Shown here: positions 1-64,000 of the stretch, in pieces
Layout of the letters: the number at the start of each line of letters is the position of its first letter
Position numbering within the stretch: the stretch's first letter is position 1
NCBI GenBank assembly: GCA_020444065.1
Contig: JAHLLQ010000006.1
Span: 310,001 to 374,000, forward strand
DNA: 64,000 nucleotides
From: a bacterium
GTDB lineage: Bacteria; Sumerlaeota; Sumerlaeia; SLMS01; JAHLLQ01
Direction: 5' to 3'
Made by a program: the position numbers and the translations under genes
Notes under the pieces: generated by a model
The model's input: the letters and a program-made list of their open reading frames with translations, nothing else
What the model was told of the DNA's origin: nothing
Database searches by the model: none

Positions 1-83
1 AATATTATGGAGGATCGGTCACCATCAGCGGAAACGGAACCAACTCTGAAGAAGATTCAACCAGCGTGATTCTGGTAAACTGA
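1..83 (+). CDS. C-terminal end of a beta-helix-type surface protein (partial)
   Basis: Only the last 26 codons are inside the window, read in the frame starting at base 3 and ending in TGA at 81-83. The peptide has the pattern GGSVTISGNGTNSEEDS then VILVN at the end. This matches the C-terminus of the next gene (LGTVTLGGNSADES then LIIKN) in spacing, glycine/asparagine pattern and final asparagine, so the two are very probably tandem paralogues. The gap to the next start is 47 bp with no obvious terminator, so they may be co-transcribed. Function of this fragment is inferred only from that similarity. Confidence 0.6.
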   Translation, partial: YYGGSVTISGNGTNSEEDSTSVILVN

Positions 84-130
84 CTCTGCCTCATGTTACC
101 AGACGATCAATCCTGTAGGGAGACTTTGAC

Positions 131-1522
131 ATGAGAAGAGTGCGGATGAAACTCATACTCTTGCTGGCCATCGTTGTATTCATGGCGGATTTTGCTGCAG
201 CGGCAAGTGTTTTCAACTACCAGGGCCACCTGAAAAAGGATGGGGCGAACTTCACCGGGACAGCGGACTTCTACTTCGCAATTTACCGAAAGGATGGTGC
301 AACCGAGACCTTCCTTTGGGTCAATGACGATGGTGATCTGTCGGCCTTGCCTCCGGCCAGTGGCGTGCCTGTGACAGTGGAGGACGGCCACTTCTCGCTG
401 GAGATCGGCGATACGTCCCTCCCGAATATGTCAGCCCTTCCTGCTGCCATCTTTGAAGATGACGCCCAACTCTTCATGCGTGTGTGGGTCGATGCCGGCG
501 ATGGAGTCCAACAGCTCTCGCCGGATAAGCGAGTTCATTTGGGTCCTGGATTCGGCTATGGAGATGAAGACGTCCTGACGATCTACGTCGATGGGATTTC
601 GGGAGATGACTTGAACTCGGGTCTACGGCCAAACCGCGCCAAGAAGACCATCCAGGGTGGCATCGATGCATTGCCGCCGGTCATCAATGGCGAGTCGATT
701 GTTCAGATTGCCGACGGGATTTACGAGGAGGGCGTATCTGTTTTCAACATTGCATTGGCAGGCAAGAACGCCTCGCTCCTGGTTCGGAAGGATCCTGATA
801 CACCGGGCGATGTGATCCTGCAGCCGGGCTCTACTGGCGCTGTTTATGGCTTTAGAATCGCTGGAGTTCCACAGACAATCTCCTTCAAAGGTCTAACGAT
901 TCAGGGCTATACATCCGCCGGGATGATGGTGGACGCCTCGCGGGTTGCCGTAGAAGATTGCACGTTCCAGGACAACGTTGGTGCCTACGGACGATGCGGC
1001 ATCTATGCTCTGAAGGCGTCTTCAATCGACCTGTTGGATTGCACATTGGACAATAACCAGGAGGGCATTCGTGGACTCCACAATTCCTATGTCCGGGTAC
1101 GCAATTCAACGGTCACCAACTCGCAGGACACAGGCGTCCGCGTTGGCTATTCCACCTACTTCTACATGGAGAATTGCACGATTGATGGAGCCACCAATCA
1201 TGGCATCTACCTGAATGACAACGCCTCCGCGGACATTCGGGATACAACTGTGAGAGGCTGCGGGCTGGCGGGTCTTAACTGCATCACAAACTCCTATGCC
1301 ATGCTGATCCGAATCACCAGCGATGGTAATAAGTATGGCATCTGGAGCGATCGTGGCGGATACGTGATGATGGGAAGCAACAACCACCAGATTCTGAACA
1401 ACGACATCGGCCTCTACGCAATCCACCGGAGTACGATCGAGTACTACCTGGGTACAGTGACGCTTGGCGGCAACAGCGCCGACGAGTCCGTTGCTTCGAG
1501 CGGGCTGATTATCAAGAACTGA
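131..1522 (+). CDS. Secreted right-handed parallel beta-helix repeat protein
   Basis: 463 aa. An AGGGAG ribosome site lies 8 bases before the ATG. The N-terminus has basic residues, then a hydrophobic stretch and an AAAA-type cleavage region near residue 25, so it is exported. Residues about 30-140 form an N-terminal domain starting FNYQGHLKKDG, a pattern common at the start of surface proteins of poorly studied phyla. From about residue 150 (YVDGISGDDLNSG) it reads as a pectate-lyase-like coil: short repeated turns with V-x-D/N-C-T and N-x-x-G-I patterns continue to the C-terminus. No catalytic residues of a known lyase could be identified. A polysaccharide-binding or adhesive surface role is inference. 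The end resembles the partial gene upstream. Confidence 0.75.
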   Translation: MRRVRMKLILLLAIVVFMADFAAAASVFNYQGHLKKDGANFTGTADFYFAIYRKDGATETFLWVNDDGDLSALPPASGVPVTVEDGHFSLEIGDTSLPNMSALPAAIFEDDAQLFMRVWVDAGDGVQQLSPDKRVHLGPGFGYGDEDVLTIYVDGISGDDLNSGLRPNRAKKTIQGGIDALPPVINGESIVQIADGIYEEGVSVFNIALAGKNASLLVRKDPDTPGDVILQPGSTGAVYGFRIAGVPQTISFKGLTIQGYTSAGMMVDASRVAVEDCTFQDNVGAYGRCGIYALKASSIDLLDCTLDNNQEGIRGLHNSYVRVRNSTVTNSQDTGVRVGYSTYFYMENCTIDGATNHGIYLNDNASADIRDTTVRGCGLAGLNCITNSYAMLIRITSDGNKYGIWSDRGGYVMMGSNNHQILNNDIGLYAIHRSTIEYYLGTVTLGGNSADESVASSGLIIKN

Positions 1523-1567
1523 AATCGGGGCAAAAGGTACTCAGGTAAGGCATAACCTGCACGGCTC

Positions 1568-1596
1568 TTGACAGTGCTCCTGCACGGCGGTCTAAT
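1568..1596 (+). promoter_or_regulatory. Candidate sigma-70 promoter
   Basis: A perfect TTGACA (1568-1573) is followed after exactly 17 bases by TCTAAT (1591-1596), five of six matches to the -10 consensus. It lies 127 bases upstream of the ctpA-type start codon and points toward it. Expected start of transcription is near 1603. Consensus match only; no experimental support. Confidence 0.6.
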
Positions 1597-1598
1597 TC

Positions 1599-1614
1599 TG
1601 GCACGACCCATGCA
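1599..1614 (+). promoter_or_regulatory. Candidate sigma-54 (-24/-12) promoter
   Basis: TGGCACG at 1599-1605, four spacer bases, then ATGCA at 1610-1614. Against the RpoN consensus TGGCACG-N4-TTGCA only one base differs, and GG and GC are separated by the required ten bases. Transcription would start near 1625, giving a leader of about 98 bases before the protease gene. The site immediately follows the sigma-70 -10 element and lies inside an inverted repeat, so chance overlap with a terminator stem cannot be excluded. Confidence 0.5.
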
Positions 1615-1638
1615 GAGTTGGGCCGTGCCAAGTGTTTT
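1600..1638 (+). terminator. Inverted repeat with T-run; possible terminator or attenuator
   Basis: GGCACGACCCA (1600-1610) pairs with TGGGCCGTGCC (1619-1629) with one mismatch, and a run of five T follows at 1634-1638. It could terminate the beta-helix gene that ends at 1522. It also overlaps the predicted sigma-70 start point and the sigma-54 site, so it may act in the leader of the following gene. Confidence 0.45.
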
Positions 1639-1722
1639 TGCCCTGACGCCTGCCAAACTCCGAAGTGGCCGGCGAGGTCTGATCGGGTGACAATGCGAGT
1701 CTTTTGCGGAAGGTAAACAAGT

Positions 1723-3234
1723 ATGAATCTCTGGAAACGCGCCCCGAAGTCGGATCGCTTCTTCTTCGTTTCAGCGGTCGGATTGCTGGTGCTCTCTCTC
1801 CTGCTCGTCGGATTGCGGGACTCTCAGATCCGCGCCGCCAGCGAAGACGAGGAGTTCTACCGCTTCGTCGATCTGGCCGCCGAGGTCTACACCGAGATCC
1901 AGACCAAGTACGTGGATGACGTGGAACCCCGGAAGGTGCTGGAAGGCGCCGTTGCGGGCATGTTCACGGCCCTTGATGAGCACAGCCAGTACCTGAATCC
2001 GGATATGCTAAAGTCACTCGAGAAAGACACGTCCGGCGAATTCAGCGGAATCGGCATCCACATCACGACTCGCCAGGGCCTGCTGACGGTCATCGCGCCG
2101 ATCCCGGGTACGCCTGCGGCCGAGGCTGGTATTCAGCCTTGGGACCGCATTATCGAGATCGAAGGCGAGAGCACCGAGGGCCTGGCTTTGAACGATGCCG
2201 TCAAGAAGTTGACCGGCCCGGCCGGTACGTCGGTGACCTTCAAAGTCTATCGCCAGGGCGAGATGGAGCCGCTCGAGTTCACGCTGACCCGCGCGAACGT
2301 CGAAGTCGACAGCGTTTATCACAAGATGATGGAAGACAACATCGGCTACGTCCGCCTGACCCGATTCAGTGAGAAGACGTCGCGCGAACTGCGCCGCGCC
2401 TTGCTGGACATGAAGGGCCAGGGCATGGAAGGCCTCGTCCTGGATCTCCGCTTCAACTCCGGCGGCCTGCTGCGCGAAGCCATCGACGTTTCCGACTTCT
2501 TCGTCGACAAGGGCGAGATGATCGTCTCAACGAAAGGTCGCCTGAAGAGCCAGAACCGCGAGTACCGCGCGGTCGCTGACCCGATCGTCAATGTTCCCAT
2601 GTTCGTACTGGTCAATGAAGGCAGCGCCTCGGCAAGTGAGATCGTCGCCGGCGCCATCCAGGATCATAAGATCGGCGTCATCATCGGGCCGTCTGGAAAG
2701 AACACGTTCGGCAAGGGCTCCGTCCAGACAATCGGCGGACTGACACACTCGATGGTCGATGACGAGAACGGCAACCCAATGGAGAGCGCGCTGCGCCTGA
2801 CGACGGCGAAGTACTACACGCCCTCCGGCCGCACGATCCACCACATCGGAATCACTCCGGATATCGGCGTTCCCCTGCCAAAGAATCATGAGATCGAGCT
2901 GGCCCGCCACGGTCTGCTCGGCGACGTTTCCACCGGCGAAGACTACCGCGTTCCGGATCCGGAAGAGACCGAAGAGACTCAGGATGAGACGGCGCCGAGC
3001 GTCGACCTGCAGATCGAGGAGAAGGAAGAGATCGACGAGTCCGATCCCAATCACAAGTTCTACCAGGTCGAGAAGCCCGAGCTTATGGAAGAAGACGATT
3101 TCGTCGACATCCAGTTGCAGGAAGCCCTGAAGCAGATGAAGATCTACATGATCCTTCGCAACACGGGCACCGGCGGAGCCGTCCCGACCATCGCCAGCAG
3201 CACCGAGAACGATGAGTTCAGCATGGCCCACTGA
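1723..3234 (+). CDS. S41-family C-terminal processing peptidase (CtpA/Prc type)
   Basis: 503 aa. It is a periplasmic serine protease anchored by one N-terminal hydrophobic segment (residues about 14-32). A PDZ domain spans about 108-185 and the S41 core follows. The catalytic serine is in the SASASE motif (Ser303 by alignment with E. coli Prc Ser430). The general-base lysine is Lys331 in TFGKG, with a three-residue insertion between them relative to Prc, and Asp314 lies in the AIQD segment. Residues 395-503 are a long acidic, glutamate-rich extension. Family members trim C-termini of envelope proteins. The start at 1723 puts the membrane segment at the N-terminus. Two candidate promoters lie upstream. 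Confidence 0.93.
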   Translation: MNLWKRAPKSDRFFFVSAVGLLVLSLLLVGLRDSQIRAASEDEEFYRFVDLAAEVYTEIQTKYVDDVEPRKVLEGAVAGMFTALDEHSQYLNPDMLKSLEKDTSGEFSGIGIHITTRQGLLTVIAPIPGTPAAEAGIQPWDRIIEIEGESTEGLALNDAVKKLTGPAGTSVTFKVYRQGEMEPLEFTLTRANVEVDSVYHKMMEDNIGYVRLTRFSEKTSRELRRALLDMKGQGMEGLVLDLRFNSGGLLREAIDVSDFFVDKGEMIVSTKGRLKSQNREYRAVADPIVNVPMFVLVNEGSASASEIVAGAIQDHKIGVIIGPSGKNTFGKGSVQTIGGLTHSMVDDENGNPMESALRLTTAKYYTPSGRTIHHIGITPDIGVPLPKNHEIELARHGLLGDVSTGEDYRVPDPEETEETQDETAPSVDLQIEEKEEIDESDPNHKFYQVEKPELMEEDDFVDIQLQEALKQMKIYMILRNTGTGGAVPTIASSTENDEFSMAH

Positions 3235-3263
3235 CGGCCGCAGACAAGAATCCGCAATTCAAT

Positions 3264-3287
3264 CCGCCCCCGGTTCGCCGGGGGCGG
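3264..3287. terminator. Hairpin between convergent genes
   Basis: A perfect 9-bp stem, CCGCCCCCG (3264-3272) with CGGGGGCGG (3279-3287), sits between the protease stop and the stop of the convergent kinase-like gene. There is no strong T-run on either side, so it is a probable bidirectional transcription barrier rather than a canonical terminator. Confidence 0.6.
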
Positions 3288-3290
3288 ACT

Positions 3291-4331
3291 CTATTCGATG
3301 TCCCAGTTGAAGAGCTCGGCAAGGCGCCGTTCGTAGGCTTCCTGCTCGCCGAGGAGGCGATCGCGTTTCTTACCCTGGATATGGGAGCGACGGGTGGTTT
3401 TGACGATCCGCGAGCTCAGCTTCTCGAACGCCATCAGCCGCTGCATCAAGTCGAAGCCCGGCTGCCAATGGTCGCGTGGGGATCCGCCGGCGCCCCGGTA
3501 CTCCTGCGCAAACTCGTCGAAGAGCCCAAGGGGCGCCAGCCACTTCGAGACACCGACCAGGTCCTCGGCCGGAAGGCCGTAATGGACGGTCCCGAAGTCG
3601 ATCCAGGTGATCCCACCGGATTCGTCGATGAACAGGTTGTCGGGATTGATGTCGCCATGCACGAGGGTCGGTGTCTCAAAGCGATGGCTGCGCAGGAGAT
3701 GCTCCGTCCCCTTGAGCCCTTCGACGACCTGAGAATCGCTCAGCAGATTCGTGTTCCCGGGGATGCGTCGGCGGAATTTGGCAAGTCTCCCCTGCCAGAA
3801 TTCTTTGGGATCCTCGCCCTCGTTCTCTGGACACCAGGGCTTCCCCCAGCGCGCTCCCGTCCGGCTGTGGAGTTGCGCCAGTTCCCCCGCCCAACGTTTC
3901 AGCAGATCGAGGCCGATCGCATCGAGGTCCTCGGCTGGCTGGCCGGGCGCCGCGCGCTCGACAACCAGCGCGAGCCGGTACCGCCGCAGCGTCCGCCAGG
4001 ATTCGTCCGTCAGGAGCAGTTCGGGAACTCGCAGGCACGCCTCTCTGAAGAGCTCCGAGGCATGGCGATGCTCCCCCGCCGGGCGCACCCGAAGGTCATA
4101 AGGCCAGGCTCGGGCGTAGAGGACCCCAAGCTCCGGATGCTCCCAGCGGCGAACAATAGCATTGCGTCCTGTCCCCACCTTGGCGATGACGCCGGGCGTT
4201 CGCGGCGAGACCCGATGACCGGCCACGGGCTCGTGGAGCAGGTACTCCTGAAGCCGCGCGCCGAGTTGACGGGCGGAAACGGGCCGGAAGGCGGCCTTTG
4301 TCAGGGTCTCTTTCAGGCGCAGCAAGGACAT
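3291..4331 (-). CDS. Aminoglycoside phosphotransferase-fold (APH/choline kinase-like) protein
   Basis: 346 aa. The kinase-like C-lobe is clear: HGDINPDN is the catalytic-loop Brenner motif with the Asp base, followed about 14 residues later by IDFG, the metal-binding DFG equivalent. The N-lobe has the expected basic strand region (VIAKVGTGRN). The family phosphorylates small molecules such as aminoglycosides, choline, sugars or amino acids, and the substrate here is unknown. No purine-rich ribosome site precedes the ATG, which is followed by basic residues rather than a signal, so it is probably cytosolic. It is transcribed alone, convergent with the protease and divergent from the RapA-like gene. 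Confidence 0.8.
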   Translation of the reverse strand: MSLLRLKETLTKAAFRPVSARQLGARLQEYLLHEPVAGHRVSPRTPGVIAKVGTGRNAIVRRWEHPELGVLYARAWPYDLRVRPAGEHRHASELFREACLRVPELLLTDESWRTLRRYRLALVVERAAPGQPAEDLDAIGLDLLKRWAGELAQLHSRTGARWGKPWCPENEGEDPKEFWQGRLAKFRRRIPGNTNLLSDSQVVEGLKGTEHLLRSHRFETPTLVHGDINPDNLFIDESGGITWIDFGTVHYGLPAEDLVGVSKWLAPLGLFDEFAQEYRGAGGSPRDHWQPGFDLMQRLMAFEKLSSRIVKTTRRSHIQGKKRDRLLGEQEAYERRLAELFNWDIE

Positions 4332-4618
4332 TGGAGGAGCTTGAGAGAAGGCGGGGCCGGGGTCAAGAGCGCCGAAGATCGGGCTCTATCGATGAGATCA
4401 GACGCCAGGCGCGCCGCGATAGCCGTCAATCCGCTGGCAGGAATCTTGTTTCCTGGTCTTCCGAGCGCAATGGTGTGTGGTCAGAGTCGCGGGGGGGCAG
4501 TTGGTGAGGAATCCCGTCCATCTGCAAGATTCCCTCGTTATCCCTGGTTTCACAGACCAGTCGTGGAAGCTCGACGGTCGCTTTGCCCTCGAAAATCATC
4601 TAAGGACATATAACGGCT

Positions 4619-7600
4619 TTGGGAAAGAAATCGGCACCAGAATCGGCGGATGTTCAGAAGCTATTTCGAATCGGCGTACTCGTCAGCGCCCGCGAGGCCC
4701 TCTCGCCTGAGCTCTGGCGTATCTCCGATATCAAGGGACGCATCGCCGAGCTTTCCCCCGTTTCACTCGGAACGACTCATCGTCAGGCGCCCCTGAACGA
4801 TTTGCGCCGCTACCGCATCAAGACGACCGACCAGGTCTTCCGCGACGAAGACCTCGTCGAGGTGGTCGGGATTCGGAATCCACGCTCGAACGACCTTTAC
4901 GAATACGAAGTGATGCACGATGGCCAGAAGGTCGTGGTGCGCGAGCACGAGCTGATGGTCCATGTGGGTTCGCGCGCCGTCGATCCGCTGGACCTGATGC
5001 GGAATCTGGATGCGGCCCCGGCCGCGATGGCGGATGCGCGCGTCGAGATGCTGGCCTCGTACTTCCGGGCAACGGCCCGCAGCCTCGGCATCGGCGGCTA
5101 CACCGGTGCGCGAATGCTGCCCATCCCCCACCAGATCAGCGCAGCGCGCTACGCGCTCCTCTTCGGTCGCCCGCGGTTCCTGCTGGCCGACGAAGTAGGT
5201 CTCGGCAAGACGGTCGAAGCCGGTCTGATTATCCACACGCTGCAGAAATACTTCCCCAACTGGTACACGGCGATCTTCGTCCCCGAATCGCTGACGGTTC
5301 AGTGGGCCTTTGAGATGTACGGCAAATTCGGCAAGACGATCTATCGCCTGAGCGAAGACGATCAGTTCGACGACGGCTGGGAAGACGAGTTCGACGATCC
5401 GGGTATGATCCTGTCGCACGCCGAAGCCTCGCGTTACGGCAAACGACGGAAGCCGGAATTGCTGGTCGTCGACGAAGCTCATCAAGTTCTGCGCGACGAG
5501 AAGCAATACAAGGCGCTTCTCGAGATGAGTCGCCACGCCCACGCAGTGCTGCTGTTGACGGCGACGCCAACTTCCGACGACGGGCAGAATCTCGTCAAAC
5601 TCCTTCGCCTCGTCGATCCCCAACACTTCGAGAAGTTCGATCCGAAGAGCCTGATGGCGTTGTTCGAAAAGCAGGGCTCGATCGAGTCTCTGCTGCGTCA
5701 GTTACGCGATCCGGCATCCGAGGGCAACGAGTTGGTCGAGAGTTGGAAGTCGCTCGGGATTCCGGATGAAGATCTGGATCGCATGTTCGGAACGCTGCTG
5801 GAAGAAAATGAAGAGCACCAGCACGAGCGCTACGAATTGGCATCCGCGCTGACCGATCGATTCTACCCCGGCTCGCGCATTCTGCGCTACCAGCGCAAGT
5901 TCCTCGCGATCGACAACGAGATGGCGGAACGCGTTGAGGAGCCGCTCGAGTACAAGGCGACGATGGAAGAGAAAGCGGTGCGCAAGGCAGTGCGGCACTT
6001 CCTCGATCTCGTTCGCGACGCAAAGAAGTCCGGAACGTCTGAGTGGCAAGACATCGCCGCGGTTCTTGTGCAGGCCAGCCACAGTTCGCCCCTTGCCGTC
6101 GATCAGTGGATTCAGGCCCGACGCGGAGAACTCGAGCCGCAGTCGGGTGTCAGCGCCGACCCGATTCGTCGAAACCTGGCGAAGTTGCAGGACACGGAGC
6201 CGTTGGAAGGCGAAGAGGACGCAGTTGCGACGCTCGACAAGGCCAATCAGCGCTGGCAACGCGCATCACGCTCTGTCGACATGAAGGGCAGGGCGTTGGC
6301 GCGCATGCCGCGCTACATGGAACTCGTGCAACAGGTGCAAGGATTTGTTGGCGGCGGCGAGCCATCGCGAGTTTTGATCTTTACGAGCTTCGAGTGCAAT
6401 GTGCGGCCCCTCTACCTGCTGCTCAAAAAGGCACTCGGCGATGATGTTGAAGTCTTCTATCTGAGTGCGGAACTTGAATGGCGCGATCGCGAGAAGAGCG
6501 CGTTCGCCTTCCAGGAGCACGACGGACCGTGCGTGTTGGTCTCCGACGATCTGGGTGGCGAGGGACGCAACTTCCAGTTCGCCGATGCGCTGTTCCATTT
6601 CGACCTTCCGCTGGCGGCGTGGATCCTGGAACAACGAATCGGTCGCCTCGATCGCGTCGGCCGCGACGAGACGCTCGATGTGGATTCGCAGATCCTGTAC
6701 GCGATCGATGAGCTCGACCAGGCGATCTACGAGTTCCAGCGCGATGGCGTCAGCGTCTTCAACGATTCGCTCGCGCCGATCGAAGACCTGATCGACAACA
6801 TCACGCGGCGCATGATCACTGCAATGATTGACGAAGGAACCGACGGGATAGCCGACCTAGTCGATGAAGTGGCCGAGCAAGTCGATGAACGCCGTGAACG
6901 CGAAGCCTCCGAACTGATTACGCGTCGCGATCGTGGCGTGGAAGATGTTCGCAAGTTGGTTCCGTTGCTCGACGACACTACCGAGCTCACGGGTCTTCGC
7001 CGTGCCTCGGTGAAGTACGCCCGCCTGCTCGGATCGATGGTCGACGAGAGCGGCGATTGCACGACGATCACCGTCGGTGCGCATCACCCGTTGCATGCGA
7101 TGCCGGGTGTTCTTTCCGAAATGCAGGGACACTTCCAGCGGCACGATGCCGTTCGTCATGAGCGGCGCGAGTTCTTCTCTGCCGGTCACCCATTCGTGCG
7201 GGCTCTGGCGCGGGGTGCTCTGGAAGACAGCGGCGATCGCGCAGCATTTATTCTGCGCGGCGGAATCGATCAGTCGATCTTCCACTTCTGGTTCCGCATG
7301 CACTTGCCGCCGGAGTTCCTCGAAAGTGTCCGTGCGCTGCCCGAAGACGTTCAACCTTCGCTGCTTTGCGCAGCCGCCGGCAGTTTCGGTACACGCATGT
7401 TGCGATTCTCGATGGACATGGAAGGCAATCTTGTCGAGCCGACGGAAGACAACGCAGAGCTCTTCCGCCCGTTCGGCAAAGACGATCTCTCCCTCGACGA
7501 AGGCCAGCAAATCTACGAGTACCTTCCGAAAGACTGGGCCGATTGCTGCACCTCGTGCTATGCGAAGGCAGAGGAACTGGCCGCGAAGGCCGCGGAAGAC

Positions 7601-7774
7601 CTGCGGCTCGACCACATCGATGCATTCGAAGACGTGTTGTGCGAGGTGCTCACGCGTCACTTCGGCGTCGACCATCCGCTCGAAGCGCAAATCGACTCCG
7701 TGCTGTTTGTGCTCGAGGATCTGGTCGTCGAACTCGACTCCGTGCTGGCGGTCTTCCCGTCAGAAACGACATGA
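4619..7774 (+). CDS. rapA: RapA-like SNF2/SWI2 ATPase (RNA polymerase recycling factor)
   Basis: 1051 aa, TTG start with AAGGA 12 bases upstream. SF2 helicase motifs are in order: motif I DEVGLGKT (about residues 190-197), motif II DEAH (about 285-288), motif III TATPT, then the second RecA lobe with GEGRNFQFAD (about 648) and QRIGRLDRVGR (about 672). E. coli RapA (968 aa) shares the unusual EGRNFQFA and FDLP-x(5)-LEQRIGRLDR blocks, which is why RapA is preferred over a generic SNF2 helicase. The N-terminal 100 residues would hold Tudor-like domains. RapA releases stalled RNA polymerase after transcription. The stop overlaps the start of the DUF503 gene by ATGA. Confidence 0.88.
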   Translation: MGKKSAPESADVQKLFRIGVLVSAREALSPELWRISDIKGRIAELSPVSLGTTHRQAPLNDLRRYRIKTTDQVFRDEDLVEVVGIRNPRSNDLYEYEVMHDGQKVVVREHELMVHVGSRAVDPLDLMRNLDAAPAAMADARVEMLASYFRATARSLGIGGYTGARMLPIPHQISAARYALLFGRPRFLLADEVGLGKTVEAGLIIHTLQKYFPNWYTAIFVPESLTVQWAFEMYGKFGKTIYRLSEDDQFDDGWEDEFDDPGMILSHAEASRYGKRRKPELLVVDEAHQVLRDEKQYKALLEMSRHAHAVLLLTATPTSDDGQNLVKLLRLVDPQHFEKFDPKSLMALFEKQGSIESLLRQLRDPASEGNELVESWKSLGIPDEDLDRMFGTLLEENEEHQHERYELASALTDRFYPGSRILRYQRKFLAIDNEMAERVEEPLEYKATMEEKAVRKAVRHFLDLVRDAKKSGTSEWQDIAAVLVQASHSSPLAVDQWIQARRGELEPQSGVSADPIRRNLAKLQDTEPLEGEEDAVATLDKANQRWQRASRSVDMKGRALARMPRYMELVQQVQGFVGGGEPSRVLIFTSFECNVRPLYLLLKKALGDDVEVFYLSAELEWRDREKSAFAFQEHDGPCVLVSDDLGGEGRNFQFADALFHFDLPLAAWILEQRIGRLDRVGRDETLDVDSQILYAIDELDQAIYEFQRDGVSVFNDSLAPIEDLIDNITRRMITAMIDEGTDGIADLVDEVAEQVDERREREASELITRRDRGVEDVRKLVPLLDDTTELTGLRRASVKYARLLGSMVDESGDCTTITVGAHHPLHAMPGVLSEMQGHFQRHDAVRHERREFFSAGHPFVRALARGALEDSGDRAAFILRGGIDQSIFHFWFRMHLPPEFLESVRALPEDVQPSLLCAAAGSFGTRMLRFSMDMEGNLVEPTEDNAELFRPFGKDDLSLDEGQQIYEYLPKDWADCCTSCYAKAEELAAKAAEDLRLDHIDAFEDVLCEVLTRHFGVDHPLEAQIDSVLFVLEDLVVELDSVLAVFPSETT

Positions 7775-8055
7775 CAAACGTTCTACTGATTCACTACGAA
7801 GTCCACATCCCCGCCGCCCAATCGTTGAAGGACAAGCGATCGGTCATCAAGAGCCTGACGCATCGACTGCGCACGACATACAACGTGTCGGTTGCCGAAG
7901 TCGACTACCAGGACAAGTGGCAACGCGCGACGCTCGCTGTCAGCGCCGTTTCCGCCCAACGCGATCACCTCGAAGAACTCAGCCGTCGCCTCGTCACCGA
8001 AATCGAATCGCGCCTCGATCTGGTGATCACCGGAATCGACGAAGAATGGCTGTGA
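7771..8055 (+). CDS. DUF503 / YlxP-like small protein
   Basis: 94 aa. ATG 7771-7773 overlaps the upstream TGA (7772-7774), so translation is probably coupled to the RapA-like gene. The sequence has the family hallmarks: a first strand of the type VLLIHYEVHIP, the SLKDKRSVIKSL segment, and a VAEVDYQDKWQ-type strand. DUF503 proteins have a ferredoxin-like fold and often lie between infB and rbfA in Firmicutes. The biochemical role is unclear. Next to RapA, a part in transcription/translation housekeeping is an inference from context only. Confidence 0.85.
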   Translation: MTNVLLIHYEVHIPAAQSLKDKRSVIKSLTHRLRTTYNVSVAEVDYQDKWQRATLAVSAVSAQRDHLEELSRRLVTEIESRLDLVITGIDEEWL

Positions 8056-8082
8056 GTTGTCCTGAATTGGCAAGACAGTTCT

Positions 8083-11000
8083 TCAGGGATCAAATGTCTC
8101 CCACTCATCGATGCCGGTCGCGGGGATGATATCGAAGATGTACGCCACACTCTCATATCCCTCGGGACCGTATGCGTAGGGCGCCCCAATTATCGCTCTG
8201 TTGCCAGATACGGAAAGGGCTTGGGCGGAGTCGTACGAGCGTCCGCCACCGGAGGGGAGGAGAATTGCCTGTTCCCGCCAGATCCCGCCCGAGCGTTTGA
8301 AGATCGAAGCGGAGCCCCCCCATCCATCCCCAACTGCAATAATTTCACCGGAGATCGAAATCGCGGTGCTGTCCGTACACCCGTATTGAATGCCCAGCAC
8401 GGCCTCCTCGGTCCAGATTCCGGCTGATCGCACCATGACTGAGGCAAGTCCAAGTCCATCGCAGGAGAATGGGCCTTTTCCGACCACCGCCGTATTGCCG
8501 GAAACAGAAACGCCGGGAGCGAGTTCCAAAAACTCCTCTTCGTATATGATGGATTTGGCCTCCTGCGCCCAAACACCATTGTCGCGCGCAAAGATGTACG
8601 CGCCGACAAATGGTCCACCGGTCCCAACGATAGCAATGTCTTCGGAGATTGAAGTGGAGGCTCCGAAGCGACTCTCAGGGGTCGCTCCCTCGACCATCAG
8701 CTTTGCTTCCTCCTTCCAAGTGCCATCCGAGAGTACGAAGATGTACGCAGCACCGGATTGATCCTCGTCATGACTTGGTATGGGCGCCCCAACGATGGCT
8801 GTGTTTCCAGAAATCGAAACTGAAAGCCCAAATTCGCTCTCCTGATCGATGTCGGAGGGAACAAGCTTCGCCTGTTCGGTCCAGACATCGCCTGATCGCG
8901 AGAAGACATACGCGGCATCGAGGCTCTCCGATCCTATCAGAGCTGTGTCGCCCGAAAGTGAAACGGAGTAGCCAAAACCTCCTCGTTCATCGAGACCCTC
9001 CAGCAAAGCCTGCTGCGTCCAGATACCGTTCGGGCCTCGCCCGTAGATGTGAGCGGAACCTGCGAACAGGTACTCCCCGGCGGTGAAGTAGGGGGCTCCG
9101 ACGATGGCCGTATCGCCGGAGATGGATACAGAATAACCAAATAAGCCACCGGCGGCTAACGTCGCGCCAAGGAACTTGACCTGCTGCGACCATTCGTCGC
9201 CGGAACGTCCAAAGACATAGACTGCGCTGTCGTCGGCGCGGGGATCATCTATTCCACTGGCGCCTGCCACAATGGCATCGCCCGATATAGAAACCGCTGT
9301 GACAAACCCCTCGGTGCCGTCAGAGGAGGACCTGAGCTTTGCCTGCTCCATCCAATCTCCCTCCGTCTTGCTGAAGACGTAGGCGGATCCGGGTCTAACG
9401 TCTCCATCTCGCTCTCCATGTGCTCCCACAACGATCGTTTGATTCGAGATTGACACCGACGTGCCGAATAAGTCGTTCGGCTCGGCATCAGAGGCTGACA
9501 GCTTGGCGTACTCTTTCCAATCCGTGCCGGTGCGCACAAATACGTAGGCGGACCCGCAATCCTCGCAATTGTCGCTATCAAGGTTGGCACCGACGACTGC
9601 GGTGTCGCCTGAGACTGAGACAGACCATCCGAAGTTGTCATCTGCCTCCTCGTCGGAAGCGGTGAGCTTGGCCTGTTCCGTCCACTCGCCGTCGGATCGG
9701 ACGAAAACGTATGCGGAATTGGAGCCGCTCCCCCAAACCAGATCCCCGGGTGCTCCGACGATCATCGTATCGCCCGAAATCGAAATCGAGTGACCGAACC
9801 GCTCATACCAGAATCCATCTGAAGCACTCAGTCTCGCCGCTTCCGTCCACTCCTCTCCCGAGCGAGTGAACACGCGGACCGAGCCCGAGTTCATGCCATA
9901 GTCATCATCGTAGGGAATTCCGACCGCGATTGTATCTCCAGATATGGCAACCGAAGTAGCGAACAAATCATCTGGTCTTAATTCGGGTGCTTCCAAACGT
10001 CCTTGCTCTGTCCACTTCCCTTCCTTGCGCACGAAGACACTGGCCTGTCCAGGATTCGCTATCACCGCGGTATCTCCCGAAATCGAAACGGAAGAGCCAA
10101 AACCACCTCGGGTGGAAGCGCGAGGCATCTCCAGGTCTGCTTCGAGTTCCCAGACTCCTTGGTCGTCTCTCCGATATACTTTTGCCGATGCACTAAGGGG
10201 TGCCCCGGCAATGAAGGTGTCGCCATCGAGCGATACCGAGGCCCCCAATTCTCGAACGGCCGCTCCGAAACCCGGATTCTCAATCTTGGTTTCCGGTGGT
10301 TGCGCCAGACGCGAGAACACCTCCACTCGTTCCACATAGATCGAACGTCCAACATCCAGCCATTGACGCGATGGATTCGCGAGCAGGTCGAACGAGCAGA
10401 GCAGGTTTTCACCCACGCCAATGTTGGGTGGGAAGAATACTGTGTACTGCTTCGAGTCCCAAAACGTCGGGACAATTGCGGCCGTACCTGTCGCGGCAAT
10501 GTTCGTGTATTGACTGGCTCGGAATAGCGATTCGTTCAGGCGTAGGCGAAATTCCGGAACCAGCGGCGGATCTTCGATGTCCGTCCCCACGGTGAACACG
10601 GCCCAGTACAGGCGGTTGGGTTCGATTGTCGGATTGTTCTCCGGATCGAGCGATGAACCCCAGAAACCGAACTGGAAATCCTCCGCTTCCGAAATACCAA
10701 TGCCCAACCGTCCATTCGCCGAATCGTATGCGAACGTCGGTTCTGCAAATGCGCCGGGCATCGTAAACGATTCCCAGCCATCTTGACCGTCAATAAAGTC
10801 GTAAACGCGTTCGCTGCGCGCTCCGTCCATCAGCGTTTCGGCGAGGGGCTTCACTTCCACGCGATCCAGCATTACCTTCGCGGTGGCCGAGTCCTGCGGA
10901 TAAAAATTGAGGAGATCGAAGTAGCACTGGAAGACTGAGTCGTTTGCCGAGGGCTGGAAGACCAGCGTGTAATCGCGAGCGTTCGGCGTCGGCGAGTACT

Positions 11001-11463
11001 TGCCGTCGTAGTGCGATTCGATTGAGAGCACTTCGGATTTGCCGCCAGTGCCGGAGGTCGTCCGCAATCGAATCTGCGGCACGCGCGTCGGCTCCTCCTC
11101 ATCGGTCATCACGCGGAACGTCGCGGCGAAGACGGTGCTTCCCAACTCCCCAATCAGTTGTTGGGTATCCGTTCGTGTTGCGACAGATCCCGGTGCGACA
11201 ACTTCGAAACCGGGCGACTGCCAAATGCCGACCTGATTCGTGTTGTCCGTCGCCGTCATGTCCAGCGTGCCCCGACCGGTGAACGTGTTGTCGAATACCG
11301 GCGAGGAAAACCCGGGATACCCGAACGGCTCCCAGCCTTCGCGGTTAGCGTAGAAATTAAACTCTGCTGTTTCCTGGGCGTTGGAGTGGTTTGGGGTGGC
11401 CAGAACTAGGAAAAGCGCAAGAGCAGCGGCCAAAGGCCGCACCAAGTGATACGTGATTCTCAT
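8083..11463 (-). CDS. Giant secreted FG-GAP beta-propeller protein with N-terminal two-part module
   Basis: 1126 aa from the ATG at 11463, chosen because GGGAG lies nine bases upstream and a signal peptide starts there (cleavage near SNAQ, residue 30). Residues about 33-395 are a two-part module: GYPGFSSPVF and ATDNTNQVGIW in part one, GQDGWESFTMPG and FQFGFWGSSL in part two. The same module ends the protein at 50963-54262. After it come 14 imperfect repeats of about 50 residues, each with FG-x-SVSISGDTAIVGAP then SAYVF-x-RS-x(3)-WTEQAKL, matching the FG-GAP/integrin-alpha N-terminal pattern. Fourteen blades fit two seven-bladed propellers (inference). Likely extracellular binding or structural role; no catalytic motif seen. 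Confidence 0.85.
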   Translation of the reverse strand: MRITYHLVRPLAAALALFLVLATPNHSNAQETAEFNFYANREGWEPFGYPGFSSPVFDNTFTGRGTLDMTATDNTNQVGIWQSPGFEVVAPGSVATRTDTQQLIGELGSTVFAATFRVMTDEEEPTRVPQIRLRTTSGTGGKSEVLSIESHYDGKYSPTPNARDYTLVFQPSANDSVFQCYFDLLNFYPQDSATAKVMLDRVEVKPLAETLMDGARSERVYDFIDGQDGWESFTMPGAFAEPTFAYDSANGRLGIGISEAEDFQFGFWGSSLDPENNPTIEPNRLYWAVFTVGTDIEDPPLVPEFRLRLNESLFRASQYTNIAATGTAAIVPTFWDSKQYTVFFPPNIGVGENLLCSFDLLANPSRQWLDVGRSIYVERVEVFSRLAQPPETKIENPGFGAAVRELGASVSLDGDTFIAGAPLSASAKVYRRDDQGVWELEADLEMPRASTRGGFGSSVSISGDTAVIANPGQASVFVRKEGKWTEQGRLEAPELRPDDLFATSVAISGDTIAVGIPYDDDYGMNSGSVRVFTRSGEEWTEAARLSASDGFWYERFGHSISISGDTMIVGAPGDLVWGSGSNSAYVFVRSDGEWTEQAKLTASDEEADDNFGWSVSVSGDTAVVGANLDSDNCEDCGSAYVFVRTGTDWKEYAKLSASDAEPNDLFGTSVSISNQTIVVGAHGERDGDVRPGSAYVFSKTEGDWMEQAKLRSSSDGTEGFVTAVSISGDAIVAGASGIDDPRADDSAVYVFGRSGDEWSQQVKFLGATLAAGGLFGYSVSISGDTAIVGAPYFTAGEYLFAGSAHIYGRGPNGIWTQQALLEGLDERGGFGYSVSLSGDTALIGSESLDAAYVFSRSGDVWTEQAKLVPSDIDQESEFGLSVSISGNTAIVGAPIPSHDEDQSGAAYIFVLSDGTWKEEAKLMVEGATPESRFGASTSISEDIAIVGTGGPFVGAYIFARDNGVWAQEAKSIIYEEEFLELAPGVSVSGNTAVVGKGPFSCDGLGLASVMVRSAGIWTEEAVLGIQYGCTDSTAISISGEIIAVGDGWGGSASIFKRSGGIWREQAILLPSGGGRSYDSAQALSVSGNRAIIGAPYAYGPEGYESVAYIFDIIPATGIDEWETFDP

Positions 11464-11510
11464 TGCCAGTGTCTCCCTCAGTGATTCCCCGGCCAAGAAG
11501 AATCATGGCA

Positions 11511-11539
11511 ATGGTATTTTACACGGGTCGGGAATTCAA
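11511..11539 (-). promoter_or_regulatory. Candidate sigma-70 promoter for the FG-GAP protein gene
   Basis: On the minus strand TTGAAT (11534-11539) is separated by 17 bases from TACCAT (11511-11516), four of six matches in each element. It lies about 50 bases upstream of the ATG at 11463. Confidence 0.4.
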
Positions 11540-11561
11540 GTGTAGACACGTCTGGCGTGAC

Positions 11562-11606
11562 TAAAAAAGCGAACCGCCCGAGGACGAGGCCTTCGGGCGG
11601 TTCGCT
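11562..11606 (-). terminator. Rho-independent terminator of the ammonium transporter gene
   Basis: A 14-bp stem (11593-11606 with 11568-11581) is followed on the minus strand by a run of six T. It begins 22 bases after the amt stop codon. This is one of the cleanest intrinsic terminators in the window and separates amt from the downstream giant gene. Confidence 0.9.
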
Positions 11607-11628
11607 TTCACGACGAGCGGGAGAGAAT

Positions 11629-13065
11629 TCAGCTTTCGAGCGCCAGCGATCCAGTTGCGGGCTGTGCCGCGGGGGAAGGTGCCGGAGCGGTGCTCGTGGT
11701 CGGCACGAAAGCCGGGGCGCCAGTGCCCCAAGCGGGAGCCGGATAGGCTTCGTTGCCATGCTCGACGATGTCGAGACCGATGAGTTCTTCTTCTTCAGAG
11801 ACTCGCAGCAGACCAAGCTTGCGGAGGGCGAAGAAGATCGTGAACGCCAGCGGGAACGTCCAGAGGAACGCCGCGCCAACGCCAATAGCCTGCACGCCCA
11901 GGCTGACGCCCGGATCGAAGACGCCAACGGCCAGGGTGCCCCAAGCGCCACAGACGCCGTGGACGCTGATCGCGCCGACGGGATCGTCGATCTTGAAGAC
12001 CTTTTCGATTGTCAGGACGGAAACGACAACGATGACACCGGCAACGGCGCCGATGGCGATGGCTGCCAACGGTGAGACGTTCGCGCAGCCGGCGGTGATG
12101 CCGACGAGGCCGGCGAGTGCGCCGTTCAGCGTCATGCCCGTGTCGGGCTTCTTGAACTTGATCCAGCCGGTGATCATGGCGGCGATTGCGCCCGCGCCGG
12201 CGGCCAGAGTCGTAGTGGCGCAGATCCAGCCGATCGTGCGGTCGGCGCCGCTGGTGGTGGAGCCTGCGTTGAAGCCATACCAGCCGAACCAAAGGATGAA
12301 CGTACCGGCTGCTGCGAGCGGCATTGAGTGACCAAGGATCGCCTGCGGCTTGCCCTTGATGAACTTGCCGATGCGCGGGCCAAGCACAATGGCGCCGGCC
12401 AGGGCAGCCCAGCCACCGACGCTATGCACGACGGTCGAGCCGGCGAAGTCGGTGAAGCCAAGGCCTTCGAGCCAACCCGCGCCGGCGTCGCCCAGGAGCA
12501 GACTGCCCCAGGCCCACTTGCCAAAGATCGGGTAGATGAACAGCGAAATCAGGAAGGAGTAGCACAAGTAGCCAACGAACTTCGTGCGCTCTGCCATTGC
12601 ACCTGAGACGATCGTACAAGCGGTGCCGGCAAAGACGACCTGGAAGAACCAGAAGGCAACTCCCCAGTCGGCGTCGACACCTTCCGGGAACTTGAGAGCG
12701 AACAGCGATGAGCCGACCCATCCGCCCGCAGTGGATGCACCGAACATCAGGCCGAAGCCGACGGCGAAGTACGCGATCGAACCCATGGAGAAGTCCATGA
12801 TGTTCTTCATCAGGATGTTGCAGGCATTCTTCGCGCGGGTGAATCCAGCTTCGACAAGTGCGAAGCCGGCCTGCATGAAGAACACGAGTGTGGCGGCGAG
12901 AAGCATCCACACAAAGGCCAGCGAGAGATTAACATCTTCGAACTGGCTGGTGATTTCGGGAGAGATTGTTGAGGTGGCGCCAACGTCCTGCGCCTGGGCC
13001 AGGGACCCCGCGAGGAGGACAAGGGCGGCGAGAATCAGTGGTCGAGCAGGTCCAGGTTTACGCAT
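11629..13065 (-). CDS. amt: Ammonium transporter (Amt/MEP/Rh family)
   Basis: 478 aa from the ATG at 13065, chosen because it begins a signal peptide (MRKPGPARP then a hydrophobic stretch ending AQAQ) and lies 38 bases after the predicted sigma-54 start site. An earlier ATG at 13149 would put codons across the promoter. Residues about 45-450 are the eleven-helix Amt core. The twin pore histidines are in STVVHSVGGW and ISVHGVCGAWG, and the family signature region IVSGAMAERTKF is present. It moves ammonium into the cytoplasm under nitrogen limitation. The C-terminal tail is rich in Pro, Ala, Thr and Ser and longer than usual. No glnK/glnB lies next to it, unlike many amt loci. Confidence 0.95.
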   Translation of the reverse strand: MRKPGPARPLILAALVLLAGSLAQAQDVGATSTISPEITSQFEDVNLSLAFVWMLLAATLVFFMQAGFALVEAGFTRAKNACNILMKNIMDFSMGSIAYFAVGFGLMFGASTAGGWVGSSLFALKFPEGVDADWGVAFWFFQVVFAGTACTIVSGAMAERTKFVGYLCYSFLISLFIYPIFGKWAWGSLLLGDAGAGWLEGLGFTDFAGSTVVHSVGGWAALAGAIVLGPRIGKFIKGKPQAILGHSMPLAAAGTFILWFGWYGFNAGSTTSGADRTIGWICATTTLAAGAGAIAAMITGWIKFKKPDTGMTLNGALAGLVGITAGCANVSPLAAIAIGAVAGVIVVVSVLTIEKVFKIDDPVGAISVHGVCGAWGTLAVGVFDPGVSLGVQAIGVGAAFLWTFPLAFTIFFALRKLGLLRVSEEEELIGLDIVEHGNEAYPAPAWGTGAPAFVPTTSTAPAPSPAAQPATGSLALES

Positions 13066-13114
13066 GGAAGAACCTCTGCTTGAAGGAATGAGTGGTGAAT
13101 CGCTCATCCCTAGG

Positions 13115-13129
13115 GCAGGGGACGTGCCC
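13115..13129 (-). promoter_or_regulatory. Candidate sigma-54 promoter of amt
   Basis: Minus strand GGGCACG, four bases, then CTGC: GG and GC elements are ten bases apart and 9 of the 11 fixed consensus bases match (first base and one T of TTGC differ). The predicted start of transcription is near 13103, about 38 bases before the amt ATG. RpoN control of amt is typical of nitrogen regulation, which supports the call. Confidence 0.6.
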
Positions 13130-13272
13130 ATGGTCAAATCATGACACAAGGTTGCTAAGTTTCGATAACTCAGCTATTCAGATTGAGCTTTAGGAGAGAG
13201 GGGATAATCAGCCTGTCGCCGGATTCCCCAACGTGAGCAATTCGGACCAGCCGTGTCCGCGAAGAGCCACTC

Positions 13273-13992
13273 TCACTGCATCATCTTAAAGCGATAGTCC
13301 TCGCCGGGGAATTCCGGGAACGCTGTCTCGCACATTTCCTGCAGTCGCGAGTATATCCGGGCACCGAAACGCTCCTTCAACTCGAACTCGTCCAGGTTGG
13401 TTGTAATGATGGTCGCGCGACCGATTTCGTAGCGGCGATTAATGATGAGGTAGAGACGGTCGAGTACCTTCGGATCGATGTGCTCGGCGCCCAGGTCGTC
13501 CAGCACGAGGAGATCGACGCCTTCAACCTGTTCGAGAAGTTCACTCTCGCTGAACTCGGCGCTTTGGCTGAAAGAGCCGCGGATGCTGCGCAGCAGATCG
13601 CTGACATTCCAGTAGAGGCCGGAGAATCCGCGACGCATCACTTCGATCAGGATTCCGACGGCAACGTGCGTCTTGCCGGCGCCGGTGCTCCCCCGCAGCA
13701 AAAGGCCGCGGTCTTCGCCCCTGGTGAATGCCTGGGCATAGCTGCTGGCCGCATTCAGAATCTCGCGGCGATGCTTGTCACCGCGCGGCACCTGAAAGGC
13801 CTTGAGCGTCTTGCGCGCGAACCGCTGGGGGATCTGGGCCTGCTCGTAACGAAGTCGGAACGTCTGGGTCCCGAGGATGCCGCAATCGCACCGCTCCGTG
13901 CTGCCGTCATCGCCGATGATAATGCCGTAGCCTCCACACTTCGGACATTCGGCATTTTGTGTGGCAGCACTGGGATTGGCTTTCTTCGGCAT
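13273..13992 (-). CDS. DnaC/DnaI-like AAA+ ATPase (helicase loader family)
   Basis: 239 aa from the ATG at 13992, which has GGAGG eight bases upstream. An N-terminal zinc-binding pattern (CPKC about residue 16, then CDCG) precedes the AAA+ domain. Walker A is GSTGAGKTH (about residue 106), Walker B is LLVLDDLGAE, and sensor I is TIITTNLDE. This arrangement is that of DnaI/DnaC helicase loaders and the related IstB proteins. No istA transposase or IS ends are present, so a chromosomal replication role is more likely than a transposon function. It is divergent from pta. Confidence 0.82.
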   Translation of the reverse strand: MPKKANPSAATQNAECPKCGGYGIIIGDDGSTERCDCGILGTQTFRLRYEQAQIPQRFARKTLKAFQVPRGDKHRREILNAASSYAQAFTRGEDRGLLLRGSTGAGKTHVAVGILIEVMRRGFSGLYWNVSDLLRSIRGSFSQSAEFSESELLEQVEGVDLLVLDDLGAEHIDPKVLDRLYLIINRRYEIGRATIITTNLDEFELKERFGARIYSRLQEMCETAFPEFPGEDYRFKMMQ

Positions 13993-14179
13993 TGGGGCGG
14001 CCTCCGGGAGCATTCGAACGAGGGGCAGGCGACCATAGGGCCGGGCCGATCTCAAGGCCAACTCGGCAACAAACTCCGCTTGTTCCGTTCGGCCGCATGC
14101 CTCTTGATGGGGAGCAAGCGCCGAGTTCGCACGAACAGGCATGCGGCGCACTCCATCAACTCTCACACCATCTAAGAAT

Positions 14180-15205
14180 ATGTTCAAAGACACTCCCCCG
14201 ATTCTGGAAGACCTGTACGTCCGCGCAAAAGCCAACCCCAAACGAGTCGTAATGCCCGAGGCCGCCGAAGACGATCGCACCCTGCGCGCCGCGGCTCGCG
14301 TGATGGAACGCGGTTGGGCAATTCCCGTTCTGCTCGGCGATCCGAAGCAATTGGACGAGCGCGCCCGCGACTTGAACATCAACCTGCAGCGCGCCATCAT
14401 CATCCATCCCCAAACCGACGATCGCATCACGGGCCTGGTCGAGCTCTATCAGACCCGCCGCGCCAAGGAGGGCCGGAAGGACGCCGAAGTGCGCGAGCTG
14501 ATTCTCAGCGATCCGTTGATGTACGGTGCGGGGCTCGTGGCGCGTGGCGAGGCGGACGGCATGACCGCCGGCGCCATCTCCCCCACGGCTTCCGTGATTC
14601 GCGCCGGCTTGAAGATGATCGGAACGGCTCCGGGGATCTCCACGGTCTCTTCCATCTTCCTGATGATGCTGCCGGAAGGGTCCGCCTTCGGGCACCAGGG
14701 CACGCTGATCTATGCCGATTGCGGCGTGGTTCCCAAGCCCGACTCCGCGCAGTTGGCCGACATTGCCATTTCATCCGCGCGGCTGGGCAAAGCGCTGATC
14801 CCGGCGCTCGAGCCGAACGTGGCGATGCTTTCGTTCTCCACAAAGGGCAGCGCTCAGCACGAAGACATCGACAAGGTGGTCGAGGCCACACGCCTAATCA
14901 AGGAACGCGAGCCGGATCTGTGCGTGGACGGTGAGTTGCAAGTGGATGCGGCGATCGTTGCATCCGTGGGAACGCGGAAGGCCCCCGATTCGCCTGTGGC
15001 CGGCAAGGCCAACATCCTGGTCTTCCCCGACTTGGGCGCCGGAAACATCGCCTACAAGCTGACCCAGCGACTGGCCGGGGCCATCGCCCTTGGACCGCTT
15101 CTGCAGGGGTTTGCGAAGCCGATTAACGACCTTTCCCGCGGCGCGACGGCCAACGACGTGGCCGCCGTCACGGCCATCACCGGCGTCGAGGCGCAGACGA
15201 TGTAA
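14180..15205 (+). CDS. pta: Phosphate acetyltransferase (PTA/PTB family)
   Basis: 341 aa. It interconverts acetyl-CoA plus phosphate with acetyl phosphate plus CoA in the cytoplasm. Family signatures seen: the VMPEAAEDDRTLRAA N-terminal strand, ADGMTAGAISPTASVIRAGL, the FSTKGSAQHEDIDKV segment, DGELQVDAA, and NILVFPDLGAGNIAYKL near the C-terminus. Length fits the short Pta type (about 330 aa) without the N-terminal regulatory domain. An acetate kinase gene is not in the window. A phosphate butyryltransferase activity is a less likely alternative. The start at 14180 is preferred to 14141 because the latter only adds a non-conserved tail; the ribosome site is weak in both cases. Confidence 0.9.
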   Translation: MFKDTPPILEDLYVRAKANPKRVVMPEAAEDDRTLRAAARVMERGWAIPVLLGDPKQLDERARDLNINLQRAIIIHPQTDDRITGLVELYQTRRAKEGRKDAEVRELILSDPLMYGAGLVARGEADGMTAGAISPTASVIRAGLKMIGTAPGISTVSSIFLMMLPEGSAFGHQGTLIYADCGVVPKPDSAQLADIAISSARLGKALIPALEPNVAMLSFSTKGSAQHEDIDKVVEATRLIKEREPDLCVDGELQVDAAIVASVGTRKAPDSPVAGKANILVFPDLGAGNIAYKLTQRLAGAIALGPLLQGFAKPINDLSRGATANDVAAVTAITGVEAQTM

Positions 15206-15240
15206 GCCCTTCTGCACAAAGCCCGAAAATCTGGATGCGA

Positions 15241-15277
15241 GCCCCGATTCCTGCCTGCTGGAATCGGGGCCTTTTTG
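15241..15277 (+). terminator. Rho-independent terminator of pta
   Basis: A perfect 10-bp stem, GCCCCGATTC with GAATCGGGGC (15241-15250 and 15261-15270), is followed by CTTTTTG. It lies 36 bases after the pta stop. Confidence 0.9.
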
Positions 15278-15432
15278 TGCCCAAAGGGGTCCGGAGGCAC
15301 TAAAGGCTTTTATTTGGGCTGCAGTCAAAATCCGGAAAACAGCCCCGAAAATCCGTTGACTCGTTGGACCGCTCCGCCGATTCTCTCTGCATTGCAACTC
15401 CCTTCTGTAACGCACCGCCCAAGAGAAGAACC

Positions 15433-15457
15433 TTCAACAAACGCACCACCTGTTGAA
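15433..15457. repeat. Inverted repeat in the leader of the amylase gene (operator-like)
   Basis: TTCAACA (15433-15439) and TGTTGAA (15451-15457) form a perfect 7-bp inverted repeat with an 11-base gap, and a further TTCAAAC follows at 15462. It sits in the 300-base non-coding stretch between the pta terminator and the GH13 gene, about 120 bases before its start. No convincing promoter was found in that stretch. It may bind a regulator. Confidence 0.35.
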
Positions 15458-15577
15458 CCGCTTCAAACGGGCTGAAACAGCGGGAAATCACCTCGAATCG
15501 AGTCCCCGATACGCACCATGCACTCGCAGCATAATACTCATGGGAATATCTCGATTCTCGATAAGGAGTTCGTTCCG

Positions 15578-18223
15578 ATGCATCACCGATTCTCTTTCCC
15601 CCGAATGATCGCGCTTTGCTGGGCGATGGTTTTGTTGGTTGCGGGATCTGTCCAAGCCGGCGGCTGGATCGATCCGGGCAGCCCGACAGCAGGCGGCACT
15701 GCAACGATTCTGTACGATCCGGCGGGTGGACCGCTCCAGGGATCGGGCAATATCAATGTCCACTGGGGCGTCAACGGCTGGAGTAACGTCAGCGACGATG
15801 CCATGTCGATTGGGTCGAGCGGGTTCTGGGAATTCCAGATCTCCGTCCCTTCGAACGCGACGGTCATAGACGTTGTCTACAACAACGGCAGCACCTGGGA
15901 TAACAACAACAACCAGGACTGGCACTTCGCAGTGACCCCGGCGCCGACGCCGACCCCAATTCCGGGTCAGGTAGCGCTCGATCCATCCCCTCCGGTCAGC
16001 GGCAGCAACGTCACGGTGACATTCGACCCCGCCAGCGGACCGTTGGCGAATGCTTCGGCGGTCTACATCCACCAGGGCATCAACACCTGGCAGAACGTTG
16101 TCACGCCGAACCCGGTGATGAGCTTGAACAACGATGGGTTCTGGGAGATCACGATCGCGGTTCCAGCCGCGGCGACACAGCTTGATATGGTCTTCAATGA
16201 CGGCGCTTCGATCTGGGATAACAACAGCGGCGCAGACTGGCACTTCAGCGTGGACCCGGGCGTGACTCCGACTCCGAGTCCCTCCCCCACGCCATCGCCT
16301 TCGCCTTCTCCGTCCCCCTCGCCCTCGCCGAGCCCGTCTCCGTCCCCGAGTCCGTCTCCGTCGCCTTCGCCGACGCCGACTCCTACTCCTTCGCCCTCTC
16401 CGTCCCCCAGCCCCACGCCTTCGCCGAGCCCGACTCCTGGGCCGGGACCGAGCGCGCGCAGCGGCATGGGCGCCAACGTCTATGAGACCGGCACGATGTT
16501 CCGCGTCTGGGCGCCGAACGCCAGTTCGGTCAGTGTGGCCGGCGACTTCAACGGCTGGAGCAGTACTGCGAATGCGCTCTACTCCGAAGGCAACGGCAAC
16601 TGGAGCGTCGATGTGGAAGGCGCCGTGGACGGCGATCACTACAAGTACGTGATCACGAACGGCGAAGACGTTCTGTGGAAAGCCGATCCGTACGCCGAGA
16701 AGATGACGAACTCCATCGGCGAATCGATCGTCCAGGACGGATCCTACAATTGGCAGGCCAGCGGCTACGGCACGCCGGCTTTCAACGAGATGGTGATTTA
16801 TGAAATGCACGTCGGTACGCTGAATGACGAAGTGGGAGGCGCCCCCGGCACCTGGCTGGACTGCGTCGATCGCCTCGACTACCTGGCGGACCTTGGCGTG
16901 AACATGCTGGAAGTGATGCCGATCGCGGAATTCGCCGGCGACTTCTCGTGGGGCTACAACCCGGCGCACCTCTTCTCGCCGGAAAGCGCCTACGGCACGC
17001 CACAGGACATGAAGTACTTCATCGATGAAGCCCACGATCGCGGCATGGGCGTTGTGATCGACGTGGTCTACAACCACATGGGCCCGAGCGATCTGGCGAT
17101 CTGGCAGTTCGACGGCTGGAATTCCTGGGGCATGGGCGGCATCTACTTCTACCAGGATTGGCGCGCATCAACGCCGTGGGGCGACACGCGTCCCGACTAC
17201 GGCCGCGGCGAAGTTCGCTCCTGGCTGCGCAACAACGCGATGTACTGGCTGCAGGACTTCAACGCCGATGGTCTGCGTTGGGATTCGACGGTCAATATCC
17301 GCACCCAGAACAATGGCGGCGGCGGCGACATCGGCGACGGCTGGAGTCTGATGCAATGGATCAATGATGACATCAACGCCAACCAGGGCTGGAAGATCTC
17401 GATCGCCGAGGACCTTCAGAACAACGAGTACCTCGTCAAGAGCACGGGCGCCGGCGGCGCCGGCTTCGACTCCCAGTGGGATGCCGGCTTCGTTCACCCG
17501 ATCCGCCACAACATCATCACGGGCAGCGACTATGATCGCGACATGTGGGCTGTGAAGGATGCGATCTGGCACTACTACGATGGAGACGCCTTCAAGCGCG
17601 TGATCTACACGGAAAGCCACGACGAAGTGAACAACGGCCGCAGCCGCGTTCCGGAAGAAATCTGGCCGGGCAACGCAGGTAGCTGGTACTCCAAGAAGCG
17701 CTCCACTCTCGGCGCCGCGCTGGTCATGACCTCCCCGGGCATCCCGATGATCTTCATGGGCCAGGAAATCCTGGAGGACGGCTACTGGCACGACCAGGAT
17801 CCGATCGACTGGACCAAGGAAACCACCTACGGCGGCATCCATGACATGTACCGCGACCTGATCCGCCTGCGTCGCAACTGGTACAACACGACGAAGGGTC
17901 TGACGGGTAACGGAACGAACGTCTACCACGTCAATAACAGCGGCAAGGTTGTGGCCTTCCACCGTTACTACAACGGCGGTCCTGGCGACGATGTGGTCGT
18001 GGTCGCGAACTTCAGCGAAAACAGCTACAGCAACTACACGATCGGAATGCCCGCCGGTGGCGAGTGGCAGGTTCGCTTCAACAGCGATTGGAGCGGTTAC
18101 TCGGCCGACTTCGGCGACTTCCTCTATCCGAGCACGACGGCCTGGTCCGGCAGTGCGGATGGCCTCGGCTACCATGCCAACGTCGGCATCCCGCCGTACT
18201 CGGTTGTGATCCTCTCGCAGTAA
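15578..18223 (+). CDS. Secreted GH13 alpha-amylase/branching-type enzyme with two CBM25 domains
   Basis: 881 aa from the ATG at 15578 (AAGGAG nine bases upstream, followed by a signal peptide ending VQAGG). Two CBM25-like starch-binding domains occupy about 27-125 and 130-222 (each with HWGVNGW or HQGINTW and a W-D-N-N-x-x-x-D-W-H-F end). A Pro/Ser/Thr linker spans 228-289, then a CBM48-like E-set (about 298-390) and the GH13 barrel. Conserved GH13 sites: VVYNHMG, nucleophile Asp569 in GLRWD, acid/base Glu611 in SIAED, and Asp682 in ESHDE. The barrel resembles glycogen branching enzymes and trehalohydrolases (EMHVGTL, FSWGYNP), so hydrolysis versus transfer is uncertain. Extracellular starch or glycogen use is likely. 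Confidence 0.9.
16261..16446 (+). repeat. Low-complexity Pro-Ser/Pro-Thr linker-coding repeat
   Basis: About 60 codons alternate proline with serine or threonine. They join the CBM25 pair to the catalytic part of the amylase. At DNA level it is a degenerate CCG-TCN/CCG-ACN hexamer array, a possible source of length change by slippage. It also creates a misleading arginine-rich open frame on the other strand. Confidence 0.85.
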
Positions 18224-18256
18224 TCCCTGCGAAAGACTTCATGGGGGCAATACCGA

Positions 18257-18292
18257 CGGAGCCGGCTCGCAAGGGCCGGCTCCGCTGGTTTT
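18257..18292 (+). terminator. Rho-independent terminator after the amylase gene
   Basis: CGGAGCCGGC (18257-18266) pairs perfectly with GCCGGCTCCG (18275-18284), followed by CTGGTTTTA. It is 33 bases after the stop codon. A second hairpin without a T-run (18357-18383) lies further on. Confidence 0.8.
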
Positions 18293-18356
18293 AGGGAACT
18301 TGGCTGAGAAGAACCGGCAGGGCCGGCGCCGATTTTTGCGATTCGCTGTTGCCTAC

Positions 18357-18383
18357 GCCCGGCCTTTTCGTCCAAGGTCGGGC
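18357..18383. repeat. Inverted repeat upstream of the deacetylase gene
   Basis: GCCCGGCCTT (18357-18366) and AAGGTCGGGC (18374-18383) pair with one G-T wobble around a 7-base loop. There is no T-run. It lies about 95 bases before the HDAC-family start and may be a leader structure. Confidence 0.35.
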
Positions 18384-18476
18384 ATTCAGTATGACCGTGG
18401 AGGTCGGGCTGCCGGCGCCCTGTGGCGCTGGAGGGCCGTGAAACGCAGCTAATATCGTCTCAGGAGCTGCCAGTTT

Positions 18477-19388
18477 ATGTCGCGCCCAGCCATCGTGTAC
18501 CATCCCGATTACGAGATGGACATCGGCGAGCACGTGTTCCCGACGGAGAAGTTCCGTCTGGTTCGTGATGCCCTCGTGGCTCGGGGGCTGGTCCGCGAAG
18601 ACGAGATCGTCACCAGCCGCCCGGCCACCGAAGACGAGCTCCTGCTCGCCGTCACGCGACCTTTTCTGGACGAGATGACGACATTCCGTCACACGCTTCG
18701 GACGCTTCGGAGCGAGGTGCCAATCTCGCGCGAGATCATCGAAGGATTCATCCTGACTGCCGGCGGTTCCGTGGAGTGTGCACGGCTGGCCGCAGAGCGC
18801 GGCGGAGCGTGCCACATCGGCGGCGGTTTCCATCACGCGTTCGCTGACCACGCAGAGGGATTCTGCTACATAAACGACGTCGCCGTCGCCGCCATGTCGG
18901 CGCGCAAGGCAGGCGTTTGCAGCCGGGTAGCGATCATCGACACGGACCTGCACCAGGGGAACGGCACTGCACACATCTTCCGCGAAGAGCCGGATGTGTT
19001 CACGTGTTCCGTTCACCAGGAACTGCTCTATCCGATCCCCAAGCAGACCAGCGACATCGATATCGGCCTACCGAACGGAACGGATGACGACGGCTACTGC
19101 GAACCGCTGCAGCGCGCCATGGATCACATCATGGCAGAGTTCAAGCCGGAATTCCTGATGTACGTCGCCGGGGTCGATCCGTACTTCGACGATCAGTTGG
19201 GCGCCCTGGAACTGACCAAGGAGGGGCTGGCCCGGCGCGATCGGATTGTTCTCAGCGCCGCATCAAAGGTGGGGATCCCCTTTGTCACCTTCACTGCCGG
19301 GGGGTATGCCTACAACGTGCAGGACACAGTAGACCTGCATGTGCAGACAATCCAGATTGCCATGGAGTTATTGGCCGGCAGAGCATGA
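18477..19388 (+). CDS. Histone deacetylase family (acetoin utilisation/HDAC-like) zinc hydrolase
   Basis: 303 aa. AGGAG lies 10 bases before the ATG. Zinc-site motifs are present in order: the GGGFHHAFADHAEGFCYINDVAVAA block with the catalytic His-His pair, IIDTDLHQGNGTA with the Asp and His zinc ligands, and AGVDPYFDD with the third Asp ligand. The pattern DTDLHQGNG resembles class IV/HDAC11-type bacterial members. These enzymes remove acyl groups from lysine or small amines, and the substrate here is not evident. The next gene (beta-mannosidase) starts 33 bases downstream in the same direction, so the two are probably one transcript. Confidence 0.88.
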   Translation: MSRPAIVYHPDYEMDIGEHVFPTEKFRLVRDALVARGLVREDEIVTSRPATEDELLLAVTRPFLDEMTTFRHTLRTLRSEVPISREIIEGFILTAGGSVECARLAAERGGACHIGGGFHHAFADHAEGFCYINDVAVAAMSARKAGVCSRVAIIDTDLHQGNGTAHIFREEPDVFTCSVHQELLYPIPKQTSDIDIGLPNGTDDDGYCEPLQRAMDHIMAEFKPEFLMYVAGVDPYFDDQLGALELTKEGLARRDRIVLSAASKVGIPFVTFTAGGYAYNVQDTVDLHVQTIQIAMELLAGRA

Positions 19389-19421
19389 CGGCTGAAATGA
19401 GGTTGAAAGGATCTGGACGGG

Positions 19422-22121
19422 ATGAGCGAGTTCGTGCAATCTCTGGAGAGCCATTGGGAGTTTCGGGAAGTCCTTCCTGCCGAGAAGACGAGTTTTGCGT
19501 CGCGCGAGCATCCTCCTTCACTGGCCGAGGAGAATTGGATACCGGCGCGCGTTCCTGGTTGTGTACATCTGGATTTGATGCGCGCGAATCAGATTCAGGA
19601 CCCCTTCGTCGGACTGAATGAGAAAGACTGCCAATGGGTAGAGAACGAAGATTGGGTGTATCGCACATCCTTCGTTCCCGATCCGCAATGGCTGGAGGCC
19701 ACGCGCTCTGCCGGGCGCCGCGTGGAACTCAATTTCGAGAGCCTTGAAACGTTCGCATCTGTCTATCTGAACGGGGAGTTGCTGGGCGAATCCCAGGATC
19801 AATTCCTGCCCGTCTCATTCGACATTACCAAGAAGCTGCGCACAGGCGATAACTACCTCGTCGTTCACTTCGAATCCGCCGTCCAGCACTGCCGCCATCA
19901 GGAAAAGACTCACGGACGCCTGCGGGTCGACTTCGACCACACGCGCGTCTATGCGCGACGGATGCAGATGCTAACGGGCTGGGATGTTGCTCCTCGTCTC
20001 TCCGGCTGCGGGATTATGGGACCGGTCACGATCGAGCACGTCAACCAGGCGCGACTGCGCTTTGCATCGGTGCAGATCAACCGCCTGAGTAACGAAATCG
20101 CACACTTCTCCATCGAGACGGACCTGGAAGGCCTCGGCGAGCGCGAAGTGGAGTTACGCTGGCGCGTCGATCACCTCGATCCAACCGGCTCGGGCGAGAA
20201 CTACGCCATGCGGGTCGTCTGGGAGTCGGAGAGAACGTTCCCGATGCGGGAAGGCACGTTTCGCTGCTCTGAGCCGATTACGATCGAACGTCCCGTCCTT
20301 TGGTGGCCCGCAGGCTTCGGCGCCGGCCGCCGCCCGCTCTATCGCGCCACGGTTCGTGCGTTCGTCGATGGCGTTCAGATCGATGAACTCGAGACGACCT
20401 TTGGCCTACGCACGGTCGAACTGGCGAACGATGTCGACCAGGCCGGCGAATCCTTCGGGCTGAAGATTAACGGACTGCCGATCTTCGTGCGAGGGGCGAA
20501 CTGGATTCCCCCGGATGTCTTCCCGCCACGGCAAACCAGTTTCGATATGGAAGAATGGGTAGAGATGGCTGCCGTCGCCAACATCAATCTGCTGCGCGTA
20601 TGGGCAGGCGGCAATTACGAGTCCGACGACTTCTATCGCTTGTGCGATGAGCACGGCATTATGGTGTGGCAGGACTTCATGTTCGCACATGGCGAGTATC
20701 CCGACCACAAGGACTTCTGGCGCATCTTGCAACGCGAGGCGACGCACCAGATCCGTCGCTTGCGCAATCATCCGTCGCTCGTCCTTTGGTGCGGAAGCGA
20801 CGAGATCGAGAAGATGATGGGCGGAAGCGATTCCGCGTGGCGCCGTCAGCAGGGAACGCGCATCCTGACAAAGCTCCTCCCCCACTTGCTTAGCCAGTAT
20901 GATCCCTCCCGTCCTTATTGGATTTCCACGCCGCATGGTGGCGAAGATCCCAACAGCCCGGAAGAGGGCGATTACCATGAGTGGGATGTCTGGACGGGCT
21001 GGGAGTCTCCGGATCGATATCGCCAGGTGCGTCCCCGTTTTGTGACGGAGTTCGGCTTTCAGTCGCTGCCGAGCGAGGCTTGCGTTTCCGAGTTCACTAC
21101 GGAAGAGGACAAGACGCTCAATCATCCCGAACTGGAAGCGCATCAGAAGCAAAAGGACGGGAATATCCGGCTGTTCCGCTACGTAATTGGTTCGTGCCGC
21201 CCGCCCGAGTCGTTCGAGGAGATGATCTACCTGAGCCAGTGGGTCCAGGCGGATGCGCTGTCGCTGGCCATCGATGCCTGGCGCGCCAACAAGCCCCATA
21301 CGATGGGCGCAATCGTCTGGCACATGAACGATTGCTGGCCCGCGATTTCGTGGTCGCTGGTCGATTACCGTCGGCGTCCGAAGCTGGCCTACTGGGCTGT
21401 CCGGCAGGCGTTCATGCCGACGGCGTTGATGCTGTTGCCGTCGGAAGAAGGCCTGCGGGCGGTGGCACTACACGACGGTGCACCATGGGAAGCGAAGCAG
21501 GAATTACTTTGCCGTCTAAAGGCCTACGATCTCGAGGGCCGTCTGCTCGACTGGCGCGACCAGACGATTGTCCTGGAGCCCAATGCGAAGCTCGAGATTG
21601 GCCATTACACGTTGCGGTCGCTTGGCATTCAGAATCCAGCCGCCTCGGTTGTTGTCGGCGAATTGATTCGCGGCAAGGCGATCATCGCCTCGAAGCTCTT
21701 CTCGCCCGTGGAGCCGCGCAAGGCGCCGTACCACGAGCCGGAGCTGACGTGCTACCTCGACTGCATCCTCGCGAACCGGCGAGCCGTGTTCCTGATTCAC
21801 TCGACGAACGTCGTCCGCGGTGTCGAGTTGCAGGTCGTTGGCCTCAAGAACGGCGAGATCAAACACGAGAACGCTTTCGATATCTGGCCGAAACGCGAGG
21901 TCTGGGTGCAGGCGGACATTCCGCCTGGGACATCTCGTGACGAATTGCGCGATGTCCTGCGATTCCGGTGCCTCAACGATTCAGTCGAGGGCCGGAACGT
22001 CCACTGGCGGCCGCTGCCGGTACAGCCCGGAGAGGGTCGCGCGAAGAACGCTTCGATCGAGGCGCCGATCGTGCAGATCAACATGAAGACGAGCGACCTG
22101 GTGCCGAAACTGAACGATTAG
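19422..22121 (+). CDS. Beta-mannosidase (GH2)
   Basis: 899 aa. It cleaves terminal beta-mannose from manno-oligosaccharides. Typical features: N-terminal WIPARVPGCVHLDL and DWVYR strand pair of the sugar-binding domain, GANWIPPD before the barrel, and the catalytic nucleophile Glu543 in FVTEFGFQS. The acid/base is Glu461 in LWCGSDE; most members have N-E here, so Asp460 in place of Asn is unusual. Another beta-mannosidase signature is VWHMNDCWPAISWSLVDY. No signal peptide, so it is probably cytoplasmic and acts on imported oligosaccharides. It follows the deacetylase gene closely, which could mean the pair handles acetylated mannans (inference). Confidence 0.92.
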   Translation: MSEFVQSLESHWEFREVLPAEKTSFASREHPPSLAEENWIPARVPGCVHLDLMRANQIQDPFVGLNEKDCQWVENEDWVYRTSFVPDPQWLEATRSAGRRVELNFESLETFASVYLNGELLGESQDQFLPVSFDITKKLRTGDNYLVVHFESAVQHCRHQEKTHGRLRVDFDHTRVYARRMQMLTGWDVAPRLSGCGIMGPVTIEHVNQARLRFASVQINRLSNEIAHFSIETDLEGLGEREVELRWRVDHLDPTGSGENYAMRVVWESERTFPMREGTFRCSEPITIERPVLWWPAGFGAGRRPLYRATVRAFVDGVQIDELETTFGLRTVELANDVDQAGESFGLKINGLPIFVRGANWIPPDVFPPRQTSFDMEEWVEMAAVANINLLRVWAGGNYESDDFYRLCDEHGIMVWQDFMFAHGEYPDHKDFWRILQREATHQIRRLRNHPSLVLWCGSDEIEKMMGGSDSAWRRQQGTRILTKLLPHLLSQYDPSRPYWISTPHGGEDPNSPEEGDYHEWDVWTGWESPDRYRQVRPRFVTEFGFQSLPSEACVSEFTTEEDKTLNHPELEAHQKQKDGNIRLFRYVIGSCRPPESFEEMIYLSQWVQADALSLAIDAWRANKPHTMGAIVWHMNDCWPAISWSLVDYRRRPKLAYWAVRQAFMPTALMLLPSEEGLRAVALHDGAPWEAKQELLCRLKAYDLEGRLLDWRDQTIVLEPNAKLEIGHYTLRSLGIQNPAASVVVGELIRGKAIIASKLFSPVEPRKAPYHEPELTCYLDCILANRRAVFLIHSTNVVRGVELQVVGLKNGEIKHENAFDIWPKREVWVQADIPPGTSRDELRDVLRFRCLNDSVEGRNVHWRPLPVQPGEGRAKNASIEAPIVQINMKTSDLVPKLND

Positions 22122-22216
22122 CCGCGCGCCCTTCTCGGAACCAAACACTCTCGCTTGCGCCAGGGTCGGATAGCAAACAAGCTGGCTTTGCTACTCCACC
22201 GCCCCGGAAGGCGCCC

Positions 22217-23611
22217 ATGTCCAAGCTCCTGATTATCGAAGACGATCCCGCATTCGCGAATCGGCTATCCCGCAATCTGGGGCTCGATGGGTTCGAGGCG
22301 GAAGCCGCGGAAGGCCCCGAGGCGGGCCTGCGGATGCTGGTCGCCAATCGATACGATGCGGTCCTGTGCGACATCAAAATGCCCGGCATGAGTGGCCTGG
22401 AACTCCTGACTCGCGTTCGCGAAGGCCAGGACACCGGGGTGGACCCGGACATTCCGGTCGTGATGCTGACGTCGGTGAACAGCGTCGATACGGCCGTCGA
22501 TGCGATGCGGCGCGGGGCGAGCGATTACCTGACGAAAGAAGCGGGCCGAGCGGAGATTGCAATTCGACTGCGGCGCGCGATTGAACTGCACCAGATCGCG
22601 AAGGAAAATCGTCGGCTACGCGAAACCGTCGAACGCGTCGATGAGTTCGGCGAGTTGGTCGGGACATCGCCGGGCATGCAGCAGATCAAAGAAGAGATCA
22701 AGCAGGTCGCAGAAACAAACGCGACGGTTATGCTGCTGGGCGAAACCGGCGTTGGCAAGGAACTCGTTGCACGCGCCATTCATCGCACGTCCGGTCGCGC
22801 AGGCGATTTCGTCGATGTGAACTGCGCGCTGTTGCCCGACGACACGATGCTGCAGAGTGAGCTCTTCGGGCACGAAAAAGGGGCCTTTACCGATGCAAAG
22901 GCCGCCAAGAAGGGGAAGCTCGAACTGGCCGATGGCGGGACGTTGTTCCTTGACGAAGTCGGCGAACTCGGGCGCGAGGTGCAGGCGAAATTGCTGCGCG
23001 GCCTGGAGACAATGACGTTCACGCGCGTCGGCGGAACTCGCGCGATCAGCGTAGACGTGCGGTTGGTGGTTGCGACGAATCGCGACCTGAAGAAAGAGGT
23101 CGAATCCGGTAATTTCCGAGACGATCTGTACTATCGTCTGAATGTGTTTCCGATCAACATTCCGCCTCTGCGCCAGCGCCGCGACGACATCGAGACCCTG
23201 ACTCGCTTCTTCCTGAATCGCGCGGCGATGCGTTATTCGCGCCCCGTGCCGGAGGTGAACACAGAGGCGTTCACGTTGCTGAATCAATATCAATGGCCCG
23301 GCAACATTCGCGAGCTACGCAATGTATGCGAACGCCTTCTGATTCGCGCCCGCGGCGGCACGACAATTACTCCGGAGGACATCCACGGCTGCGGCATCGG
23401 CGCCGGACCGGCCCTGGGTGGCATCGTCGAGCTTCCCGATGAAGGCGTGCATCTCGACGAGTTGGAAAAGAACCTGGTCCTCGAAGCCCTTCGACGTTGC
23501 GATTGGAATCAAACTGAAGCCGCGCGAATGCTCGGCATCTCCGTCGATCGCATGAATAATCGCGTGAAGAAATTCGGCTTCACGCATCCCAAGTGGCGCA
23601 GGAATAAGTAA
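22217..23611 (+). CDS. NtrC-family sigma-54-dependent response regulator
   Basis: 464 aa from the ATG at 22217 (GGAAGG upstream). The receiver domain spans 1-120, with phospho-acceptor Asp52 (LCDIKMPGMSG), a conserved Thr in VVMLTS, and Lys in YLTKE. The AAA+ domain has Walker A GETGVGKE (about 175-182). The sigma-54-contact loop reads GAFTDA (222-227) instead of GAFTGA. Further motifs are GGTLFLDEVGEL and the VATNRDL sensor. The C-terminal Fis-type HTH has NQTEAARMLGIS. It activates RpoN promoters when phosphorylated. No kinase gene is adjacent. The NtrB-like kinase at 30038 and the sigma-54 promoters at amt and ctpA are possible partners. Confidence 0.9.
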   Translation: MSKLLIIEDDPAFANRLSRNLGLDGFEAEAAEGPEAGLRMLVANRYDAVLCDIKMPGMSGLELLTRVREGQDTGVDPDIPVVMLTSVNSVDTAVDAMRRGASDYLTKEAGRAEIAIRLRRAIELHQIAKENRRLRETVERVDEFGELVGTSPGMQQIKEEIKQVAETNATVMLLGETGVGKELVARAIHRTSGRAGDFVDVNCALLPDDTMLQSELFGHEKGAFTDAKAAKKGKLELADGGTLFLDEVGELGREVQAKLLRGLETMTFTRVGGTRAISVDVRLVVATNRDLKKEVESGNFRDDLYYRLNVFPINIPPLRQRRDDIETLTRFFLNRAAMRYSRPVPEVNTEAFTLLNQYQWPGNIRELRNVCERLLIRARGGTTITPEDIHGCGIGAGPALGGIVELPDEGVHLDELEKNLVLEALRRCDWNQTEAARMLGISVDRMNNRVKKFGFTHPKWRRNK

Positions 23612-23620
23612 GGCGAGTAT

Positions 23621-25114
23621 TCACGTATTCGCCCAGTGTTTCGCCTGGAAGACGTGGTCCGGGATAGCCGCTCGCTGATAGTCTGAGGCGTGTTCGAGGA
23701 TCGTCTCGACGAAATCGCGGGCGCCACCCATGACGGGGCTGATGGGTGCGGCCGTGAGTTCTTGCAGTTGTTCCAACGTCATGTCGTCCAAGAACACATT
23801 GTCGCCGCGGCGCATGCAGTTACCAGGCAGCAGGTACTGATCAAAGCCAGGATTCTCTCGGATGGTACGGGAGAGGTCGACGCCAGCCAGTAATCCGGTC
23901 ACGTGGATCGTCTCGCCAAAGAGAGTGTTTACCGTCGGCAGCGGAACGATCTCGATATTGTGCGCGGCGCAAGCGGTGGTAATGCGCTCAAGCGCCGGCG
24001 GGCTGAGCGTACTGGTCACGGCACCGACTCGCCACGGGCGCGCGATGGGATGGCGCGCGAGAAGGCGTTTTGCGGCGGGCAGATCCTTGTAGAAATGATA
24101 GATCATGCCGACGCCGTTTTCGAGCTGCGGCAAGTCGGGCCAGCGCGTGTAGCTCGGCGCCCGGCGGCCGGCGATCAGGTGCCACTCGTCGGCAAGAAGC
24201 ACGATCGGCTCGCCAAACTTCTCTGCAATGTCGCGCAGGCGCGGCGTCAGTTCGCGAATGAAGCGACGCGCATACTCGGGCGTGACGGGGTCCATGTCGG
24301 GCAGGCCCTGGCGCCACTTTGTCATGCCGATCGGGACGATCGCAACGGACTGCACTGTCGGATGCAGTTCTAGCAGCGCATCCAGTGTGCGCTGCAATTG
24401 CTCGCCGTCGTTGTGTCCCGGGCAGAGGACGATCTGCGTGTGGACCTGGATCCGGTGCTCGCGGAAGAACCGCAGTACGTCCAGAATCGGACGCGCTTTG
24501 CGAATGCCGAGCAACCAACGCCGCAGCGTTTCGTCGACTGCGTGGACGCTGATGTAAAGCGGTGAGAGGCCTTGCTCGGCAATGCGCTGCAGATCGGAAT
24601 CCTTCAGCGTGATGCCGGTGATGTACGAGCCCTGCAGAAAGGAGAGGCGGTAATCTTCGTCCTTGATGTAGAGCGATTTCCGCAGGTTATCGGGCAACTG
24701 GTGGACGAAACAGAAGACGCAATTGCACCCGCAATTCTGTGTTGTGAACTGTTCGACTTCGATCCCGAGGTGTTCTTCGGGATACTCTTTGTCGACCTCG
24801 ACGATGCGGCTCTCTCCGCTGGCATCCTCGATCTCCAGGTCGAGCTCAAAGTCCGATCCGTGGAAGTAGAAGTCGATCGTATCGCGAATCGGCTCGCCGT
24901 TGATGGAGACGAGTTTCTCCCCCACCGTGATGCCGGCCAGGTGCGCCAAGGAGGCCGGCGCGACAGCGCTGATACGCACGCCCGGGGCGGCGTCGGCGAC
25001 GCTGATCGACGGAGAGATCGTATCCGACGGGTCGGCCCGCTTGACGCGGCGGCGAATCTCCGGCGTGATTGGCGCCAGCAGTTCGTAGTCGATGGAGGGA
25101 TGCGTTTTCTTCAT
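23621..25114 (-). CDS. DUF512 family PDZ/radical-SAM-like Fe-S protein
   Basis: 497 aa from the ATG at 25114. A PDZ-like segment (about 45-110: GVRISAVAPASLAHLAGI then GEKLVSINGEPI) precedes a cysteine cluster, CGCNCVFCF, near residue 135. This resembles the radical-SAM CxxxCxxC motif, and the DUF512 domain forms the C-terminal half (MIYHFYKD, VPTVNTLFG-type region, LPGNCMRRGD then FLDDMT). The family is widespread in cyanobacteria, clostridia and other lineages, often annotated as an Fe-S oxidoreductase of unknown substrate. It is convergent with the NtrC-like gene with only nine bases between stops. An open-frame extension toward 26668 runs antisense to miaA and is not part of the gene. Confidence 0.85.
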   Translation of the reverse strand: MKKTHPSIDYELLAPITPEIRRRVKRADPSDTISPSISVADAAPGVRISAVAPASLAHLAGITVGEKLVSINGEPIRDTIDFYFHGSDFELDLEIEDASGESRIVEVDKEYPEEHLGIEVEQFTTQNCGCNCVFCFVHQLPDNLRKSLYIKDEDYRLSFLQGSYITGITLKDSDLQRIAEQGLSPLYISVHAVDETLRRWLLGIRKARPILDVLRFFREHRIQVHTQIVLCPGHNDGEQLQRTLDALLELHPTVQSVAIVPIGMTKWRQGLPDMDPVTPEYARRFIRELTPRLRDIAEKFGEPIVLLADEWHLIAGRRAPSYTRWPDLPQLENGVGMIYHFYKDLPAAKRLLARHPIARPWRVGAVTSTLSPPALERITTACAAHNIEIVPLPTVNTLFGETIHVTGLLAGVDLSRTIRENPGFDQYLLPGNCMRRGDNVFLDDMTLEQLQELTAAPISPVMGGARDFVETILEHASDYQRAAIPDHVFQAKHWANT

Positions 25115-25255
25115 CGGTTCCCATGGGGCAAGTGCGCCCGGCCAAGAGGCATGTAGAAAGACGCGTGCCGACTGGCTTGCAAGGGGAAATCGGAACTGCC
25201 GGCGGTAAGAGAAACTGAGTCGATCGATCCCAATGCGTATTTGGCCTATCCCGTC

Positions 25256-26191
25256 ATGTCCGATCCGTCCTCCAAACCGCTCCTGATCATCGCCGGGCCA
25301 ACGGGTGTGGGCAAGAGCGCCGTGGCGTTGGAATTGGCGCGGGCGACGGGCGCAGGAATCCTGTCGGCCGATTCCATGCAGGTCTATCGCGGAATGGCGA
25401 TCGGAACGGCGCAGCCGACGGCCGCAGAGCAGGCGGAGGTGCCGCACTTCCTGGTCGGGCACGTCGAACCTGGCGAGGAGTATCACGTCGCGCGGTTCGT
25501 CGAGGAAGCGAACATCATCCTCGAACACGAATCCGCCGCCGGACGATCGGTCATCGTGGCCGGCGGGACAGGGCTCTTCTTGCGCCATCTGGTCCATGGG
25601 ATTTTCCAGGGTGCGCCGCGTAACATGGAAATCCGCGAACGCCTGAAGCGTGAGTTGGAAGACGAGGGATACGAGGCCTTGCGTGCGCGCCTGCACGCCG
25701 TCGATCCCGAACGCGAAGCCGAGATTAATCCGAACGATGCGGTGCGTGTGATGCGCGCGCTGGAAGTCTACGAGATCACCGGCGTCCCAATGTCGGAGCA
25801 TCATCGGCGCGATCAGGAGCAACGCCAGTCGCGCAATGTGCGATACGTCGTGCTGCGTCGCCCGCGCCCGGCGATGATGGAACGCATCGAGCGGCGTGTG
25901 GATGTCATGATTGCAGAGGGCTGGGTGGACGAGGCGGCGCGACTGATGCAGCGCGACTTGCCGGACGACAGCCAGGCGTGCAAGGCGCTCGGCTATCGCG
26001 AGCTCTTCCGGCACCTGCGCGGCGAGTGGTCGCTGGAGGAAGCGATCGCGGAGATCAAAAAGCAGACACGACGTTTCGCGAAGCGACAACTGACATGGTT
26101 CCGTGGTGTGCCGGAAGCGGAATGGATCGATATCGAGGAACGTTCGGCCAGCGATGTGGCGCGGATTCTGCAACAGTCGGATAGGAGTTGA
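25256..26191 (+). CDS. miaA: tRNA dimethylallyltransferase
   Basis: 311 aa. It adds dimethylallyl to A37 of tRNAs reading UNN codons. Visible signatures: the P-loop AGPTGVGKSAVA near the N-terminus, SADSMQVYRGMAIGTAQP, the VAGGTGLFLRHL segment, and the C-terminal QTRRFAKRQLTWFR. Length agrees with the family (about 300 aa). ATG 25256 is chosen; a TTG at 25241 adds five residues, and neither has a good ribosome site. The CIA30-type gene follows 21 bases later. Confidence 0.95.
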   Translation: MSDPSSKPLLIIAGPTGVGKSAVALELARATGAGILSADSMQVYRGMAIGTAQPTAAEQAEVPHFLVGHVEPGEEYHVARFVEEANIILEHESAAGRSVIVAGGTGLFLRHLVHGIFQGAPRNMEIRERLKRELEDEGYEALRARLHAVDPEREAEINPNDAVRVMRALEVYEITGVPMSEHHRRDQEQRQSRNVRYVVLRRPRPAMMERIERRVDVMIAEGWVDEAARLMQRDLPDDSQACKALGYRELFRHLRGEWSLEEAIAEIKKQTRRFAKRQLTWFRGVPEAEWIDIEERSASDVARILQQSDRS

Positions 26192-26212
26192 TCCGGGAAA
26201 GGACCGCAACCG

Positions 26213-26716
26213 ATGGCGAATGATCAGATTCTGACGCAGTTTCAAGAAGATTCCGAGGCAGACAACTGGAAGCCCGTCAACGATGGCGTGATGGGCGGGT
26301 GTTCGAACAGCGAGTTCATCCGCTCGGAGAATGGCACCGGAGTCTTTCGCGGCGAAGTGTCGCTGGAGAACAATGGCGGGTTTGCGTCGGTGCGTCGTCC
26401 GATCGAGGCGAGCACTCTTGCAGATTACACGGGTTTGCAAATGCGCCTGAGAGGCGATGGCAAACTCTACGGCATCAATATTCGCATGGGCGGAGAGTTT
26501 GTGGACACGTACTACCAGGTTCAGGTGGAAACAAAGATTGGCGAGTGGATGGACGTGCGGGCGGACTTCGCAGATTTCGAGGCAAAGAAACACGGCCAAC
26601 CCGTTGCCGAAGCACCGCCGCTGGATCCCGCCTCCATCGAAGGCATCGGCTTGATCATCAGCAAGCAACCCGGCGAGTTCGCGTTGGAGATCGACTCAAT
26701 CAAGGCGTTTCGTTGA
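26213..26716 (+). CDS. CIA30 (NDUFAF1-like) domain protein
   Basis: 167 aa. The whole protein matches the CIA30 jelly-roll fold: WKPVNDGVMGG near the N-terminus, GVFRGEVSLENNGGFASVR, YTGLQMRLRGDGKLYGINIR, and a final EIDSIKAFR strand. In mitochondria the homologue assists complex I assembly. The bacterial proteins are carbohydrate-binding-like folds of unknown role. It probably shares a transcript with miaA. Its last 17 bases overlap the end of the convergent HAD phosphatase gene. Confidence 0.85.
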   Translation: MANDQILTQFQEDSEADNWKPVNDGVMGGCSNSEFIRSENGTGVFRGEVSLENNGGFASVRRPIEASTLADYTGLQMRLRGDGKLYGINIRMGGEFVDTYYQVQVETKIGEWMDVRADFADFEAKKHGQPVAEAPPLDPASIEGIGLIISKQPGEFALEIDSIKAFR

Positions 26717-27347
26717 TGGAGAATTCTGGTACCTTGCCGTCAAAGAGAATCGTCTGAATGCCCAATGTCTGGGCCGGCGCCAGGTTCTCTTCCAAGTCAT
26801 CCACGAAGAGCAATTCGCTTGGCGCGAGGCCGCTCTGCTCGACAATCTTCTCGAAGAAGCCGGGCTGAGTCTTTGTCACGCCGAGTTCGTACGACAAGAA
26901 ACGCTCTTCCTCGAAGTCTCGCAGGTCCGGATACTCGCGGAGCAGGAATTCCCAATGCGAGCGCGTCGTGTTTGAGCAGATCGCGACGGTTACGCCCTGC
27001 TTGCGAACATTGCGCATGGCTTCGAACATCTCTGGAATGGCGGTGGTGAAAATGCTGTTCCAGATTCGCTCGAACTCCTCGACTTTGAACTCGATGCCCA
27101 TTTCGCGATGCAGTTCTTCCGTCAACCAATCGGTGTCTTTCTCGCCGATTTCGAGCAGGATATTGCGGCTCAGTCCTTCGGGCCGCGGCGTGAAGACAAA
27201 CTGGAAGAGGACCTGCGGATTCGGAATCCCGTTGTGCAGTCGGCCCGGGTGCGTCAGCAGGAACTTGAGTGCCGCCCCGGCAGCGCGCTGATGGTCGAAG
27301 CGAATCAGCGTGTTGCCGAGATCGCACAGGATCATTCGCAAACTCAT
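26700..27347 (-). CDS. HAD-superfamily phosphatase
   Basis: 215 aa. Motif I is CDLGNTL (nucleophile Asp near residue 9). The residue two after the nucleophile is Gly instead of Asp, as in the YihX-type sugar-phosphate phosphatases (DLGNV). Motif II is ICSNTT, motif III lysine is in GVTKTQPGFF, and motif IV is LLFVDDLEEN. A four-helix cap between motifs I and II places it in subfamily IA. Substrate unknown; sugar phosphates are plausible. The stop lies inside the end of the CIA30 gene on the other strand. Confidence 0.85.
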   Translation of the reverse strand: MSLRMILCDLGNTLIRFDHQRAAGAALKFLLTHPGRLHNGIPNPQVLFQFVFTPRPEGLSRNILLEIGEKDTDWLTEELHREMGIEFKVEEFERIWNSIFTTAIPEMFEAMRNVRKQGVTVAICSNTTRSHWEFLLREYPDLRDFEEERFLSYELGVTKTQPGFFEKIVEQSGLAPSELLFVDDLEENLAPAQTLGIQTILFDGKVPEFSINETP

Positions 27348-27357
27348 GCTCTATCCC

Positions 27358-28323
27358 TTACCAGGTAAATGAAACGCCGGCGCCCGACATGATCATCCAG
27401 ATCACCAATCCAAACAACGCGATCGCGATGTTGACCATGTTCGAATAGGTCGTGGAACCGAGAGCTGTGTTGAGATCGGGACGTTTCAGCTTCTCATAGT
27501 TGTGGATCGCGATCGTGATCTCCGGCAGCGATGTAATGAAAGATCCCACAAACCAGTGCAGCCACGTGAAAATCATCACGCCGAATAGTGCTTCGAGGTG
27601 TGTTCGGTAGAGTTCGCTCCAGCCGAGGAAGAGCATGTTCATGGCCCAGCATGAGGCCACTACGGCCGCCGTCCCAAGCAGAAAGCGCCCCCAACTCTCG
27701 TTGTGCTCTTCCTCGTCGATGTCCTCGAAAAGCTCGGGGCGCTTCCTCTTCAAGCGCCCTTCCACGAAATGAAACACAATAAGTGCAATAACGAGCAGCA
27801 CGACCGTAATCGCGAGCGCCATGTTAAACTGCGGTGGCTCGCCATCGCCGAGCAACACGCGCAGTGCGGCGTAGCCCATCGCGAAGAGGAAGAACGACAT
27901 CGCAACATGAAACGCAACGAGGCGCTTCTCGGAACCGATCAGCCGAAAGAGTTCGCGGACCTTGTCCGGGCGCCCTTTGATCAGGAATTTGACGGAAACC
28001 CAGATCAACGCGACAATGTACATCAGGTAGATATTGGCGAACAACGATCCCAGCGGATTCGCCCACCCGCCCATGCGTCGCATTCCGAATGAAACCAGCA
28101 TCGAGGCGGCTTCCGGGTTGTTCGTGCTTGCGTTGATGGTCAGGGTTCGCCACTTGCGCCCAAGGTGCCGGCCCGCAAGTCCTGCGGCCGAATTGACCAT
28201 CACGTGAGTGGACTGCGGGATGGCCCACAGGCTGAGGATCACGCTGATCACCAGGGACCCGGCGATGAACAACTTGTCGCCGAGCACTCCGTGGATTTCG
28301 AGGATCAGGCCTGTCGAATTCAC
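27358..28323 (-). CDS. Sodium/calcium-exchanger-like membrane protein (divergent)
   Basis: 321 aa from a GTG at 28323 (AGGTG seven bases upstream); an in-frame ATG further up is possible. About nine to ten hydrophobic segments. Two half-repeats recall the alpha-repeats of cation/Ca2+ exchangers: NASTNNPEAASM then PLGSLFANIY, and VGSFITSLPEITIAIHNYEK then ALGSTTYSNMVNIAI. The second fits the G-T-S-L-P-E and A-x-G-S-x-x-x-S-N-x-x-N pattern, while the first replaces several of those residues. An acidic, lysine-rich cytoplasmic loop separates the halves. Cation antiport is an inference. It ends 10 bases upstream of the HAD gene start on the same strand, so the two probably form an operon. Confidence 0.65.
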   Translation of the reverse strand: MNSTGLILEIHGVLGDKLFIAGSLVISVILSLWAIPQSTHVMVNSAAGLAGRHLGRKWRTLTINASTNNPEAASMLVSFGMRRMGGWANPLGSLFANIYLMYIVALIWVSVKFLIKGRPDKVRELFRLIGSEKRLVAFHVAMSFFLFAMGYAALRVLLGDGEPPQFNMALAITVVLLVIALIVFHFVEGRLKRKRPELFEDIDEEEHNESWGRFLLGTAAVVASCWAMNMLFLGWSELYRTHLEALFGVMIFTWLHWFVGSFITSLPEITIAIHNYEKLKRPDLNTALGSTTYSNMVNIAIALFGLVIWMIMSGAGVSFTW

Positions 28324-28557
28324 CGATGAACACCTATCTGCGCGGGTCGGAAACCATCCCGTGGGCACAGAGGTTCTCATTGGCAGGCGGGTTGAAGTCA
28401 ATGAAGACCGGCGCAGGCCTGTGCTCGCCGTGAGATTCAGAGGATTTCCCTCGAAACTGAGCAGGGACAGAGTTCCTCGGCGGACGGCCGTGGAACCGAA
28501 AAAAACTCTTGCGCGACAGGGCGCTCTGGCGAAAGGGTTTCGCCCCGTTGCGGGAAT

Positions 28558-28634
28558 GGGCGGTTAGCTCAGTTGGTTAGAGCGCTGCGTTGACATCGCA
28601 GAGGTCACAAGTTCAACTCTTGTACCGCCCACCA
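28558..28634 (+). tRNA. tRNA-Val (anticodon GAC), CCA encoded
   Basis: Folds as a complete cloverleaf: acceptor GGGCGGT with ACCGCCC, D stem GCTC/GAGC, anticodon stem CTGCG/CGCAG with loop TTGACAT (anticodon GAC reads GUC), and T stem ACAAG/CTTGT with loop TTCAACT. Discriminator A and genomic CCA follow. The 234 bases between it and the divergent exchanger-like gene hold no other recognised feature. A terminator follows directly. Confidence 0.97.
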
Positions 28635-28643
28635 CGGAATTCG

Positions 28644-28677
28644 GCCCTGGCGCACTTGCGCCGGGGCTTTTTCTTTC
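28644..28677 (+). terminator. Rho-independent terminator of tRNA-Val
   Basis: GCCCTGGCGC and GCGCCGGGGC form a 10-bp stem with one G-T wobble, followed by TTTTTCTTT. It starts ten bases after the tRNA 3' end. Confidence 0.88.
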
Positions 28678-28785
28678 GGCCGGGATCTTGCGCCACCCAC
28701 GGCCAAGTCCGCCTTGCTCTGCGCCGGTATTTGGGGTTCAGTGAATGTCTTGGCCAATCGGAACGAAAATCGAGGGAGTTGTCTC

Positions 28786-29595
28786 ATGAGGATCGTCGTC
28801 GCCGCTGATTTGCACCTTGAAATCACCGGGAAGGAGCCCATCCGGCACCTGGTTGCTTCGATCGAGCACGAAGGCCCGGACTTACTCGTTCTGGCCGGCG
28901 ATCTTGGCAATCCGTCGATGCTGTTCAGCGAGTCGCTCGCTGAGTTCCTGAAGCTGGACTGCCCCGTCTTGGTGCTGACGGGGAATCACGATCTGTGGAA
29001 CAGCCCGACGGAGAAGAGCCGCGAGCTGTTCGACGAGACGCTTCCGAAAATCACGGCGCGGGCAGGCTTTTTCTGGCTGGATGGCGACAAGCCGTTTATC
29101 GCTGGAAACATTGGAGTTGCCGGCTCACTCGGTTGGTATGACTACTCTGCGAAGGATCCGAGTCGGGAGCTCAGCGACGAGGAAATCCTGGGCATGAAGT
29201 CGCGATTCGCGATGGATGCCGATCGGATCGACTGGGAGGAGACCGACCAGGAGTTCGCCGCCGAATGCCGCGACCGGCTGGAGCGACAGCTCGAGGCCCT
29301 GGAGGGCGATGATCGCGTCGAGAAGGTCCTCGTCGTGACCCACGTCCCAATCTTCGAGAATCAGATCGACCGCCGGCCAAACGATGAACACTGGTCGCTT
29401 GGAAACCCCTTCTTCGCCCATCTGACCATGGGCGAGCAGGTCAGAAAGTTCCCCAAGGTCCGCTGGACCGTCAGCGGCCACACACACGTCGGCATGAACG
29501 GTGTCGTGGAACGCGACGGCATGGCCCCCATCGCGACGGCCGTGATCGGTTCCGACTACTACAAGCCTGCCCACGTGATCGTGGATACGGAGTGA
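28786..29595 (+). CDS. Calcineurin-like metallophosphoesterase
   Basis: 269 aa from the ATG at 28786 with GGGAG seven bases upstream. Metal-site motifs in order: ADLHLE (D-x-H), LAGDLGNP (GD), TGNHDLW (GNHD), a histidine in VVTHVPIF, and SGHTHVGMNG (GHTH). All are intact, so it should bind a dinuclear metal centre and hydrolyse phosphoesters. The substrate cannot be told. No signal peptide; cytoplasmic. Confidence 0.88.
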   Translation: MRIVVAADLHLEITGKEPIRHLVASIEHEGPDLLVLAGDLGNPSMLFSESLAEFLKLDCPVLVLTGNHDLWNSPTEKSRELFDETLPKITARAGFFWLDGDKPFIAGNIGVAGSLGWYDYSAKDPSRELSDEEILGMKSRFAMDADRIDWEETDQEFAAECRDRLERQLEALEGDDRVEKVLVVTHVPIFENQIDRRPNDEHWSLGNPFFAHLTMGEQVRKFPKVRWTVSGHTHVGMNGVVERDGMAPIATAVIGSDYYKPAHVIVDTE

Positions 29596-29677
29596 CATCG
29601 CCCGCCTTCCGCTTGACGGAGACACCCCCTCCGAGAGCAGCCTGAATCAACTTGTGTGATTGGAAGAAGAGTCGCCG

Positions 29678-30016
29678 GTGAAATCAACGCGACAGTCTGT
29701 TCTGCCATGGTATGGCTATCTCGCTCTGAACGCCGTTGTTTGGGTGTTGTTGCTGGCCATCTATCTCATTCCTCGGTGGGACAAGGTGTCTTTCACGTCG
29801 GGCATTCCCCGGTCCGGCGTCCCGCCGCTGCTGCTGTACATCGCCGGAGCATTCATGCTGGCTTCGATCTACGATGCCGTGTTCGACCGAGTCGTTCGCC
29901 GCCGGCAATTGCAGCGCGAGGCGGAAGAAAGGCCCGAAGAAGAATCCGACCCTGATAGCAAACGTGCGACACCGCCGTCGACGACAGTGCGCCGCACGGG
30001 CGAGTCCTCCAACTAA
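29678..30016 (+). CDS. Small two-helix membrane protein, unknown function
   Basis: 112 aa from a GTG at 29678 preceded by a GGAAGAAGAG stretch; a TTG at 29660 is an alternative. Two transmembrane segments (about 10-33 and 47-67) enclose a short outside loop. A strongly charged C-terminal tail follows (RRRQLQREAEERPEEE), which should be cytoplasmic. No family recognised. It lies 21 bases before the sensor kinase gene and is probably co-transcribed with it. Confidence 0.6.
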   Translation: MKSTRQSVLPWYGYLALNAVVWVLLLAIYLIPRWDKVSFTSGIPRSGVPPLLLYIAGAFMLASIYDAVFDRVVRRRQLQREAEERPEEESDPDSKRATPPSTTVRRTGESSN

Positions 30017-30037
30017 GTACGATAGCCGCCAACGTCC

Positions 30038-31594
30038 ATGCTCAAACTCAACACCGATCCTGCAGAAACGACACCCGAAGCAAATCTCGGTCAACTCGAT
30101 CGTGTCGAGACGCGACAGGTTCGCCTTGTCGTCTCAATTCCCGCGCTGATGTTCCTTCTGACGCTGGCATCAACGGTGGTCTTCCACCTTTACCTGTCAA
30201 ACATCGCGGACAAGCTACCTACGGAGCAGTTGCAGTCGGATGCCCGCCGCGAAGCAGGCATTGTCCTCCTGATCGGCCTTGGTGTGTCGATTCTGGCGGG
30301 AGGGGCGGGAATCGCGCTCGCCTACTCGATTGTAGTTCCGCTGAAGGACCTGGTCGGTTCCATGCGACAGGTTGCGCTGGGCGACCTGACCAGCAAAGCT
30401 GATGTCCCTCGGCTGGGAGAGTTGCACGTTCTCGGTTCGACGTTTAACCGAATGGTCGAGCAATTGCAGGAGCTGTTCGAGCAGCGCGATCAGCAGATGC
30501 GCAGTTCCGCCAGGGGGACAGTGCTGACATTAGACGAAGGCGGTCGTGTCCTCGCCGCCGATGGTTCAGTGCGCCGGATCCTGGGCATCGATGGTGGAGA
30601 TCTGCTGGGGAAGGAACTCCTCCCTCGCCTGAGGGAGCGGCTGAGCGATTCACGGAATCGCCCCTTCCTGAAGGCGCTGGAATTGACGTACAAGGAAGCT
30701 CAATCCGGGCGTCTCGGAGTCCAGACCGTCGACTTGCAGCGTGAGGAGGGCGAGGACCCGATCCTGTGCTCGATCAGCCTGACGCCAATGGAGTCGCCCG
30801 AGCAGGGCGGGCCAAGCCTCCTGCTCGACCTGCGCGACCTTTCCGCCATGCGTGGGTTTTATGAGCAGATTCAGCGCGCGGATCGATTGGCGGCGATTGG
30901 AACGCTGGCGACCGGCATCGCACACGAAATCCGGAATCCACTGGCTTCGATCCGGGCCATGGCGCAGTTGCTGCAGGAAAGCGCCACCGAGAGCCCCGGA
31001 GAGGGAGCACGAAACTACCTCGAGCGCGTGCTGCGCGAGGTCGATCGCCTGGAGCGCCTGGTTGCCAGTATCATGGACTTTGCCAGCCAGGAAGAAGTGC
31101 CGGCCCGTGCAACCGACCTGAACTCTGTCGCGCATGACGCTCACGAGGCCGCCCGTCACCGCGTGTGCAGCCGAGCAATGGACGGCGGGTGGGATACAGA
31201 ATGGGATCTGGCGGAGGACCTGCCGACGGTCCTGATCGAAGAAGCGCGCGTCAGCCAGGCGCTCCTGAATCTGATGGTGAACGCGATGGAGGCGGTCTGC
31301 GAACGAACGGGCGGGTTGGTTCGCATCGAATCGCGGCACGAACCCGGGTCATCGCGCCCCGTGGTCCTCCGGATCAGCAACACCAGCAATCCGATTCCGA
31401 AGGAAGCGTCCGAGCGAATCTTTGAGCCATTCTACACGACGAAGGCCGAAGGAACAGGTCTCGGGCTGCCGATTGCCTACCAGATTGTCGTTGCGAATAA
31501 CGGTGTCCTGGAACTGGATAGCAGTGGTGGAATGGTGCACTTCACGGTGCGTTTCCCGCTCGAAGGCCGGCGTGCAAAGCTGCCGAGAAGCTGA
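30038..31594 (+). CDS. Membrane sensor histidine kinase (NtrB/AtoS-like)
   Basis: 518 aa. Two membrane helices (about 29-52 and 75-100) enclose a short periplasmic loop of about 22 residues. A HAMP domain follows (about 100-150), then a PAS-like domain (about 160-270). The HisKA domain has phospho-accepting His296 in GIAHEIRNPLASI. The HATPase domain has an N-box NLMVNAMEAV, an F-box FEPFYTTK and a G-box GTGLGLP. The H-box type matches NtrB/AtoS kinases that pair with NtrC-family regulators. No regulator is adjacent, and the orphan NtrC-like protein at 22217 is a candidate partner. The small loop argues against a large periplasmic ligand. Confidence 0.9.
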   Translation: MLKLNTDPAETTPEANLGQLDRVETRQVRLVVSIPALMFLLTLASTVVFHLYLSNIADKLPTEQLQSDARREAGIVLLIGLGVSILAGGAGIALAYSIVVPLKDLVGSMRQVALGDLTSKADVPRLGELHVLGSTFNRMVEQLQELFEQRDQQMRSSARGTVLTLDEGGRVLAADGSVRRILGIDGGDLLGKELLPRLRERLSDSRNRPFLKALELTYKEAQSGRLGVQTVDLQREEGEDPILCSISLTPMESPEQGGPSLLLDLRDLSAMRGFYEQIQRADRLAAIGTLATGIAHEIRNPLASIRAMAQLLQESATESPGEGARNYLERVLREVDRLERLVASIMDFASQEEVPARATDLNSVAHDAHEAARHRVCSRAMDGGWDTEWDLAEDLPTVLIEEARVSQALLNLMVNAMEAVCERTGGLVRIESRHEPGSSRPVVLRISNTSNPIPKEASERIFEPFYTTKAEGTGLGLPIAYQIVVANNGVLELDSSGGMVHFTVRFPLEGRRAKLPRS

Positions 31595-31682
31595 CGTTCA
31601 GGCCCGCCCGGCATATTCCCATATTGCATCTATCGGAACAGGTTGACTTCCGGTCCCGCCGCGGATTTAGCTCAATGACTGA

Positions 31683-32702
<1,020 letters not shown>

Positions 32703-32733
32703 CATCACACAGCCATAGTTACAGAATGAAAAG

Positions 32734-32764
32734 GCGGCAGCTCGAGAGGGCTGCCGCTTTCCTT
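32734..32764. terminator. Bidirectional terminator between mdh and the convergent gene
   Basis: GCGGCAGC (32734-32741) and GCTGCCGC (32750-32757) form a perfect stem flanked by an A-run before it and TTTCCTTT after it, so it can serve both mdh and the opposing chalcone-isomerase-like gene whose stop is at 32764-32766. Confidence 0.82.
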
Positions 32765-33336
32765 TACTGTTTCATTCCGGTGAGAGATTCGCTCATCTCT
32801 GAATCCAGCGCATACGTTGAAGTCCAGATTGCAAAGAAGGCTGCAGCGAAGTCCTCGCCCTCGATCGTGCAGCTCAATTCACCATTGAAGTAGATCGAAG
32901 TTTCACGCGCTTCCGGATCGTAATCGATTCGGTACTCATCGCCCTCTTCGACATCGGCGTAGCAGGCGTAGAGCTTCTTCAGACGTTCCTCCAGAGCGCG
33001 ACGGTCAACATTGGAATTCTTCTTAATCCCCTTGCGGGTCGCCTTCTCGATATCCTCAGCATCGATTGAACGATGATAGCGCAAGACAATGCGCCTTGGT
33101 GTCTTCGCATCAAGAAGCTCGTCGTAGGTCTTCGTGTCCATCGGAGCATAGAAGGCGGCGGTGTAGACATCGAGCGACCACCACTCGAGCAGATGCCCCC
33201 CGCGAAACGGCACGGACTTGCCGTTGATCTCCGCCTTCGCTGGGAATACCTCCCCGCCCTCACGAACAGTTGGTTGTCCAGCCGCGAGTGGCAAAGCTAT
33301 CATTATCAGGCAAAAGACTGTTAGAGTGAAGCGCAC
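32764..33336 (-). CDS. Secreted chalcone-isomerase-like domain protein
   Basis: 190 aa from a GTG at 33336, chosen because AAGGAG lies eight bases upstream and the signal peptide (RFTLTVFCLIMIALPLAAG) begins there. The rest fits the bacterial chalcone-isomerase-like family: NGKSVPFRGGHLLEWWSLDVYTAAFYAP corresponds to the G-x-G-x-R-x-K-x-x-x-K-VY-x-A-x-LY strand pair, followed by RRIVLRYHRSIDAEDIEKA and a closing SIYFNGELSCTIEG hairpin. These proteins bind fatty-acid-like molecules or have no known activity. Probably periplasmic. Confidence 0.75.
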   Translation of the reverse strand: MRFTLTVFCLIMIALPLAAGQPTVREGGEVFPAKAEINGKSVPFRGGHLLEWWSLDVYTAAFYAPMDTKTYDELLDAKTPRRIVLRYHRSIDAEDIEKATRKGIKKNSNVDRRALEERLKKLYACYADVEEGDEYRIDYDPEARETSIYFNGELSCTIEGEDFAAAFFAIWTSTYALDSEMSESLTGMKQ

Positions 33337-33548
33337 GATGAAGTCTCCTTTCCAAGCGGTATTTTGACTAGCAAACGGCGGTCCAGGCAGGCAATATCTG
33401 GACACTTCTGTTGCCCGGTGGATTCGGAAACCGGACAGGCGATTCGCCTAATCTTTGCCTTGTCTTCCCGTCGGCATGGGCTTCACAGTGCGTTTATCGA
33501 GCGGCCCGCGGTGGCCGATTATCTGGTTTGTACTCGAGCAGAACCGTC

Positions 33549-34922
33549 ATGGACTTCCGTTCCCGCATGGATGACATCAATCGACGCAAGCGCCAGCAGG
33601 AGGACATCCTGAAGGCGTTTCGCGAGGGGAAGTTCGATCATATCTATCGTGCGAGCGAACTGTTCGAACGGCGCGAGGCAGAGCCTCCGCGGGAGCAACG
33701 TCTGCTCGAAGCTCTCCCCCACGGGCGATTCGAAGAAGACGGTGATTCGCGGTTTGTACTGCTGGAATCCCGCCTCAAACCAGACGGGGCGGAGCAAGCG
33801 TACAAATTGCCGATTGATTCTGCAGAGGCGTTCGATCGGCACGATCTGTTCCGACACCTTGCGCCGGACGTGGAAGACCTGGACGAGCCGCTGCGGGTTT
33901 CGGACATCGCATTTGTCGATACGGAAACGACCGGCCTCTCCGGGGGCACAGGGATGGTGGCCTTCCTGATCGGCGTCGGCTGGTTCGAGATCGATGAACA
34001 AGGGCGGCCTTCGGAATTTGTGATCGAGCAGTATTTCATCGAAGATTTCTGCCACGAACCATTGATGCTGGACCGATTGGTGGAGCGACTGCGTCCCTTC
34101 CGCGCGTTCTGCACGTACAATGGGAAGACATTCGATCTGCCGCTGCTGCGAACGCGCGGAGTGATGAATCGACTGCGTCCGACCATCTGGCGAAAACCCA
34201 ATCTGGACTTGCTGCACTTCTCACGCCGCCTGTGGCGCGGGGCATTCGAAAGCGTGTCTCTCTCCGCCGTGGAAGCGAACGTCTTCGAACTGACACGCGA
34301 GAAAGATGTCGGCGGTGCGGAGATTCCAGCGATCTGGTTGGACTTTGTGCGAACGGGGCGCTGTGAAAGACTTCTGCCCGTGCTGCATCACAATGCGCAG
34401 GACATTGCGTCGCTCGGCAGTTTGCTGTCGCGATTGCTGTTGTGTCTCGCCGAGCCGGAGACGCCTGGAGTCTTAACGCGCGCGAGTGAATTCTGCGGCA
34501 TGTCGCGTTGGTATGAGCAGCAAGGCGATCGCCAAACGGCGGCTCGATTGCTCGAGCGTGGTCTCGAAGTCATGCGGGAAGCAGCGGAAGAGGATGCCGC
34601 GCTGGCGAAGCTCGCTCTGCTGCACCGGCGAGAGAAAGCATGGGATCGCGCCGTGGAAATCTGGGAAAACATGCTCCAGCGACCGCTTTCCGTGAGTCAT
34701 GCCGCGTACGTTGAATTGGCGAAGTACTACGAACATCAAACGAAGGATTTCGGTCGCGCCGCCGAGTTGGTTCAACAATGTCTGAGGCAGATGGAGTTGG
34801 AGGAGGAGCTTTCGCGCCTGACCGGCCGAGGAATGGGGCCAGCGGTTCCCCCGGGGACCGTGGAAGCACTCGCGCACCGATTGGAAAGACTGGAGCGCCG
34901 TCGAGCGCGCACGAAATCATGA
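33549..34922 (+). CDS. YprB-type RNase H-like exonuclease domain protein with TPR-like tail
   Basis: 457 aa. The central domain (about 115-290) is a DEDD-type 3'-5' exonuclease fold: FVDTETTGLSGG (Asp124, Glu126), the FCTYNGKTFDLPLLRTR segment with a second Asp, NLDLLHFSRRLWRG, and HNAQDIASL with the last Asp. This is the arrangement of the ribonuclease-H-like YprB family. Residues 310-440 form helical repeats resembling TPRs (ARLLERGLEVMREAAEE, AWDRAVEIWENML). The start at 33549 gives a conserved N-terminus; upstream in-frame codons run into the divergent promoter region. The stop overlaps the methyltransferase start (ATGA). Confidence 0.8.
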   Translation: MDFRSRMDDINRRKRQQEDILKAFREGKFDHIYRASELFERREAEPPREQRLLEALPHGRFEEDGDSRFVLLESRLKPDGAEQAYKLPIDSAEAFDRHDLFRHLAPDVEDLDEPLRVSDIAFVDTETTGLSGGTGMVAFLIGVGWFEIDEQGRPSEFVIEQYFIEDFCHEPLMLDRLVERLRPFRAFCTYNGKTFDLPLLRTRGVMNRLRPTIWRKPNLDLLHFSRRLWRGAFESVSLSAVEANVFELTREKDVGGAEIPAIWLDFVRTGRCERLLPVLHHNAQDIASLGSLLSRLLLCLAEPETPGVLTRASEFCGMSRWYEQQGDRQTAARLLERGLEVMREAAEEDAALAKLALLHRREKAWDRAVEIWENMLQRPLSVSHAAYVELAKYYEHQTKDFGRAAELVQQCLRQMELEEELSRLTGRGMGPAVPPGTVEALAHRLERLERRRARTKS

Positions 34923-35671
34923 CGAAACCCTGGTACGAAGCCGCCTTTGGGGCGGACTATATGAAGCGCTACGCCCATCGCGATGATCGCGAGGCGAAGA
35001 GCGCCGTTCGCACGTTCATTGATCGCGCCGATCTGCCGGAGGGATCCCGCGTGCTCGACTTCTGCTGTGGAGCAGGACGCCACATGGCGATTCTGGCAGA
35101 AGAAGCCATGGACGTTTACGGAATGGATCTCTCGCGCGATTTGTTGCGCGAAGCGGCCGACCTCTTCGTCGAGCCCCCGCTCGCCCGCGCCGATATGCGC
35201 CGCGTCCCATTTGCCGATCACGCGTTCGATGCGGTCACGCACTTCTTCACCGCGTTCGGCTACTTCGAGACGGACGAGGAGAATCTGTCGGTCTTCGACG
35301 AAATCGCGCGTGTGCTGTGCCGCGGCGGTGTGTACCTGTTCGATTTTCTCTCTGCGCCCGCCGTTATCCGGCAGTTCGAGGCTACCGCCGAATTGCACAA
35401 CGTGGAGCAATTGGGCGGCAACATGCACCTGGAATCCACGCGGCGTCTGACCGCTGGTGCGGTTCGTGTGGAAAAGGAAATGCGATTCGAGGAAGACGGT
35501 CGCATCGAGCGAACAATCACGGAGTCTGTCCGTCTGTTTCGGCCGGAGACGCTTCGGGAAGCGCTCAACAAGAGCGGCTTCGACTTGCAGGAAGAGTGGG
35601 GAGACTACAAGGGCACGCCGTACGAAGAATCCGAGGCAACGCGCTGGGTCGCCCTCGCGCGCCGGAGGTAA
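34919..35671 (+). CDS. SAM-dependent class I methyltransferase
   Basis: 250 aa. The ATG overlaps the stop of the nuclease gene (ATGA), so translation is coupled. Motif I is VLDFCCGAGRH (about 46-56), the acidic end of strand 2 is in GMDLSRDLL, a motif like ADMRRVPFADHAFDAV lies near 85-100, and VYLFDFLSAP follows. The family is the small-molecule type with no visible substrate clue. The next gene begins one base inside the stop (TAATG). Confidence 0.85.
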   Translation: MTKPWYEAAFGADYMKRYAHRDDREAKSAVRTFIDRADLPEGSRVLDFCCGAGRHMAILAEEAMDVYGMDLSRDLLREAADLFVEPPLARADMRRVPFADHAFDAVTHFFTAFGYFETDEENLSVFDEIARVLCRGGVYLFDFLSAPAVIRQFEATAELHNVEQLGGNMHLESTRRLTAGAVRVEKEMRFEEDGRIERTITESVRLFRPETLREALNKSGFDLQEEWGDYKGTPYEESEATRWVALARRR

Positions 35672-36717
35672 TGTTGCTCGGGAAGAAGCAGTCGACTGGA
35701 ACGGCTCTGCAGATGTGGCGTGCGCGAGTGCGCGCTCTGCCATGGCCGCAGATTCTCCTGATGCTCCTTGCTGGGATTGCGCTCGCCTACCTGCAACGAT
35801 TTCGCACGTGGCATGAGTTGTACGATCGCACGGTCTTCATACCTTATGTGCTGGCCGAATCGGACGTCATCTTCAACTCGCGCGTCCTGATGCGCCTGTA
35901 CTTGCGGTTCTTCTGGGACAATACTCCCTTTGATATCTACACTGTGAACTTCATCACCCAGTGCATCGCAGCATCCGTGGCGCTGCTGGCGACATGGGCC
36001 TTTGCGGGTCATTGGCTGAAGCGAACGCACGCCCTGATCGCTGCGCTGCTCGCCGGAGGATGGACGTGCTGGGCCTACGTCCATTTGGCATCGCGTTTCT
36101 CTTACCCATACGACTTTCCAGCACTTGCATTCAGCGCCCTCGGGCTCGTTGCGATCGTGAAACGTCGCTACTGGGGAATCGTCGCCTGCATCATCATTGG
36201 CGGATTCAACAAGGAATCGATCTTCTGGCTGGTGCCGGCCTGGTTCTTCTTTGCGATGTCAGAACCTGCCAATCGCCGCAGCCGGTCCGAATGGCTCCGA
36301 TCGATCGCTCTGGGTTGTCTTTTTGTGCTCGTCTACCTGACCCCGCGGCTTTTCATTCCCCAGGGAGATGAGGCCTCCGCTCTGACGGTGTCGCTTGTAG
36401 AAAGCGATCCGCGTATGAAGCTTCACGGCTCGCCCCTGATCGTACAGAATGCTTATTACTTCTTTACATGCGCGCGAACGCGAGGATTCCCCTGGATGCA
36501 GATTTCCGTGATGCCGCACGTGCTGGTTCTGCTGTTATGGCGCCGCTTCCCGAGTGACTTGCGCTGGCTGTATGCCGCGTTGCCGTTCTTCCTGGTACCG
36601 ACGCTGATTGCAGGAAATGTCTGGGAACTGCGGATCTTCAATGAGATTCTGCCTCTGACGACGACAGCGTTCGTGATTGGCATCTGCAGGACCGGGAGAC
36701 AGAGAGGAGACTGCTGA
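35671..36717 (+). CDS. Polytopic membrane protein, unknown function
   Basis: 348 aa. The ATG shares one base with the upstream stop (TAATG), and GGAGG lies just before it. About eight to nine hydrophobic segments are interrupted by basic cytoplasmic turns (VKRRYWG, NRRSRSEW). The layout, with an early loop carrying NSRVLMRLYLRFFWDNTPFDIY and later FNKESIFWL, recalls GT-C-type or O-antigen-related membrane proteins, but no D-x-D or D-E catalytic pair is clear. It follows the nuclease and methyltransferase in an apparent operon. Confidence 0.65.
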   Translation: MLLGKKQSTGTALQMWRARVRALPWPQILLMLLAGIALAYLQRFRTWHELYDRTVFIPYVLAESDVIFNSRVLMRLYLRFFWDNTPFDIYTVNFITQCIAASVALLATWAFAGHWLKRTHALIAALLAGGWTCWAYVHLASRFSYPYDFPALAFSALGLVAIVKRRYWGIVACIIIGGFNKESIFWLVPAWFFFAMSEPANRRSRSEWLRSIALGCLFVLVYLTPRLFIPQGDEASALTVSLVESDPRMKLHGSPLIVQNAYYFFTCARTRGFPWMQISVMPHVLVLLLWRRFPSDLRWLYAALPFFLVPTLIAGNVWELRIFNEILPLTTTAFVIGICRTGRQRGDC

Positions 36718-36733
36718 AACGGCGGAGCCTATC

Positions 36734-37180
36734 GTGCCTCAAGAAATCGTCTTTCAAATACTGCGTTACAACGACTCGCATCACCGGGGCGGTGTGGTTG
36801 ATCTTTGGAATGAGGTCTTCCAGTACAGTGCGCCTCACAACGAACCGGGCCTTTCGATTGATCGGAAAATGGCCGTGGACGATGGCTTGTTCCTGGTCGC
36901 TGTGGATTCGAACGGCATTGTGATCGGCACGATTATGGGAGGCTATGATGGTCATCGGGGCTGGATCTACTCTCTCGCGGTCGAACCATCTCACCAGAGA
37001 ATGGGTATCGGCGCATCGCTTCTTGGGCACGTCGAGAAGATGCTGATCGCTCTTGGGTGTCTGAAGATCAACCTGCAGATTCTTCCCGGCAACGAGCAGG
37101 TGCAGGAGTTCTATCGCCGGTTCGGCTATGCGACGGAAGAACGCATCAACATGGGCAAGAAGATCGACGAGAATCAGTGA
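36734..37180 (+). CDS. ypeA: GNAT acetyltransferase (YpeA-like)
   Basis: 148 aa from a GTG at 36734 preceded by GGCGGAG; a TTG at 36677 would overlap the previous gene. It aligns along its length with E. coli YpeA: the DLWNEVFQ start, IDRKMAVDDGLFLVAV, GTIMGGYDGHRGW, LAVEPSHQRMGIGASLL (acetyl-CoA-binding Q/R-x-x-G-x-G/A) and the IALGCLKINLQI strand. It transfers an acetyl group to an unknown amine. Probably the last gene of the operon starting at 33549. Confidence 0.85.
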   Translation: MPQEIVFQILRYNDSHHRGGVVDLWNEVFQYSAPHNEPGLSIDRKMAVDDGLFLVAVDSNGIVIGTIMGGYDGHRGWIYSLAVEPSHQRMGIGASLLGHVEKMLIALGCLKINLQILPGNEQVQEFYRRFGYATEERINMGKKIDENQ

Positions 37181-37196
37181 TATTCTGGGGGCGCTC

Positions 37197-37724
37197 TCAG
37201 TCCCGTTTTGCGCCCCGCCAATCGATTCCCACATCGAGTTTCAGCCGCAGCCGGTCCGCCAGTTGCGCGGCACCGTGTTGGATGTGCCGAATGTTGACAA
37301 GCTGATGTTCGAGCTTCGGCACCTTGTACCACCAGAACCCACTCTCGGGGCTCAGAATATCCATCGAATCGATCGCGTCATTCACCAGCCCATCGCAGAA
37401 ATCCCAATACTGCAGAATCTGCTCGCGTGTGTGAGGATCCGGAATCGGCGGCAGGTCGCTCGTCGGATCGGGCGGCCCCGGGATGCAGTCGGGGCACTGG
37501 ACGTTCGAGACCTGCTGCTCCCATGGCTGGAAGGATTCGGAATCGGGCTGGATATAAAGGTGCGTGAAGAAAAGCGTATGGTAAGCCAGTTGCCAGAATG
37601 TGTTTCGGTATTCCCGGCTGATCCACAGGTCATCCGGGCATGGCTCGACGCACTGGCGCAGCATCGCCAGTGCCGCGTGATATTGGCTCTTCAACACGTC
37701 GCGAAGCAGTTCCGTCTCGCTCAT
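37197..37724 (-). CDS. DinB-superfamily protein
   Basis: 175 aa from the ATG at 37724 (AGGAG six bases upstream). Four-helix DinB-like layout with the candidate metal histidines in LAYHTLFFTHLY and in HQLVNIRHIQHG. A Pro-rich stretch (PDCIPGPPDPTSDLPPIPDP) lies between helices two and three. The family includes bacillithiol and mycothiol transferases and many uncharacterised members. Single gene, convergent with the acetyltransferase. Confidence 0.72.
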   Translation of the reverse strand: MSETELLRDVLKSQYHAALAMLRQCVEPCPDDLWISREYRNTFWQLAYHTLFFTHLYIQPDSESFQPWEQQVSNVQCPDCIPGPPDPTSDLPPIPDPHTREQILQYWDFCDGLVNDAIDSMDILSPESGFWWYKVPKLEHQLVNIRHIQHGAAQLADRLRLKLDVGIDWRGAKRD

Positions 37725-37800
37725 TGGAATCTCCTGTTTGTTGCAGATTACGCGTAAAGGAGAGCATGGCTGGAACAAGAGGACAAAGAGATTCTCTCGG

Positions 37801-39588
37801 TCATCGATCGGGCTGAATACCGATGTCGCGAAGACCTATTCCCAGCAGGCGATCGTCGTCTCCCAAACCGAGTGCAGAAGGCGATTGGGCATCCGGGAAT
37901 CGCAGCACCAGCAGGCAGCGCCCTTCCTTGTCGGGACCGGGCACATGGAATGTCTCAACCTGGTCGGCGAAATCCGGCTGTTCGATACGGGAAATCTCCT
38001 CACCATTCCACTCGACGATCATCAGGAAGCGATGGGATTCCACGTTGGGGCTGTATGTGAATCCGCCAATCGAGATGAGCTTTGGACCTGGGCGATCATC
38101 TTTCCAGACGACGCGGGCAATCTTCTCCTCGCTCCACCGGAAGTCGCCCTCCGGGCCACTCCACCCCCAGTCGAAGAACAACTGGAAGTCATCCGCCGCA
38201 CCGATGTGCCCAGTTTCCGGAAGTTCCGGGATTCTGAGAGGTGGAGCCGGCATGTGGAGCCCCCACAGCGCCTGCATGCGTCCCCAGTTCCAGAGTTCCG
38301 CGGTGCTTGCCTCCAGCCGATGAATGCGATTCCAACGCGCCGTTTCCTCGTCGAATGCTCCCCTGCCATTGATCAGCATGGAGAGCGTCGAGAGAATTGC
38401 GAATGAGCCCCAAACCAGCCACTTGTTGGAATCTCTTCGCGACGCGACATCCATCGATCGCACAAGACAGATCGTCAGGAAAGGTAAGGCGCCGGTCATG
38501 AGTCGCGCCCCGTAGCAATGGCCGCCCCACCAGACCGGCCAGCAACTGAGCAGCGCGAGGTGCAGTCCAAAGCCGGCCAGCCCGAGAATCGCTATGTGAT
38601 CGAGAAAGGACTTCCGATATGCCAAGCCGATCGCGAACACCCACAGGAAAATCGGCGCCGTCACGAGCAGGCCACGTGAGGGACTGAACAGAACGCCAGG
38701 CAGTGCCTGCGGAATCGACTTGAGTGTCAGTCCGGAACCCTGGTGGAAGTAGTATGGGAGAGAACTCCCCGTCAGCGCGTGGTGGATGAATGCGAATCCG
38801 GCCGCCCAGCAAAGGCCGGCAATCACCGTCGCGAGAAGAAGATTTCGACGGTAGATTGCCTGCCAGCCAACAACCGCGATCACTCCCGTCAGATTAATCG
38901 GTCTCACGAGAACAGCCAATGCGAGTAGTGACCCGACCAGGATTCCATGAAGCGTTGGCCGTTTGGGTATGCGCTCAGACGTGACAAAAAGCAGGGCGCC
39001 CATCAGGAAGACGATGCCTGTGGTGTCCCCCCAAAGCGCACGGCTGGTTGTGGAGAACACCATCGTCCCAAATGCCACAACGAGCGCAGCCACCGCGGCC
39101 AGATGCAGCGGGAGACTCCGCGCGGCGAAGAGGTAGACGAGAAGAACGAAGAACGCACTGAGGAGAGCTGCCAGGTCGCGTTGGATCCGAGTCTCTCCGT
39201 CCTGATCGGGCGAGCCATCCTCGCTTCGGGCGCTGACGCCGCCAACATGATTCCACAGCCAAACCATCGGCACGAGAAGCATCGAGGTCGTTGGTGGGTA
39301 GCCGTAGTGAAGGTGTCCATTCTGCCAGGTCAGTTGGTACGACGGCGGGGGCGCAGCGGGGTTTCCTTCGGAATCGAAAAGCTGCGGAAAAGCACTGTCG
39401 AGTTCCAGCGTTCGCTCGGACATAAGAACTTCAGAGAGCAACACAGTGTAGCGCGTATCGGCTCCATCCTGGTGGACTGGGGCGGTACGAAAGACACACG
39501 CGCAGAGAAGAAAGACAAGGCATCCGACAATCCACTGGAGGCGGCGAGCTGCGCGGAGTTCTCCTGTTGGAATCCCGTCATCAGACAT
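37801..39588 (-). CDS. Large polytopic membrane protein, possibly GT-C glycosyltransferase-like
   Basis: 595 aa from the ATG at 39588, placed just before the first membrane helix (LQWIVGCLVFLLCACVF); an ATG at 39711 is an alternative and neither has a clear ribosome site. Ten or more hydrophobic segments fill residues 20-430. After the first helix comes a loop with HQDGADTRYTVLLSE. HLHYGYPPTTSMLLVP resembles loops of PMT/GT39-like enzymes. The C-terminal 150 residues are a soluble beta-rich domain (FQLFFDWGWSGPEGDFRWSEE). The function is not proven; lipid-linked sugar transfer to a surface product is inference. Divergent from bcp. Confidence 0.6.
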   Translation of the reverse strand: MSDDGIPTGELRAARRLQWIVGCLVFLLCACVFRTAPVHQDGADTRYTVLLSEVLMSERTLELDSAFPQLFDSEGNPAAPPPSYQLTWQNGHLHYGYPPTTSMLLVPMVWLWNHVGGVSARSEDGSPDQDGETRIQRDLAALLSAFFVLLVYLFAARSLPLHLAAVAALVVAFGTMVFSTTSRALWGDTTGIVFLMGALLFVTSERIPKRPTLHGILVGSLLALAVLVRPINLTGVIAVVGWQAIYRRNLLLATVIAGLCWAAGFAFIHHALTGSSLPYYFHQGSGLTLKSIPQALPGVLFSPSRGLLVTAPIFLWVFAIGLAYRKSFLDHIAILGLAGFGLHLALLSCWPVWWGGHCYGARLMTGALPFLTICLVRSMDVASRRDSNKWLVWGSFAILSTLSMLINGRGAFDEETARWNRIHRLEASTAELWNWGRMQALWGLHMPAPPLRIPELPETGHIGAADDFQLFFDWGWSGPEGDFRWSEEKIARVVWKDDRPGPKLISIGGFTYSPNVESHRFLMIVEWNGEEISRIEQPDFADQVETFHVPGPDKEGRCLLVLRFPDAQSPSALGLGDDDRLLGIGLRDIGIQPDR

Positions 39589-39731
39589 AGAAAAAACGTG
39601 CTGCCACGCTCCCCGGCGGGCAACGGCAAAGCCTTGAGGATTCCGTCGCAAGACTGAGTTTGGACGATGGAAAGAGGCGCTCTTCTTGCTTCTATTGATG
39701 GAATCATCCAAACGAGGAGTCGAAGATCAAC

Positions 39732-40229
39732 ATGGCGAAGTCCCAAGATCCAACAACCTCCGAACTGGTGGGCAAGAAAGCCCCGACCTTCACCCTCCCC
39801 GACCAGAACGGGAAGAAGCGCAAGCTGTCCGATTACAAGGGGCAGTGGGTTGTCCTATTCGCGTATCCGAAAGACGCCACACCGGGGTGTACAAAAGAAG
39901 CCTGCGGCTTTCGCGATGCGGCGGCGGACTTCAGGAAACTCGGCGCCCAGGTGCTCGGCATCTCAATTCTGGACACTGCCTCGAAGAAGAAGTTCGCCGA
40001 CAAGCATGGCCTCAGCTATCCCCTGCTGGCGGACGAGGATCATGCCGTCGCGGAGAAGTACGGTTTCTGGAAGGAGAAATCAATGTACGGGAAGAAGTTC
40101 ATGGGGATCAATCGCGAGACGTTTGTGATCGATCCGGAAGGCAAGATCGCCGCGCATTGGCAGAAGGCCAGCGGGAATGAGGCACACAGCGCGGAAGTGC
40201 TGGAGTGGATCAAGGCGAAGGTAGAGTGA
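39732..40229 (+). CDS. bcp: Thioredoxin-dependent thiol peroxidase (Bcp/PrxQ)
   Basis: 165 aa. GAGGAG lies upstream of the ATG. The peroxidatic cysteine is Cys53 in TPGCTKEAC and the resolving cysteine is Cys58, five residues later as in atypical two-cysteine PrxQ/Bcp enzymes. Other family features: KAPTFTLPDQNG, VVLFAYPKDATPGC and VIDPEGKIAAHW. It reduces peroxides using thioredoxin in the cytoplasm. Confidence 0.95.
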   Translation: MAKSQDPTTSELVGKKAPTFTLPDQNGKKRKLSDYKGQWVVLFAYPKDATPGCTKEACGFRDAAADFRKLGAQVLGISILDTASKKKFADKHGLSYPLLADEDHAVAEKYGFWKEKSMYGKKFMGINRETFVIDPEGKIAAHWQKASGNEAHSAEVLEWIKAKVE

Positions 40230-40235
40230 CTGCTT

Positions 40236-41072
40236 CTACGGCCTCAGGAGCCGATCAAGAAACTCGAAAACCCTGGCGAAGTTCGTGGGAGATTCGAATC
40301 GTTCTCCTCCATGTCCCGCGCCATCCAGTAGGTCGAGAGTGACCGAGTCCGCGCCGAGCACGGTTCTGAGCTTCTTGGCGAAGAAGATCGATTGCTCGAC
40401 GGGAACGATGCCATCCTCAGTTCCATGCTGGACGAGGAAGGGCGGATTGTCGGGGGCGATGTAGGTTTCTGGGTTGGCCTTCGCAACAAGGTCAGGAACT
40501 TCCGTGATCGTTGCACCGAGCATGCTGCTTTCGGGCGAATCTGGAAGGCTGTGTGTCGGTTCGCCCTTGCCGCTCTCTTGGAAATGCTCATCCATCTCGA
40601 GGAAGTTCGTCGGACCGTACCAGTCGACAACAGCCTGGACCCGACTTGAGAACTCGCGATTCCCAAGCGACAGGTCTTCCAACTCTTCGACTCCCCCGCT
40701 GGTTCCGGCAAGCGCCGCAAGGTATCCGCCTGCGGAATCGCCCCAGATGCCAACCGCATCGGGCCTCACGCGAAACCGCTCTGAGTTCGCGCGAAGGAAG
40801 CGGATGGCTGCCTTCACATCCTGAATGTTCGCGGGGAAGATTGCTTCGCCACTGAGGCGATAGTTGATCGCGGCTGCCAGGTAGCCGGAAGCCACGAGTG
40901 CCTTCGCCCAAACGTGGGTGCTCGACTTGTCGCCGAACATAAAGGCACCGCCATGGACGAGGATGACGGCTGGAAATGGTCCCTGCCCGTCCGGCACGAA
41001 AACATCCATCTTCTGTGCAGAAGATTTGTCGGCGTACGGGATATCCGAAAGCACATTCTCGTTCTGGCGCAT
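40236..41072 (-). CDS. Alpha/beta-hydrolase esterase (BD-FAE/carboxylesterase type)
   Basis: 278 aa from the ATG at 41072. The oxyanion-hole motif is VHGGAF, and the nucleophile serine is in GDSAGG. The acid Asp is in HGTEDGIVP and the histidine in GAGHGG near the C-terminus, so the triad is complete. This is the BD-FAE/hormone-sensitive-lipase-like group that removes acetyl or feruloyl esters from sugars or small molecules. No signal peptide is seen. The upstream region is shared with the divergent cytochrome operon. Confidence 0.82.
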   Translation of the reverse strand: MRQNENVLSDIPYADKSSAQKMDVFVPDGQGPFPAVILVHGGAFMFGDKSSTHVWAKALVASGYLAAAINYRLSGEAIFPANIQDVKAAIRFLRANSERFRVRPDAVGIWGDSAGGYLAALAGTSGGVEELEDLSLGNREFSSRVQAVVDWYGPTNFLEMDEHFQESGKGEPTHSLPDSPESSMLGATITEVPDLVAKANPETYIAPDNPPFLVQHGTEDGIVPVEQSIFFAKKLRTVLGADSVTLDLLDGAGHGGERFESPTNFARVFEFLDRLLRP

Positions 41073-41137
41073 ATTCCCATATTCCACATAAGGTCGCGCC
41101 GCGAATTGCACGCACCGTTTCCAATATGAACCAAACG

Positions 41138-41151
41138 ATTGGTGAACCAAT
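41138..41151. promoter_or_regulatory. Perfect palindrome, candidate operator
   Basis: ATTGGT-GA-ACCAAT, a perfect 6-bp dyad with a 2-base centre, lies between the divergent esterase and the Fe-S/NrfD operon, about 70 bases upstream of the candidate -35 element. A transcription factor site is plausible. Confidence 0.4.
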
Positions 41152-41223
41152 GGTCAACGCGTATTGGCCTGGATAGAACACACACCTCCGCCTCCTTGGA
41201 GCCCTTCACAGGATCGATGCCAC

Positions 41224-41253
41224 TTGACGCACATTCCCCCATTGCGATATACG
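41224..41253 (+). promoter_or_regulatory. Candidate sigma-70 promoter of the cytochrome operon
   Basis: TTGACG (41224-41229) and TATACG (41248-41253) are separated by 18 bases. Transcription would begin near 41260, giving a leader of about 75 bases before the ATG at 41335. Confidence 0.5.
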
Positions 41254-41266
41254 TTTAGGCGGAGGA

Positions 41267-41285
41267 TGCGACATTACTTGTCGCA
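41267..41285. promoter_or_regulatory. Perfect inverted repeat just after the predicted start site
   Basis: TGCGACA-TTACT-TGTCGCA is a perfect 7-bp dyad with a 5-base gap. It starts about seven bases after the predicted transcription start of the operon, a position typical of a repressor operator. It could also form a small RNA hairpin. Confidence 0.5.
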
Positions 41286-41334
41286 CACAAACTGGAGGAC
41301 GGGAGGTCTCCGCGGGGAGCGGAGATGTGCGTTC

Positions 41335-43548
41335 ATGCTATCAGATAGACGGGAGTTCCTGAAGCAGCTCGGAGCCGTTACCGGGAGTGGCTTGCTGGGG
41401 ACCGGATCTGCCTTTGCATCCGAGTCCAAGCATGGCCCGGCAGTCTCCGAGGATGCTGTGGGTGTGTTGGTTGACCTGACGCTCTGCATCGGGTGTCGGC
41501 TCTGCGAGCACGCTTGTAAGAAGGGCAATGGATTCGATGCAGGACCGGTCGAGAAGTACGATGACCAGTCCGTCTTTGCAGAACAGCGCCGCCCAGCGCC
41601 GGACGCTTACACGGTGATCAACGCCGAACCAAATCCGGAAGTGCCCGGCCAAGACGTTTACATCAAGACAAATTGCTTCCACTGCAATTACCCGGCCTGC
41701 GTGTCGGCGTGCATTGTTGGCGCATTGCACAAGACGGAAGCTGGTCCGGTTGTTTACGATGCCTGGAAGTGCATCGGGTGTCGCTACTGTATGGTGGCTT
41801 GCCCATTCCAGATCCCGGCCTATGATTATCACAATCCGCTGACGCCGGAAGTTCAGAAGTGCGAGCTCTGTCACGAGCGCCTCGAGGCCGGCGGAATGCC
41901 GGAGTGCGTAAAGGCCTGCCCGCGCGAGACAATGGTGTTCGGCAAGCGCACTGAGCTTATCAAGCTGGCCCACGAAAGAATTCGCAAGAATCCCGGCAAG
42001 TACATCGATCACGTCTACGGTGAGCACGAGGTCGGCGGAACGAGTTGGATGTACCTGTCGAGTGTGCCGTTCGAGGAGATCGGATTCCTCGATCTGCCGA
42101 AGGAAGCGCCCCCCGCGCTGACGGAGAAGATCCAGCACAGCGTCTTCAAGTACGGACTGCCGCCGCTGATGCTATACGCTCTCCTGGGCGGTGTCATGTA
42201 CCTGACGAAGCCGCGCCAAGGATTTGCGCCACTGAAGAAGGAGACCCTGGAGGCACTGGAGAAGGGACCCGAGCCGGAAGCGGAGCCCGAGGCCAAGGCA
42301 ACCAGGGAAGATCATCCGTGGGAGGAATGGGAGCACGATCACCCGCCGGATCATCACTTACATGCGCACGAAGAAGAACCGGCCCCGGTGAAGGGGAGAT
42401 TCTTCACGCCTGGCGTCATGGTGTTGATCGCACTCGCTGCCACGGGTCTGTTCTTTGGCCTCAAGCGTTTCATCTTCGGCCTGGAATCCACGACGAACCT
42501 GGATCACCAGTACCCCTGGGGTCTGTGGATCGGAGTCGACGTGGCAAGCGGCGTTGCGCTGGCGGCGGGCGGTTTTACGACAGCGTTCCTTGCTCATATC
42601 ATACATCGTGAAAGATATCACGCAATCGTCCGACCGGCACTCCTGACAGCGATGCTTGGTTACACGTTCGTCTGTCTGGGTCTCCAAGTAGACCTGGGGC
42701 GATACTACAACGTCTGGCACCCGATGTTCATGTGGCAGGGCAACTCCGTGCTCTTTGAAGTCGGCATGTGCGTGATGTGCTATCTGACAGTCCTCTACCT
42801 GGAATTCATGCCCATCGCGTGCGAGACTTTCATGGCTCAGGATCGCTTCCCACGGATCAAGAAACTTGCAACCTTCGCTTACGGCAAGGTGAACAAGATC
42901 ATGTTCCTTCTGGTGATCGCAGGCGTCGTTCTTTCCTGCCTGCATCAGTCGTCACTGGGAACGTTAATGGTGATCGCGCCGTCGAAGCTGCATCCTCTCT
43001 GGTGGACGCCTCTGTCGCCGTTGCTCTTCCTTCTATCCGCGATCGCGGTCGGTTTCCCGATGGCTATCTGGGAATCGCTGCTCGCGAGCAAGTCATTCAA
43101 ACTGAAGCCCGAAATGGACGTCCTTGGACCATTGGCGCGCCTTATTCCATTCACGTTGGGCGTGTACCTGATCATCAAGATCGGCGACATGATCTGGCGC
43201 GGGACCTATACGTATCTGGGCGATGGTTCAGTGGAGAGCATCTGCTGGATCATTGAAGTCGGTGCCGGTGTGATTCTGCCGATCGTCATGTTCGCCATAC
43301 CGAAAGTCCGCCGCTCGCCGAAGTTGCTCTTCATCCCGGCGACGCTGGCCGTGCTTGGCGTGTTGTTCAATCGCGTGAACGTATTCGTGATCGGCTACAA
43401 CCCGCCGTACACGGACAAGACGTACGTTCCGTCCATCGGAGAATTCGCCGTCACGATCGGGCTGATTGCCACGTTGATGCTGGTCTATCGCGTGATCGTC
43501 ACTTTCTTCCCAGTCATCAGCCAGCCGAAGGCGAAGGTAGCCGCATGA
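41335..43548 (+). CDS. Tat-exported 4Fe-4S ferredoxin fused to NrfD/HybB quinone-interacting membrane subunit
   Basis: 737 aa, ATG at 41335 with GGAG upstream. A Tat signal (DRREFLKQLG) begins the HybA-like half, which carries 16 cysteines in four groups: CIGCRLCEHAC, CFHCNYPACVSAC, CIGCRYCMVAC and CELC-x(n)-CVKAC, enough for four [4Fe-4S] clusters. A membrane helix (about 280-300) ends that half, as in HybA. A His/Asp/Glu-rich linker (about 318-350) leads to a nine- to ten-helix half that matches E. coli HybB across its length (YPWGLWIGVDV, GRYYNVWHP, CLHQSSLG). E. coli HybA plus HybB total about 720 residues, so this is a near-complete fusion. Expected job: exchange electrons between quinone and periplasmic partners. 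The stop overlaps the next gene by ATGA. Confidence 0.92.
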   Translation: MLSDRREFLKQLGAVTGSGLLGTGSAFASESKHGPAVSEDAVGVLVDLTLCIGCRLCEHACKKGNGFDAGPVEKYDDQSVFAEQRRPAPDAYTVINAEPNPEVPGQDVYIKTNCFHCNYPACVSACIVGALHKTEAGPVVYDAWKCIGCRYCMVACPFQIPAYDYHNPLTPEVQKCELCHERLEAGGMPECVKACPRETMVFGKRTELIKLAHERIRKNPGKYIDHVYGEHEVGGTSWMYLSSVPFEEIGFLDLPKEAPPALTEKIQHSVFKYGLPPLMLYALLGGVMYLTKPRQGFAPLKKETLEALEKGPEPEAEPEAKATREDHPWEEWEHDHPPDHHLHAHEEEPAPVKGRFFTPGVMVLIALAATGLFFGLKRFIFGLESTTNLDHQYPWGLWIGVDVASGVALAAGGFTTAFLAHIIHRERYHAIVRPALLTAMLGYTFVCLGLQVDLGRYYNVWHPMFMWQGNSVLFEVGMCVMCYLTVLYLEFMPIACETFMAQDRFPRIKKLATFAYGKVNKIMFLLVIAGVVLSCLHQSSLGTLMVIAPSKLHPLWWTPLSPLLFLLSAIAVGFPMAIWESLLASKSFKLKPEMDVLGPLARLIPFTLGVYLIIKIGDMIWRGTYTYLGDGSVESICWIIEVGAGVILPIVMFAIPKVRRSPKLLFIPATLAVLGVLFNRVNVFVIGYNPPYTDKTYVPSIGEFAVTIGLIATLMLVYRVIVTFFPVISQPKAKVAA

Positions 43549-44630
43549 GAGACATCAGACCACGTTACATTCTTCTGCTTGCCATGCTGGCAGTCCTGGG
43601 AGTGTTCGCTTCGTCGCAGCTTGTTCTTGCCAATTGCGATGAAGACGAACCGGCGGAGAAGGGTCCGGAGATCGTGATCCTGGACGAGTTGGAGAACGAA
43701 TACGAGCCGGTTCCGTTCGACCACCTGGCGCACGCCCAGATGGCCCAGATGTGGCACGGATGCGTGACCTGCCATCACTACAGTCCGCACCCGGAGGACG
43801 CCTCCAGCACGGCAACAATAGTTCTTTCGGAAACGCCGCGGCAGGAAGAGTCCGCGCAATTCCCGGCCTGTAGTTCCTGCCATGAAGTCGGTCTGGATGA
43901 ATCGGAAATCACTATGCCGGGCTTGAAGGGCGCCTATCACCGCCAGTGCCTGAATTGCCACAAGGAATGGATGCACGAGAACGCCTGCGTGATTTGCCAC
44001 GAACCCAAGGATTCAGAAGTGGAGCCCATGCAACCGACGTCGGGAGACATCGTTGGCCGGATGCACCCGCCGATTCCCGAGCCTGGAGACGTGTACTACA
44101 AGACACGGTTCACGCCTGCAGATGGTGGAAACGTCCTGTTCCGCCACCAGGAACACACGACGCGATACGACATCCGGTGCGTCGATTGTCACTTTGAAGA
44201 CAACTGCTCGCACTGTCACGGCTCGGAAGGCGATACAACAGCGCAAAAGCCCCTGAAGCCGGGCATGACATGGGATGAATCGCACGGACCCTGCATGGCC
44301 TGTCACAAGGATGATCGGTGTCAGCATTGCCACTTCCACGATGAGACCGATCCCCCACCGATGTTCAGTCACGAAATGACGGGGCAGGTACTCGACGAAG
44401 ATCACGTGGAGATCGCGTGTTCGGAATGCCACATGAACTTGCGGTGCGATGAAGTGCCGTCTTGCGGTGGCGTTGCTTGCCACAATGAAAAGCCCATCGA
44501 GTATCCAACAGATCTGCCAGGGCCAGTCCTGACGCCGACTCCATCGCCGACGCCTCTGCCACCCGTGCGAGGAACCGAAGAAGCAGATGGACAGCCAGAT
44601 GCGCCGGCTGCAGAGGGAGGCGGTCTATGA
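43545..44630 (+). CDS. Periplasmic multihaem cytochrome c (about ten haems)
   Basis: 361 aa, start overlapping the stop of the fusion gene (ATGA). The N-terminal signal peptide ends near SSQLVLA. There are nine CxxCH motifs (CVTCH, CSSCH, CLNCH, CVICH, CVDCH, CSHCH, CMACH, CQHCH, CSECH) and one wider C-x4-CH (CGGVACH), so up to ten covalently bound haems. Many free histidines can act as second ligands. The spacing resembles class III/NrfB-like wires rather than a catalytic cytochrome. The C-terminal 45 residues are a Pro/Thr/Ser then Glu/Gly-rich tail, perhaps a linker. Role: electron carrier between the Fe-S/NrfD fusion and the next cytochrome (inference). The stop overlaps the next start. 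Confidence 0.9.
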   Translation: MRDIRPRYILLLAMLAVLGVFASSQLVLANCDEDEPAEKGPEIVILDELENEYEPVPFDHLAHAQMAQMWHGCVTCHHYSPHPEDASSTATIVLSETPRQEESAQFPACSSCHEVGLDESEITMPGLKGAYHRQCLNCHKEWMHENACVICHEPKDSEVEPMQPTSGDIVGRMHPPIPEPGDVYYKTRFTPADGGNVLFRHQEHTTRYDIRCVDCHFEDNCSHCHGSEGDTTAQKPLKPGMTWDESHGPCMACHKDDRCQHCHFHDETDPPPMFSHEMTGQVLDEDHVEIACSECHMNLRCDEVPSCGGVACHNEKPIEYPTDLPGPVLTPTPSPTPLPPVRGTEEADGQPDAPAAEGGGL

Positions 44631-46912
44631 ACGCCTCCACGATACGGCAATTATTCGGAATCGCGTGCTTGCTGATGCTTGTCTCTGCAGCCCGAGTCTA
44701 TGCCGTCGACAAACCGACAGAAGCGGTCGATCCCGGTGGCTGCGTCACAACCGAGTGTCACGGAGAAGTCGAAGACTATGCCGTGCTACACGGTCCGGTC
44801 GGCGGTCTCACGTGCGATGCATGTCACGAAGTCGTCAGCGTCGAAGAACACACCTTCCGACTCTGGCGAGAGGGCGAGAAGCTCTGCACCTATTGTCACG
44901 AGTTCGATACCGGCCTGCTGCCTGTTGTGCACTACCCGGTCACGGCCGGCGAGTGCCTCGGTTGCCACAATCCCCACGGCGGACCGGATCATGCACTGAG
45001 TCGCGAAGAGACAATGGCGGATACGTGCGGCCGTTGCCACGAGAGCGTTTCCTACGGCAAGGAATTCATGCACGACCCCATCATGAAGGGCGAGTGCACG
45101 AATTGCCACCGTCCCCACGCGTCGAGATTCCCGATGCTGCTGGACATTGTCGGCGACGACTTGTGCCTGGCTTGCCACAAGGACTTCGGCAAGGATATGC
45201 AGCAGATTAAGTTCCGGCACGAAGCACTGGATGAGGGCTGTGAAGCCTGTCACGATGTGCATGCTTCCAACTACCCGTCGGGTCTTTCGCTTTCGATCGC
45301 TGATGGCTGCCTGCAATGCCATGAGGATGTGCGCGAAAGCACTCTAGCAGATGTGAAGCACCCATCCGTGGTCGATGAACGCGCCTGTCTGTCATGCCAC
45401 ACGGCGCACGGTGGGGACCTGGATGCTCTGATGCGCGACGAGCCCGTTCGCGTCTGCATGGATTGCCACGACGAGAAGATCGAGAAGGACGGCGTGGAAC
45501 TGATGACCGCGATGGTGCGCATCAACGATCCGTCGCGCTTCAAGCACACGCCGGTGGCGGAAGGCGAATGTGGAGGCTGTCACACGATTCACGGTGGCGA
45601 TCAGGTCGCGCTACTGCAGAGTGCCTACTCGACAGATTTCCACCAGCAATTCTCCCCCGAGAACTATGATCTCTGCTTCGAGTGTCATGACGAACGCCTT
45701 GTGCAGGAAGAGAACGTCGGCGATCTGACTGGGTTCAGAAACGGCGAACGAAATCTGCACTTCGTCCACGTGGCGGAGGGTGAGGACTTCGCCCGCAACT
45801 GCAGAGTCTGCCACGGCGTACACACATCCACGTACCCGATGTTGATTCGCGACAAAGTTCCCTACGGCAATTGGATGATGCCGATTCGGTTCGAAAAGAC
45901 CGAGACCGGCGGAACCTGCATGACGGGCTGTCACACGGACTACGCGTATGATCGCGAGCATCCAGTCGATTCGACAACGCTGATCGCCGCCGATTCGCCG
46001 CGTCTGCCACGAGCGGATAAGGATGAGCCGGTACTTGCCATGTTCACGGGGATGAACCTCGACGGAGAAGTCGTTGAGGTTCCCGACGGAAACCGTCCGA
46101 GCATCATCATGTTCCTGCGCGGTGGCCAGCCACAAAGCCAGCAGATGATGGAAACGGTTGCGGCAGAGAGCAGCGCCCTTCAGCCGGCGCAGATCGTTGC
46201 CATCTTCAGCGGCGAGACGGCCGGTGAGCAGGCAGAACCATACGCCGGCACAAGCAGCGCCCCCTGGCCAATCCTGATTGATCCGGAGTACCATCTCTCC
46301 AGCATGCTGGGCGTTGAGGTCTGGCCCGCAGCGTTCATTGTGCAGTCGGATGGCGTCCAGATTGCACACATCGGCGGAGCGCCTCTTTCCCTGGCGGTCT
46401 CGCTCGAATCCTACATCCAACTGGCTCGTGGCGAGATCGATCGCGAAGCCGTTCGCCAGCGTTTGGCTTCGAACCAAGTCATCGGCGACGGGTCCGCCAA
46501 GAGCGCCATCTGGCACCTGCAGATGGGCGGCAAGCTGCTTGATGAAGGAAAGCCGGAAGAGGCTCGTGCAATGTTTGCAAAGGGCCTCGAACTGGATCCG
46601 GAGTCGGTGGATCTGAAGGTTAAGATGATCAGCACGCTCGCGGAACTTAAGAATGCGAAGGATGCTATCAACCTTCTGGATCGCTTGCCCGAGGATGCAC
46701 TGCCGGAGTGGCAAACGAATCTGCTTCGCGGCCAGGTCATGGCAGCCGTCGGCCAATGGGATGAAGCTCGTCGCCTTGCTGTTGAAGTCCTGAAGCAGCG
46801 CCCGAATCTCGGCGATGCGCACTACCTGATGGGCATGGTGTACGAGCAGAACAAGCAATTCGAACTGGCCGCTGAAGAGTACCGCGCAGCAATCAAGGCA
46901 GGGGGACGCTAA
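44627..46912 (+). CDS. Multihaem cytochrome c fused to thioredoxin-like and TPR domains
   Basis: 761 aa; the ATG overlaps the previous stop. A signal peptide (about 1-26) is followed by 13 CxxCH motifs in residues about 60-420. One C-x4-CH (CVTTECH) near the start and one C-x3-CH (CMTGCH) at the end could raise the total to 15 haems. Many motifs sit in GECxxCHxPH or EACxxCHxxHxS units typical of doubled CxxCH domains. Residues about 465-603 look like a TlpA/AhpC-type thioredoxin fold (IIMFLRGG, WPILIDPEYHLS, VWPAAFIVQSDG), but the usual C-x-x-C place reads GQPQS, so it cannot do thiol chemistry. Residues 620-760 are TPR repeats. Last gene of the operon, ending at a strong terminator. Confidence 0.9.
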   Translation: MNASTIRQLFGIACLLMLVSAARVYAVDKPTEAVDPGGCVTTECHGEVEDYAVLHGPVGGLTCDACHEVVSVEEHTFRLWREGEKLCTYCHEFDTGLLPVVHYPVTAGECLGCHNPHGGPDHALSREETMADTCGRCHESVSYGKEFMHDPIMKGECTNCHRPHASRFPMLLDIVGDDLCLACHKDFGKDMQQIKFRHEALDEGCEACHDVHASNYPSGLSLSIADGCLQCHEDVRESTLADVKHPSVVDERACLSCHTAHGGDLDALMRDEPVRVCMDCHDEKIEKDGVELMTAMVRINDPSRFKHTPVAEGECGGCHTIHGGDQVALLQSAYSTDFHQQFSPENYDLCFECHDERLVQEENVGDLTGFRNGERNLHFVHVAEGEDFARNCRVCHGVHTSTYPMLIRDKVPYGNWMMPIRFEKTETGGTCMTGCHTDYAYDREHPVDSTTLIAADSPRLPRADKDEPVLAMFTGMNLDGEVVEVPDGNRPSIIMFLRGGQPQSQQMMETVAAESSALQPAQIVAIFSGETAGEQAEPYAGTSSAPWPILIDPEYHLSSMLGVEVWPAAFIVQSDGVQIAHIGGAPLSLAVSLESYIQLARGEIDREAVRQRLASNQVIGDGSAKSAIWHLQMGGKLLDEGKPEEARAMFAKGLELDPESVDLKVKMISTLAELKNAKDAINLLDRLPEDALPEWQTNLLRGQVMAAVGQWDEARRLAVEVLKQRPNLGDAHYLMGMVYEQNKQFELAAEEYRAAIKAGGR

Positions 46913-46931
46913 CAGCGCCCCCACTCATTAC

Positions 46932-46980
46932 GGGCGCGATTCCCTGGAGGATTCCCTCCGGCGGAATCGCGCCCTCTTTT
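46932..46980 (+). terminator. Rho-independent terminator of the cytochrome operon
   Basis: GGGCGCGATTCC (46932-46943) pairs perfectly with GGAATCGCGCCC (46963-46974). The loop contains a further GGAGG/CCTCC pair, and TCTTTT follows. It lies 20 bases after the stop codon. Confidence 0.9.
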
Positions 46981-47112
46981 GGATTTCCCCGTTCCAGCAC
47001 TTTGGAGTTCTGATTGCTCTCTGTAATAGTCTTATCCCCTCGGGGTTGCATTGGCTCGGCGAGTGTGACAGGATCGCACAACCTGACGAAGAATGCACTC
47101 AAGGAGAGCGAT

Positions 47113-47520
47113 ATGTCGGACATTACGCTGGAACAAGCACACGAAGTCCTGATGGCGGCCGTCGCAGCATCGAACGAACTGGGACTGAAAATGGACGTCG
47201 CCGTCGTGGATGCCGGGGCGAACTTGAATGCCTTTGCGCGCATGGATGGAGCCTGGCTCGGCAGCATCGATATTGCGATCAAGAAGGCTCGCACTGCCCG
47301 GTTCTTCGATATGCCGACGGGAGCGATCGGCGAACTATCGCAACCGGGAGGTTCGCTCTACAACATCGAGCACTCAAATGGCGGGCTGATCACCTTTCCC
47401 GGCGGCCTACCCATCAAGAATCCCGCGGGCGAAGTTATTGGGGCCATCGGAGTCTCCGGCAGCACCGTCGTGAACGATCACGCCGTGGCATCGGCAGGTA
47501 TAGCGGCGGTCTCCTGTTAG
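47113..47520 (+). CDS. GlcG/HbpS family protein
   Basis: 135 aa from the ATG at 47113 (AAGGAG six bases upstream). Family features: the N-terminal helix with [19 protein letters not shown], the strand [42 protein letters not shown] and the closing [20 protein letters not shown]. The family includes the haem-binding sensor HbpS and GlcG of glycolate operons. Next to a multihaem operon a haem link is tempting but unproven. The gene has its own terminators on both sides, so it is a separate unit. Confidence 0.85.
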
Positions 47521-47532
47521 GGATCAACGAGA

Positions 47533-47568
47533 GAAGCCCCTCCCGGGAATCAGGAGGGGCTTCTTTCC
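47533..47568. terminator. Hairpin terminator between convergent genes
   Basis: GAAGCCCCTCC (47533-47543) and GGAGGGGCTTC (47553-47563) form a perfect 11-bp stem, followed by TTTCC on the plus strand. It can stop both the GlcG-like gene and the opposing alkaline phosphatase gene. Confidence 0.82.
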
Positions 47569-47590
47569 TGCTTCTGTTTCGCGGTGCGTC

Positions 47591-49099
47591 TTACGCCCAG
47601 TCGGCCATGCGTCGCTCCGGCACAACATAGGCCATCGATTTTGCTTCCTGCGGCGTCATCGCAGGGTTGCGATACTTGAGGCCGAAGATCTTCGCGACGT
47701 TCTCGAACGCGTCTGTGTTCTTGATCAGGCCATTGAAACCATCCTGGCCTGGCCCGACGGCTGCCAGAACGACCATGTCCTGCGTGTGGTTGCAGCCGGT
47801 GAATCCAACGCCATTGTGATTGCCGAGAACCTGAGCAAAAATACCTGAGAATCCGCGTTCGAGCTCGTTGACTTCGCCAACGTCCTTGCCCTTTGCGCGA
47901 TCGAGAATGAGTTGGCATTCATCGAGCGGAAGCTCTATGCCCCAGCCATCCTGGATCATTCCCTTCACAGATTCGGCGGTCGCATCGTTGGACTTCTTCA
48001 GTCCCCACTCCAGACCGTCGAAGGAACGCTTTGCCTTCGCAATCCGTTCGAAGAATTCCGTGCTGTCACCGTAGTAACTGCCCATGCCATTTAGGCCCGG
48101 ATTTGAGTTTCCATGATCGCTCGTTACGATGATCAGCGTGTCGGGGTAGTTCTTCTGGAACTCGAGAGCGATCTCGATCGCGTCGTCGAATGCCAACTGA
48201 TCCCAGAGCGTGGCTGCGATGTCATTGCCGTGCGCTGCGTGATCGACACGCGCGCCTTCGACCTGCAGCAGAAAGCCCTTCGGGTTCTTCGCGAGCCGAT
48301 CGAGCGCTTCCTGCGTCATCTCGGCGAGCGTCGGAACGGTCTCCTGCAGTTCCTTGCTGTGATTCTGATCGATCGTGTAGGGAACATGGCTCTTGTCGAA
48401 CACTCCAAGTAGCGGCTTGTCTTTCGGTGCACCAAGCATTGCCTTCTTCTCGCGAACGACCGCATAGCCGGCGGCTTCGTAGGCACCCGCAACGTCGTCC
48501 TTGTTCATGCGACGCATCTCGGGGAAGAAATGCCGCGCTCCCCCGCCAAGGATGACATCGACCTTGTCGATGTACTGCGGAGCGATCAGGTCTTCGTCAT
48601 CGCGAGAAGACTGCACTGCGCCAAAGCCGGCAGGCGTCGCGTGCGTGACGCGTGCCGTCGTGACCAACCCGGTGCCGACGCCCTGCTCCTTCAGCAAGTG
48701 ATGAATCGGGCGCAACTCACGACCGTCCGGCAGCACATTGATCGATCCGTTGAAGACGCGGGTTCCGGAACCCAACGCCGATGCAGCGGCCGCCGAGTCC
48801 GTAACGAGTGAACTCAACGAGTGCGTCTCGCAGAATCCATGGGCGACCTTGTGATCCTGCAGCAGTTCAGCGAACTTCGTTGGCTTATTGCGCGCGATTT
48901 TCGAGAACTCCTCGGCCATCGACGGGACGCCAATGCTCATGCCATCGGAGATCATAAAGATCACGCGGCGGGGCTTCCCCCCAGCAGGCGGGTTCAGACT
49001 GGCTCTGCCTTTCTCTTCGGCAGCCATTGCCGTCGGCGCGATCGCCAAAGCGGCGGCCCCCATCGACGCGTTCTTCAGAAATTGTCTGCGTGTGGACAT
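47591..49099 (-). CDS. Alkaline phosphatase (PhoA family), Tat-exported
   Basis: 502 aa from the ATG at 49099 (GGGAGGA five bases upstream). The N-terminus TRRQFLKNASMG followed by an alanine-rich stretch is a Tat signal. Metal ligand Asp52 lies in FMISDGM, the nucleophile Ser102 in VTDSAAAA, further ligands are in EGARVDHAAHGND and VTSDHGN, and a late HTQD supplies the last histidine. It hydrolyses phosphomonoesters in the periplasm using two zinc and one magnesium ion. The fold has an insert with long helices (about 240-330) relative to E. coli PhoA. No Pho box was recognised upstream. Confidence 0.93.
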   Translation of the reverse strand: MSTRRQFLKNASMGAAALAIAPTAMAAEEKGRASLNPPAGGKPRRVIFMISDGMSIGVPSMAEEFSKIARNKPTKFAELLQDHKVAHGFCETHSLSSLVTDSAAAASALGSGTRVFNGSINVLPDGRELRPIHHLLKEQGVGTGLVTTARVTHATPAGFGAVQSSRDDEDLIAPQYIDKVDVILGGGARHFFPEMRRMNKDDVAGAYEAAGYAVVREKKAMLGAPKDKPLLGVFDKSHVPYTIDQNHSKELQETVPTLAEMTQEALDRLAKNPKGFLLQVEGARVDHAAHGNDIAATLWDQLAFDDAIEIALEFQKNYPDTLIIVTSDHGNSNPGLNGMGSYYGDSTEFFERIAKAKRSFDGLEWGLKKSNDATAESVKGMIQDGWGIELPLDECQLILDRAKGKDVGEVNELERGFSGIFAQVLGNHNGVGFTGCNHTQDMVVLAAVGPGQDGFNGLIKNTDAFENVAKIFGLKYRNPAMTPQEAKSMAYVVPERRMADWA

Positions 49100-49250
49100 C
49101 AAGTTCCTCCCTATCGGAGAGATAATATGGGCATTTTGAAAGATTTCGATCTGGCGACGGCCTGCAATCAGCGGCCATTTCAACGCGGCATTGAGGACCA
49201 ACTGCCCCGCGGGTTCAACCCATATCGGAACCCGCAGAATCGGCCACTAC

Positions 49251-50021
49251 TCATTGAAGACCGAGCCAAACGAGGAGAAGATAGGCCAGCCCGACGCCGA
49301 GTTCCGAGAAACCCACGGCCTTTGCGGTTGGCAGCAGCTTCGGCACGGCCATTCCCACGACGGCCCGTGTAGCCAGCAGCACCCCCGCGGCCACGACCGT
49401 AATCCCGAGATCCCCCCGGGCCCATCCTGCCAGCACGATCAGCAGAATCGCGACATGGATCGCGTGGACGGGCCACTGAGCGGGCGATGCTTGAGTGCCC
49501 TTTCCGCCCAGCCGATACCGCACGTACGGAATGGTGCCGACTTGGCGCAACGCCAACAGCCCCCACGCCCATGCGGCGACGGCCCAGGTTCCTCCCCCCG
49601 ACACGACGATGGCCGCAGCCAGTCCCGTGGGGGACAGCGCGCCAATGAGTTCCACCGACAGCGCACGCGCGCCGAGTTTGACGCTCAGGTGGAAGAACGC
49701 CATTCCCAGCACCGCTCCTACCGCCAGCGGAACAATTACCGCGAGCGGCTGCTCCCCTGCCGACAGAGCCGCACCCGCCAGCGCCGCCGTCGCGATCGCG
49801 AACCCAATGGCAATGGCTCGCCCCGGACCGCCGAATCGCTGGGCCCGGCGAATCGCCTGGCCAGCCCAGAATCCCGTCACACCCGAGGCCGCCAGCAGCG
49901 CCCCCGCCCCCGTCGGCGCCAGCAGCAGACCAAGCACGATGGGCTCAGCCAGCGCCACGGTCGCGCCGTGTTCGCTCGGCAACATCACGCGCCGCAACGT
50001 CTGTGTGAACGCTCGATTCAT
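49251..50021 (-). CDS. YwiC-like membrane protein
   Basis: 256 aa from the ATG at 50021. The family mark PSEHGATVALAEPIVLGLLLAP stands at the N-terminus, as in YwiC-like proteins where P-K-E-H-G-A-W is typical. Eight hydrophobic segments follow, and the central basic loop YVRYRLGGKGTQASP is cytoplasmic. Function of the family is unknown, although some members lie near respiratory nitrate genes. The gene begins nine bases after the rnpB terminator on the same strand. Confidence 0.75.
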   Translation of the reverse strand: MNRAFTQTLRRVMLPSEHGATVALAEPIVLGLLLAPTGAGALLAASGVTGFWAGQAIRRAQRFGGPGRAIAIGFAIATAALAGAALSAGEQPLAVIVPLAVGAVLGMAFFHLSVKLGARALSVELIGALSPTGLAAAIVVSGGGTWAVAAWAWGLLALRQVGTIPYVRYRLGGKGTQASPAQWPVHAIHVAILLIVLAGWARGDLGITVVAAGVLLATRAVVGMAVPKLLPTAKAVGFSELGVGLAYLLLVWLGLQ

Positions 50022-50029
50022 CGGGTCCC

Positions 50030-50058
50030 AAACGAAAGAGGCGGGCACGTGGCCCGCC
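50030..50058 (-). terminator. Terminator of rnpB
   Basis: On the minus strand GGCGGGC (50058-50052) pairs with GCCCGCC (50046-50040), followed by CTCTTTCGTTT. It lies about 18 bases after the RNase P RNA 3' end. Confidence 0.65.
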
Positions 50059-50076
50059 CCCTCCGGCGAAAGTCAT

Positions 50077-50455
50077 GCGGGTGAACTTGTAAGCCGAATC
50101 CTGTACCCGCCCGAGGGCGGATTGCGGTCATTCATCTTGGGCCGATGTCACCATCGGCCTCCAGCGACCTACCCGAGAGTCCCGCGGCAGTGCCGCATCG
50201 AGCCGGGCCGGCTCTGCTCTCCTATTTGGTCTTGCACCGAGTGGGGTTTAGCCGGCCGCCCCGTTGCCGGGACGCCGGTGCGCTCTTACCGCACCTTTTC
50301 ACCCTTGCCTGTGCTCTTGCGAGCCATCGGCGGTGTTGTTTCTGTGCCACTTTCCGTCGGGTTACCCCGCCTTGCCGTTAGCAAGCACTCTGCCCTGTGG
50401 TGTTCGGACTTTCCTCCCGCGCCGAAAGGCGCCGGCGACCGCACCGTCCACCCGC
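50077..50455 (-). ncRNA. rnpB: RNase P RNA, bacterial type A
   Basis: About 379 nt, close to the E. coli length. On the minus strand the conserved 5' block GAGGAAAGTCCGAACACC and the 3' block ACAGGATTCGGCTTACAAG are both present. Their flanks GCGGGTGGAC and GTTCACCCGC form the closing P1 helix with one wobble, and this defines the ends. Internal conserved pieces CAGAGTGCTTGCTAACGGC, AAACCCCACTCGGTGCAAG and GGTAGGTCGCTGGAG-type segments also match type A. It processes the 5' ends of tRNAs. Ends are estimated to within a few bases. Confidence 0.95.
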
Positions 50456-50546
50456 GGCGAGAAGCGTGCGTGCAACGCCCGCAGCTTGGCAAGCAGAAGT
50501 GGGGAGGGGAATTGACGACACTGATTCTGCGACGGAACATTTCTCC

Positions 50547-50927
50547 ATGAACGGGAACGAGGAAACTAACTCAAGATCGCAGTTTGATCGGCTTCGAGTC
50601 TTTCTAGGAGTCGAGGGACTTCGCCGGATCCCATGGGCCATGGGCATTGTCTGCTCGGCATTCCTGATCATCGGCGGCATCACCGCCATCGCTGCGGGGG
50701 GACGGAGTTGGATCAACTGGAGCGGCGGCGCATACTTCGGATCGTACTTCTCCGCCAGCATCCTGCTCTACGCCTTCTTGTTCTGTCTCGTTCAGTTCTT
50801 GCTGCACGGCTGGAAGCGCCGCGCCGTGTGGCAGATCGTCTTGCTGATCCTATTCGCCTCTGTCCTGCTCGTATTCCACTTCTGCTTCCTGGACAAGGTC
50901 CGAGGCGTTGTCATCTGGCCAATGTGA
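50547..50927 (+). CDS. Small membrane protein, unknown function
   Basis: 126 aa from the ATG at 50547. Three hydrophobic segments (about 30-50, 66-88 and 94-113) and a basic N-terminus. No family recognised and only a weak ribosome site. It starts about 90 bases from the rnpB 5' end and points away from it, convergent with the next giant gene. An upstream open extension runs antisense through rnpB and is not coding. Confidence 0.55.
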   Translation: MNGNEETNSRSQFDRLRVFLGVEGLRRIPWAMGIVCSAFLIIGGITAIAAGGRSWINWSGGAYFGSYFSASILLYAFLFCLVQFLLHGWKRRAVWQIVLLILFASVLLVFHFCFLDKVRGVVIWPM

Positions 50928-50962
50928 GACGGTGCGTTCGGCCGGCGGCAGGTTCTTTATCC

Positions 50963-53900
50963 TCACGGCTCATAAGGCTGCGAAAGCACCTCGACTCGTT
51001 CCAGGTAAATTGAACTTCCGACGTCCAACAATTGCTGCGATGGGTTTGCGAGCAGGTCGAAGGAGCAGAGCAGGCTTCCGCCCGATCCCATGTTCGGTGG
51101 GAAGAAGACGGTGTACTGCTTTGAGTTTCCCACGGTCGGAAGGTCGGCGGCCGAGCCCGTTGCGGCGATGTTCGTGTATTGGCTCGCGCGGAAGCGCGAT
51201 TCATTCAGGCGCAAGCGGAACTCGGGGACTTTCTGCGGATCCTCGATGTCCGTTCCCACGGTAAAGACGGCCCAGTAGCGACGACCCGATTCGATCGCGA
51301 CGTTGTTGGACGAATTGAGCGATGAACCCCAGAAGCCAAATTGGAAGTCATCCGTGTCCGCAATGCTAATGCCAAGACGCCGGTTCGCGGCATCGTACGC
51401 GAAGGTCGGTTCAGCGAAGACGCCTGGAATCGTGTACGATTTCCAACCATCTTGCCCTTGAAGGAAGGGGTATTCGCGGTCGACGAGCGTGCTCGCCACA
51501 AACGGATCAGACATCGATTTGAGATCGACACGATCAAGCATCACCGTCGCCGTCGCCGAGTCCTGCGGATAGAAGTTCAGCATGTCGAAGTAGCACCGGA
51601 AAATCGAATCGTGTTCGTCGGATTGGAAGATGAGTGGGTAGTCGCGCCCTCCAGGCGTTGGCGAGAATGCCCCGTCGAAATTCGATTCGATCAAGAGGAC
51701 CTCTGATTTTCCACCTCCCCCGGTTGTTGTGCGCATCCGAATCTGCGGGGAACGACTGCGATCTGGTCCGTTCGCCGCGACTCGGAAAGTGGCGACATAA
51801 ATCGAGGTGCCCGGTTCGCCCGCCAGTCTCTCCGTATCCATCCGAGTCGGCATTTTGCCGGGCGCTACGATCTCGTAGGCGGGCGATTGCCAGATGCCCA
51901 CCTGATTCGTGTTGTCCGTCGCCGTTGTGTCCAGCGTCCCCGGCTCACCCGGCGTGTTACCGAACACAGGCGAGGAAAAGCCGGGATACCCAAATGGCTG
52001 CCAGCCCTCTCGTCCAATGGCGAATTCGTAGGACTTGTGCCGGACTGACCCCAGGTTCTCGAACCACGCAACCCGATCGTCGTTTTCGGATGCAGAGAGA
52101 ACGTCCTTGTCCCCATCGCCATCCAGATCCACGGCGAGCACCGACCTGGGCAGTCTGAGGTTGGTGGAGATGGTTTGCTGGGAACTGAAGGTTCCCGCTC
52201 CATCGAGGTTCTCGTACCATGCAATGCGGCCATCTGTACGGGAAGAGGAAAGAACGTCTTCGTCCCCGTCGCCGTCGAGGTCGGCAGCAAAGACCGAGTT
52301 GGGGTGATGGGCGTATACTGTGATGGTCTGCTGAGGGCCAAATGCCCCCTTTCCGTCGGTGTTCTCATACCATGCGATGCGGTCATCCCAAGAGGAGGCA
52401 GAAAGGACGTCGAGATCGCCATCGCCGTCGAGGTCCGATCCAAAGACGGAATTGGGGCCTTCGGGCTCGAGGGAGATGATCGCTCCAGGGCCGAAGTTCC
52501 CCTTTCCATCCGTATTCTCGTACCACACCACTCGGTCCTTTTGGTAGAAAGCGGCAAGGAGGTCGAGATCGCCATCGCAGTCCAGGTCCGCAGCAGAAAC
52601 CGAGAAAACCACATAGGCCATAGTGGTGATGATCCGCTGGGGTCCAAAGGTCCCTTTCCCATCGATGTTCTCGTACCAGTAGATCCGGTCTTCCTGATAG
52701 GAGGCAGAGAGAACGTCGATATCCCCATCATCGTCAAGGTCTGCCGCGAGGATCAAAGAAGCGGTATCGGAGTCAGCGATGATTTGTGCCGGACCGAAGG
52801 TCGCTGCTCCGTCGATGTTTTCATACCACACGATCCGGTCATCCCAACCGGATGCCGAGAGGACGTCGTCGTCGCCGTCACCATCCAGGTCTGCCACAAT
52901 GAGCGAATCAGCATAATCGATGTCGGTGGCGACTATTTGCTCGGGACCAAACGTCCCAGCCCCATCAACGTTCTCGTGCCACGCGATGTGATTGCCGCTG
53001 TAGGAGAGAGAAAGCACATCGAGATCCCCGTCGTCGTCAAGGTCTGTAACGGCCATGCAATGGGCTTTCCGGGCGAAGGTCGAGAGGATGTGCTGAGAGC
53101 CAAAGGTCCCCGCTCCATCGGTATTCTGGCACCAGGAGATTTCGCCCTCCCACGACTCGGCAGAGAGAATGTCGATGTCTCCGTCTCCATCCAGATCCGC
53201 CGCGAAGATGGAGTCGGCACCGGCGGGAATGGAGGTGATCGTCTGTCGAGGACCGAACGTCCCAGTCCCGTCGATGTTCTCGTACCACATGGTCCGACCA
53301 TATTGGGAAGCGGAAAGGACGTCCTTGTCGCCATCGCCATCCAGGTCCGCCGCGAGAACGGAAAGGCAGCGATTTGCGGCGATCGTGATGGTCTGCTGGG
53401 GTCCGAAGGAACCTTCTCCGTCGATGTTCTCATACCATGCGACGCGATCGTCTTCATAGGAACCGGATAGAACGTCGATGTCCCCGTCGCCATCAAGGTC
53501 TGCTGCGAAGACGGATTCGGCACGATCTGCAGAGCTGGTGATGGTCTTCTGGGGGCCGAAGGTCCCCGCTCCGTCAATGTTCTCGTACCATGCAATGAGG
53601 TCATCGTTTTCGGACGCGGAGAGAACGTCGGCGTCCCCGTCGCCGTCCAGATCCACTGCAAAGACAGATGGGGGGGCATCTGTGGCCCTGGTGATAGTCC
53701 TCTCGGAACCAAAGGTCCCATTCCCATCTATGTTCTCATACCATGCAATTCGGTCGCCAGCATATAAGGCTGACAGTACGTCGAGGTCTCCGTCGCCGTC
53801 GAGATCTGCCGCGAAGATAGATTCGGCGTAATCGGCGCTGGTTGTGATAGTTCTTCGGGGACCAAAGGACCCTGCTCCGTCGATGTTCTCATACCACGCA

Positions 53901-54262
53901 ATGCGATCGTCAGCCGGAGAGGCGGAGAGAACATCGATATCTCCATCGCCATCGAGATCTGCCGCCAATACTGAATCGGCACGAGTGGTTTCATAGGCAA
54001 TGGTCCGCTGGGGCCCGAAGGTTCCCCCCCCATCCAGGTTCTCGTACCAAGCAATGTGGTCGTAATTCCCGGTGCCGAAGAGGATGTCAAGATCCCCATC
54101 GCTGTCCAGGTCCGCCGCGATGACCGAACGCGGAGCTCCCAGACTCGGGCCTACGACATTTTGCATGGGACCGAAGGTCGTTTGTCCCCGTGATAGGGCC
54201 GGGAGCATGGAAGCCAGAATGGCGATCAGGATATAGCAGCGAATCCGACTCGTAAACAGCAT
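50963..54262 (-). CDS. Giant secreted VCBS/FG-GAP repeat protein with C-terminal two-part module
   Basis: 1099 aa from the ATG at 54262 (GAGAGAGG five bases upstream, followed by a signal peptide ending SRGQ). Residues about 30-740 contain 14 repeats of about 51 residues of the form VFAADLDGDGDIDVLSAS then DDRIAWYENIDGAGTFGPQ-x-TI. The D-x-D-x-D-G-D loops should bind calcium, and 14 blades again fit two seven-bladed propellers (inference). Residues about 742-1099 repeat the two-part module found at the N-terminus of the 8083-11463 protein (GYPGFSSPVF, ATDNTNQVGIW, GQDGWKSYTIPG, FQFGFWGSSL), with stretches near identical at DNA level. The order of module and propeller is reversed. Likely extracellular. 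Confidence 0.88.
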   Translation of the reverse strand: MLFTSRIRCYILIAILASMLPALSRGQTTFGPMQNVVGPSLGAPRSVIAADLDSDGDLDILFGTGNYDHIAWYENLDGGGTFGPQRTIAYETTRADSVLAADLDGDGDIDVLSASPADDRIAWYENIDGAGSFGPRRTITTSADYAESIFAADLDGDGDLDVLSALYAGDRIAWYENIDGNGTFGSERTITRATDAPPSVFAVDLDGDGDADVLSASENDDLIAWYENIDGAGTFGPQKTITSSADRAESVFAADLDGDGDIDVLSGSYEDDRVAWYENIDGEGSFGPQQTITIAANRCLSVLAADLDGDGDKDVLSASQYGRTMWYENIDGTGTFGPRQTITSIPAGADSIFAADLDGDGDIDILSAESWEGEISWCQNTDGAGTFGSQHILSTFARKAHCMAVTDLDDDGDLDVLSLSYSGNHIAWHENVDGAGTFGPEQIVATDIDYADSLIVADLDGDGDDDVLSASGWDDRIVWYENIDGAATFGPAQIIADSDTASLILAADLDDDGDIDVLSASYQEDRIYWYENIDGKGTFGPQRIITTMAYVVFSVSAADLDCDGDLDLLAAFYQKDRVVWYENTDGKGNFGPGAIISLEPEGPNSVFGSDLDGDGDLDVLSASSWDDRIAWYENTDGKGAFGPQQTITVYAHHPNSVFAADLDGDGDEDVLSSSRTDGRIAWYENLDGAGTFSSQQTISTNLRLPRSVLAVDLDGDGDKDVLSASENDDRVAWFENLGSVRHKSYEFAIGREGWQPFGYPGFSSPVFGNTPGEPGTLDTTATDNTNQVGIWQSPAYEIVAPGKMPTRMDTERLAGEPGTSIYVATFRVAANGPDRSRSPQIRMRTTTGGGGKSEVLLIESNFDGAFSPTPGGRDYPLIFQSDEHDSIFRCYFDMLNFYPQDSATATVMLDRVDLKSMSDPFVASTLVDREYPFLQGQDGWKSYTIPGVFAEPTFAYDAANRRLGISIADTDDFQFGFWGSSLNSSNNVAIESGRRYWAVFTVGTDIEDPQKVPEFRLRLNESRFRASQYTNIAATGSAADLPTVGNSKQYTVFFPPNMGSGGSLLCSFDLLANPSQQLLDVGSSIYLERVEVLSQPYEP
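52039..54190 (-). repeat. Tandem 153-bp coding repeat (14 copies)
   Basis: The 51-residue propeller units are repeated in tandem with strong conservation at DNA level, especially around the GATGGCGAC-type calcium loop and the TGGTATGAGAAC segment. They are divergent enough that every copy is distinguishable. Such an array can gain or lose units by recombination. Confidence 0.85.
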
Positions 54263-54479
54263 GATTACCTCTCTCCAAATCGTCCCGAGCAACATGATCG
54301 GAACGATTTTCAATCCTTCTCCTTCCGCTTCGTCACGGCATCCCCCTCCAACGGAAGGACACTTCCCCAGCAGAGGATTCGCGGAAGAATCGTTTACATC
54401 CGTACAGGGCGCAAGCAGAGAAACGATTGTCAGGTGCTGGCGAACACGAGATCAGAAATGTGAACCGTTCCGGCTAGGG

Positions 54480-57400
54480 CTACGGGTTTGGCAGCACCTC
54501 GTAGTCTTTCTGCCCGATCGACCAGTAATAGATGGTCCAGGCGTCGGCTCGGTCGACGATGTAGTCGCCGTTGACGTCGAACGCCTGCTTGTCGTTCACG
54601 GTGCCGGCGGCGAAATCGCGGGCGAGTTCGATCGCGTCGGACATGTTCGTCGAGCCGTCGAGGTTGTAGTCGCCGACGGGCGGATGGCTGGAGGGATCGC
54701 CTTCGTCGCTCGAGAAGTAACGTTCGGATTCGTCCGTAAACCCGTCGCCGTCGGTGTCCGTACCGATCGTCATGTTGTAGTAGAAACTGTAGCCGCCGGA
54801 CGACAAATCGCGATCGGGGCGATGCAACTGCGGATAGGAACGGTACTGCCCGATCTCGAAATCGTGTTCGACAAGTTCGACGGCGTGCGTGCCAAACGCA
54901 CCTTGGTACGCATCGTCTGTGCAGGTGACTGTCACAAAGTACATCTTCGTCTGGCCGGGAGCGATGTAGCGTTCGGGATCGGAGTCCACGGTGAAGCTGA
55001 ATGTTGTGGATGACGAGTTCACGATTGCAGAGGACCGCATCAGGGAATCATCCCCGGCATCGAAGACTCCGTCGCCATTATCGGCGTACAGCTTCACCGA
55101 GCTGTATTGATCCCTGACGGATGCGAGCGTCTGTGGATTGCCGAGCACGTCGGTGAACTGGATGGTGAATCTCACAATCTCCAGTTCCGCATCCGACGAA
55201 CGACCGAGGTGCTCGATATCTGCACGCAATACTGCGGCTTCATGGCCGGGGAACACGTACTTCGGCGCGAGCTTCACGACCTGCATGTCGTAGTCGCCGC
55301 CGATTTCCTTGAACATCAGAACCCAGTCGCTATCGGACGATGGAACGGCAATGTCCATCCGTCCATGATTGAAGAAATCCCCCGCCACAATGTCCGGTGC
55401 GTTCTCGACGAGATTAGTGAGGGAGGTCCGCGTGAATGACGGCGAAGCCAGGCCGTTATTGAGCAGAACGAGCGCATCGAACTCATTCGAAGCCGTCGTC
55501 AGAATGTCCATGTCGCCGTCGCAATCCACGTCTGCAACACGGGCCTCCCGCGGTGTATCGATGGAGGTCTTTCCGATCTGGTAGGTGAATGTCGGATCGG
55601 CTGCGCCGTCGTTCTTCATCCAGCCAATGGAGTTCGTCCCGGAGAGCGCCAGAACGAGATCCATGTCGCCATCGTTGTCGAGATCGCCCGCGGTCACCTT
55701 GCTGCCGGCATTCGTCAGCGCGCCGAGGCTGGCGGTTATAGTCTGAGAGTTGAAAGTCGGAATCGAGGAGCCATTGTTCTCGTACCAGGAGACGATCGAC
55801 GCGTTGATGGTTGTGCTGTCCACCTTGTGATAAGCGGCCATATCGAGATCGCCGTCGCCGTCAAGGTCGGCGATTTCCAGAGATTCAACCTGGTCGATTC
55901 CGGTGAGCGCCACGGTTCGTTGAGTGAAGGATGGATCTGCAGCGCCATTATTCTGGTACCAAATCAAGTAACCGAAGTCCGTTCCGGCGCTGTTGTAGCT
56001 CCCGGTGATGGCCACATCGATGTCTCCATCGCCATCAAGATCGCCGGATTCGACCTGGTGGTTTCCTGGAAGTCCGATGATTGAGTTATCAGTGAAGCTG
56101 GGAGTGCTCGATCCATTGTTCTCGAGCCACGCGGCGCGTCCGCTGCCGCCGGACGAAGCATACGCGATATCCAGATCGCCGTCCCCATCGATATCATCGA
56201 TACTGACATCTTCGGGATCCGTTCCCGTGTTGAACGTATCGATCTTTGTAAAGGTCCCGGGCGAAGAGGAGGAATTCAGTAGAACCCAGATTGCATCGTC
56301 ATCAATGGAAGCGACAACCATGTCGAGCAGTCCGTCTCCGTTCACATCGCCCTTCTCGATCTTGACGGGATTCTGCATGTTCGTCGCGGCCGTAGGCGCC
56401 GGCGCTTCGAACCAAAGCTGACGATGGTAGGAGAAGTTCGTGAAGCGGAAGAGTTCGGACGGATCGATGCCTGAGCCGGAATAGACGCCTTCGCCTGCCA
56501 GCAGATCCAGATCGCAGTCATTATCGATGTCCATGAAGACTGACGAGCGGAGGTCTTGCGCTTCGGTGCTCTTGAAGATGGGGCTGAAGGTCAAATCGAC
56601 GGATGCGAAACCCAGATTCGACCGATCGCCATTGGAGACGAAGTAACTGAAGGGCGCGCTTGTGTTGCCTCGCACAACCAGGAGATCCAGGAAACCATCC
56701 CGGTCAACGTCAATGGAGTGAAGACCGGTCAGATCCTGAGCCGTACCACTGGCGGAAACGAAGATCGTTTCAGAGGTTCCATTGGAAGGGGTGCCATCGT
56801 TGATTCGAATGCGAATCCATCCGGAGTCGAGATCGGCGACGGCGATGTCCAGTTGGCCATCCAGATTGTAATCTGCCACCTCGATGCGATCGATGCCGGT
56901 CGACGTGTAAGAAGTTCGCAGTGTGAACCCCGGAGTCGCTGAACCATCGTTCTCGTAGTAGTACAACCCTGCCGACGACGAGTCCGATCCCATGATGATG
57001 TCGTTGTCGCCATCGGAGTCCATGTCGCCGATCCGGACGCTGGTCGGCTTGTCGACCGGGCCGTCCGCGCCAGAACCCGGTGCATCGGGGTCGTCGCTGA
57101 TCAGATGGAATGTCCAGTTATTCACGGCGTCGCCCGGGTTCTCGACCCATGCGATTCGATCATCCCGGTCATCGACGCCGACGATGTCGAGATATCCATC
57201 GCCATTGATGTCGCCGAGTGCGTGGTCGCGCAGGCCGGTCGTGAAGCTGCTGATCGTTGCGGTCTTCGCGCTGAAGCTCGGCACGCCGCCGCTCGGCAGG
57301 TTGAAGAGCACGATGATCTGCGATGTGGATTCAAACTGGACGGTCAGATCCGGAAAGCCGTTCTTGTCCAGATCCGCTGTGCGCATGACCTTGATGGGCG

Positions 57401-57677
57401 TTGAGTAGCCTTTCGCCAAGGTCCGCGTGAATGTGGGCGGATATGTTCGATTATTCTCGTAGTAGTAAATGTCATTCTGGTAGTCGAAGTACACAACCAG
57501 ATCTTGATCGCCGTCCTGATTGAAGTCCCCTGAAACCATCATTTCCGGGGTCGAGGCGCTGGATCCGTGCGAAATCGTGTCGGAATCGGTGAAATAGGGG
57601 GCTCCTGCGAGCAGGCACGTGGGAACCAGTAGAATCATCAAGGCCTGTGCAAAGGCCACGGGGCAACGCATGGGCAT
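54480..57677 (-). CDS. Giant secreted VCBS/FG-GAP repeat protein with dockerin-like C-terminus
   Basis: 1065 aa from the ATG at 57677 (ATG at 57671 is also possible; GAGAGAG precedes both). The signal peptide ends near CLLAG. The body has many degenerate D-x-D-x-D-G-D-x-D repeats (GDLDGDGDIDVAITG, ADLDGDGDLDMAAY, DVDCDGDMDILTT). An immunoglobulin-like region follows (about 830-960). The last 65 residues hold two dockerin-type calcium repeats: DYNLDGSTNMSDAIELARD and DVNGDYIVDRADAWTI. Dockerins bind cohesins on scaffolds or cell surfaces. No cohesin gene is in the window. It lies upstream of, and in the same direction as, the previous giant gene with 217 bases between them. Confidence 0.82.
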   Translation of the reverse strand: MPMRCPVAFAQALMILLVPTCLLAGAPYFTDSDTISHGSSASTPEMMVSGDFNQDGDQDLVVYFDYQNDIYYYENNRTYPPTFTRTLAKGYSTPIKVMRTADLDKNGFPDLTVQFESTSQIIVLFNLPSGGVPSFSAKTATISSFTTGLRDHALGDINGDGYLDIVGVDDRDDRIAWVENPGDAVNNWTFHLISDDPDAPGSGADGPVDKPTSVRIGDMDSDGDNDIIMGSDSSSAGLYYYENDGSATPGFTLRTSYTSTGIDRIEVADYNLDGQLDIAVADLDSGWIRIRINDGTPSNGTSETIFVSASGTAQDLTGLHSIDVDRDGFLDLLVVRGNTSAPFSYFVSNGDRSNLGFASVDLTFSPIFKSTEAQDLRSSVFMDIDNDCDLDLLAGEGVYSGSGIDPSELFRFTNFSYHRQLWFEAPAPTAATNMQNPVKIEKGDVNGDGLLDMVVASIDDDAIWVLLNSSSSPGTFTKIDTFNTGTDPEDVSIDDIDGDGDLDIAYASSGGSGRAAWLENNGSSTPSFTDNSIIGLPGNHQVESGDLDGDGDIDVAITGSYNSAGTDFGYLIWYQNNGAADPSFTQRTVALTGIDQVESLEIADLDGDGDLDMAAYHKVDSTTINASIVSWYENNGSSIPTFNSQTITASLGALTNAGSKVTAGDLDNDGDMDLVLALSGTNSIGWMKNDGAADPTFTYQIGKTSIDTPREARVADVDCDGDMDILTTASNEFDALVLLNNGLASPSFTRTSLTNLVENAPDIVAGDFFNHGRMDIAVPSSDSDWVLMFKEIGGDYDMQVVKLAPKYVFPGHEAAVLRADIEHLGRSSDAELEIVRFTIQFTDVLGNPQTLASVRDQYSSVKLYADNGDGVFDAGDDSLMRSSAIVNSSSTTFSFTVDSDPERYIAPGQTKMYFVTVTCTDDAYQGAFGTHAVELVEHDFEIGQYRSYPQLHRPDRDLSSGGYSFYYNMTIGTDTDGDGFTDESERYFSSDEGDPSSHPPVGDYNLDGSTNMSDAIELARDFAAGTVNDKQAFDVNGDYIVDRADAWTIYYWSIGQKDYEVLPNP

Positions 57678-57949
57678 CTCTCTCTGATGCCGGAGTGCAT
57701 ACATCCGAGCATCGATATATTTGCAGGTTTCTGACCTTGTGAGGATTGGAAGCTCCCGATCAAGGATAAAATATCTCGACCGCGCCTTGACTGCATCGAA
57801 GACACGGGCTTCGAATCGAGGAGGACAGTTGGCAGACCCACTTTGAGTGGGGCTGCCGCAGTCAGCAATGGCTTGTCCCTCCGGGCCTGTGAGTTCAAGC
57901 CCCCCATTCATCAGTTTCGGTCCTTCTTTTGCTCTGGACCCCAATCATC

Positions 57950-58903
57950 ATGGCTCCTAAGTACTTTCTTCCCGATCATAGCGGACTGCTGACACGAGTG
58001 AGATATCGCCTGATCGATCACCGCGTCCCGACTCCGCCATTCCCCGAGAACGTGCAGATCCAGACTGTTTCCGGCTGCAACGCCAACTGCGTCTTCTGTC
58101 CCAACAAGAAGACGGAGCTGGACATTCCGCTGGGCAACAAGATGGAGGATGGGCTGTTCCGCAGCATCGTCGATCAGATCACGGAGCAGCCGACGGTCCG
58201 CCGGATTTCGCCGTACCTGATGAACGAGTCGATGCTGGATTCGGGGCTCCCGGAGCGCATCAAGTACATCACGGACAAGAAACAACCTCACCAGTACACG
58301 AAGATCAACTCGCACGGGAACGCTTGCACGGAGCGGATGGCCAAGGGACTGCTAGATGCGGGGCTGGATCGTGTGAATTTCTCCGTCCAGGGCATTGATC
58401 CAGACGTCTACCAGGATCTGATGTCGCTTCGCCTGGAGAAGACGCTGGAAAACATAGCCCGGATGCAGAAACTGCGCGATGAAGGCGGCTACAAAACGCG
58501 CATCCGCGTGTGCATGCTGCGCACGACGGCCATCGAACCGCATCTGCCGGCGATCAAGAAGTTCTGGGCCGAGCGCAATGTCACGCTGAACATCAATCAG
58601 CTCGAAAACCGTGGAAACCACAAGAAGATCAAGTCGGTCGAAATCGCGAACCGGGCCCTGCAAACCTATGATTGGTGTCCACGGCTGTTCAATCAAATCT
58701 ACATCCTCTTCGATGGAAGAATGGTGATGTGCTGTGCGGACTGGGAGCAGACAGGCATTATGGGCGACGCGAGCAAGGACAGGCTATCCGAAATCTGGTC
58801 CAACGCGACTTACAAGGAGTACCGCCGGAGATTCCTGGACGGCGATGTAAAGGGCCTGATCTGTGACGGCTGCACCAAAGATAGCGAAGACGACGAAGAT
58901 TGA
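57950..58903 (+). CDS. Radical SAM protein with SPASM-type C-terminus
   Basis: 317 aa from the ATG at 57950. The radical-SAM cluster motif is CNANCVFC (Cys43, Cys47, Cys50). The barrel shows the NMEDGLF-type helix, INSHGNA, and GLDRVNFSVQGIDPDVY. The C-terminal part has DWCPRLFNQIYILFDGRMVMCCADWEQTGIMGD and a final ICDGC, matching the cysteine pattern of SPASM or twitch domains that hold auxiliary Fe-S clusters. Substrate unknown. It precedes a B12-type radical SAM gene by 217 bases in the same direction. Confidence 0.85.
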   Translation: MAPKYFLPDHSGLLTRVRYRLIDHRVPTPPFPENVQIQTVSGCNANCVFCPNKKTELDIPLGNKMEDGLFRSIVDQITEQPTVRRISPYLMNESMLDSGLPERIKYITDKKQPHQYTKINSHGNACTERMAKGLLDAGLDRVNFSVQGIDPDVYQDLMSLRLEKTLENIARMQKLRDEGGYKTRIRVCMLRTTAIEPHLPAIKKFWAERNVTLNINQLENRGNHKKIKSVEIANRALQTYDWCPRLFNQIYILFDGRMVMCCADWEQTGIMGDASKDRLSEIWSNATYKEYRRRFLDGDVKGLICDGCTKDSEDDED

Positions 58904-59120
58904 GCTGAGTAGCCTCGCCTGGATGGGCGGTCTTGCGAAGAGCTTAGCCGCCCCACAGGCCATCAGGACAGCGGAGGGCCCGAGCCGATCTGTGGACAAA
59001 GCCCTATATGTCAATCCATTTGGGAGCCGGTGGGGAGGGTCTTGACAGGTCTTATTCCGGTCTCCTAACGTTCGATACTTGTTCGACCCGACTCTCTCCC
59101 GCCGGAGCTCCACCAAATTC

Positions 59121-60641
59121 ATGGCAACAACCGTCGCACTACATCTCGCTTGTTTCCCCCAACTCACGAGGGAGTGGAACAACTTCGCACCGGTCGGACT
59201 GGGCTACCTGATCAGCTATGCTCAGACGAAAGTTTCGGGAAAGATGGACTTTATCGTCGAACGCAAGTTCGAGGACGTGCTGGCCGCCAATCCGGACATC
59301 GTCGGCATCACCTACGTGACGAACAACGTGAACCCGGCCGCCGATTGCGCCCGGCGAGTCAAAGAAGAGTTGGGATCCCACGTCCCGGTAATCGTCGGCG
59401 GCCCGCATATCTCCACGCTGCCATCGCACATGATTCCGAACGTCGACATCGCTGTCCTCGGCGAGGGGGAAGAGACATTCGCCGAACTGATGCAGTTGTG
59501 GGACCGCGCTGGGAAATTCGATCCGTCGGATCTCGCAAAGGTGAATGGAATCATCTATCGTGACGAAGATGGTAAGTACCAGCGGACGCCGCCGCGTGGC
59601 AGTATCCTGGAACTGGACGTCATTCCTCCCCCGGCGCGGGATCTGTACTTCGACCAATGGATCGACGACAAGAGCGAGGCGGTCCTGATCACCAGCCGAG
59701 GATGCCCCTACGACTGCGCCTTCTGCTCCACGGTGCAACACTGGGGACAGAACTACCGCTTCCACAGCAACGAGTACGTCATCCGCGAACTGGAGACCGT
59801 GATCGCCCGGTGGAATCCGGAAATGGTCCATTTCTATGATGACCTCTTCATCGTACGCCGCGAGCGCATTATCGAACTCTGCCGCATGATCCGCGAGCGA
59901 GGCCTGCACAAAGGGCGCATGTTCACGTGCTTCGTTCGCTCCAACCTGTTGCGTGACGATGTTATGGAGGCCTTCGCAAAGACCAACTTCAAGATCATTC
60001 ACATCGGCTTCGAATCGGGGTCCGACAACGTCCTGGCAACATTCAACAAGCAGGCCGCGGACATGAAGAAGAACCGCCAGGCCGTGGAATTCGGCCGCAA
60101 GTACGGGCTGCGCTTCACGTCGTGCTTCATTCTCGCCGCGCCGGGTGAAACGCGAAGGGACATCCTCGACACGTACCAGTTTGTCGCCGATAGCACGGAC
60201 GTCTTCTGGACGACCTTCTTCTCTCCGCTGGTCGTCCTGCCCGGCACGGCCGTTTGGCAGTGGGCGAAGGCGCAGGGCGTCTCCGACGAGCATCTCGAGC
60301 GGATCATCCTGACAAATGAAGATCTCGCCGACATGGAGGAGTACTACGCCACGAAGTGGGTCTACCTGAACGAGAAGACGATGCCGCGCGAAGAATTCCT
60401 CGACCTCTGGAAGATGGGCCGCTGCCTCGAAAATGTCGTCTCGAAGTACTCGGACATGCGTCGGCAACTGGATCGCCTCAATGAGGACAGCCGCAAGGCC
60501 ACGTTCGCCGCTGAGAACACCCCGATCGTCGATATCGTCGTGGAGAAGACCAAGCGCCGGCTTCACAAGATCATGCCCAGCGGACGAGGCGTTCCGAATC
60601 TCGTGACGGGTGATGAACCCACAACACATACGCGCCAATAG
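59121..60641 (+). CDS. B12-binding-domain radical SAM protein
   Basis: 506 aa from the ATG at 59121 (a TTG at 59079 is an alternative). Residues about 1-150 form a cobalamin-binding-like Rossmann domain with VGITYVTNNV, VIVGGPHISTLP and VAVLGEGEETF-type segments, though the classic D-x-H-x-x-G motif is not evident. The radical-SAM cluster is CPYDCAFC (Cys195, Cys199, Cys202), followed by FYDDLF, HIGFESGSD and a late FTSCFILAAPGETR. This class includes methyltransferases and cyclases of lipid and antibiotic pathways; the substrate is unknown here. Similar context is common for surface-lipid or polysaccharide genes. Confidence 0.87.
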   Translation: MATTVALHLACFPQLTREWNNFAPVGLGYLISYAQTKVSGKMDFIVERKFEDVLAANPDIVGITYVTNNVNPAADCARRVKEELGSHVPVIVGGPHISTLPSHMIPNVDIAVLGEGEETFAELMQLWDRAGKFDPSDLAKVNGIIYRDEDGKYQRTPPRGSILELDVIPPPARDLYFDQWIDDKSEAVLITSRGCPYDCAFCSTVQHWGQNYRFHSNEYVIRELETVIARWNPEMVHFYDDLFIVRRERIIELCRMIRERGLHKGRMFTCFVRSNLLRDDVMEAFAKTNFKIIHIGFESGSDNVLATFNKQAADMKKNRQAVEFGRKYGLRFTSCFILAAPGETRRDILDTYQFVADSTDVFWTTFFSPLVVLPGTAVWQWAKAQGVSDEHLERIILTNEDLADMEEYYATKWVYLNEKTMPREEFLDLWKMGRCLENVVSKYSDMRRQLDRLNEDSRKATFAAENTPIVDIVVEKTKRRLHKIMPSGRGVPNLVTGDEPTTHTRQ

Positions 60642-60885
60642 TCGCACCGGGCTTCTCGGCCCCAAAATCGCAACATCTCCATCCTGGCACGCAGCCTGAC
60701 CTGCAATGCGCGGCCTGGCTTCGACATGCCGTCGAGGTTACCGTCTGTCCAATCTGACTGATGGCTTGTATTTTCCCGACAATCCGCCCGGAAATTCAGG
60801 TTCACTTCAGGGACACGCTGCAACAGTCCGCCCGGTTGCCGGGGAGCGCGTCCGGCGAAACACTGTGAAAAGAGGAAATTCTTCG

Positions 60886-61932
60886 ATGAAGATTCTGGCA
60901 ACAATTCTCACGCTGGCGATTGCCGGCGGCGTAGCAGTCACACCGGTTCTGGCGGGCGAACACGAGGATGAATCGGGAGAACGTGGTGAATACCAGGAGC
61001 ACGGCAATCGAGGGCTGGAGTCACTTCCTCCCGCGATTCAGGCGGCGATCGAGGCTGCTTCGCCGGGCGCAGAGGTGATGGGTGCTCGCATGGAGAACGA
61101 GGACGGCGTGAAGTGCTTCGAGGTACGCGCCACTTCGCCCAGTGGTGCGCGGATGGAATTTAAGGTCTCCCCGATCGGCGACGTGATCGAGATCGAAGAG
61201 GAATGCGAAGCCGCGGACGCCCCTGCTGCCATCCGGACCCACCTGAAGAATCTCTTCCCCGGCAGTGACATGGAGGAACTGGAGCGCAAGACCTGTACGG
61301 TCTATGCGGCCGAGAAGGAGTTCGGACCGACGGTCTACGAGGTCCAGATCGACGCATCAGGTCGATTGCTCTCGATCGAGGCGGAAAATGAAGGAGCAGA
61401 TGAGGAGGACGAGGACAGCGCCGAGGCCGTGGATGTGACGCAACTGCCGGAAGCGGTCCGGAGTGCCGTCCCATCAGCGCAGGTGAAACGGGCCATGCTG
61501 GAGTCCGAAGATGGAACGTTGGTCTACGAGGTCCTGGTCACAAACAGCGATGGAGCGACCCTCGAAGTGGTCGTTACGACCGATGGCGCGTTGATCGAGA
61601 CCGAGCAACGGACTACGTTGGAGGCCCTTCCCGCAACGGTTCGCCATACTCTTGAATCCGTCCTTCCAGGTTCCGATCTCGACGAACTGGAACGAAAGCA
61701 GATCGTGCTCTACGAAGCCGAGTTCGAGGGCGAAGAGCTTTCCTGCGAGGTTCAGATGGATGCAACAGGCCGAATTCTGAAGACCGAATCTGAACACGAG
61801 GATCACGAACAAGGCGAGCAGTACAAGCGCGGAGACGACGAAGACGAGCGCGGCGGACGGTACGAACGCGAGCACGATGAAGACGACCGAGGCGGAAGAT
61901 TCGAACGTGAACATGACGACGACGATGACTGA
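60886..61932 (+). CDS. Secreted protein with duplicated PepSY-like domains and acidic tail
   Basis: 348 aa from the ATG at 60886 with AGAGGA upstream. The signal peptide ends VLAGE. An internal duplication is visible: LESLPPAIQAAIEAASPGAEV ... FPGSDMEELERKTC ... YEVQIDASGRLLSIEAE recurs as VTQLPEAVRSAVPSAQV ... LPGSDLDELERKQI ... CEVQMDATGRILKTESE. Each copy contains two PepSY-type alpha-beta units, giving four in all. The C-terminal 35 residues are almost only D, E, R, G and H. PepSY proteins can inhibit proteases or sense envelope stress and often sit beside OmpR-type two-component genes, as here. Confidence 0.78.
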   Translation: MKILATILTLAIAGGVAVTPVLAGEHEDESGERGEYQEHGNRGLESLPPAIQAAIEAASPGAEVMGARMENEDGVKCFEVRATSPSGARMEFKVSPIGDVIEIEEECEAADAPAAIRTHLKNLFPGSDMEELERKTCTVYAAEKEFGPTVYEVQIDASGRLLSIEAENEGADEEDEDSAEAVDVTQLPEAVRSAVPSAQVKRAMLESEDGTLVYEVLVTNSDGATLEVVVTTDGALIETEQRTTLEALPATVRHTLESVLPGSDLDELERKQIVLYEAEFEGEELSCEVQMDATGRILKTESEHEDHEQGEQYKRGDDEDERGGRYEREHDEDDRGGRFEREHDDDDD

Positions 61933-61974
61933 GTTATCTCGTCACGATGTGCCATGAAGCGCGATCCGAGAGCA

Positions 61975-62006
61975 CCCGGGGGGAGTTTCCAGAGACTCTC
62001 CCCGGG
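61975..62006 (+). terminator. Hairpin after the PepSY gene
   Basis: CCCGGGGGGAGT (61975-61986) and ACTCTCCCCGGG (61995-62006) pair over 12 bp with one wobble. Only a CAAACTCT tract follows instead of a T-run, so its efficiency is uncertain. Confidence 0.55.
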
Positions 62007-62134
62007 CAAACTCTACACTCCCCCATTTCAGTTAACATACAGCTTGGGATACCCAGCAGCATCAGAGATGATTCTTGCGGTTCCTCCAGTGGGTTTATCA
62101 GATCAAAGTCGACGGCGAGGGTCGATACCACCAT

Positions 62135-63259
62135 ATGAGACTAAGACGAGCGCTGACTTCGCATTACTGGCCACTGCTGGCAGCAGGGATCTCTTACGCG
62201 GTGCTCGTCATCCTGGTTCTTGGTAATGAATTGCGTCCCGAGTGGCTGTGGTCCTCGTACTGCGACATCTTCTGCCCAATTCTGGCCGCACTGGGCATCG
62301 TCGCCATTGCTATCAGCCTGGTGCGATCTCGGTCCCGCTCAGCAGGACGAAGGATTCTCCTGGTCGCAGCGCTACTGCCGGCGCTGGCTGTCGGAGGTGC
62401 TTGGGCAAGGTACGAGATCCAGACCTTCAGCCCGAATGAGGATGGCCAGGTTTTTACGTTCGAGCAACATGATCCTGAGAAGCTGCACGTGGCGGTTCTT
62501 GGCGATCCCGGGCGCGGTTCAGCGACCGAGGAACAAATCGGGAGTCTGCTCGGCCAGATCAATGGAGAAAACCCGCTGGATGCTGCATGTCTTCTCGGAG
62601 ACAATCTGTACGGTCATCAGCCATTCCAGGATGCTGTGAGAGATCGAATCGTTAGTCCGCTGAAGCCTTTGTACGATGCAGGTGTTCCTGTCCATGCGGT
62701 AATCGGCAGTCACGATTACAAGGGGGGATATGCGCGCCAGGAAACCGAGGATTCTCGATTCGGGATGAAGAAGGATCGGTATTACATCCTTCGCACCAAA
62801 GATGATCTGTGCTCGTTCTTCATGATCGACTCGGAGAAGTTCCCTCACGATCCGGTCCAGTATCGGTGGTTGATGAAGGAACTTCGACAAACCTCGACGA
62901 AATGGAACGTGCTCGTGTGTTACGGACCGCCGGAGGCATCCCCTGCGATGCACGGATCCGATGGGAACCTGAGTCGAATCACGCACGAATTCTTCCAGAA
63001 TGGCACGCTCTCGCTTTCTCTCTCGGGAAAGAACCATTTCTACGAGCGCCGCACCCGCCCCGGAAGTTCCGCAGCGTTCGTCACTGTGGGATCTTCAGGA
63101 AAGGTCGACAATCCCGAGTTCACGGATTCCGATCCACATCGCGAGGCAGCCTACTGGGACAATGGCGCCTTCGTCACTGTGGAAATCACTATCAATCAGA
63201 TCACCGTCGATGCGACGGACTGCCTGGGAACGCCAATCGATCATGTTGAGGTGAAGTGA
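62135..63259 (+). CDS. Membrane-anchored metallophosphoesterase-like protein
   Basis: 374 aa from the ATG at 62135; a TTG at 62075 adds 20 residues. Three hydrophobic segments (about 10-30, 42-62 and 72-90) are followed by an extracytoplasmic phosphoesterase fold: LGDPGRGS, LLGDNLYG and IGSHDYKG. The GNHD asparagine is replaced by Ser, the histidine strand reads VCYGPPEAS, and the final GHNH is GKNH. At least two metal ligands are therefore altered and activity is doubtful or changed. It ends six bases before the response-regulator gene, so the three genes form an operon and the protein may act as a sensor accessory (inference). Confidence 0.72.
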   Translation: MRLRRALTSHYWPLLAAGISYAVLVILVLGNELRPEWLWSSYCDIFCPILAALGIVAIAISLVRSRSRSAGRRILLVAALLPALAVGGAWARYEIQTFSPNEDGQVFTFEQHDPEKLHVAVLGDPGRGSATEEQIGSLLGQINGENPLDAACLLGDNLYGHQPFQDAVRDRIVSPLKPLYDAGVPVHAVIGSHDYKGGYARQETEDSRFGMKKDRYYILRTKDDLCSFFMIDSEKFPHDPVQYRWLMKELRQTSTKWNVLVCYGPPEASPAMHGSDGNLSRITHEFFQNGTLSLSLSGKNHFYERRTRPGSSAAFVTVGSSGKVDNPEFTDSDPHREAAYWDNGAFVTVEITINQITVDATDCLGTPIDHVEVK

Positions 63260-63265
63260 GAAACG

Positions 63266-63964
63266 ATGCGGATTCTGCTCGTCGAAGATGAAGTCCGATA
63301 TGCAAAAGGCATTCAAAGAGGCCTGCAAACGGTTCCTTCGTTTGTCGTGGACTTGTCTCACGATGGAGAAGACGGTGAATTCCTCGCCCTGCATAATGAC
63401 TACGATCTGATTATTCTCGATCTGATGCTGCCAAAGCGCGATGGCCTCGAGGTCCTCCAGGCGATCCGTGCAGCCGGAAAGACAACTCCAGTCCTGATCC
63501 TGACGGCGCGATCGACAAAAGAGGATATCGTTCGTGGGCTGGACTACGGCTCCGATGACTACCTGGCAAAACCATTTGATCTTGGCGAGCTGATCGCGCG
63601 CTGTCGCGCATTGATCCGGCGCTCCAAGGGCTCACCTGCTCCCCTGCTGGAAGTGGGCGATTTGCGCATCGATACACGACGCCACGTACTCCTGGCGAAT
63701 GGGACGGAACTCACGTTGCCGGCGCTGGAATATCGCCTGATTGAGTACCTCGCATTTCGGAAGGGCGAAGTCTGTTCGAAGACGGAGTTGCTCGAGCATC
63801 TATACGATTACAACTGGGAGAAGTTTTCGAACGTTCTTGAAGTCTACGTTTCATCGATCCGCCGCAAGCTCCAGGGACTGGGGCTTCCCAACATGATCCG
63901 GAATTTGAGAGGTCAGGGCTATGTTCTGAGCGATTCGACTCAATGCGAGGAGATCGCTGAATGA
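63266..63964 (+). CDS. OmpR/PhoB-family response regulator
   Basis: 232 aa. The receiver domain has the acidic pair in LLVEDEV, phospho-acceptor Asp52 in LIILDLMLPKRDG, the conserved Thr in LILTAR and Lys in YLAKPFD. The C-terminal winged-helix DNA-binding domain (about 130-225) has LTLPALEYRLIEYLAFRKGEVCSKTELLEHLYD and the VYVSSIRRKL recognition helix. It should activate or repress promoters after phosphorylation by the following kinase. ATGA overlap with that gene. Confidence 0.94.
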   Translation: MRILLVEDEVRYAKGIQRGLQTVPSFVVDLSHDGEDGEFLALHNDYDLIILDLMLPKRDGLEVLQAIRAAGKTTPVLILTARSTKEDIVRGLDYGSDDYLAKPFDLGELIARCRALIRRSKGSPAPLLEVGDLRIDTRRHVLLANGTELTLPALEYRLIEYLAFRKGEVCSKTELLEHLYDYNWEKFSNVLEVYVSSIRRKLQGLGLPNMIRNLRGQGYVLSDSTQCEEIAE

Positions 63965-64000
63965 GATCCCTTGCGACGCGAATCGGCATTCTGATTCTTG
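63961..64000 (+). CDS. Start of a probable sensor histidine kinase (partial)
   Basis: Only 13 codons (MRSLATRIGILIL) are visible before the window ends. The ATG overlaps the stop of the response-regulator gene. A basic start followed by a hydrophobic stretch is typical of a membrane sensor kinase, and gene order supports it. The identity is inferred from position. Confidence 0.55.
   Translation, partial: MRSLATRIGILIL

Follow-up and report, generated by a model that had tools for sequence, protein, structure and literature searches.

The three-gene operon described here probably encodes a stand-alone quinone:cytochrome c oxidoreductase that has its own 25-haem wire and is linked to a porin-cytochrome conduit of the outer membrane whose genes lie elsewhere in the genome. 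The operon lies within a 64-kb stretch of bacterial DNA, which we refer to as the window. Its first gene, A, encodes a fusion of an Fe-S protein and an NrfD-type protein, and genes B and C encode multihaem cytochromes. In the proposed mechanism, the NrfD half of A would bind (mena)quinol in the inner membrane, and electrons would leave the quinol by way of A's four Fe-S clusters and reach the ten-haem protein B, docked at the periplasmic face. They would then move to C, a 15-haem, MtrA-like wire, and on to the porin-cytochrome conduit of the outer membrane. The 25-haem relay would either feed this conduit or receive electrons from it. We infer a physical complex of the three proteins, this electron path, and the link to a porin; as the operon itself contains no porin gene, the last of these rests on co-occurrence and kinship.

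The crossing of the periplasm, between quinone enzymes of the inner membrane and conduits of the outer membrane, is a poorly understood step of extracellular respiration, for which the entry proteins usually considered are CymA, CbcL, and ImcH (PMC6295460). In this operon, a single transcription unit pairs an MtrA-like wire with an NrfD-type entry that may also move protons, and does so in bacteria beyond the usual models.

Gene order and surroundings of the operon

The three open reading frames were found on the forward strand where a sequence-only reading of the window had placed them: gene A at 41,335–43,548 (737 aa), gene B at 43,545–44,630 (361 aa), and gene C at 44,627–46,912 (761 aa), with ATGA overlaps at 43,545–43,548 (A/B) and 44,627–44,630 (B/C). 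A six-frame translation of the 64 kb contained 24 CXXCH motifs, 22 of which fell in B and C, a clustering that excludes a chance origin. One of the other two is an Fe-S ligand in A and the second lies elsewhere; the minus strand had none. A scan for an operon promoter or terminator gave no signal clearly exceeding chance. As had been read from the sequence, no gene for a hydrogenase, molybdoenzyme, or nitrite reductase was present among the ten neighbouring genes scanned.

Upstream of the operon, the window contains a gene for a Bcp peroxiredoxin, and shortly 3′ of it, on the same strand, a gene of the haem-degrading HbpS-like family (47,110–47,520). Both were left out of the unit, because neither adjoins the related operon of a Phycisphaera sp. 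(locus L025, discussed below). Further downstream, the minus strand encodes a large protein with some 15 FG-GAP repeats (50,963–54,313). The contig also carries genes for two very large multihaem proteins (1,169 aa with 18 CXXCH and 1,397 aa with 36 CXXCH; L047, 6,813–15,710) some 46–54 kb upstream of the operon, in a stretch that ends about 4.3 kb before the window starts. These two proteins are candidate extracellular cytochromes. Another protein encoded on this contig, of 589 aa, has 15 CXXCH motifs (L048, 8,665–10,434).

Gene A encodes a fusion of HybA-like and HybB-like proteins

Gene A had been read as a HybA-HybB fusion, and its layout agrees with this, with Pfam matches to Fer4_11 and NrfD. 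The protein starts with a twin-arginine signal (N-terminus MLSDRREFLKQ, motif RREFLK), followed by a four-cluster Fe-S domain of the HybA/HmcB type (41,458–41,949, + strand, residues 42–205), whose 16 cysteines are sufficient for four [4Fe-4S] clusters. A HybA-type anchor helix (42,151–42,204, + strand, residues 273–290), matched by eye to the C-terminal membrane anchor of Escherichia coli HybA, leads into a histidine- and acid-rich linker between both halves (42,205–42,399, + strand, residues 291–355). The remainder is a ten-helix NrfD domain of the HybB/HmcC type (42,400–43,524, + strand, residues 356–730), which placed A in the NrfD-like, quinone-interacting family PF03916 with 68.8 bits (cut-off 25.8).

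In E. coli HybA, the membrane anchor is followed by a His/Asp-rich tail at the end of the protein, and the helix and linker of A are their counterparts. The retention of both ahead of the NrfD part makes the fusion topologically possible: judging from the sequence, the Fe-S domain would lie outside and the helix would run inward, with the linker inside and the NrfD domain starting inside. Four ion-path residues that matter in HybB, Arg89, Tyr99, Glu148, and His184 (PMC8076601), are conserved in A as R433, Y443, E490, and H537. All best matches of A among the NCBIfam models were below the curated cut-offs, so that A falls outside the Hyb families (HybB, 349 bits against a cut-off of 450; HybA, 250 against 263) and the Hmc families (HmcB, 333 against 420; HmcC, 298 against 550). 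It is not a member of the Qrc families either (QrcC, 59 against 400; QrcD, 127 against 570).

Genes B and C encode cytochromes with 10 and 15 haem motifs

The earlier haem counts, about ten for B and 13–15 for C, were confirmed by motifs that are kept in relatives. B has nine CXXCH motifs and one CX4CH; in an alignment of its relatives, eight of these ten motifs never vary and two are almost invariant. The protein consists of a four-haem module resembling HmcA/NhcA, which were its structure matches, and six further haems. It scored far below the profiles of 16-haem HmcA (54 bits, cut-off 400) and nine-haem NhcA (34 bits, cut-off 640), and with ten haems it is a member of neither.

C contains 13 CXXCH motifs, one CX4CH, and one CX3CH; in relatives whose sequence covers the sites, the first CX4CH and the last CX3CH are found again. 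The 15-haem part (44,741–45,934, + strand, residues 39–436) has its CXXCH repeats in pairs. It matched PDB entry 6r2q chain A (E 4e-10), which we take to be MtrA in the MtrCAB complex of Shewanella; the label of this chain in the structure set searched is cystathionine beta-synthase. Against the profile for MtrA/DmsE decahaem cytochromes (TIGR03508), C scored 123 bits (cut-off 192), and it has 15 motifs rather than ten. C is also denser in haems, with about 28 residues per haem compared with about 33 in MtrA homologues (PMC5566968).

While the sequence-only reading was right about the number of haems in C, it overlooked the second half of the protein. The best fold match of these approximately 300 C-terminal residues was E. 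coli YbbN (CnoX), which likewise has a thioredoxin fold followed by TPR repeats. The thioredoxin-like domain (46,019–46,396, + strand, approximately residues 465–590) has a weak AhpC-TSA match and no CXXC motif, and the TPR repeats (46,490–46,900, + strand, approximately residues 622–758) were modelled with a pLDDT of about 75–83 across most of residues 640–720. Unlike YbbN, this half is joined to a cytochrome that has 15 haems and a signal peptide, and the model is confident only in the TPR part, the thioredoxin part being modelled at low confidence. Given the missing CXXC motif, the thioredoxin/TPR half is most likely an aid to assembly or docking, and not a site of redox chemistry.

Histidines outside the haem motifs exceed the haems in both cytochromes (16 for 10 in B, 18 for 15 in C), which allows bis-His ligation of all haems. 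This surplus, along with a profile search in which neither B nor C matched any catalytic multihaem family, makes it very improbable that B or C is itself catalytic, as a multihaem reductase with a five-coordinate haem, even though octahaem reductases are known and a relative of A (locus L127, below) carries one as a fusion. AlphaFold modelled most of B and C with a pLDDT below 50, the TPR part of C being the sole usable portion. Low values are to be anticipated when haem proteins are modelled without their haems; still, these poor models count against the proposed wire.

Comparison with known quinone modules and conduits

Hmc, to our knowledge, has no catalytic subunit. The Hmc and Nhc systems of sulfate reducers share with the operon an Fe-S protein, an NrfD-type protein, and a multihaem cytochrome of the HmcA/NhcA type, without an enzyme subunit. 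They differ from it in that the Fe-S and NrfD parts of A are fused, B has 10 haems rather than 16 or 9, an additional 15-haem, MtrA-like cytochrome is encoded, and HmcD, HmcE, and HmcF are absent from the operon. Nhc is described as a cytochrome c3:quinone oxidoreductase without an enzyme subunit (PMC8076601). Cbc4 of Geobacter (CbcSTU), a menaquinol:ferricytochrome c oxidoreductase, comprises an Fe-S protein, an NrfD-type protein, and a cytochrome c, and SirCD of Shewanella is able to replace CymA (PMC11434368). Both are likewise enzyme-free NrfD-type modules that pass electrons from quinol to periplasmic cytochromes and are linked to extracellular respiration (PMC11434368). The operon has the same composition as Cbc4, with no enzyme; compared by description, however, Cbc4 and SirCD have separate subunits and other cytochromes.

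These systems contradict the view that the known relatives all have a dedicated enzyme and leave the suggestion of a new complex type without support, as enzyme-free NrfD modules are already known. What stands of the conduit interpretation is a conserved unit without an enzyme of its own, likely tied to extracellular acceptors or donors. The novelty lies in the fusions and in joining an NrfD module directly to an MtrA-like wire, the parts themselves being known. No description of a fused Fe-S/NrfD protein together with an HmcA-like and MtrA-like pair was found in the literature searched, which mostly excluded subscription journals.

HybA and HybB of hydrogenase-2 show the same domain order, anchor helix, and NrfD ion-path residues as A. 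In contrast to them, A has no HybO or HybC in its operon, lies off the branches formed by HybA and HybB in the trees, and scores under the NCBIfam cut-offs. C, for its part, resembles MtrA/DmsE and the conduits of the Mtr, Uet, and Oet types in being a wire of paired CXXCH motifs, and its paralogues adjoin porin-like proteins. It differs from MtrA/DmsE in its 15 haems (against 10), its thioredoxin-TPR half, and its place in the operon of a quinone module, where no porin is encoded.

The operon was tested for membership of Hmc, Nhc, Hyb, Qrc, and Nrf and belongs to none of them, with scores below the cut-offs, subunits missing, and NrfA encoded elsewhere in the genome beside its own NrfH-type gene. 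An NrfD cluster reported in Planctomycetota (PMC10732223) has a gene list that reads as alternative complex III and not as this operon.

The fused gene is followed by both cytochromes in four genomes

Among 84,980 species genomes scanned, 12 relatives of A were found. The fused form occurs in four genomes: that of the window, another of its class (L023), a member of the Planctomycetota (L024), and the Phycisphaera sp. (L025). A search of about 40 genomes of the window's class and phylum yielded one further fused operon. In all four genomes, fused A is followed by B- and C-type cytochromes, which argues for the wire, and no catalytic subunit lies beside it. This is the gene order that the sequence-only reading had proposed looking for. 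Two of the four loci, L023 and L024, are bounded by contigs that end within C, which weakens the argument. Fused A of L023 (7,670–9,961) contains an in-frame TAG, also present on the same contig in genome G031; with a contig coverage of 1.2×, this is probably a read error.

In L025, B and C form a single protein of 1,153 aa (12,367–15,828) with 22 CXXCH motifs, including the thioredoxin-TPR end, and the stretch in place of the signal peptide of C, at the B-C junction, has no hydrophobic segment. This one-piece homologue makes direct contact testable and speaks for the wire; it also lends support to the earlier suggestion, drawn from the ATGA overlaps, that the stoichiometry is fixed. It bears as well on a stricter version of the proposal, in which all three proteins assemble into one membrane-anchored complex whose 25-haem wire crosses the whole periplasm and docks straight into the porin, with no diffusing carrier. 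We regard this version as possible but less likely than not; if it is true, the L025 protein is that wire. The nearest flanks of the L025 operon encode a polynucleotide phosphorylase, a URO-D protein, and a sulfatase, and no respiratory enzymes.

Trees of the Fe-S half and the NrfD half were concordant, each recovering the same four-member clade of fused A (97/96 and 99/96, respectively), so that the fusion probably arose once. This clade is nested in a 14-member clade of Fe-S, NrfD, and cytochrome sets, apart from E. coli HybA and HybB. Unfused Fe-S and NrfD proteins with B-like cytochromes of 10–13 haems were found in Zixibacteria/GN15, KSB1, Krumholzibacteria, and other Planctomycetota. The relatives in KSB1, Zixibacteria, and Krumholzibacteria are without C, which counts against the wire. 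Three Desulfobulbaceae-type matches with 37–38% identity are hydrogenase-2 operons, named by sequence and gene order. A second group of NrfD proteins (41–45% identical), spanning Planctomycetota and other phyla, has six CXXCH motifs encoded in one frame with the NrfD part and lies behind a HybA-like gene (L129, L137, L138, L007, and L058).

Two Planctomycetota encode an NrfD protein joined to a 13-haem cytochrome (L127, 7,622–10,888; L128, 1,189–4,422). The 13-haem part in L127 contains an octahaem of the tetrathionate-reductase family (405 bits, cut-off 375), showing that this NrfD clade can have an enzyme attached, although the fused-A group has no such case; this too weighs against the wire. 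A gene for a 19-haem, CbcL-like protein adjoins the L127 fusion.

Gene C is related to cytochromes of porin clusters

The genome of the window contains a second multihaem locus, a Uet-like porin-cytochrome cluster on contig C1 at about 700–716 kb (L044, C1:695,001–715,000; − strand, 5,077–16,152). It encodes a 15-haem paralogue of C (35% identity over 443 aa), a separate thioredoxin-TPR protein, a beta-barrel-like protein with a terminal Phe, two NHL proteins, a 5-haem lipoprotein, an 11-haem protein, and a CbcL-like fusion of multihaem c and membrane b parts. With C paralogues, porin-like and NHL proteins, and an 11-haem protein, clusters of this type resemble the Uet set by its description, which lists 11-haem, 4-haem, porin, and NHL proteins (PMC10734462). 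No porin of the MtrB/PioB family (PF11854) was found in this genome, which, like the lack of a porin in the operon, counts against the wire. Its porin-like gene has no Pfam match and was called from three features: its final Phe, its resemblance to two others, and its count of alternating residues, the last of which fell inside the range of shuffled sequences.

Porin-type clusters, whole or in pieces, were present in all three other genomes with fused A. Fourteen further Planctomycetota loci have relatives of C, and a porin-like gene (beta-barrel-like and mostly Phe-ending) was found in 8 of the 14 stretches fetched. In most of these loci, a thioredoxin-TPR gene lies directly 3′ of the C-type gene. 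At L090, a C-type gene precedes a separate gene whose product is 31% identical over 310 aa to the second half of C, so that C looks like a porin-cluster cytochrome merged with its neighbour gene. In a tree of C, the proteins of the window, L024, and L025 formed one clade (100/99), with the C-type gene of L090 as sister; L023 was left out. This kinship with porin clusters argues for the wire. Among 392 Planctomycetota genomes, the A clade occurs in 5, the C family in 20, and both in 4 (hypergeometric p 2.4e-5, a value that ignores shared ancestry and is inflated by it, as G364 and G437 are near kin).

A third relative of C on contig C1 (L046, 2,352–3,434) has nine CXXCH and two longer motifs, and is divergent from a gene whose multihaem product has a NapC/NirT domain.

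Possible electron partners and direction of flow

Instead of a conduit, the module could serve a distant periplasmic enzyme acting on nitrite, a sulfur compound, or hydrogen. B and C would then distribute electrons, as Hmc and Nhc do with cytochrome c3 and a periplasmic hydrogenase. HmcA and NhcA are indeed nearest to B, L127 has a similar NrfD fused to its octahaem, and the window genome encodes NrfA. However, NrfA lies on another contig, adjoining a gene of the NrfH type rather than being served by an NrfCD module, and the only Mo-bisPGD match sits within the complex I locus. Two NiFe hydrogenases are encoded beside NAD-binding or HdrB/HdrA-like and FlpD genes and not beside Tat-exported partners, and from these neighbours both look cytosolic. 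No known enzyme clearly needing the operon was thus found among the Mo-bisPGD, NiFe hydrogenase, and NrfA candidates of this genome. Together with the membership of C in a porin-cluster family, this makes service to a distant enzyme unlikely. The genome does encode a porin-type conduit that could use the operon.

The preferred wiring, from a quinone module through B and C to a porin-cytochrome conduit, could also run inward, with electrons supplied externally, by Fe(II), a partner cell, or a surface, passing through C and B to A and on to menaquinone. We consider this possible but tentative, its probability overlapping that of the preferred reading, which has the same wiring. Quinone reduction is the role of HybAB and Qrc (PMC8076601), and CbcL/MtoC types are known in both directions (PMC6295460). 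Alternative complex III and a haem-copper oxidase, named by gene order and sequence, are present in the window genome, so O2 is a possible sink. No sequence feature, however, indicates the direction, and relatives differ in it: HybAB and Qrc reduce quinone, whereas Cbc4 is described as quinol-oxidising.

Follow-up and report, generated by a model that had tools for sequence, protein, structure and literature searches.

A single stop-free open reading frame encodes a Tat-signalled HybA/HmcB-like domain with a membrane tail, followed on the same chain by a ten-helix HybB/HmcC-like protein of the NrfD type. It lies in the window, that is, the whole stretch of 64,000 nucleotides that was analysed. 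The two halves are separate proteins in most of the relatives that were read, and their fusion raises the question of how an exported Fe-S domain and a polytopic membrane domain are placed from one polypeptide.

Gene structure and domain organisation

The frame runs without a stop over 737 codons from an ATG, which the preliminary description had already recognised as the start, while the mechanical open reading frame begins farther upstream, at the TTG at 41164. The parts of the protein are collected in Table 1. Within the translated sequence, Pfam places Fer4_11 at residues 109-205 and NrfD at residues 390-688. An AlphaFold2 model built on 66 rows (mean pLDDT 88.4, pTM 0.85) contains the tail helix, ten long helices between residues 359 and 724, and a segment of low confidence at about residues 310-350, between two confident domains. 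All three features that had been read from the sequence, namely a Tat signal, a membrane tail of the HybA type and a membrane half of ten helices, were recovered. The best fold match of the C half (residues 337-730) is ActC (6btm_C; Z 32.5, 388 residues aligned, rmsd 3.3, VIA-align), and the N half (residues 39-294) matches FdnH (1kqf_B; Z 19.0, 244 residues aligned, rmsd 3.6, VIA-align). Promoter and terminator scans at the locus gave signals that were not clearly above those of shuffled sequences.

Table 1. Features of the fused gene and of the cytochrome genes behind it (positions in the window)
Feature	Position	Strand	Basis
Fused HmcB/HybA-like and HmcC/HybB-like protein, 737 aa	41335..43548	+	ORF reading, Pfam, NCBIfam, BLASTP
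Tat signal peptide, RREFLK (residues 5-10), residues 1 to ~29	41335..41421	+	Sequence, direct
Ferredoxin domain of the four-[4Fe-4S] type, residues ~42-232, with four groups of Cys (16 in total)	41458..42030	+	Pfam, BLASTP, fold match
Weakly hydrophobic helix forming the C-tail of the HmcB half, with Pro-Pro (residues 259-291)	42109..42207	+	Sequence, model
Linker, residues ~289-353, acidic and His-containing, low model confidence	~42199..42393	+	Sequence, model
NrfD/HybB/HmcC-like ten-helix quinone-site subunit	42394..43545	+	Pfam, NCBIfam, BLASTP, fold match
Multihaem cytochrome, 9 CxxCH; start overlaps the fusion stop (ATGA)	43545..44630	+	ORF reading, NCBIfam
Second multihaem cytochrome, 13 CxxCH, then redoxin-like stretch and TPR repeats; start overlaps the preceding stop	44627..46912	+	ORF reading, Pfam

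A stop codon or frameshift between the halves in a resequenced genome had been named as the finding that would speak against a true fusion. None is present in the window, and because nine other loci, from other assemblies, also read stop-free, the fusion does not stem from an assembly slip of the window contig. It is scarcely conceivable that an assembly or sequencing artefact has joined two overlapping genes: split neighbours do often lie in overlapping frames and one relative carries a stray in-frame stop, but the linkers of the nine other stop-free loci vary, and the group to which the window copy belongs is well supported in the phylogenetic tree.

Family identity

The two halves had been described as matching E. 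coli HybA and HybB nearly end to end. As far as alignment goes this holds: in BLASTP against the E. coli K-12 proteins, residues 4-292 align with residues 2-312 of HybA (35% identity, E 2e-51) and residues 346-728 with residues 2-376 of HybB (31% identity, E 3e-59), but the HmcB and HmcC models score about equally. Among the NCBIfam models, the best score of the N half is that of HmcB (333.3 bits, cut-off 420), with HybA (NF008134) at 249.7 bits and a curated cut-off of 263, while the best score of the C half is that of HybB (NF008133; 348.9 bits, curated cut-off 450), with HmcC at 298.5 bits and a cut-off of 550. The E. coli proteins themselves, run as controls, reach 597 bits (HybA) and 625 bits (HybB), both far above their own cut-offs. 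Membership of the NrfD/PsrC superfamily (PF03916) is indicated by 68.8 bits, above the gathering cut-off of 25.8. Judged by these sequence models, the window protein stands beside the HybA, HybB, HmcB and HmcC families and inside none of them by their cut-offs.

An identity with HybA and HybB in the hydrogenase sense did not hold up. The near full-length identity to both E. coli proteins and the top rank of the HybB model for the C half speak for a hydrogenase-2-type HybA/HybB unit fed by a periplasmic NiFe hydrogenase. Such a unit is very unlikely, given that both scores fall short of their cut-offs (250 of 263 and 349 of 450 bits) and that the neighbouring genes encode multihaem cytochromes rather than hyb products. 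A search of the genome with PF00374 returned two NiFe hydrogenases, neither of them near the window and both adjoining cytoplasmic-type genes. Inspected by eye, one is of the HdrABC-MvhDGA type (L119, 84-6707) and the other of the HydBGDA type, with NAD(P)H-diaphorase-type neighbours (L120, 1690-6373). The set of 3b and 3c hydrogenases in PMC8092238 hints at a Sumerlaeota affiliation. No group-1 NiFe hydrogenase was found in the genome or among the scanned neighbours, which also gave no HmcDEF-like genes. The window protein is not a part of a hydrogenase 2: its scores lie below the cut-offs, the genome yielded no group-1 hydrogenase, and the genes immediately behind it encode two multihaem cytochromes.

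Adjacent cytochromes and proposed function

The first of the two cytochromes matches HmcA weakly (54 bits of a cut-off of 400). The second is 36-39% identical, nearly end to end, to its counterparts at L034, L142 and L144, and its redoxin-like stretch is without CxxC and matches AhpC-TSA below the cut-off (E 1e-4). The pair with 9 and 13 CxxCH stands behind the fusion in all seven window-type members, three of the second cytochromes being cut by the contig end, and a 13-CxxCH cytochrome follows HmcC in 10 of the 10 split relatives L130-L139, within the short stretch of sequence covered. At L034 (10181-13825) both cytochromes are encoded by one open reading frame with 22 CxxCH. In other genomes, at L058 (1417-4179) and L059 (1183-3855), the module shows a fusion of another kind, in which the HmcC half runs in frame into an 11-CxxCH cytochrome. 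Around the window locus, a peroxiredoxin of the AhpC-TSA family is encoded about 1.1 kb upstream of the fusion on the same strand (39732-40229), and an HbpS-like haem-related protein just downstream of the cytochromes, also on the same strand (47014-47520), followed by an alkaline phosphatase gene. Genes for TatC, NrfA and COX1 are present in the genome.

Of the HybB residues assigned to the quinone site or proton path, the window protein retains D58, R89, Y99, D109, S129, E133, E148 and H184. It lacks S105 and S190 (quinone site) and T63, Y77 and S95 (proton path). Replacement of R89, Y99, E148 or H184 in HybB lowers H2 oxidation, according to the available part of the study (PMC8076601). The fused pair of tail-anchored ferredoxin and HybB-like protein, together with the two cytochromes, is probably a quinol:periplasmic cytochrome oxidoreductase, a module most likely linking the quinone pool to cytochromes of the periplasm by electron exchange. 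Quinol would be handled on the periplasmic side of the HmcC half, and the four Fe-S clusters of the HmcB half would relay electrons, by a presumed path, towards or away from the cytochromes; protons would take the conserved HybB-type path.

This assignment places the Fe-S half in the periplasm. A cytoplasmic Fe-S half, as in an inward-facing (SoeC-type) complex, would suit the fused protein L070, which has no recognisable Tat motif, but is most improbable for the window protein, which carries a full RRxFLK signal in a genome that encodes TatC and whose adjacent partners are multihaem c-type cytochromes, normally periplasmic proteins.

Recurrence and phylogeny of the fusion

The fusion recurs in related genomes, where the preliminary description had proposed to look for it, both in the same class and in Planctomycetota. 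Ten loci carry a fusion that reads without a stop between the halves (window, L003/L032, L033, L034, L070, L125, L126, L128, L129 and L140), and the halves as separate open reading frames at 75 loci (62 + 13), 2.2 kb apart in two of these. The 85 loci that were re-read comprise the top similarity ranks and some picked for long joint frames, so that 10 of 85 is neither a frequency nor a census. A long joint open frame was rejected as a count of fusions, a single in-frame stop separating the halves at 16 such loci; a fusion was counted only where the joint frame had been re-read without stops. In unfused relatives, hmcB lies mostly directly upstream of hmcC, with ATGA overlaps in some.

L003 and L032 represent one genome, which holds the closest same-class copy. 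It is fused, but an in-frame TAG follows later, inside the HmcC half (L032, 9695-9697), on a contig whose title gives a coverage of 1.18, and this copy may be broken or misread. In the Planctomycetota-class sample of 397 genomes, which was searched twice, the same 24 matched each time at E 1e-90 or better, and the fusion is stop-free in seven of them (G042, G043, G899, G933, G945, G1106 and G1151); among the 24, G1140 and G1152 were left out of the re-reading, and G963 has the first half only, at a contig end. The other phylum sample (395 genomes, 164 matching at E 1e-40 or better) gave no fusion in the re-read loci of 29 genomes. In genome G1151, a split copy and a fused one lie within about 3 kb of each other (L143, 913-3185 and 5920-8127), each followed by a 13-CxxCH cytochrome.

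A tree of the C half was built from 76 rows, with L041, L042, L043, L053, L055, L074-L078 and L104 omitted as long branches or near-duplicates. The fused label changes four times on this tree, at least three of the changes being forced by well-supported branches, so that the tree needs at least three fusion origins. One supported group (100/98) unites the window copy with L003 and L125, and another (100/100) comprises L033, L034, L126 and L129. These seven fall, with L128, within a supported clade of 20 rows, the other 12 being split copies of the Planctomycetota-class sample; one fusion origin or more within this clade would both be compatible with the tree. In a smaller first tree, the window copy, L003, L033 and L034 were found in one clade (99/98). 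L140 and L070 are placed by the tree as separate fusion origins. L070 (397-2595), the fused protein on a separate branch that has no recognisable Tat motif, may have its Fe-S half facing the cytoplasm. A transfer between phyla is likely, because L125, from the Planctomycetota-class sample, groups with the window copy.

The linker

The acidic, His-rich composition noted for the linker was borne out. Its 65 residues include 7 His and 17 Asp and Glu, and His is enriched over the rest of the protein with a binomial p of 0.001-0.004 that varies with the choice of edges. The further suggestion of a special metal-binding element is unsupported. That the His, Asp and Glu residues make up a selected metal-binding or metal-sensing element is improbable, although His enrichment (p < 0.01) recurs in 6 of the 10 fused proteins and in 6 of the 7 of the 9 + 13 CxxCH group: the linkers of the ten proteins share no motif, their length ranges from 39 to 109 residues, and the enrichment is absent from four of them, namely L032 (a close relative of the window copy), L128, L140 and L070. 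Unfused E. coli HybA also has an Asp/His-rich C-terminus, DHHDGGDDHES.

The composition can be traced instead to the old ends of the two proteins. The linker end in the window, AHEEEPAPVKGRFFTPG, compared with the N-terminus of the unfused HmcC of L091, MSFHEEPAPVDKGFFTTG, matches in its last ~16 residues; in unfused relatives the HmcB tail is charged and HmcC starts with segments such as the latter. A Pro-Val three residues ahead of the first helix motif is kept in all four fused proteins first checked. From these comparisons, the linker looks like a former HmcB tail and a former HmcC N-terminus that were joined and then drifted, and the fusion would have arisen when the hmcB stop was lost and the frame was joined into hmcC.

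Another reading is that a start within the linker lets the fused DNA still give two proteins. Four codons ahead of the HmcC motif the window has a GTG, itself preceded by a GAAGAA run, but the former HmcC start Met is lost and none of the four fused genes checked has an internal start with a Shine-Dalgarno-like match, which makes this reading improbable.

A tail helix of low hydrophobicity was considered as a hallmark of the fusion and rejected: a first comparison gave 1.15 for fused and 1.50 for split proteins (4 against 22, p 0.017), but L128 and L140 score 1.49, and the comparison is also confounded by relatedness.

Topology and biogenesis

A Tat-exported protein with a C-terminal tail helix has its C-terminus in the cytoplasm. 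In 9 of the 10 fused proteins, at least two Lys or Arg were found by eye within about 8 residues past the tail helix, in line with a predicted cytoplasmic placing of that side. For the other half, HybB has ten helices, whereas TtrC, with nine, has its N-terminus on the P side and its C-terminus on the N side (PMC8076601, available part); from this comparison, the HmcC N-terminus and the linker would be cytoplasmic. The fusion would then need no change of topology, because the end of the HmcB tail and the start of HmcC would both already be cytoplasmic in the split proteins, and the fused chain would be N-out, with 11 helices, and C-in, as in the split pair.

It was pointed out in the preliminary description that the two halves must be inserted by different routes, and two insertion routes within one chain are plausible. 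SRP/Sec would insert the ten HmcC helices during the cytoplasmic maturation of the Fe-S domain, after which Tat would carry this domain across and place the weakly hydrophobic tail helix. The likely benefit of the fusion is a fixed 1:1 stoichiometry without orphan HmcB. HybA is cleaved by GlpG when HybB is lacking, as described in the available part of PMC7232013, and by analogy the covalent link would keep such orphans from arising.

Relation to known systems and significance

The electron-transfer unit itself is already known in unfused form. The available part of PMC10924467 describes a pair of tail-anchored ferredoxin and HybB-like protein that is accompanied by one or two cytochromes, and the window locus resembles that module in gene order, in the Tat signal and C-tail of the Fe-S protein, in the NrfD-like partner, in the one or two cytochromes and in having no fixed hydrogenase neighbour. 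It differs in that ferredoxin and HybB-like protein are one chain, the C-tail continuing in frame into the HmcC half. According to the same part of that survey, proteins with up to two helices were retained, and the fused form therefore lay outside its reach. No description of the fused form was found in the open-access papers that were searched.

Compared with other known complexes, the window protein is closest to Hmc in its N half (333 bits with HmcB) and scores 298 bits with HmcC in its C half, but the Hmc complex has a 16-haem HmcA and HmcDEF, whereas cytochromes with 9 and 13 CxxCH are found here and the cut-offs of 420 and 550 are not reached. With E. coli HybA and HybB it shares 35% and 31% identity, the eight functional residues and an acidic, His-containing HybA tail; in E. 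coli, however, these are separate genes within a NiFe hydrogenase operon. ActB and ActC of alternative complex III are similar by the fold of the C half, for which ActC is the best match, but there is no molybdopterin-type domain in the window protein, and its Fe-S and NrfD parts are on one chain.

What is new here is the biogenesis puzzle of a chain in which Tat comes first and Sec after. Proteins that use both routes are described in the available part of PMC5449189 (the actinobacterial Rieske protein, Sco3746 and the NapH-NapG polyferredoxin), with the Tat motif before the last helix and after the Sec helices. Like these, the window protein combines Sec-type helices and a Tat-needing cofactor domain on one chain, and like the NapH-NapG polyferredoxin it is the fusion of a pair that is otherwise separate; unlike them, it has its Tat signal at the N-terminus and its ten helices behind the Tat domain. 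Whether it represents a dual-route class of reversed order, with an N-terminal Tat-exported Fe-S domain and then ten Sec-type helices, is an evenly balanced question; among fusions that carry a Tat signal, such a class would have two or more origins (window group and L140). If it is real, either Tat moves a folded domain whose C-terminal side is tethered to a polytopic domain already in the membrane, or Sec starts after Tat.

A natural chain of this order would offer a direct test of whether Tat handles a domain anchored at its C-terminal side, and also of the way in which export is held back until cluster insertion is complete. Because several lineages have fixed a 1:1 ratio by fusion, the finding suggests that HmcB and HmcC act as one unit, and it would make a quinol-cytochrome enzyme that has been little studied accessible through one gene.
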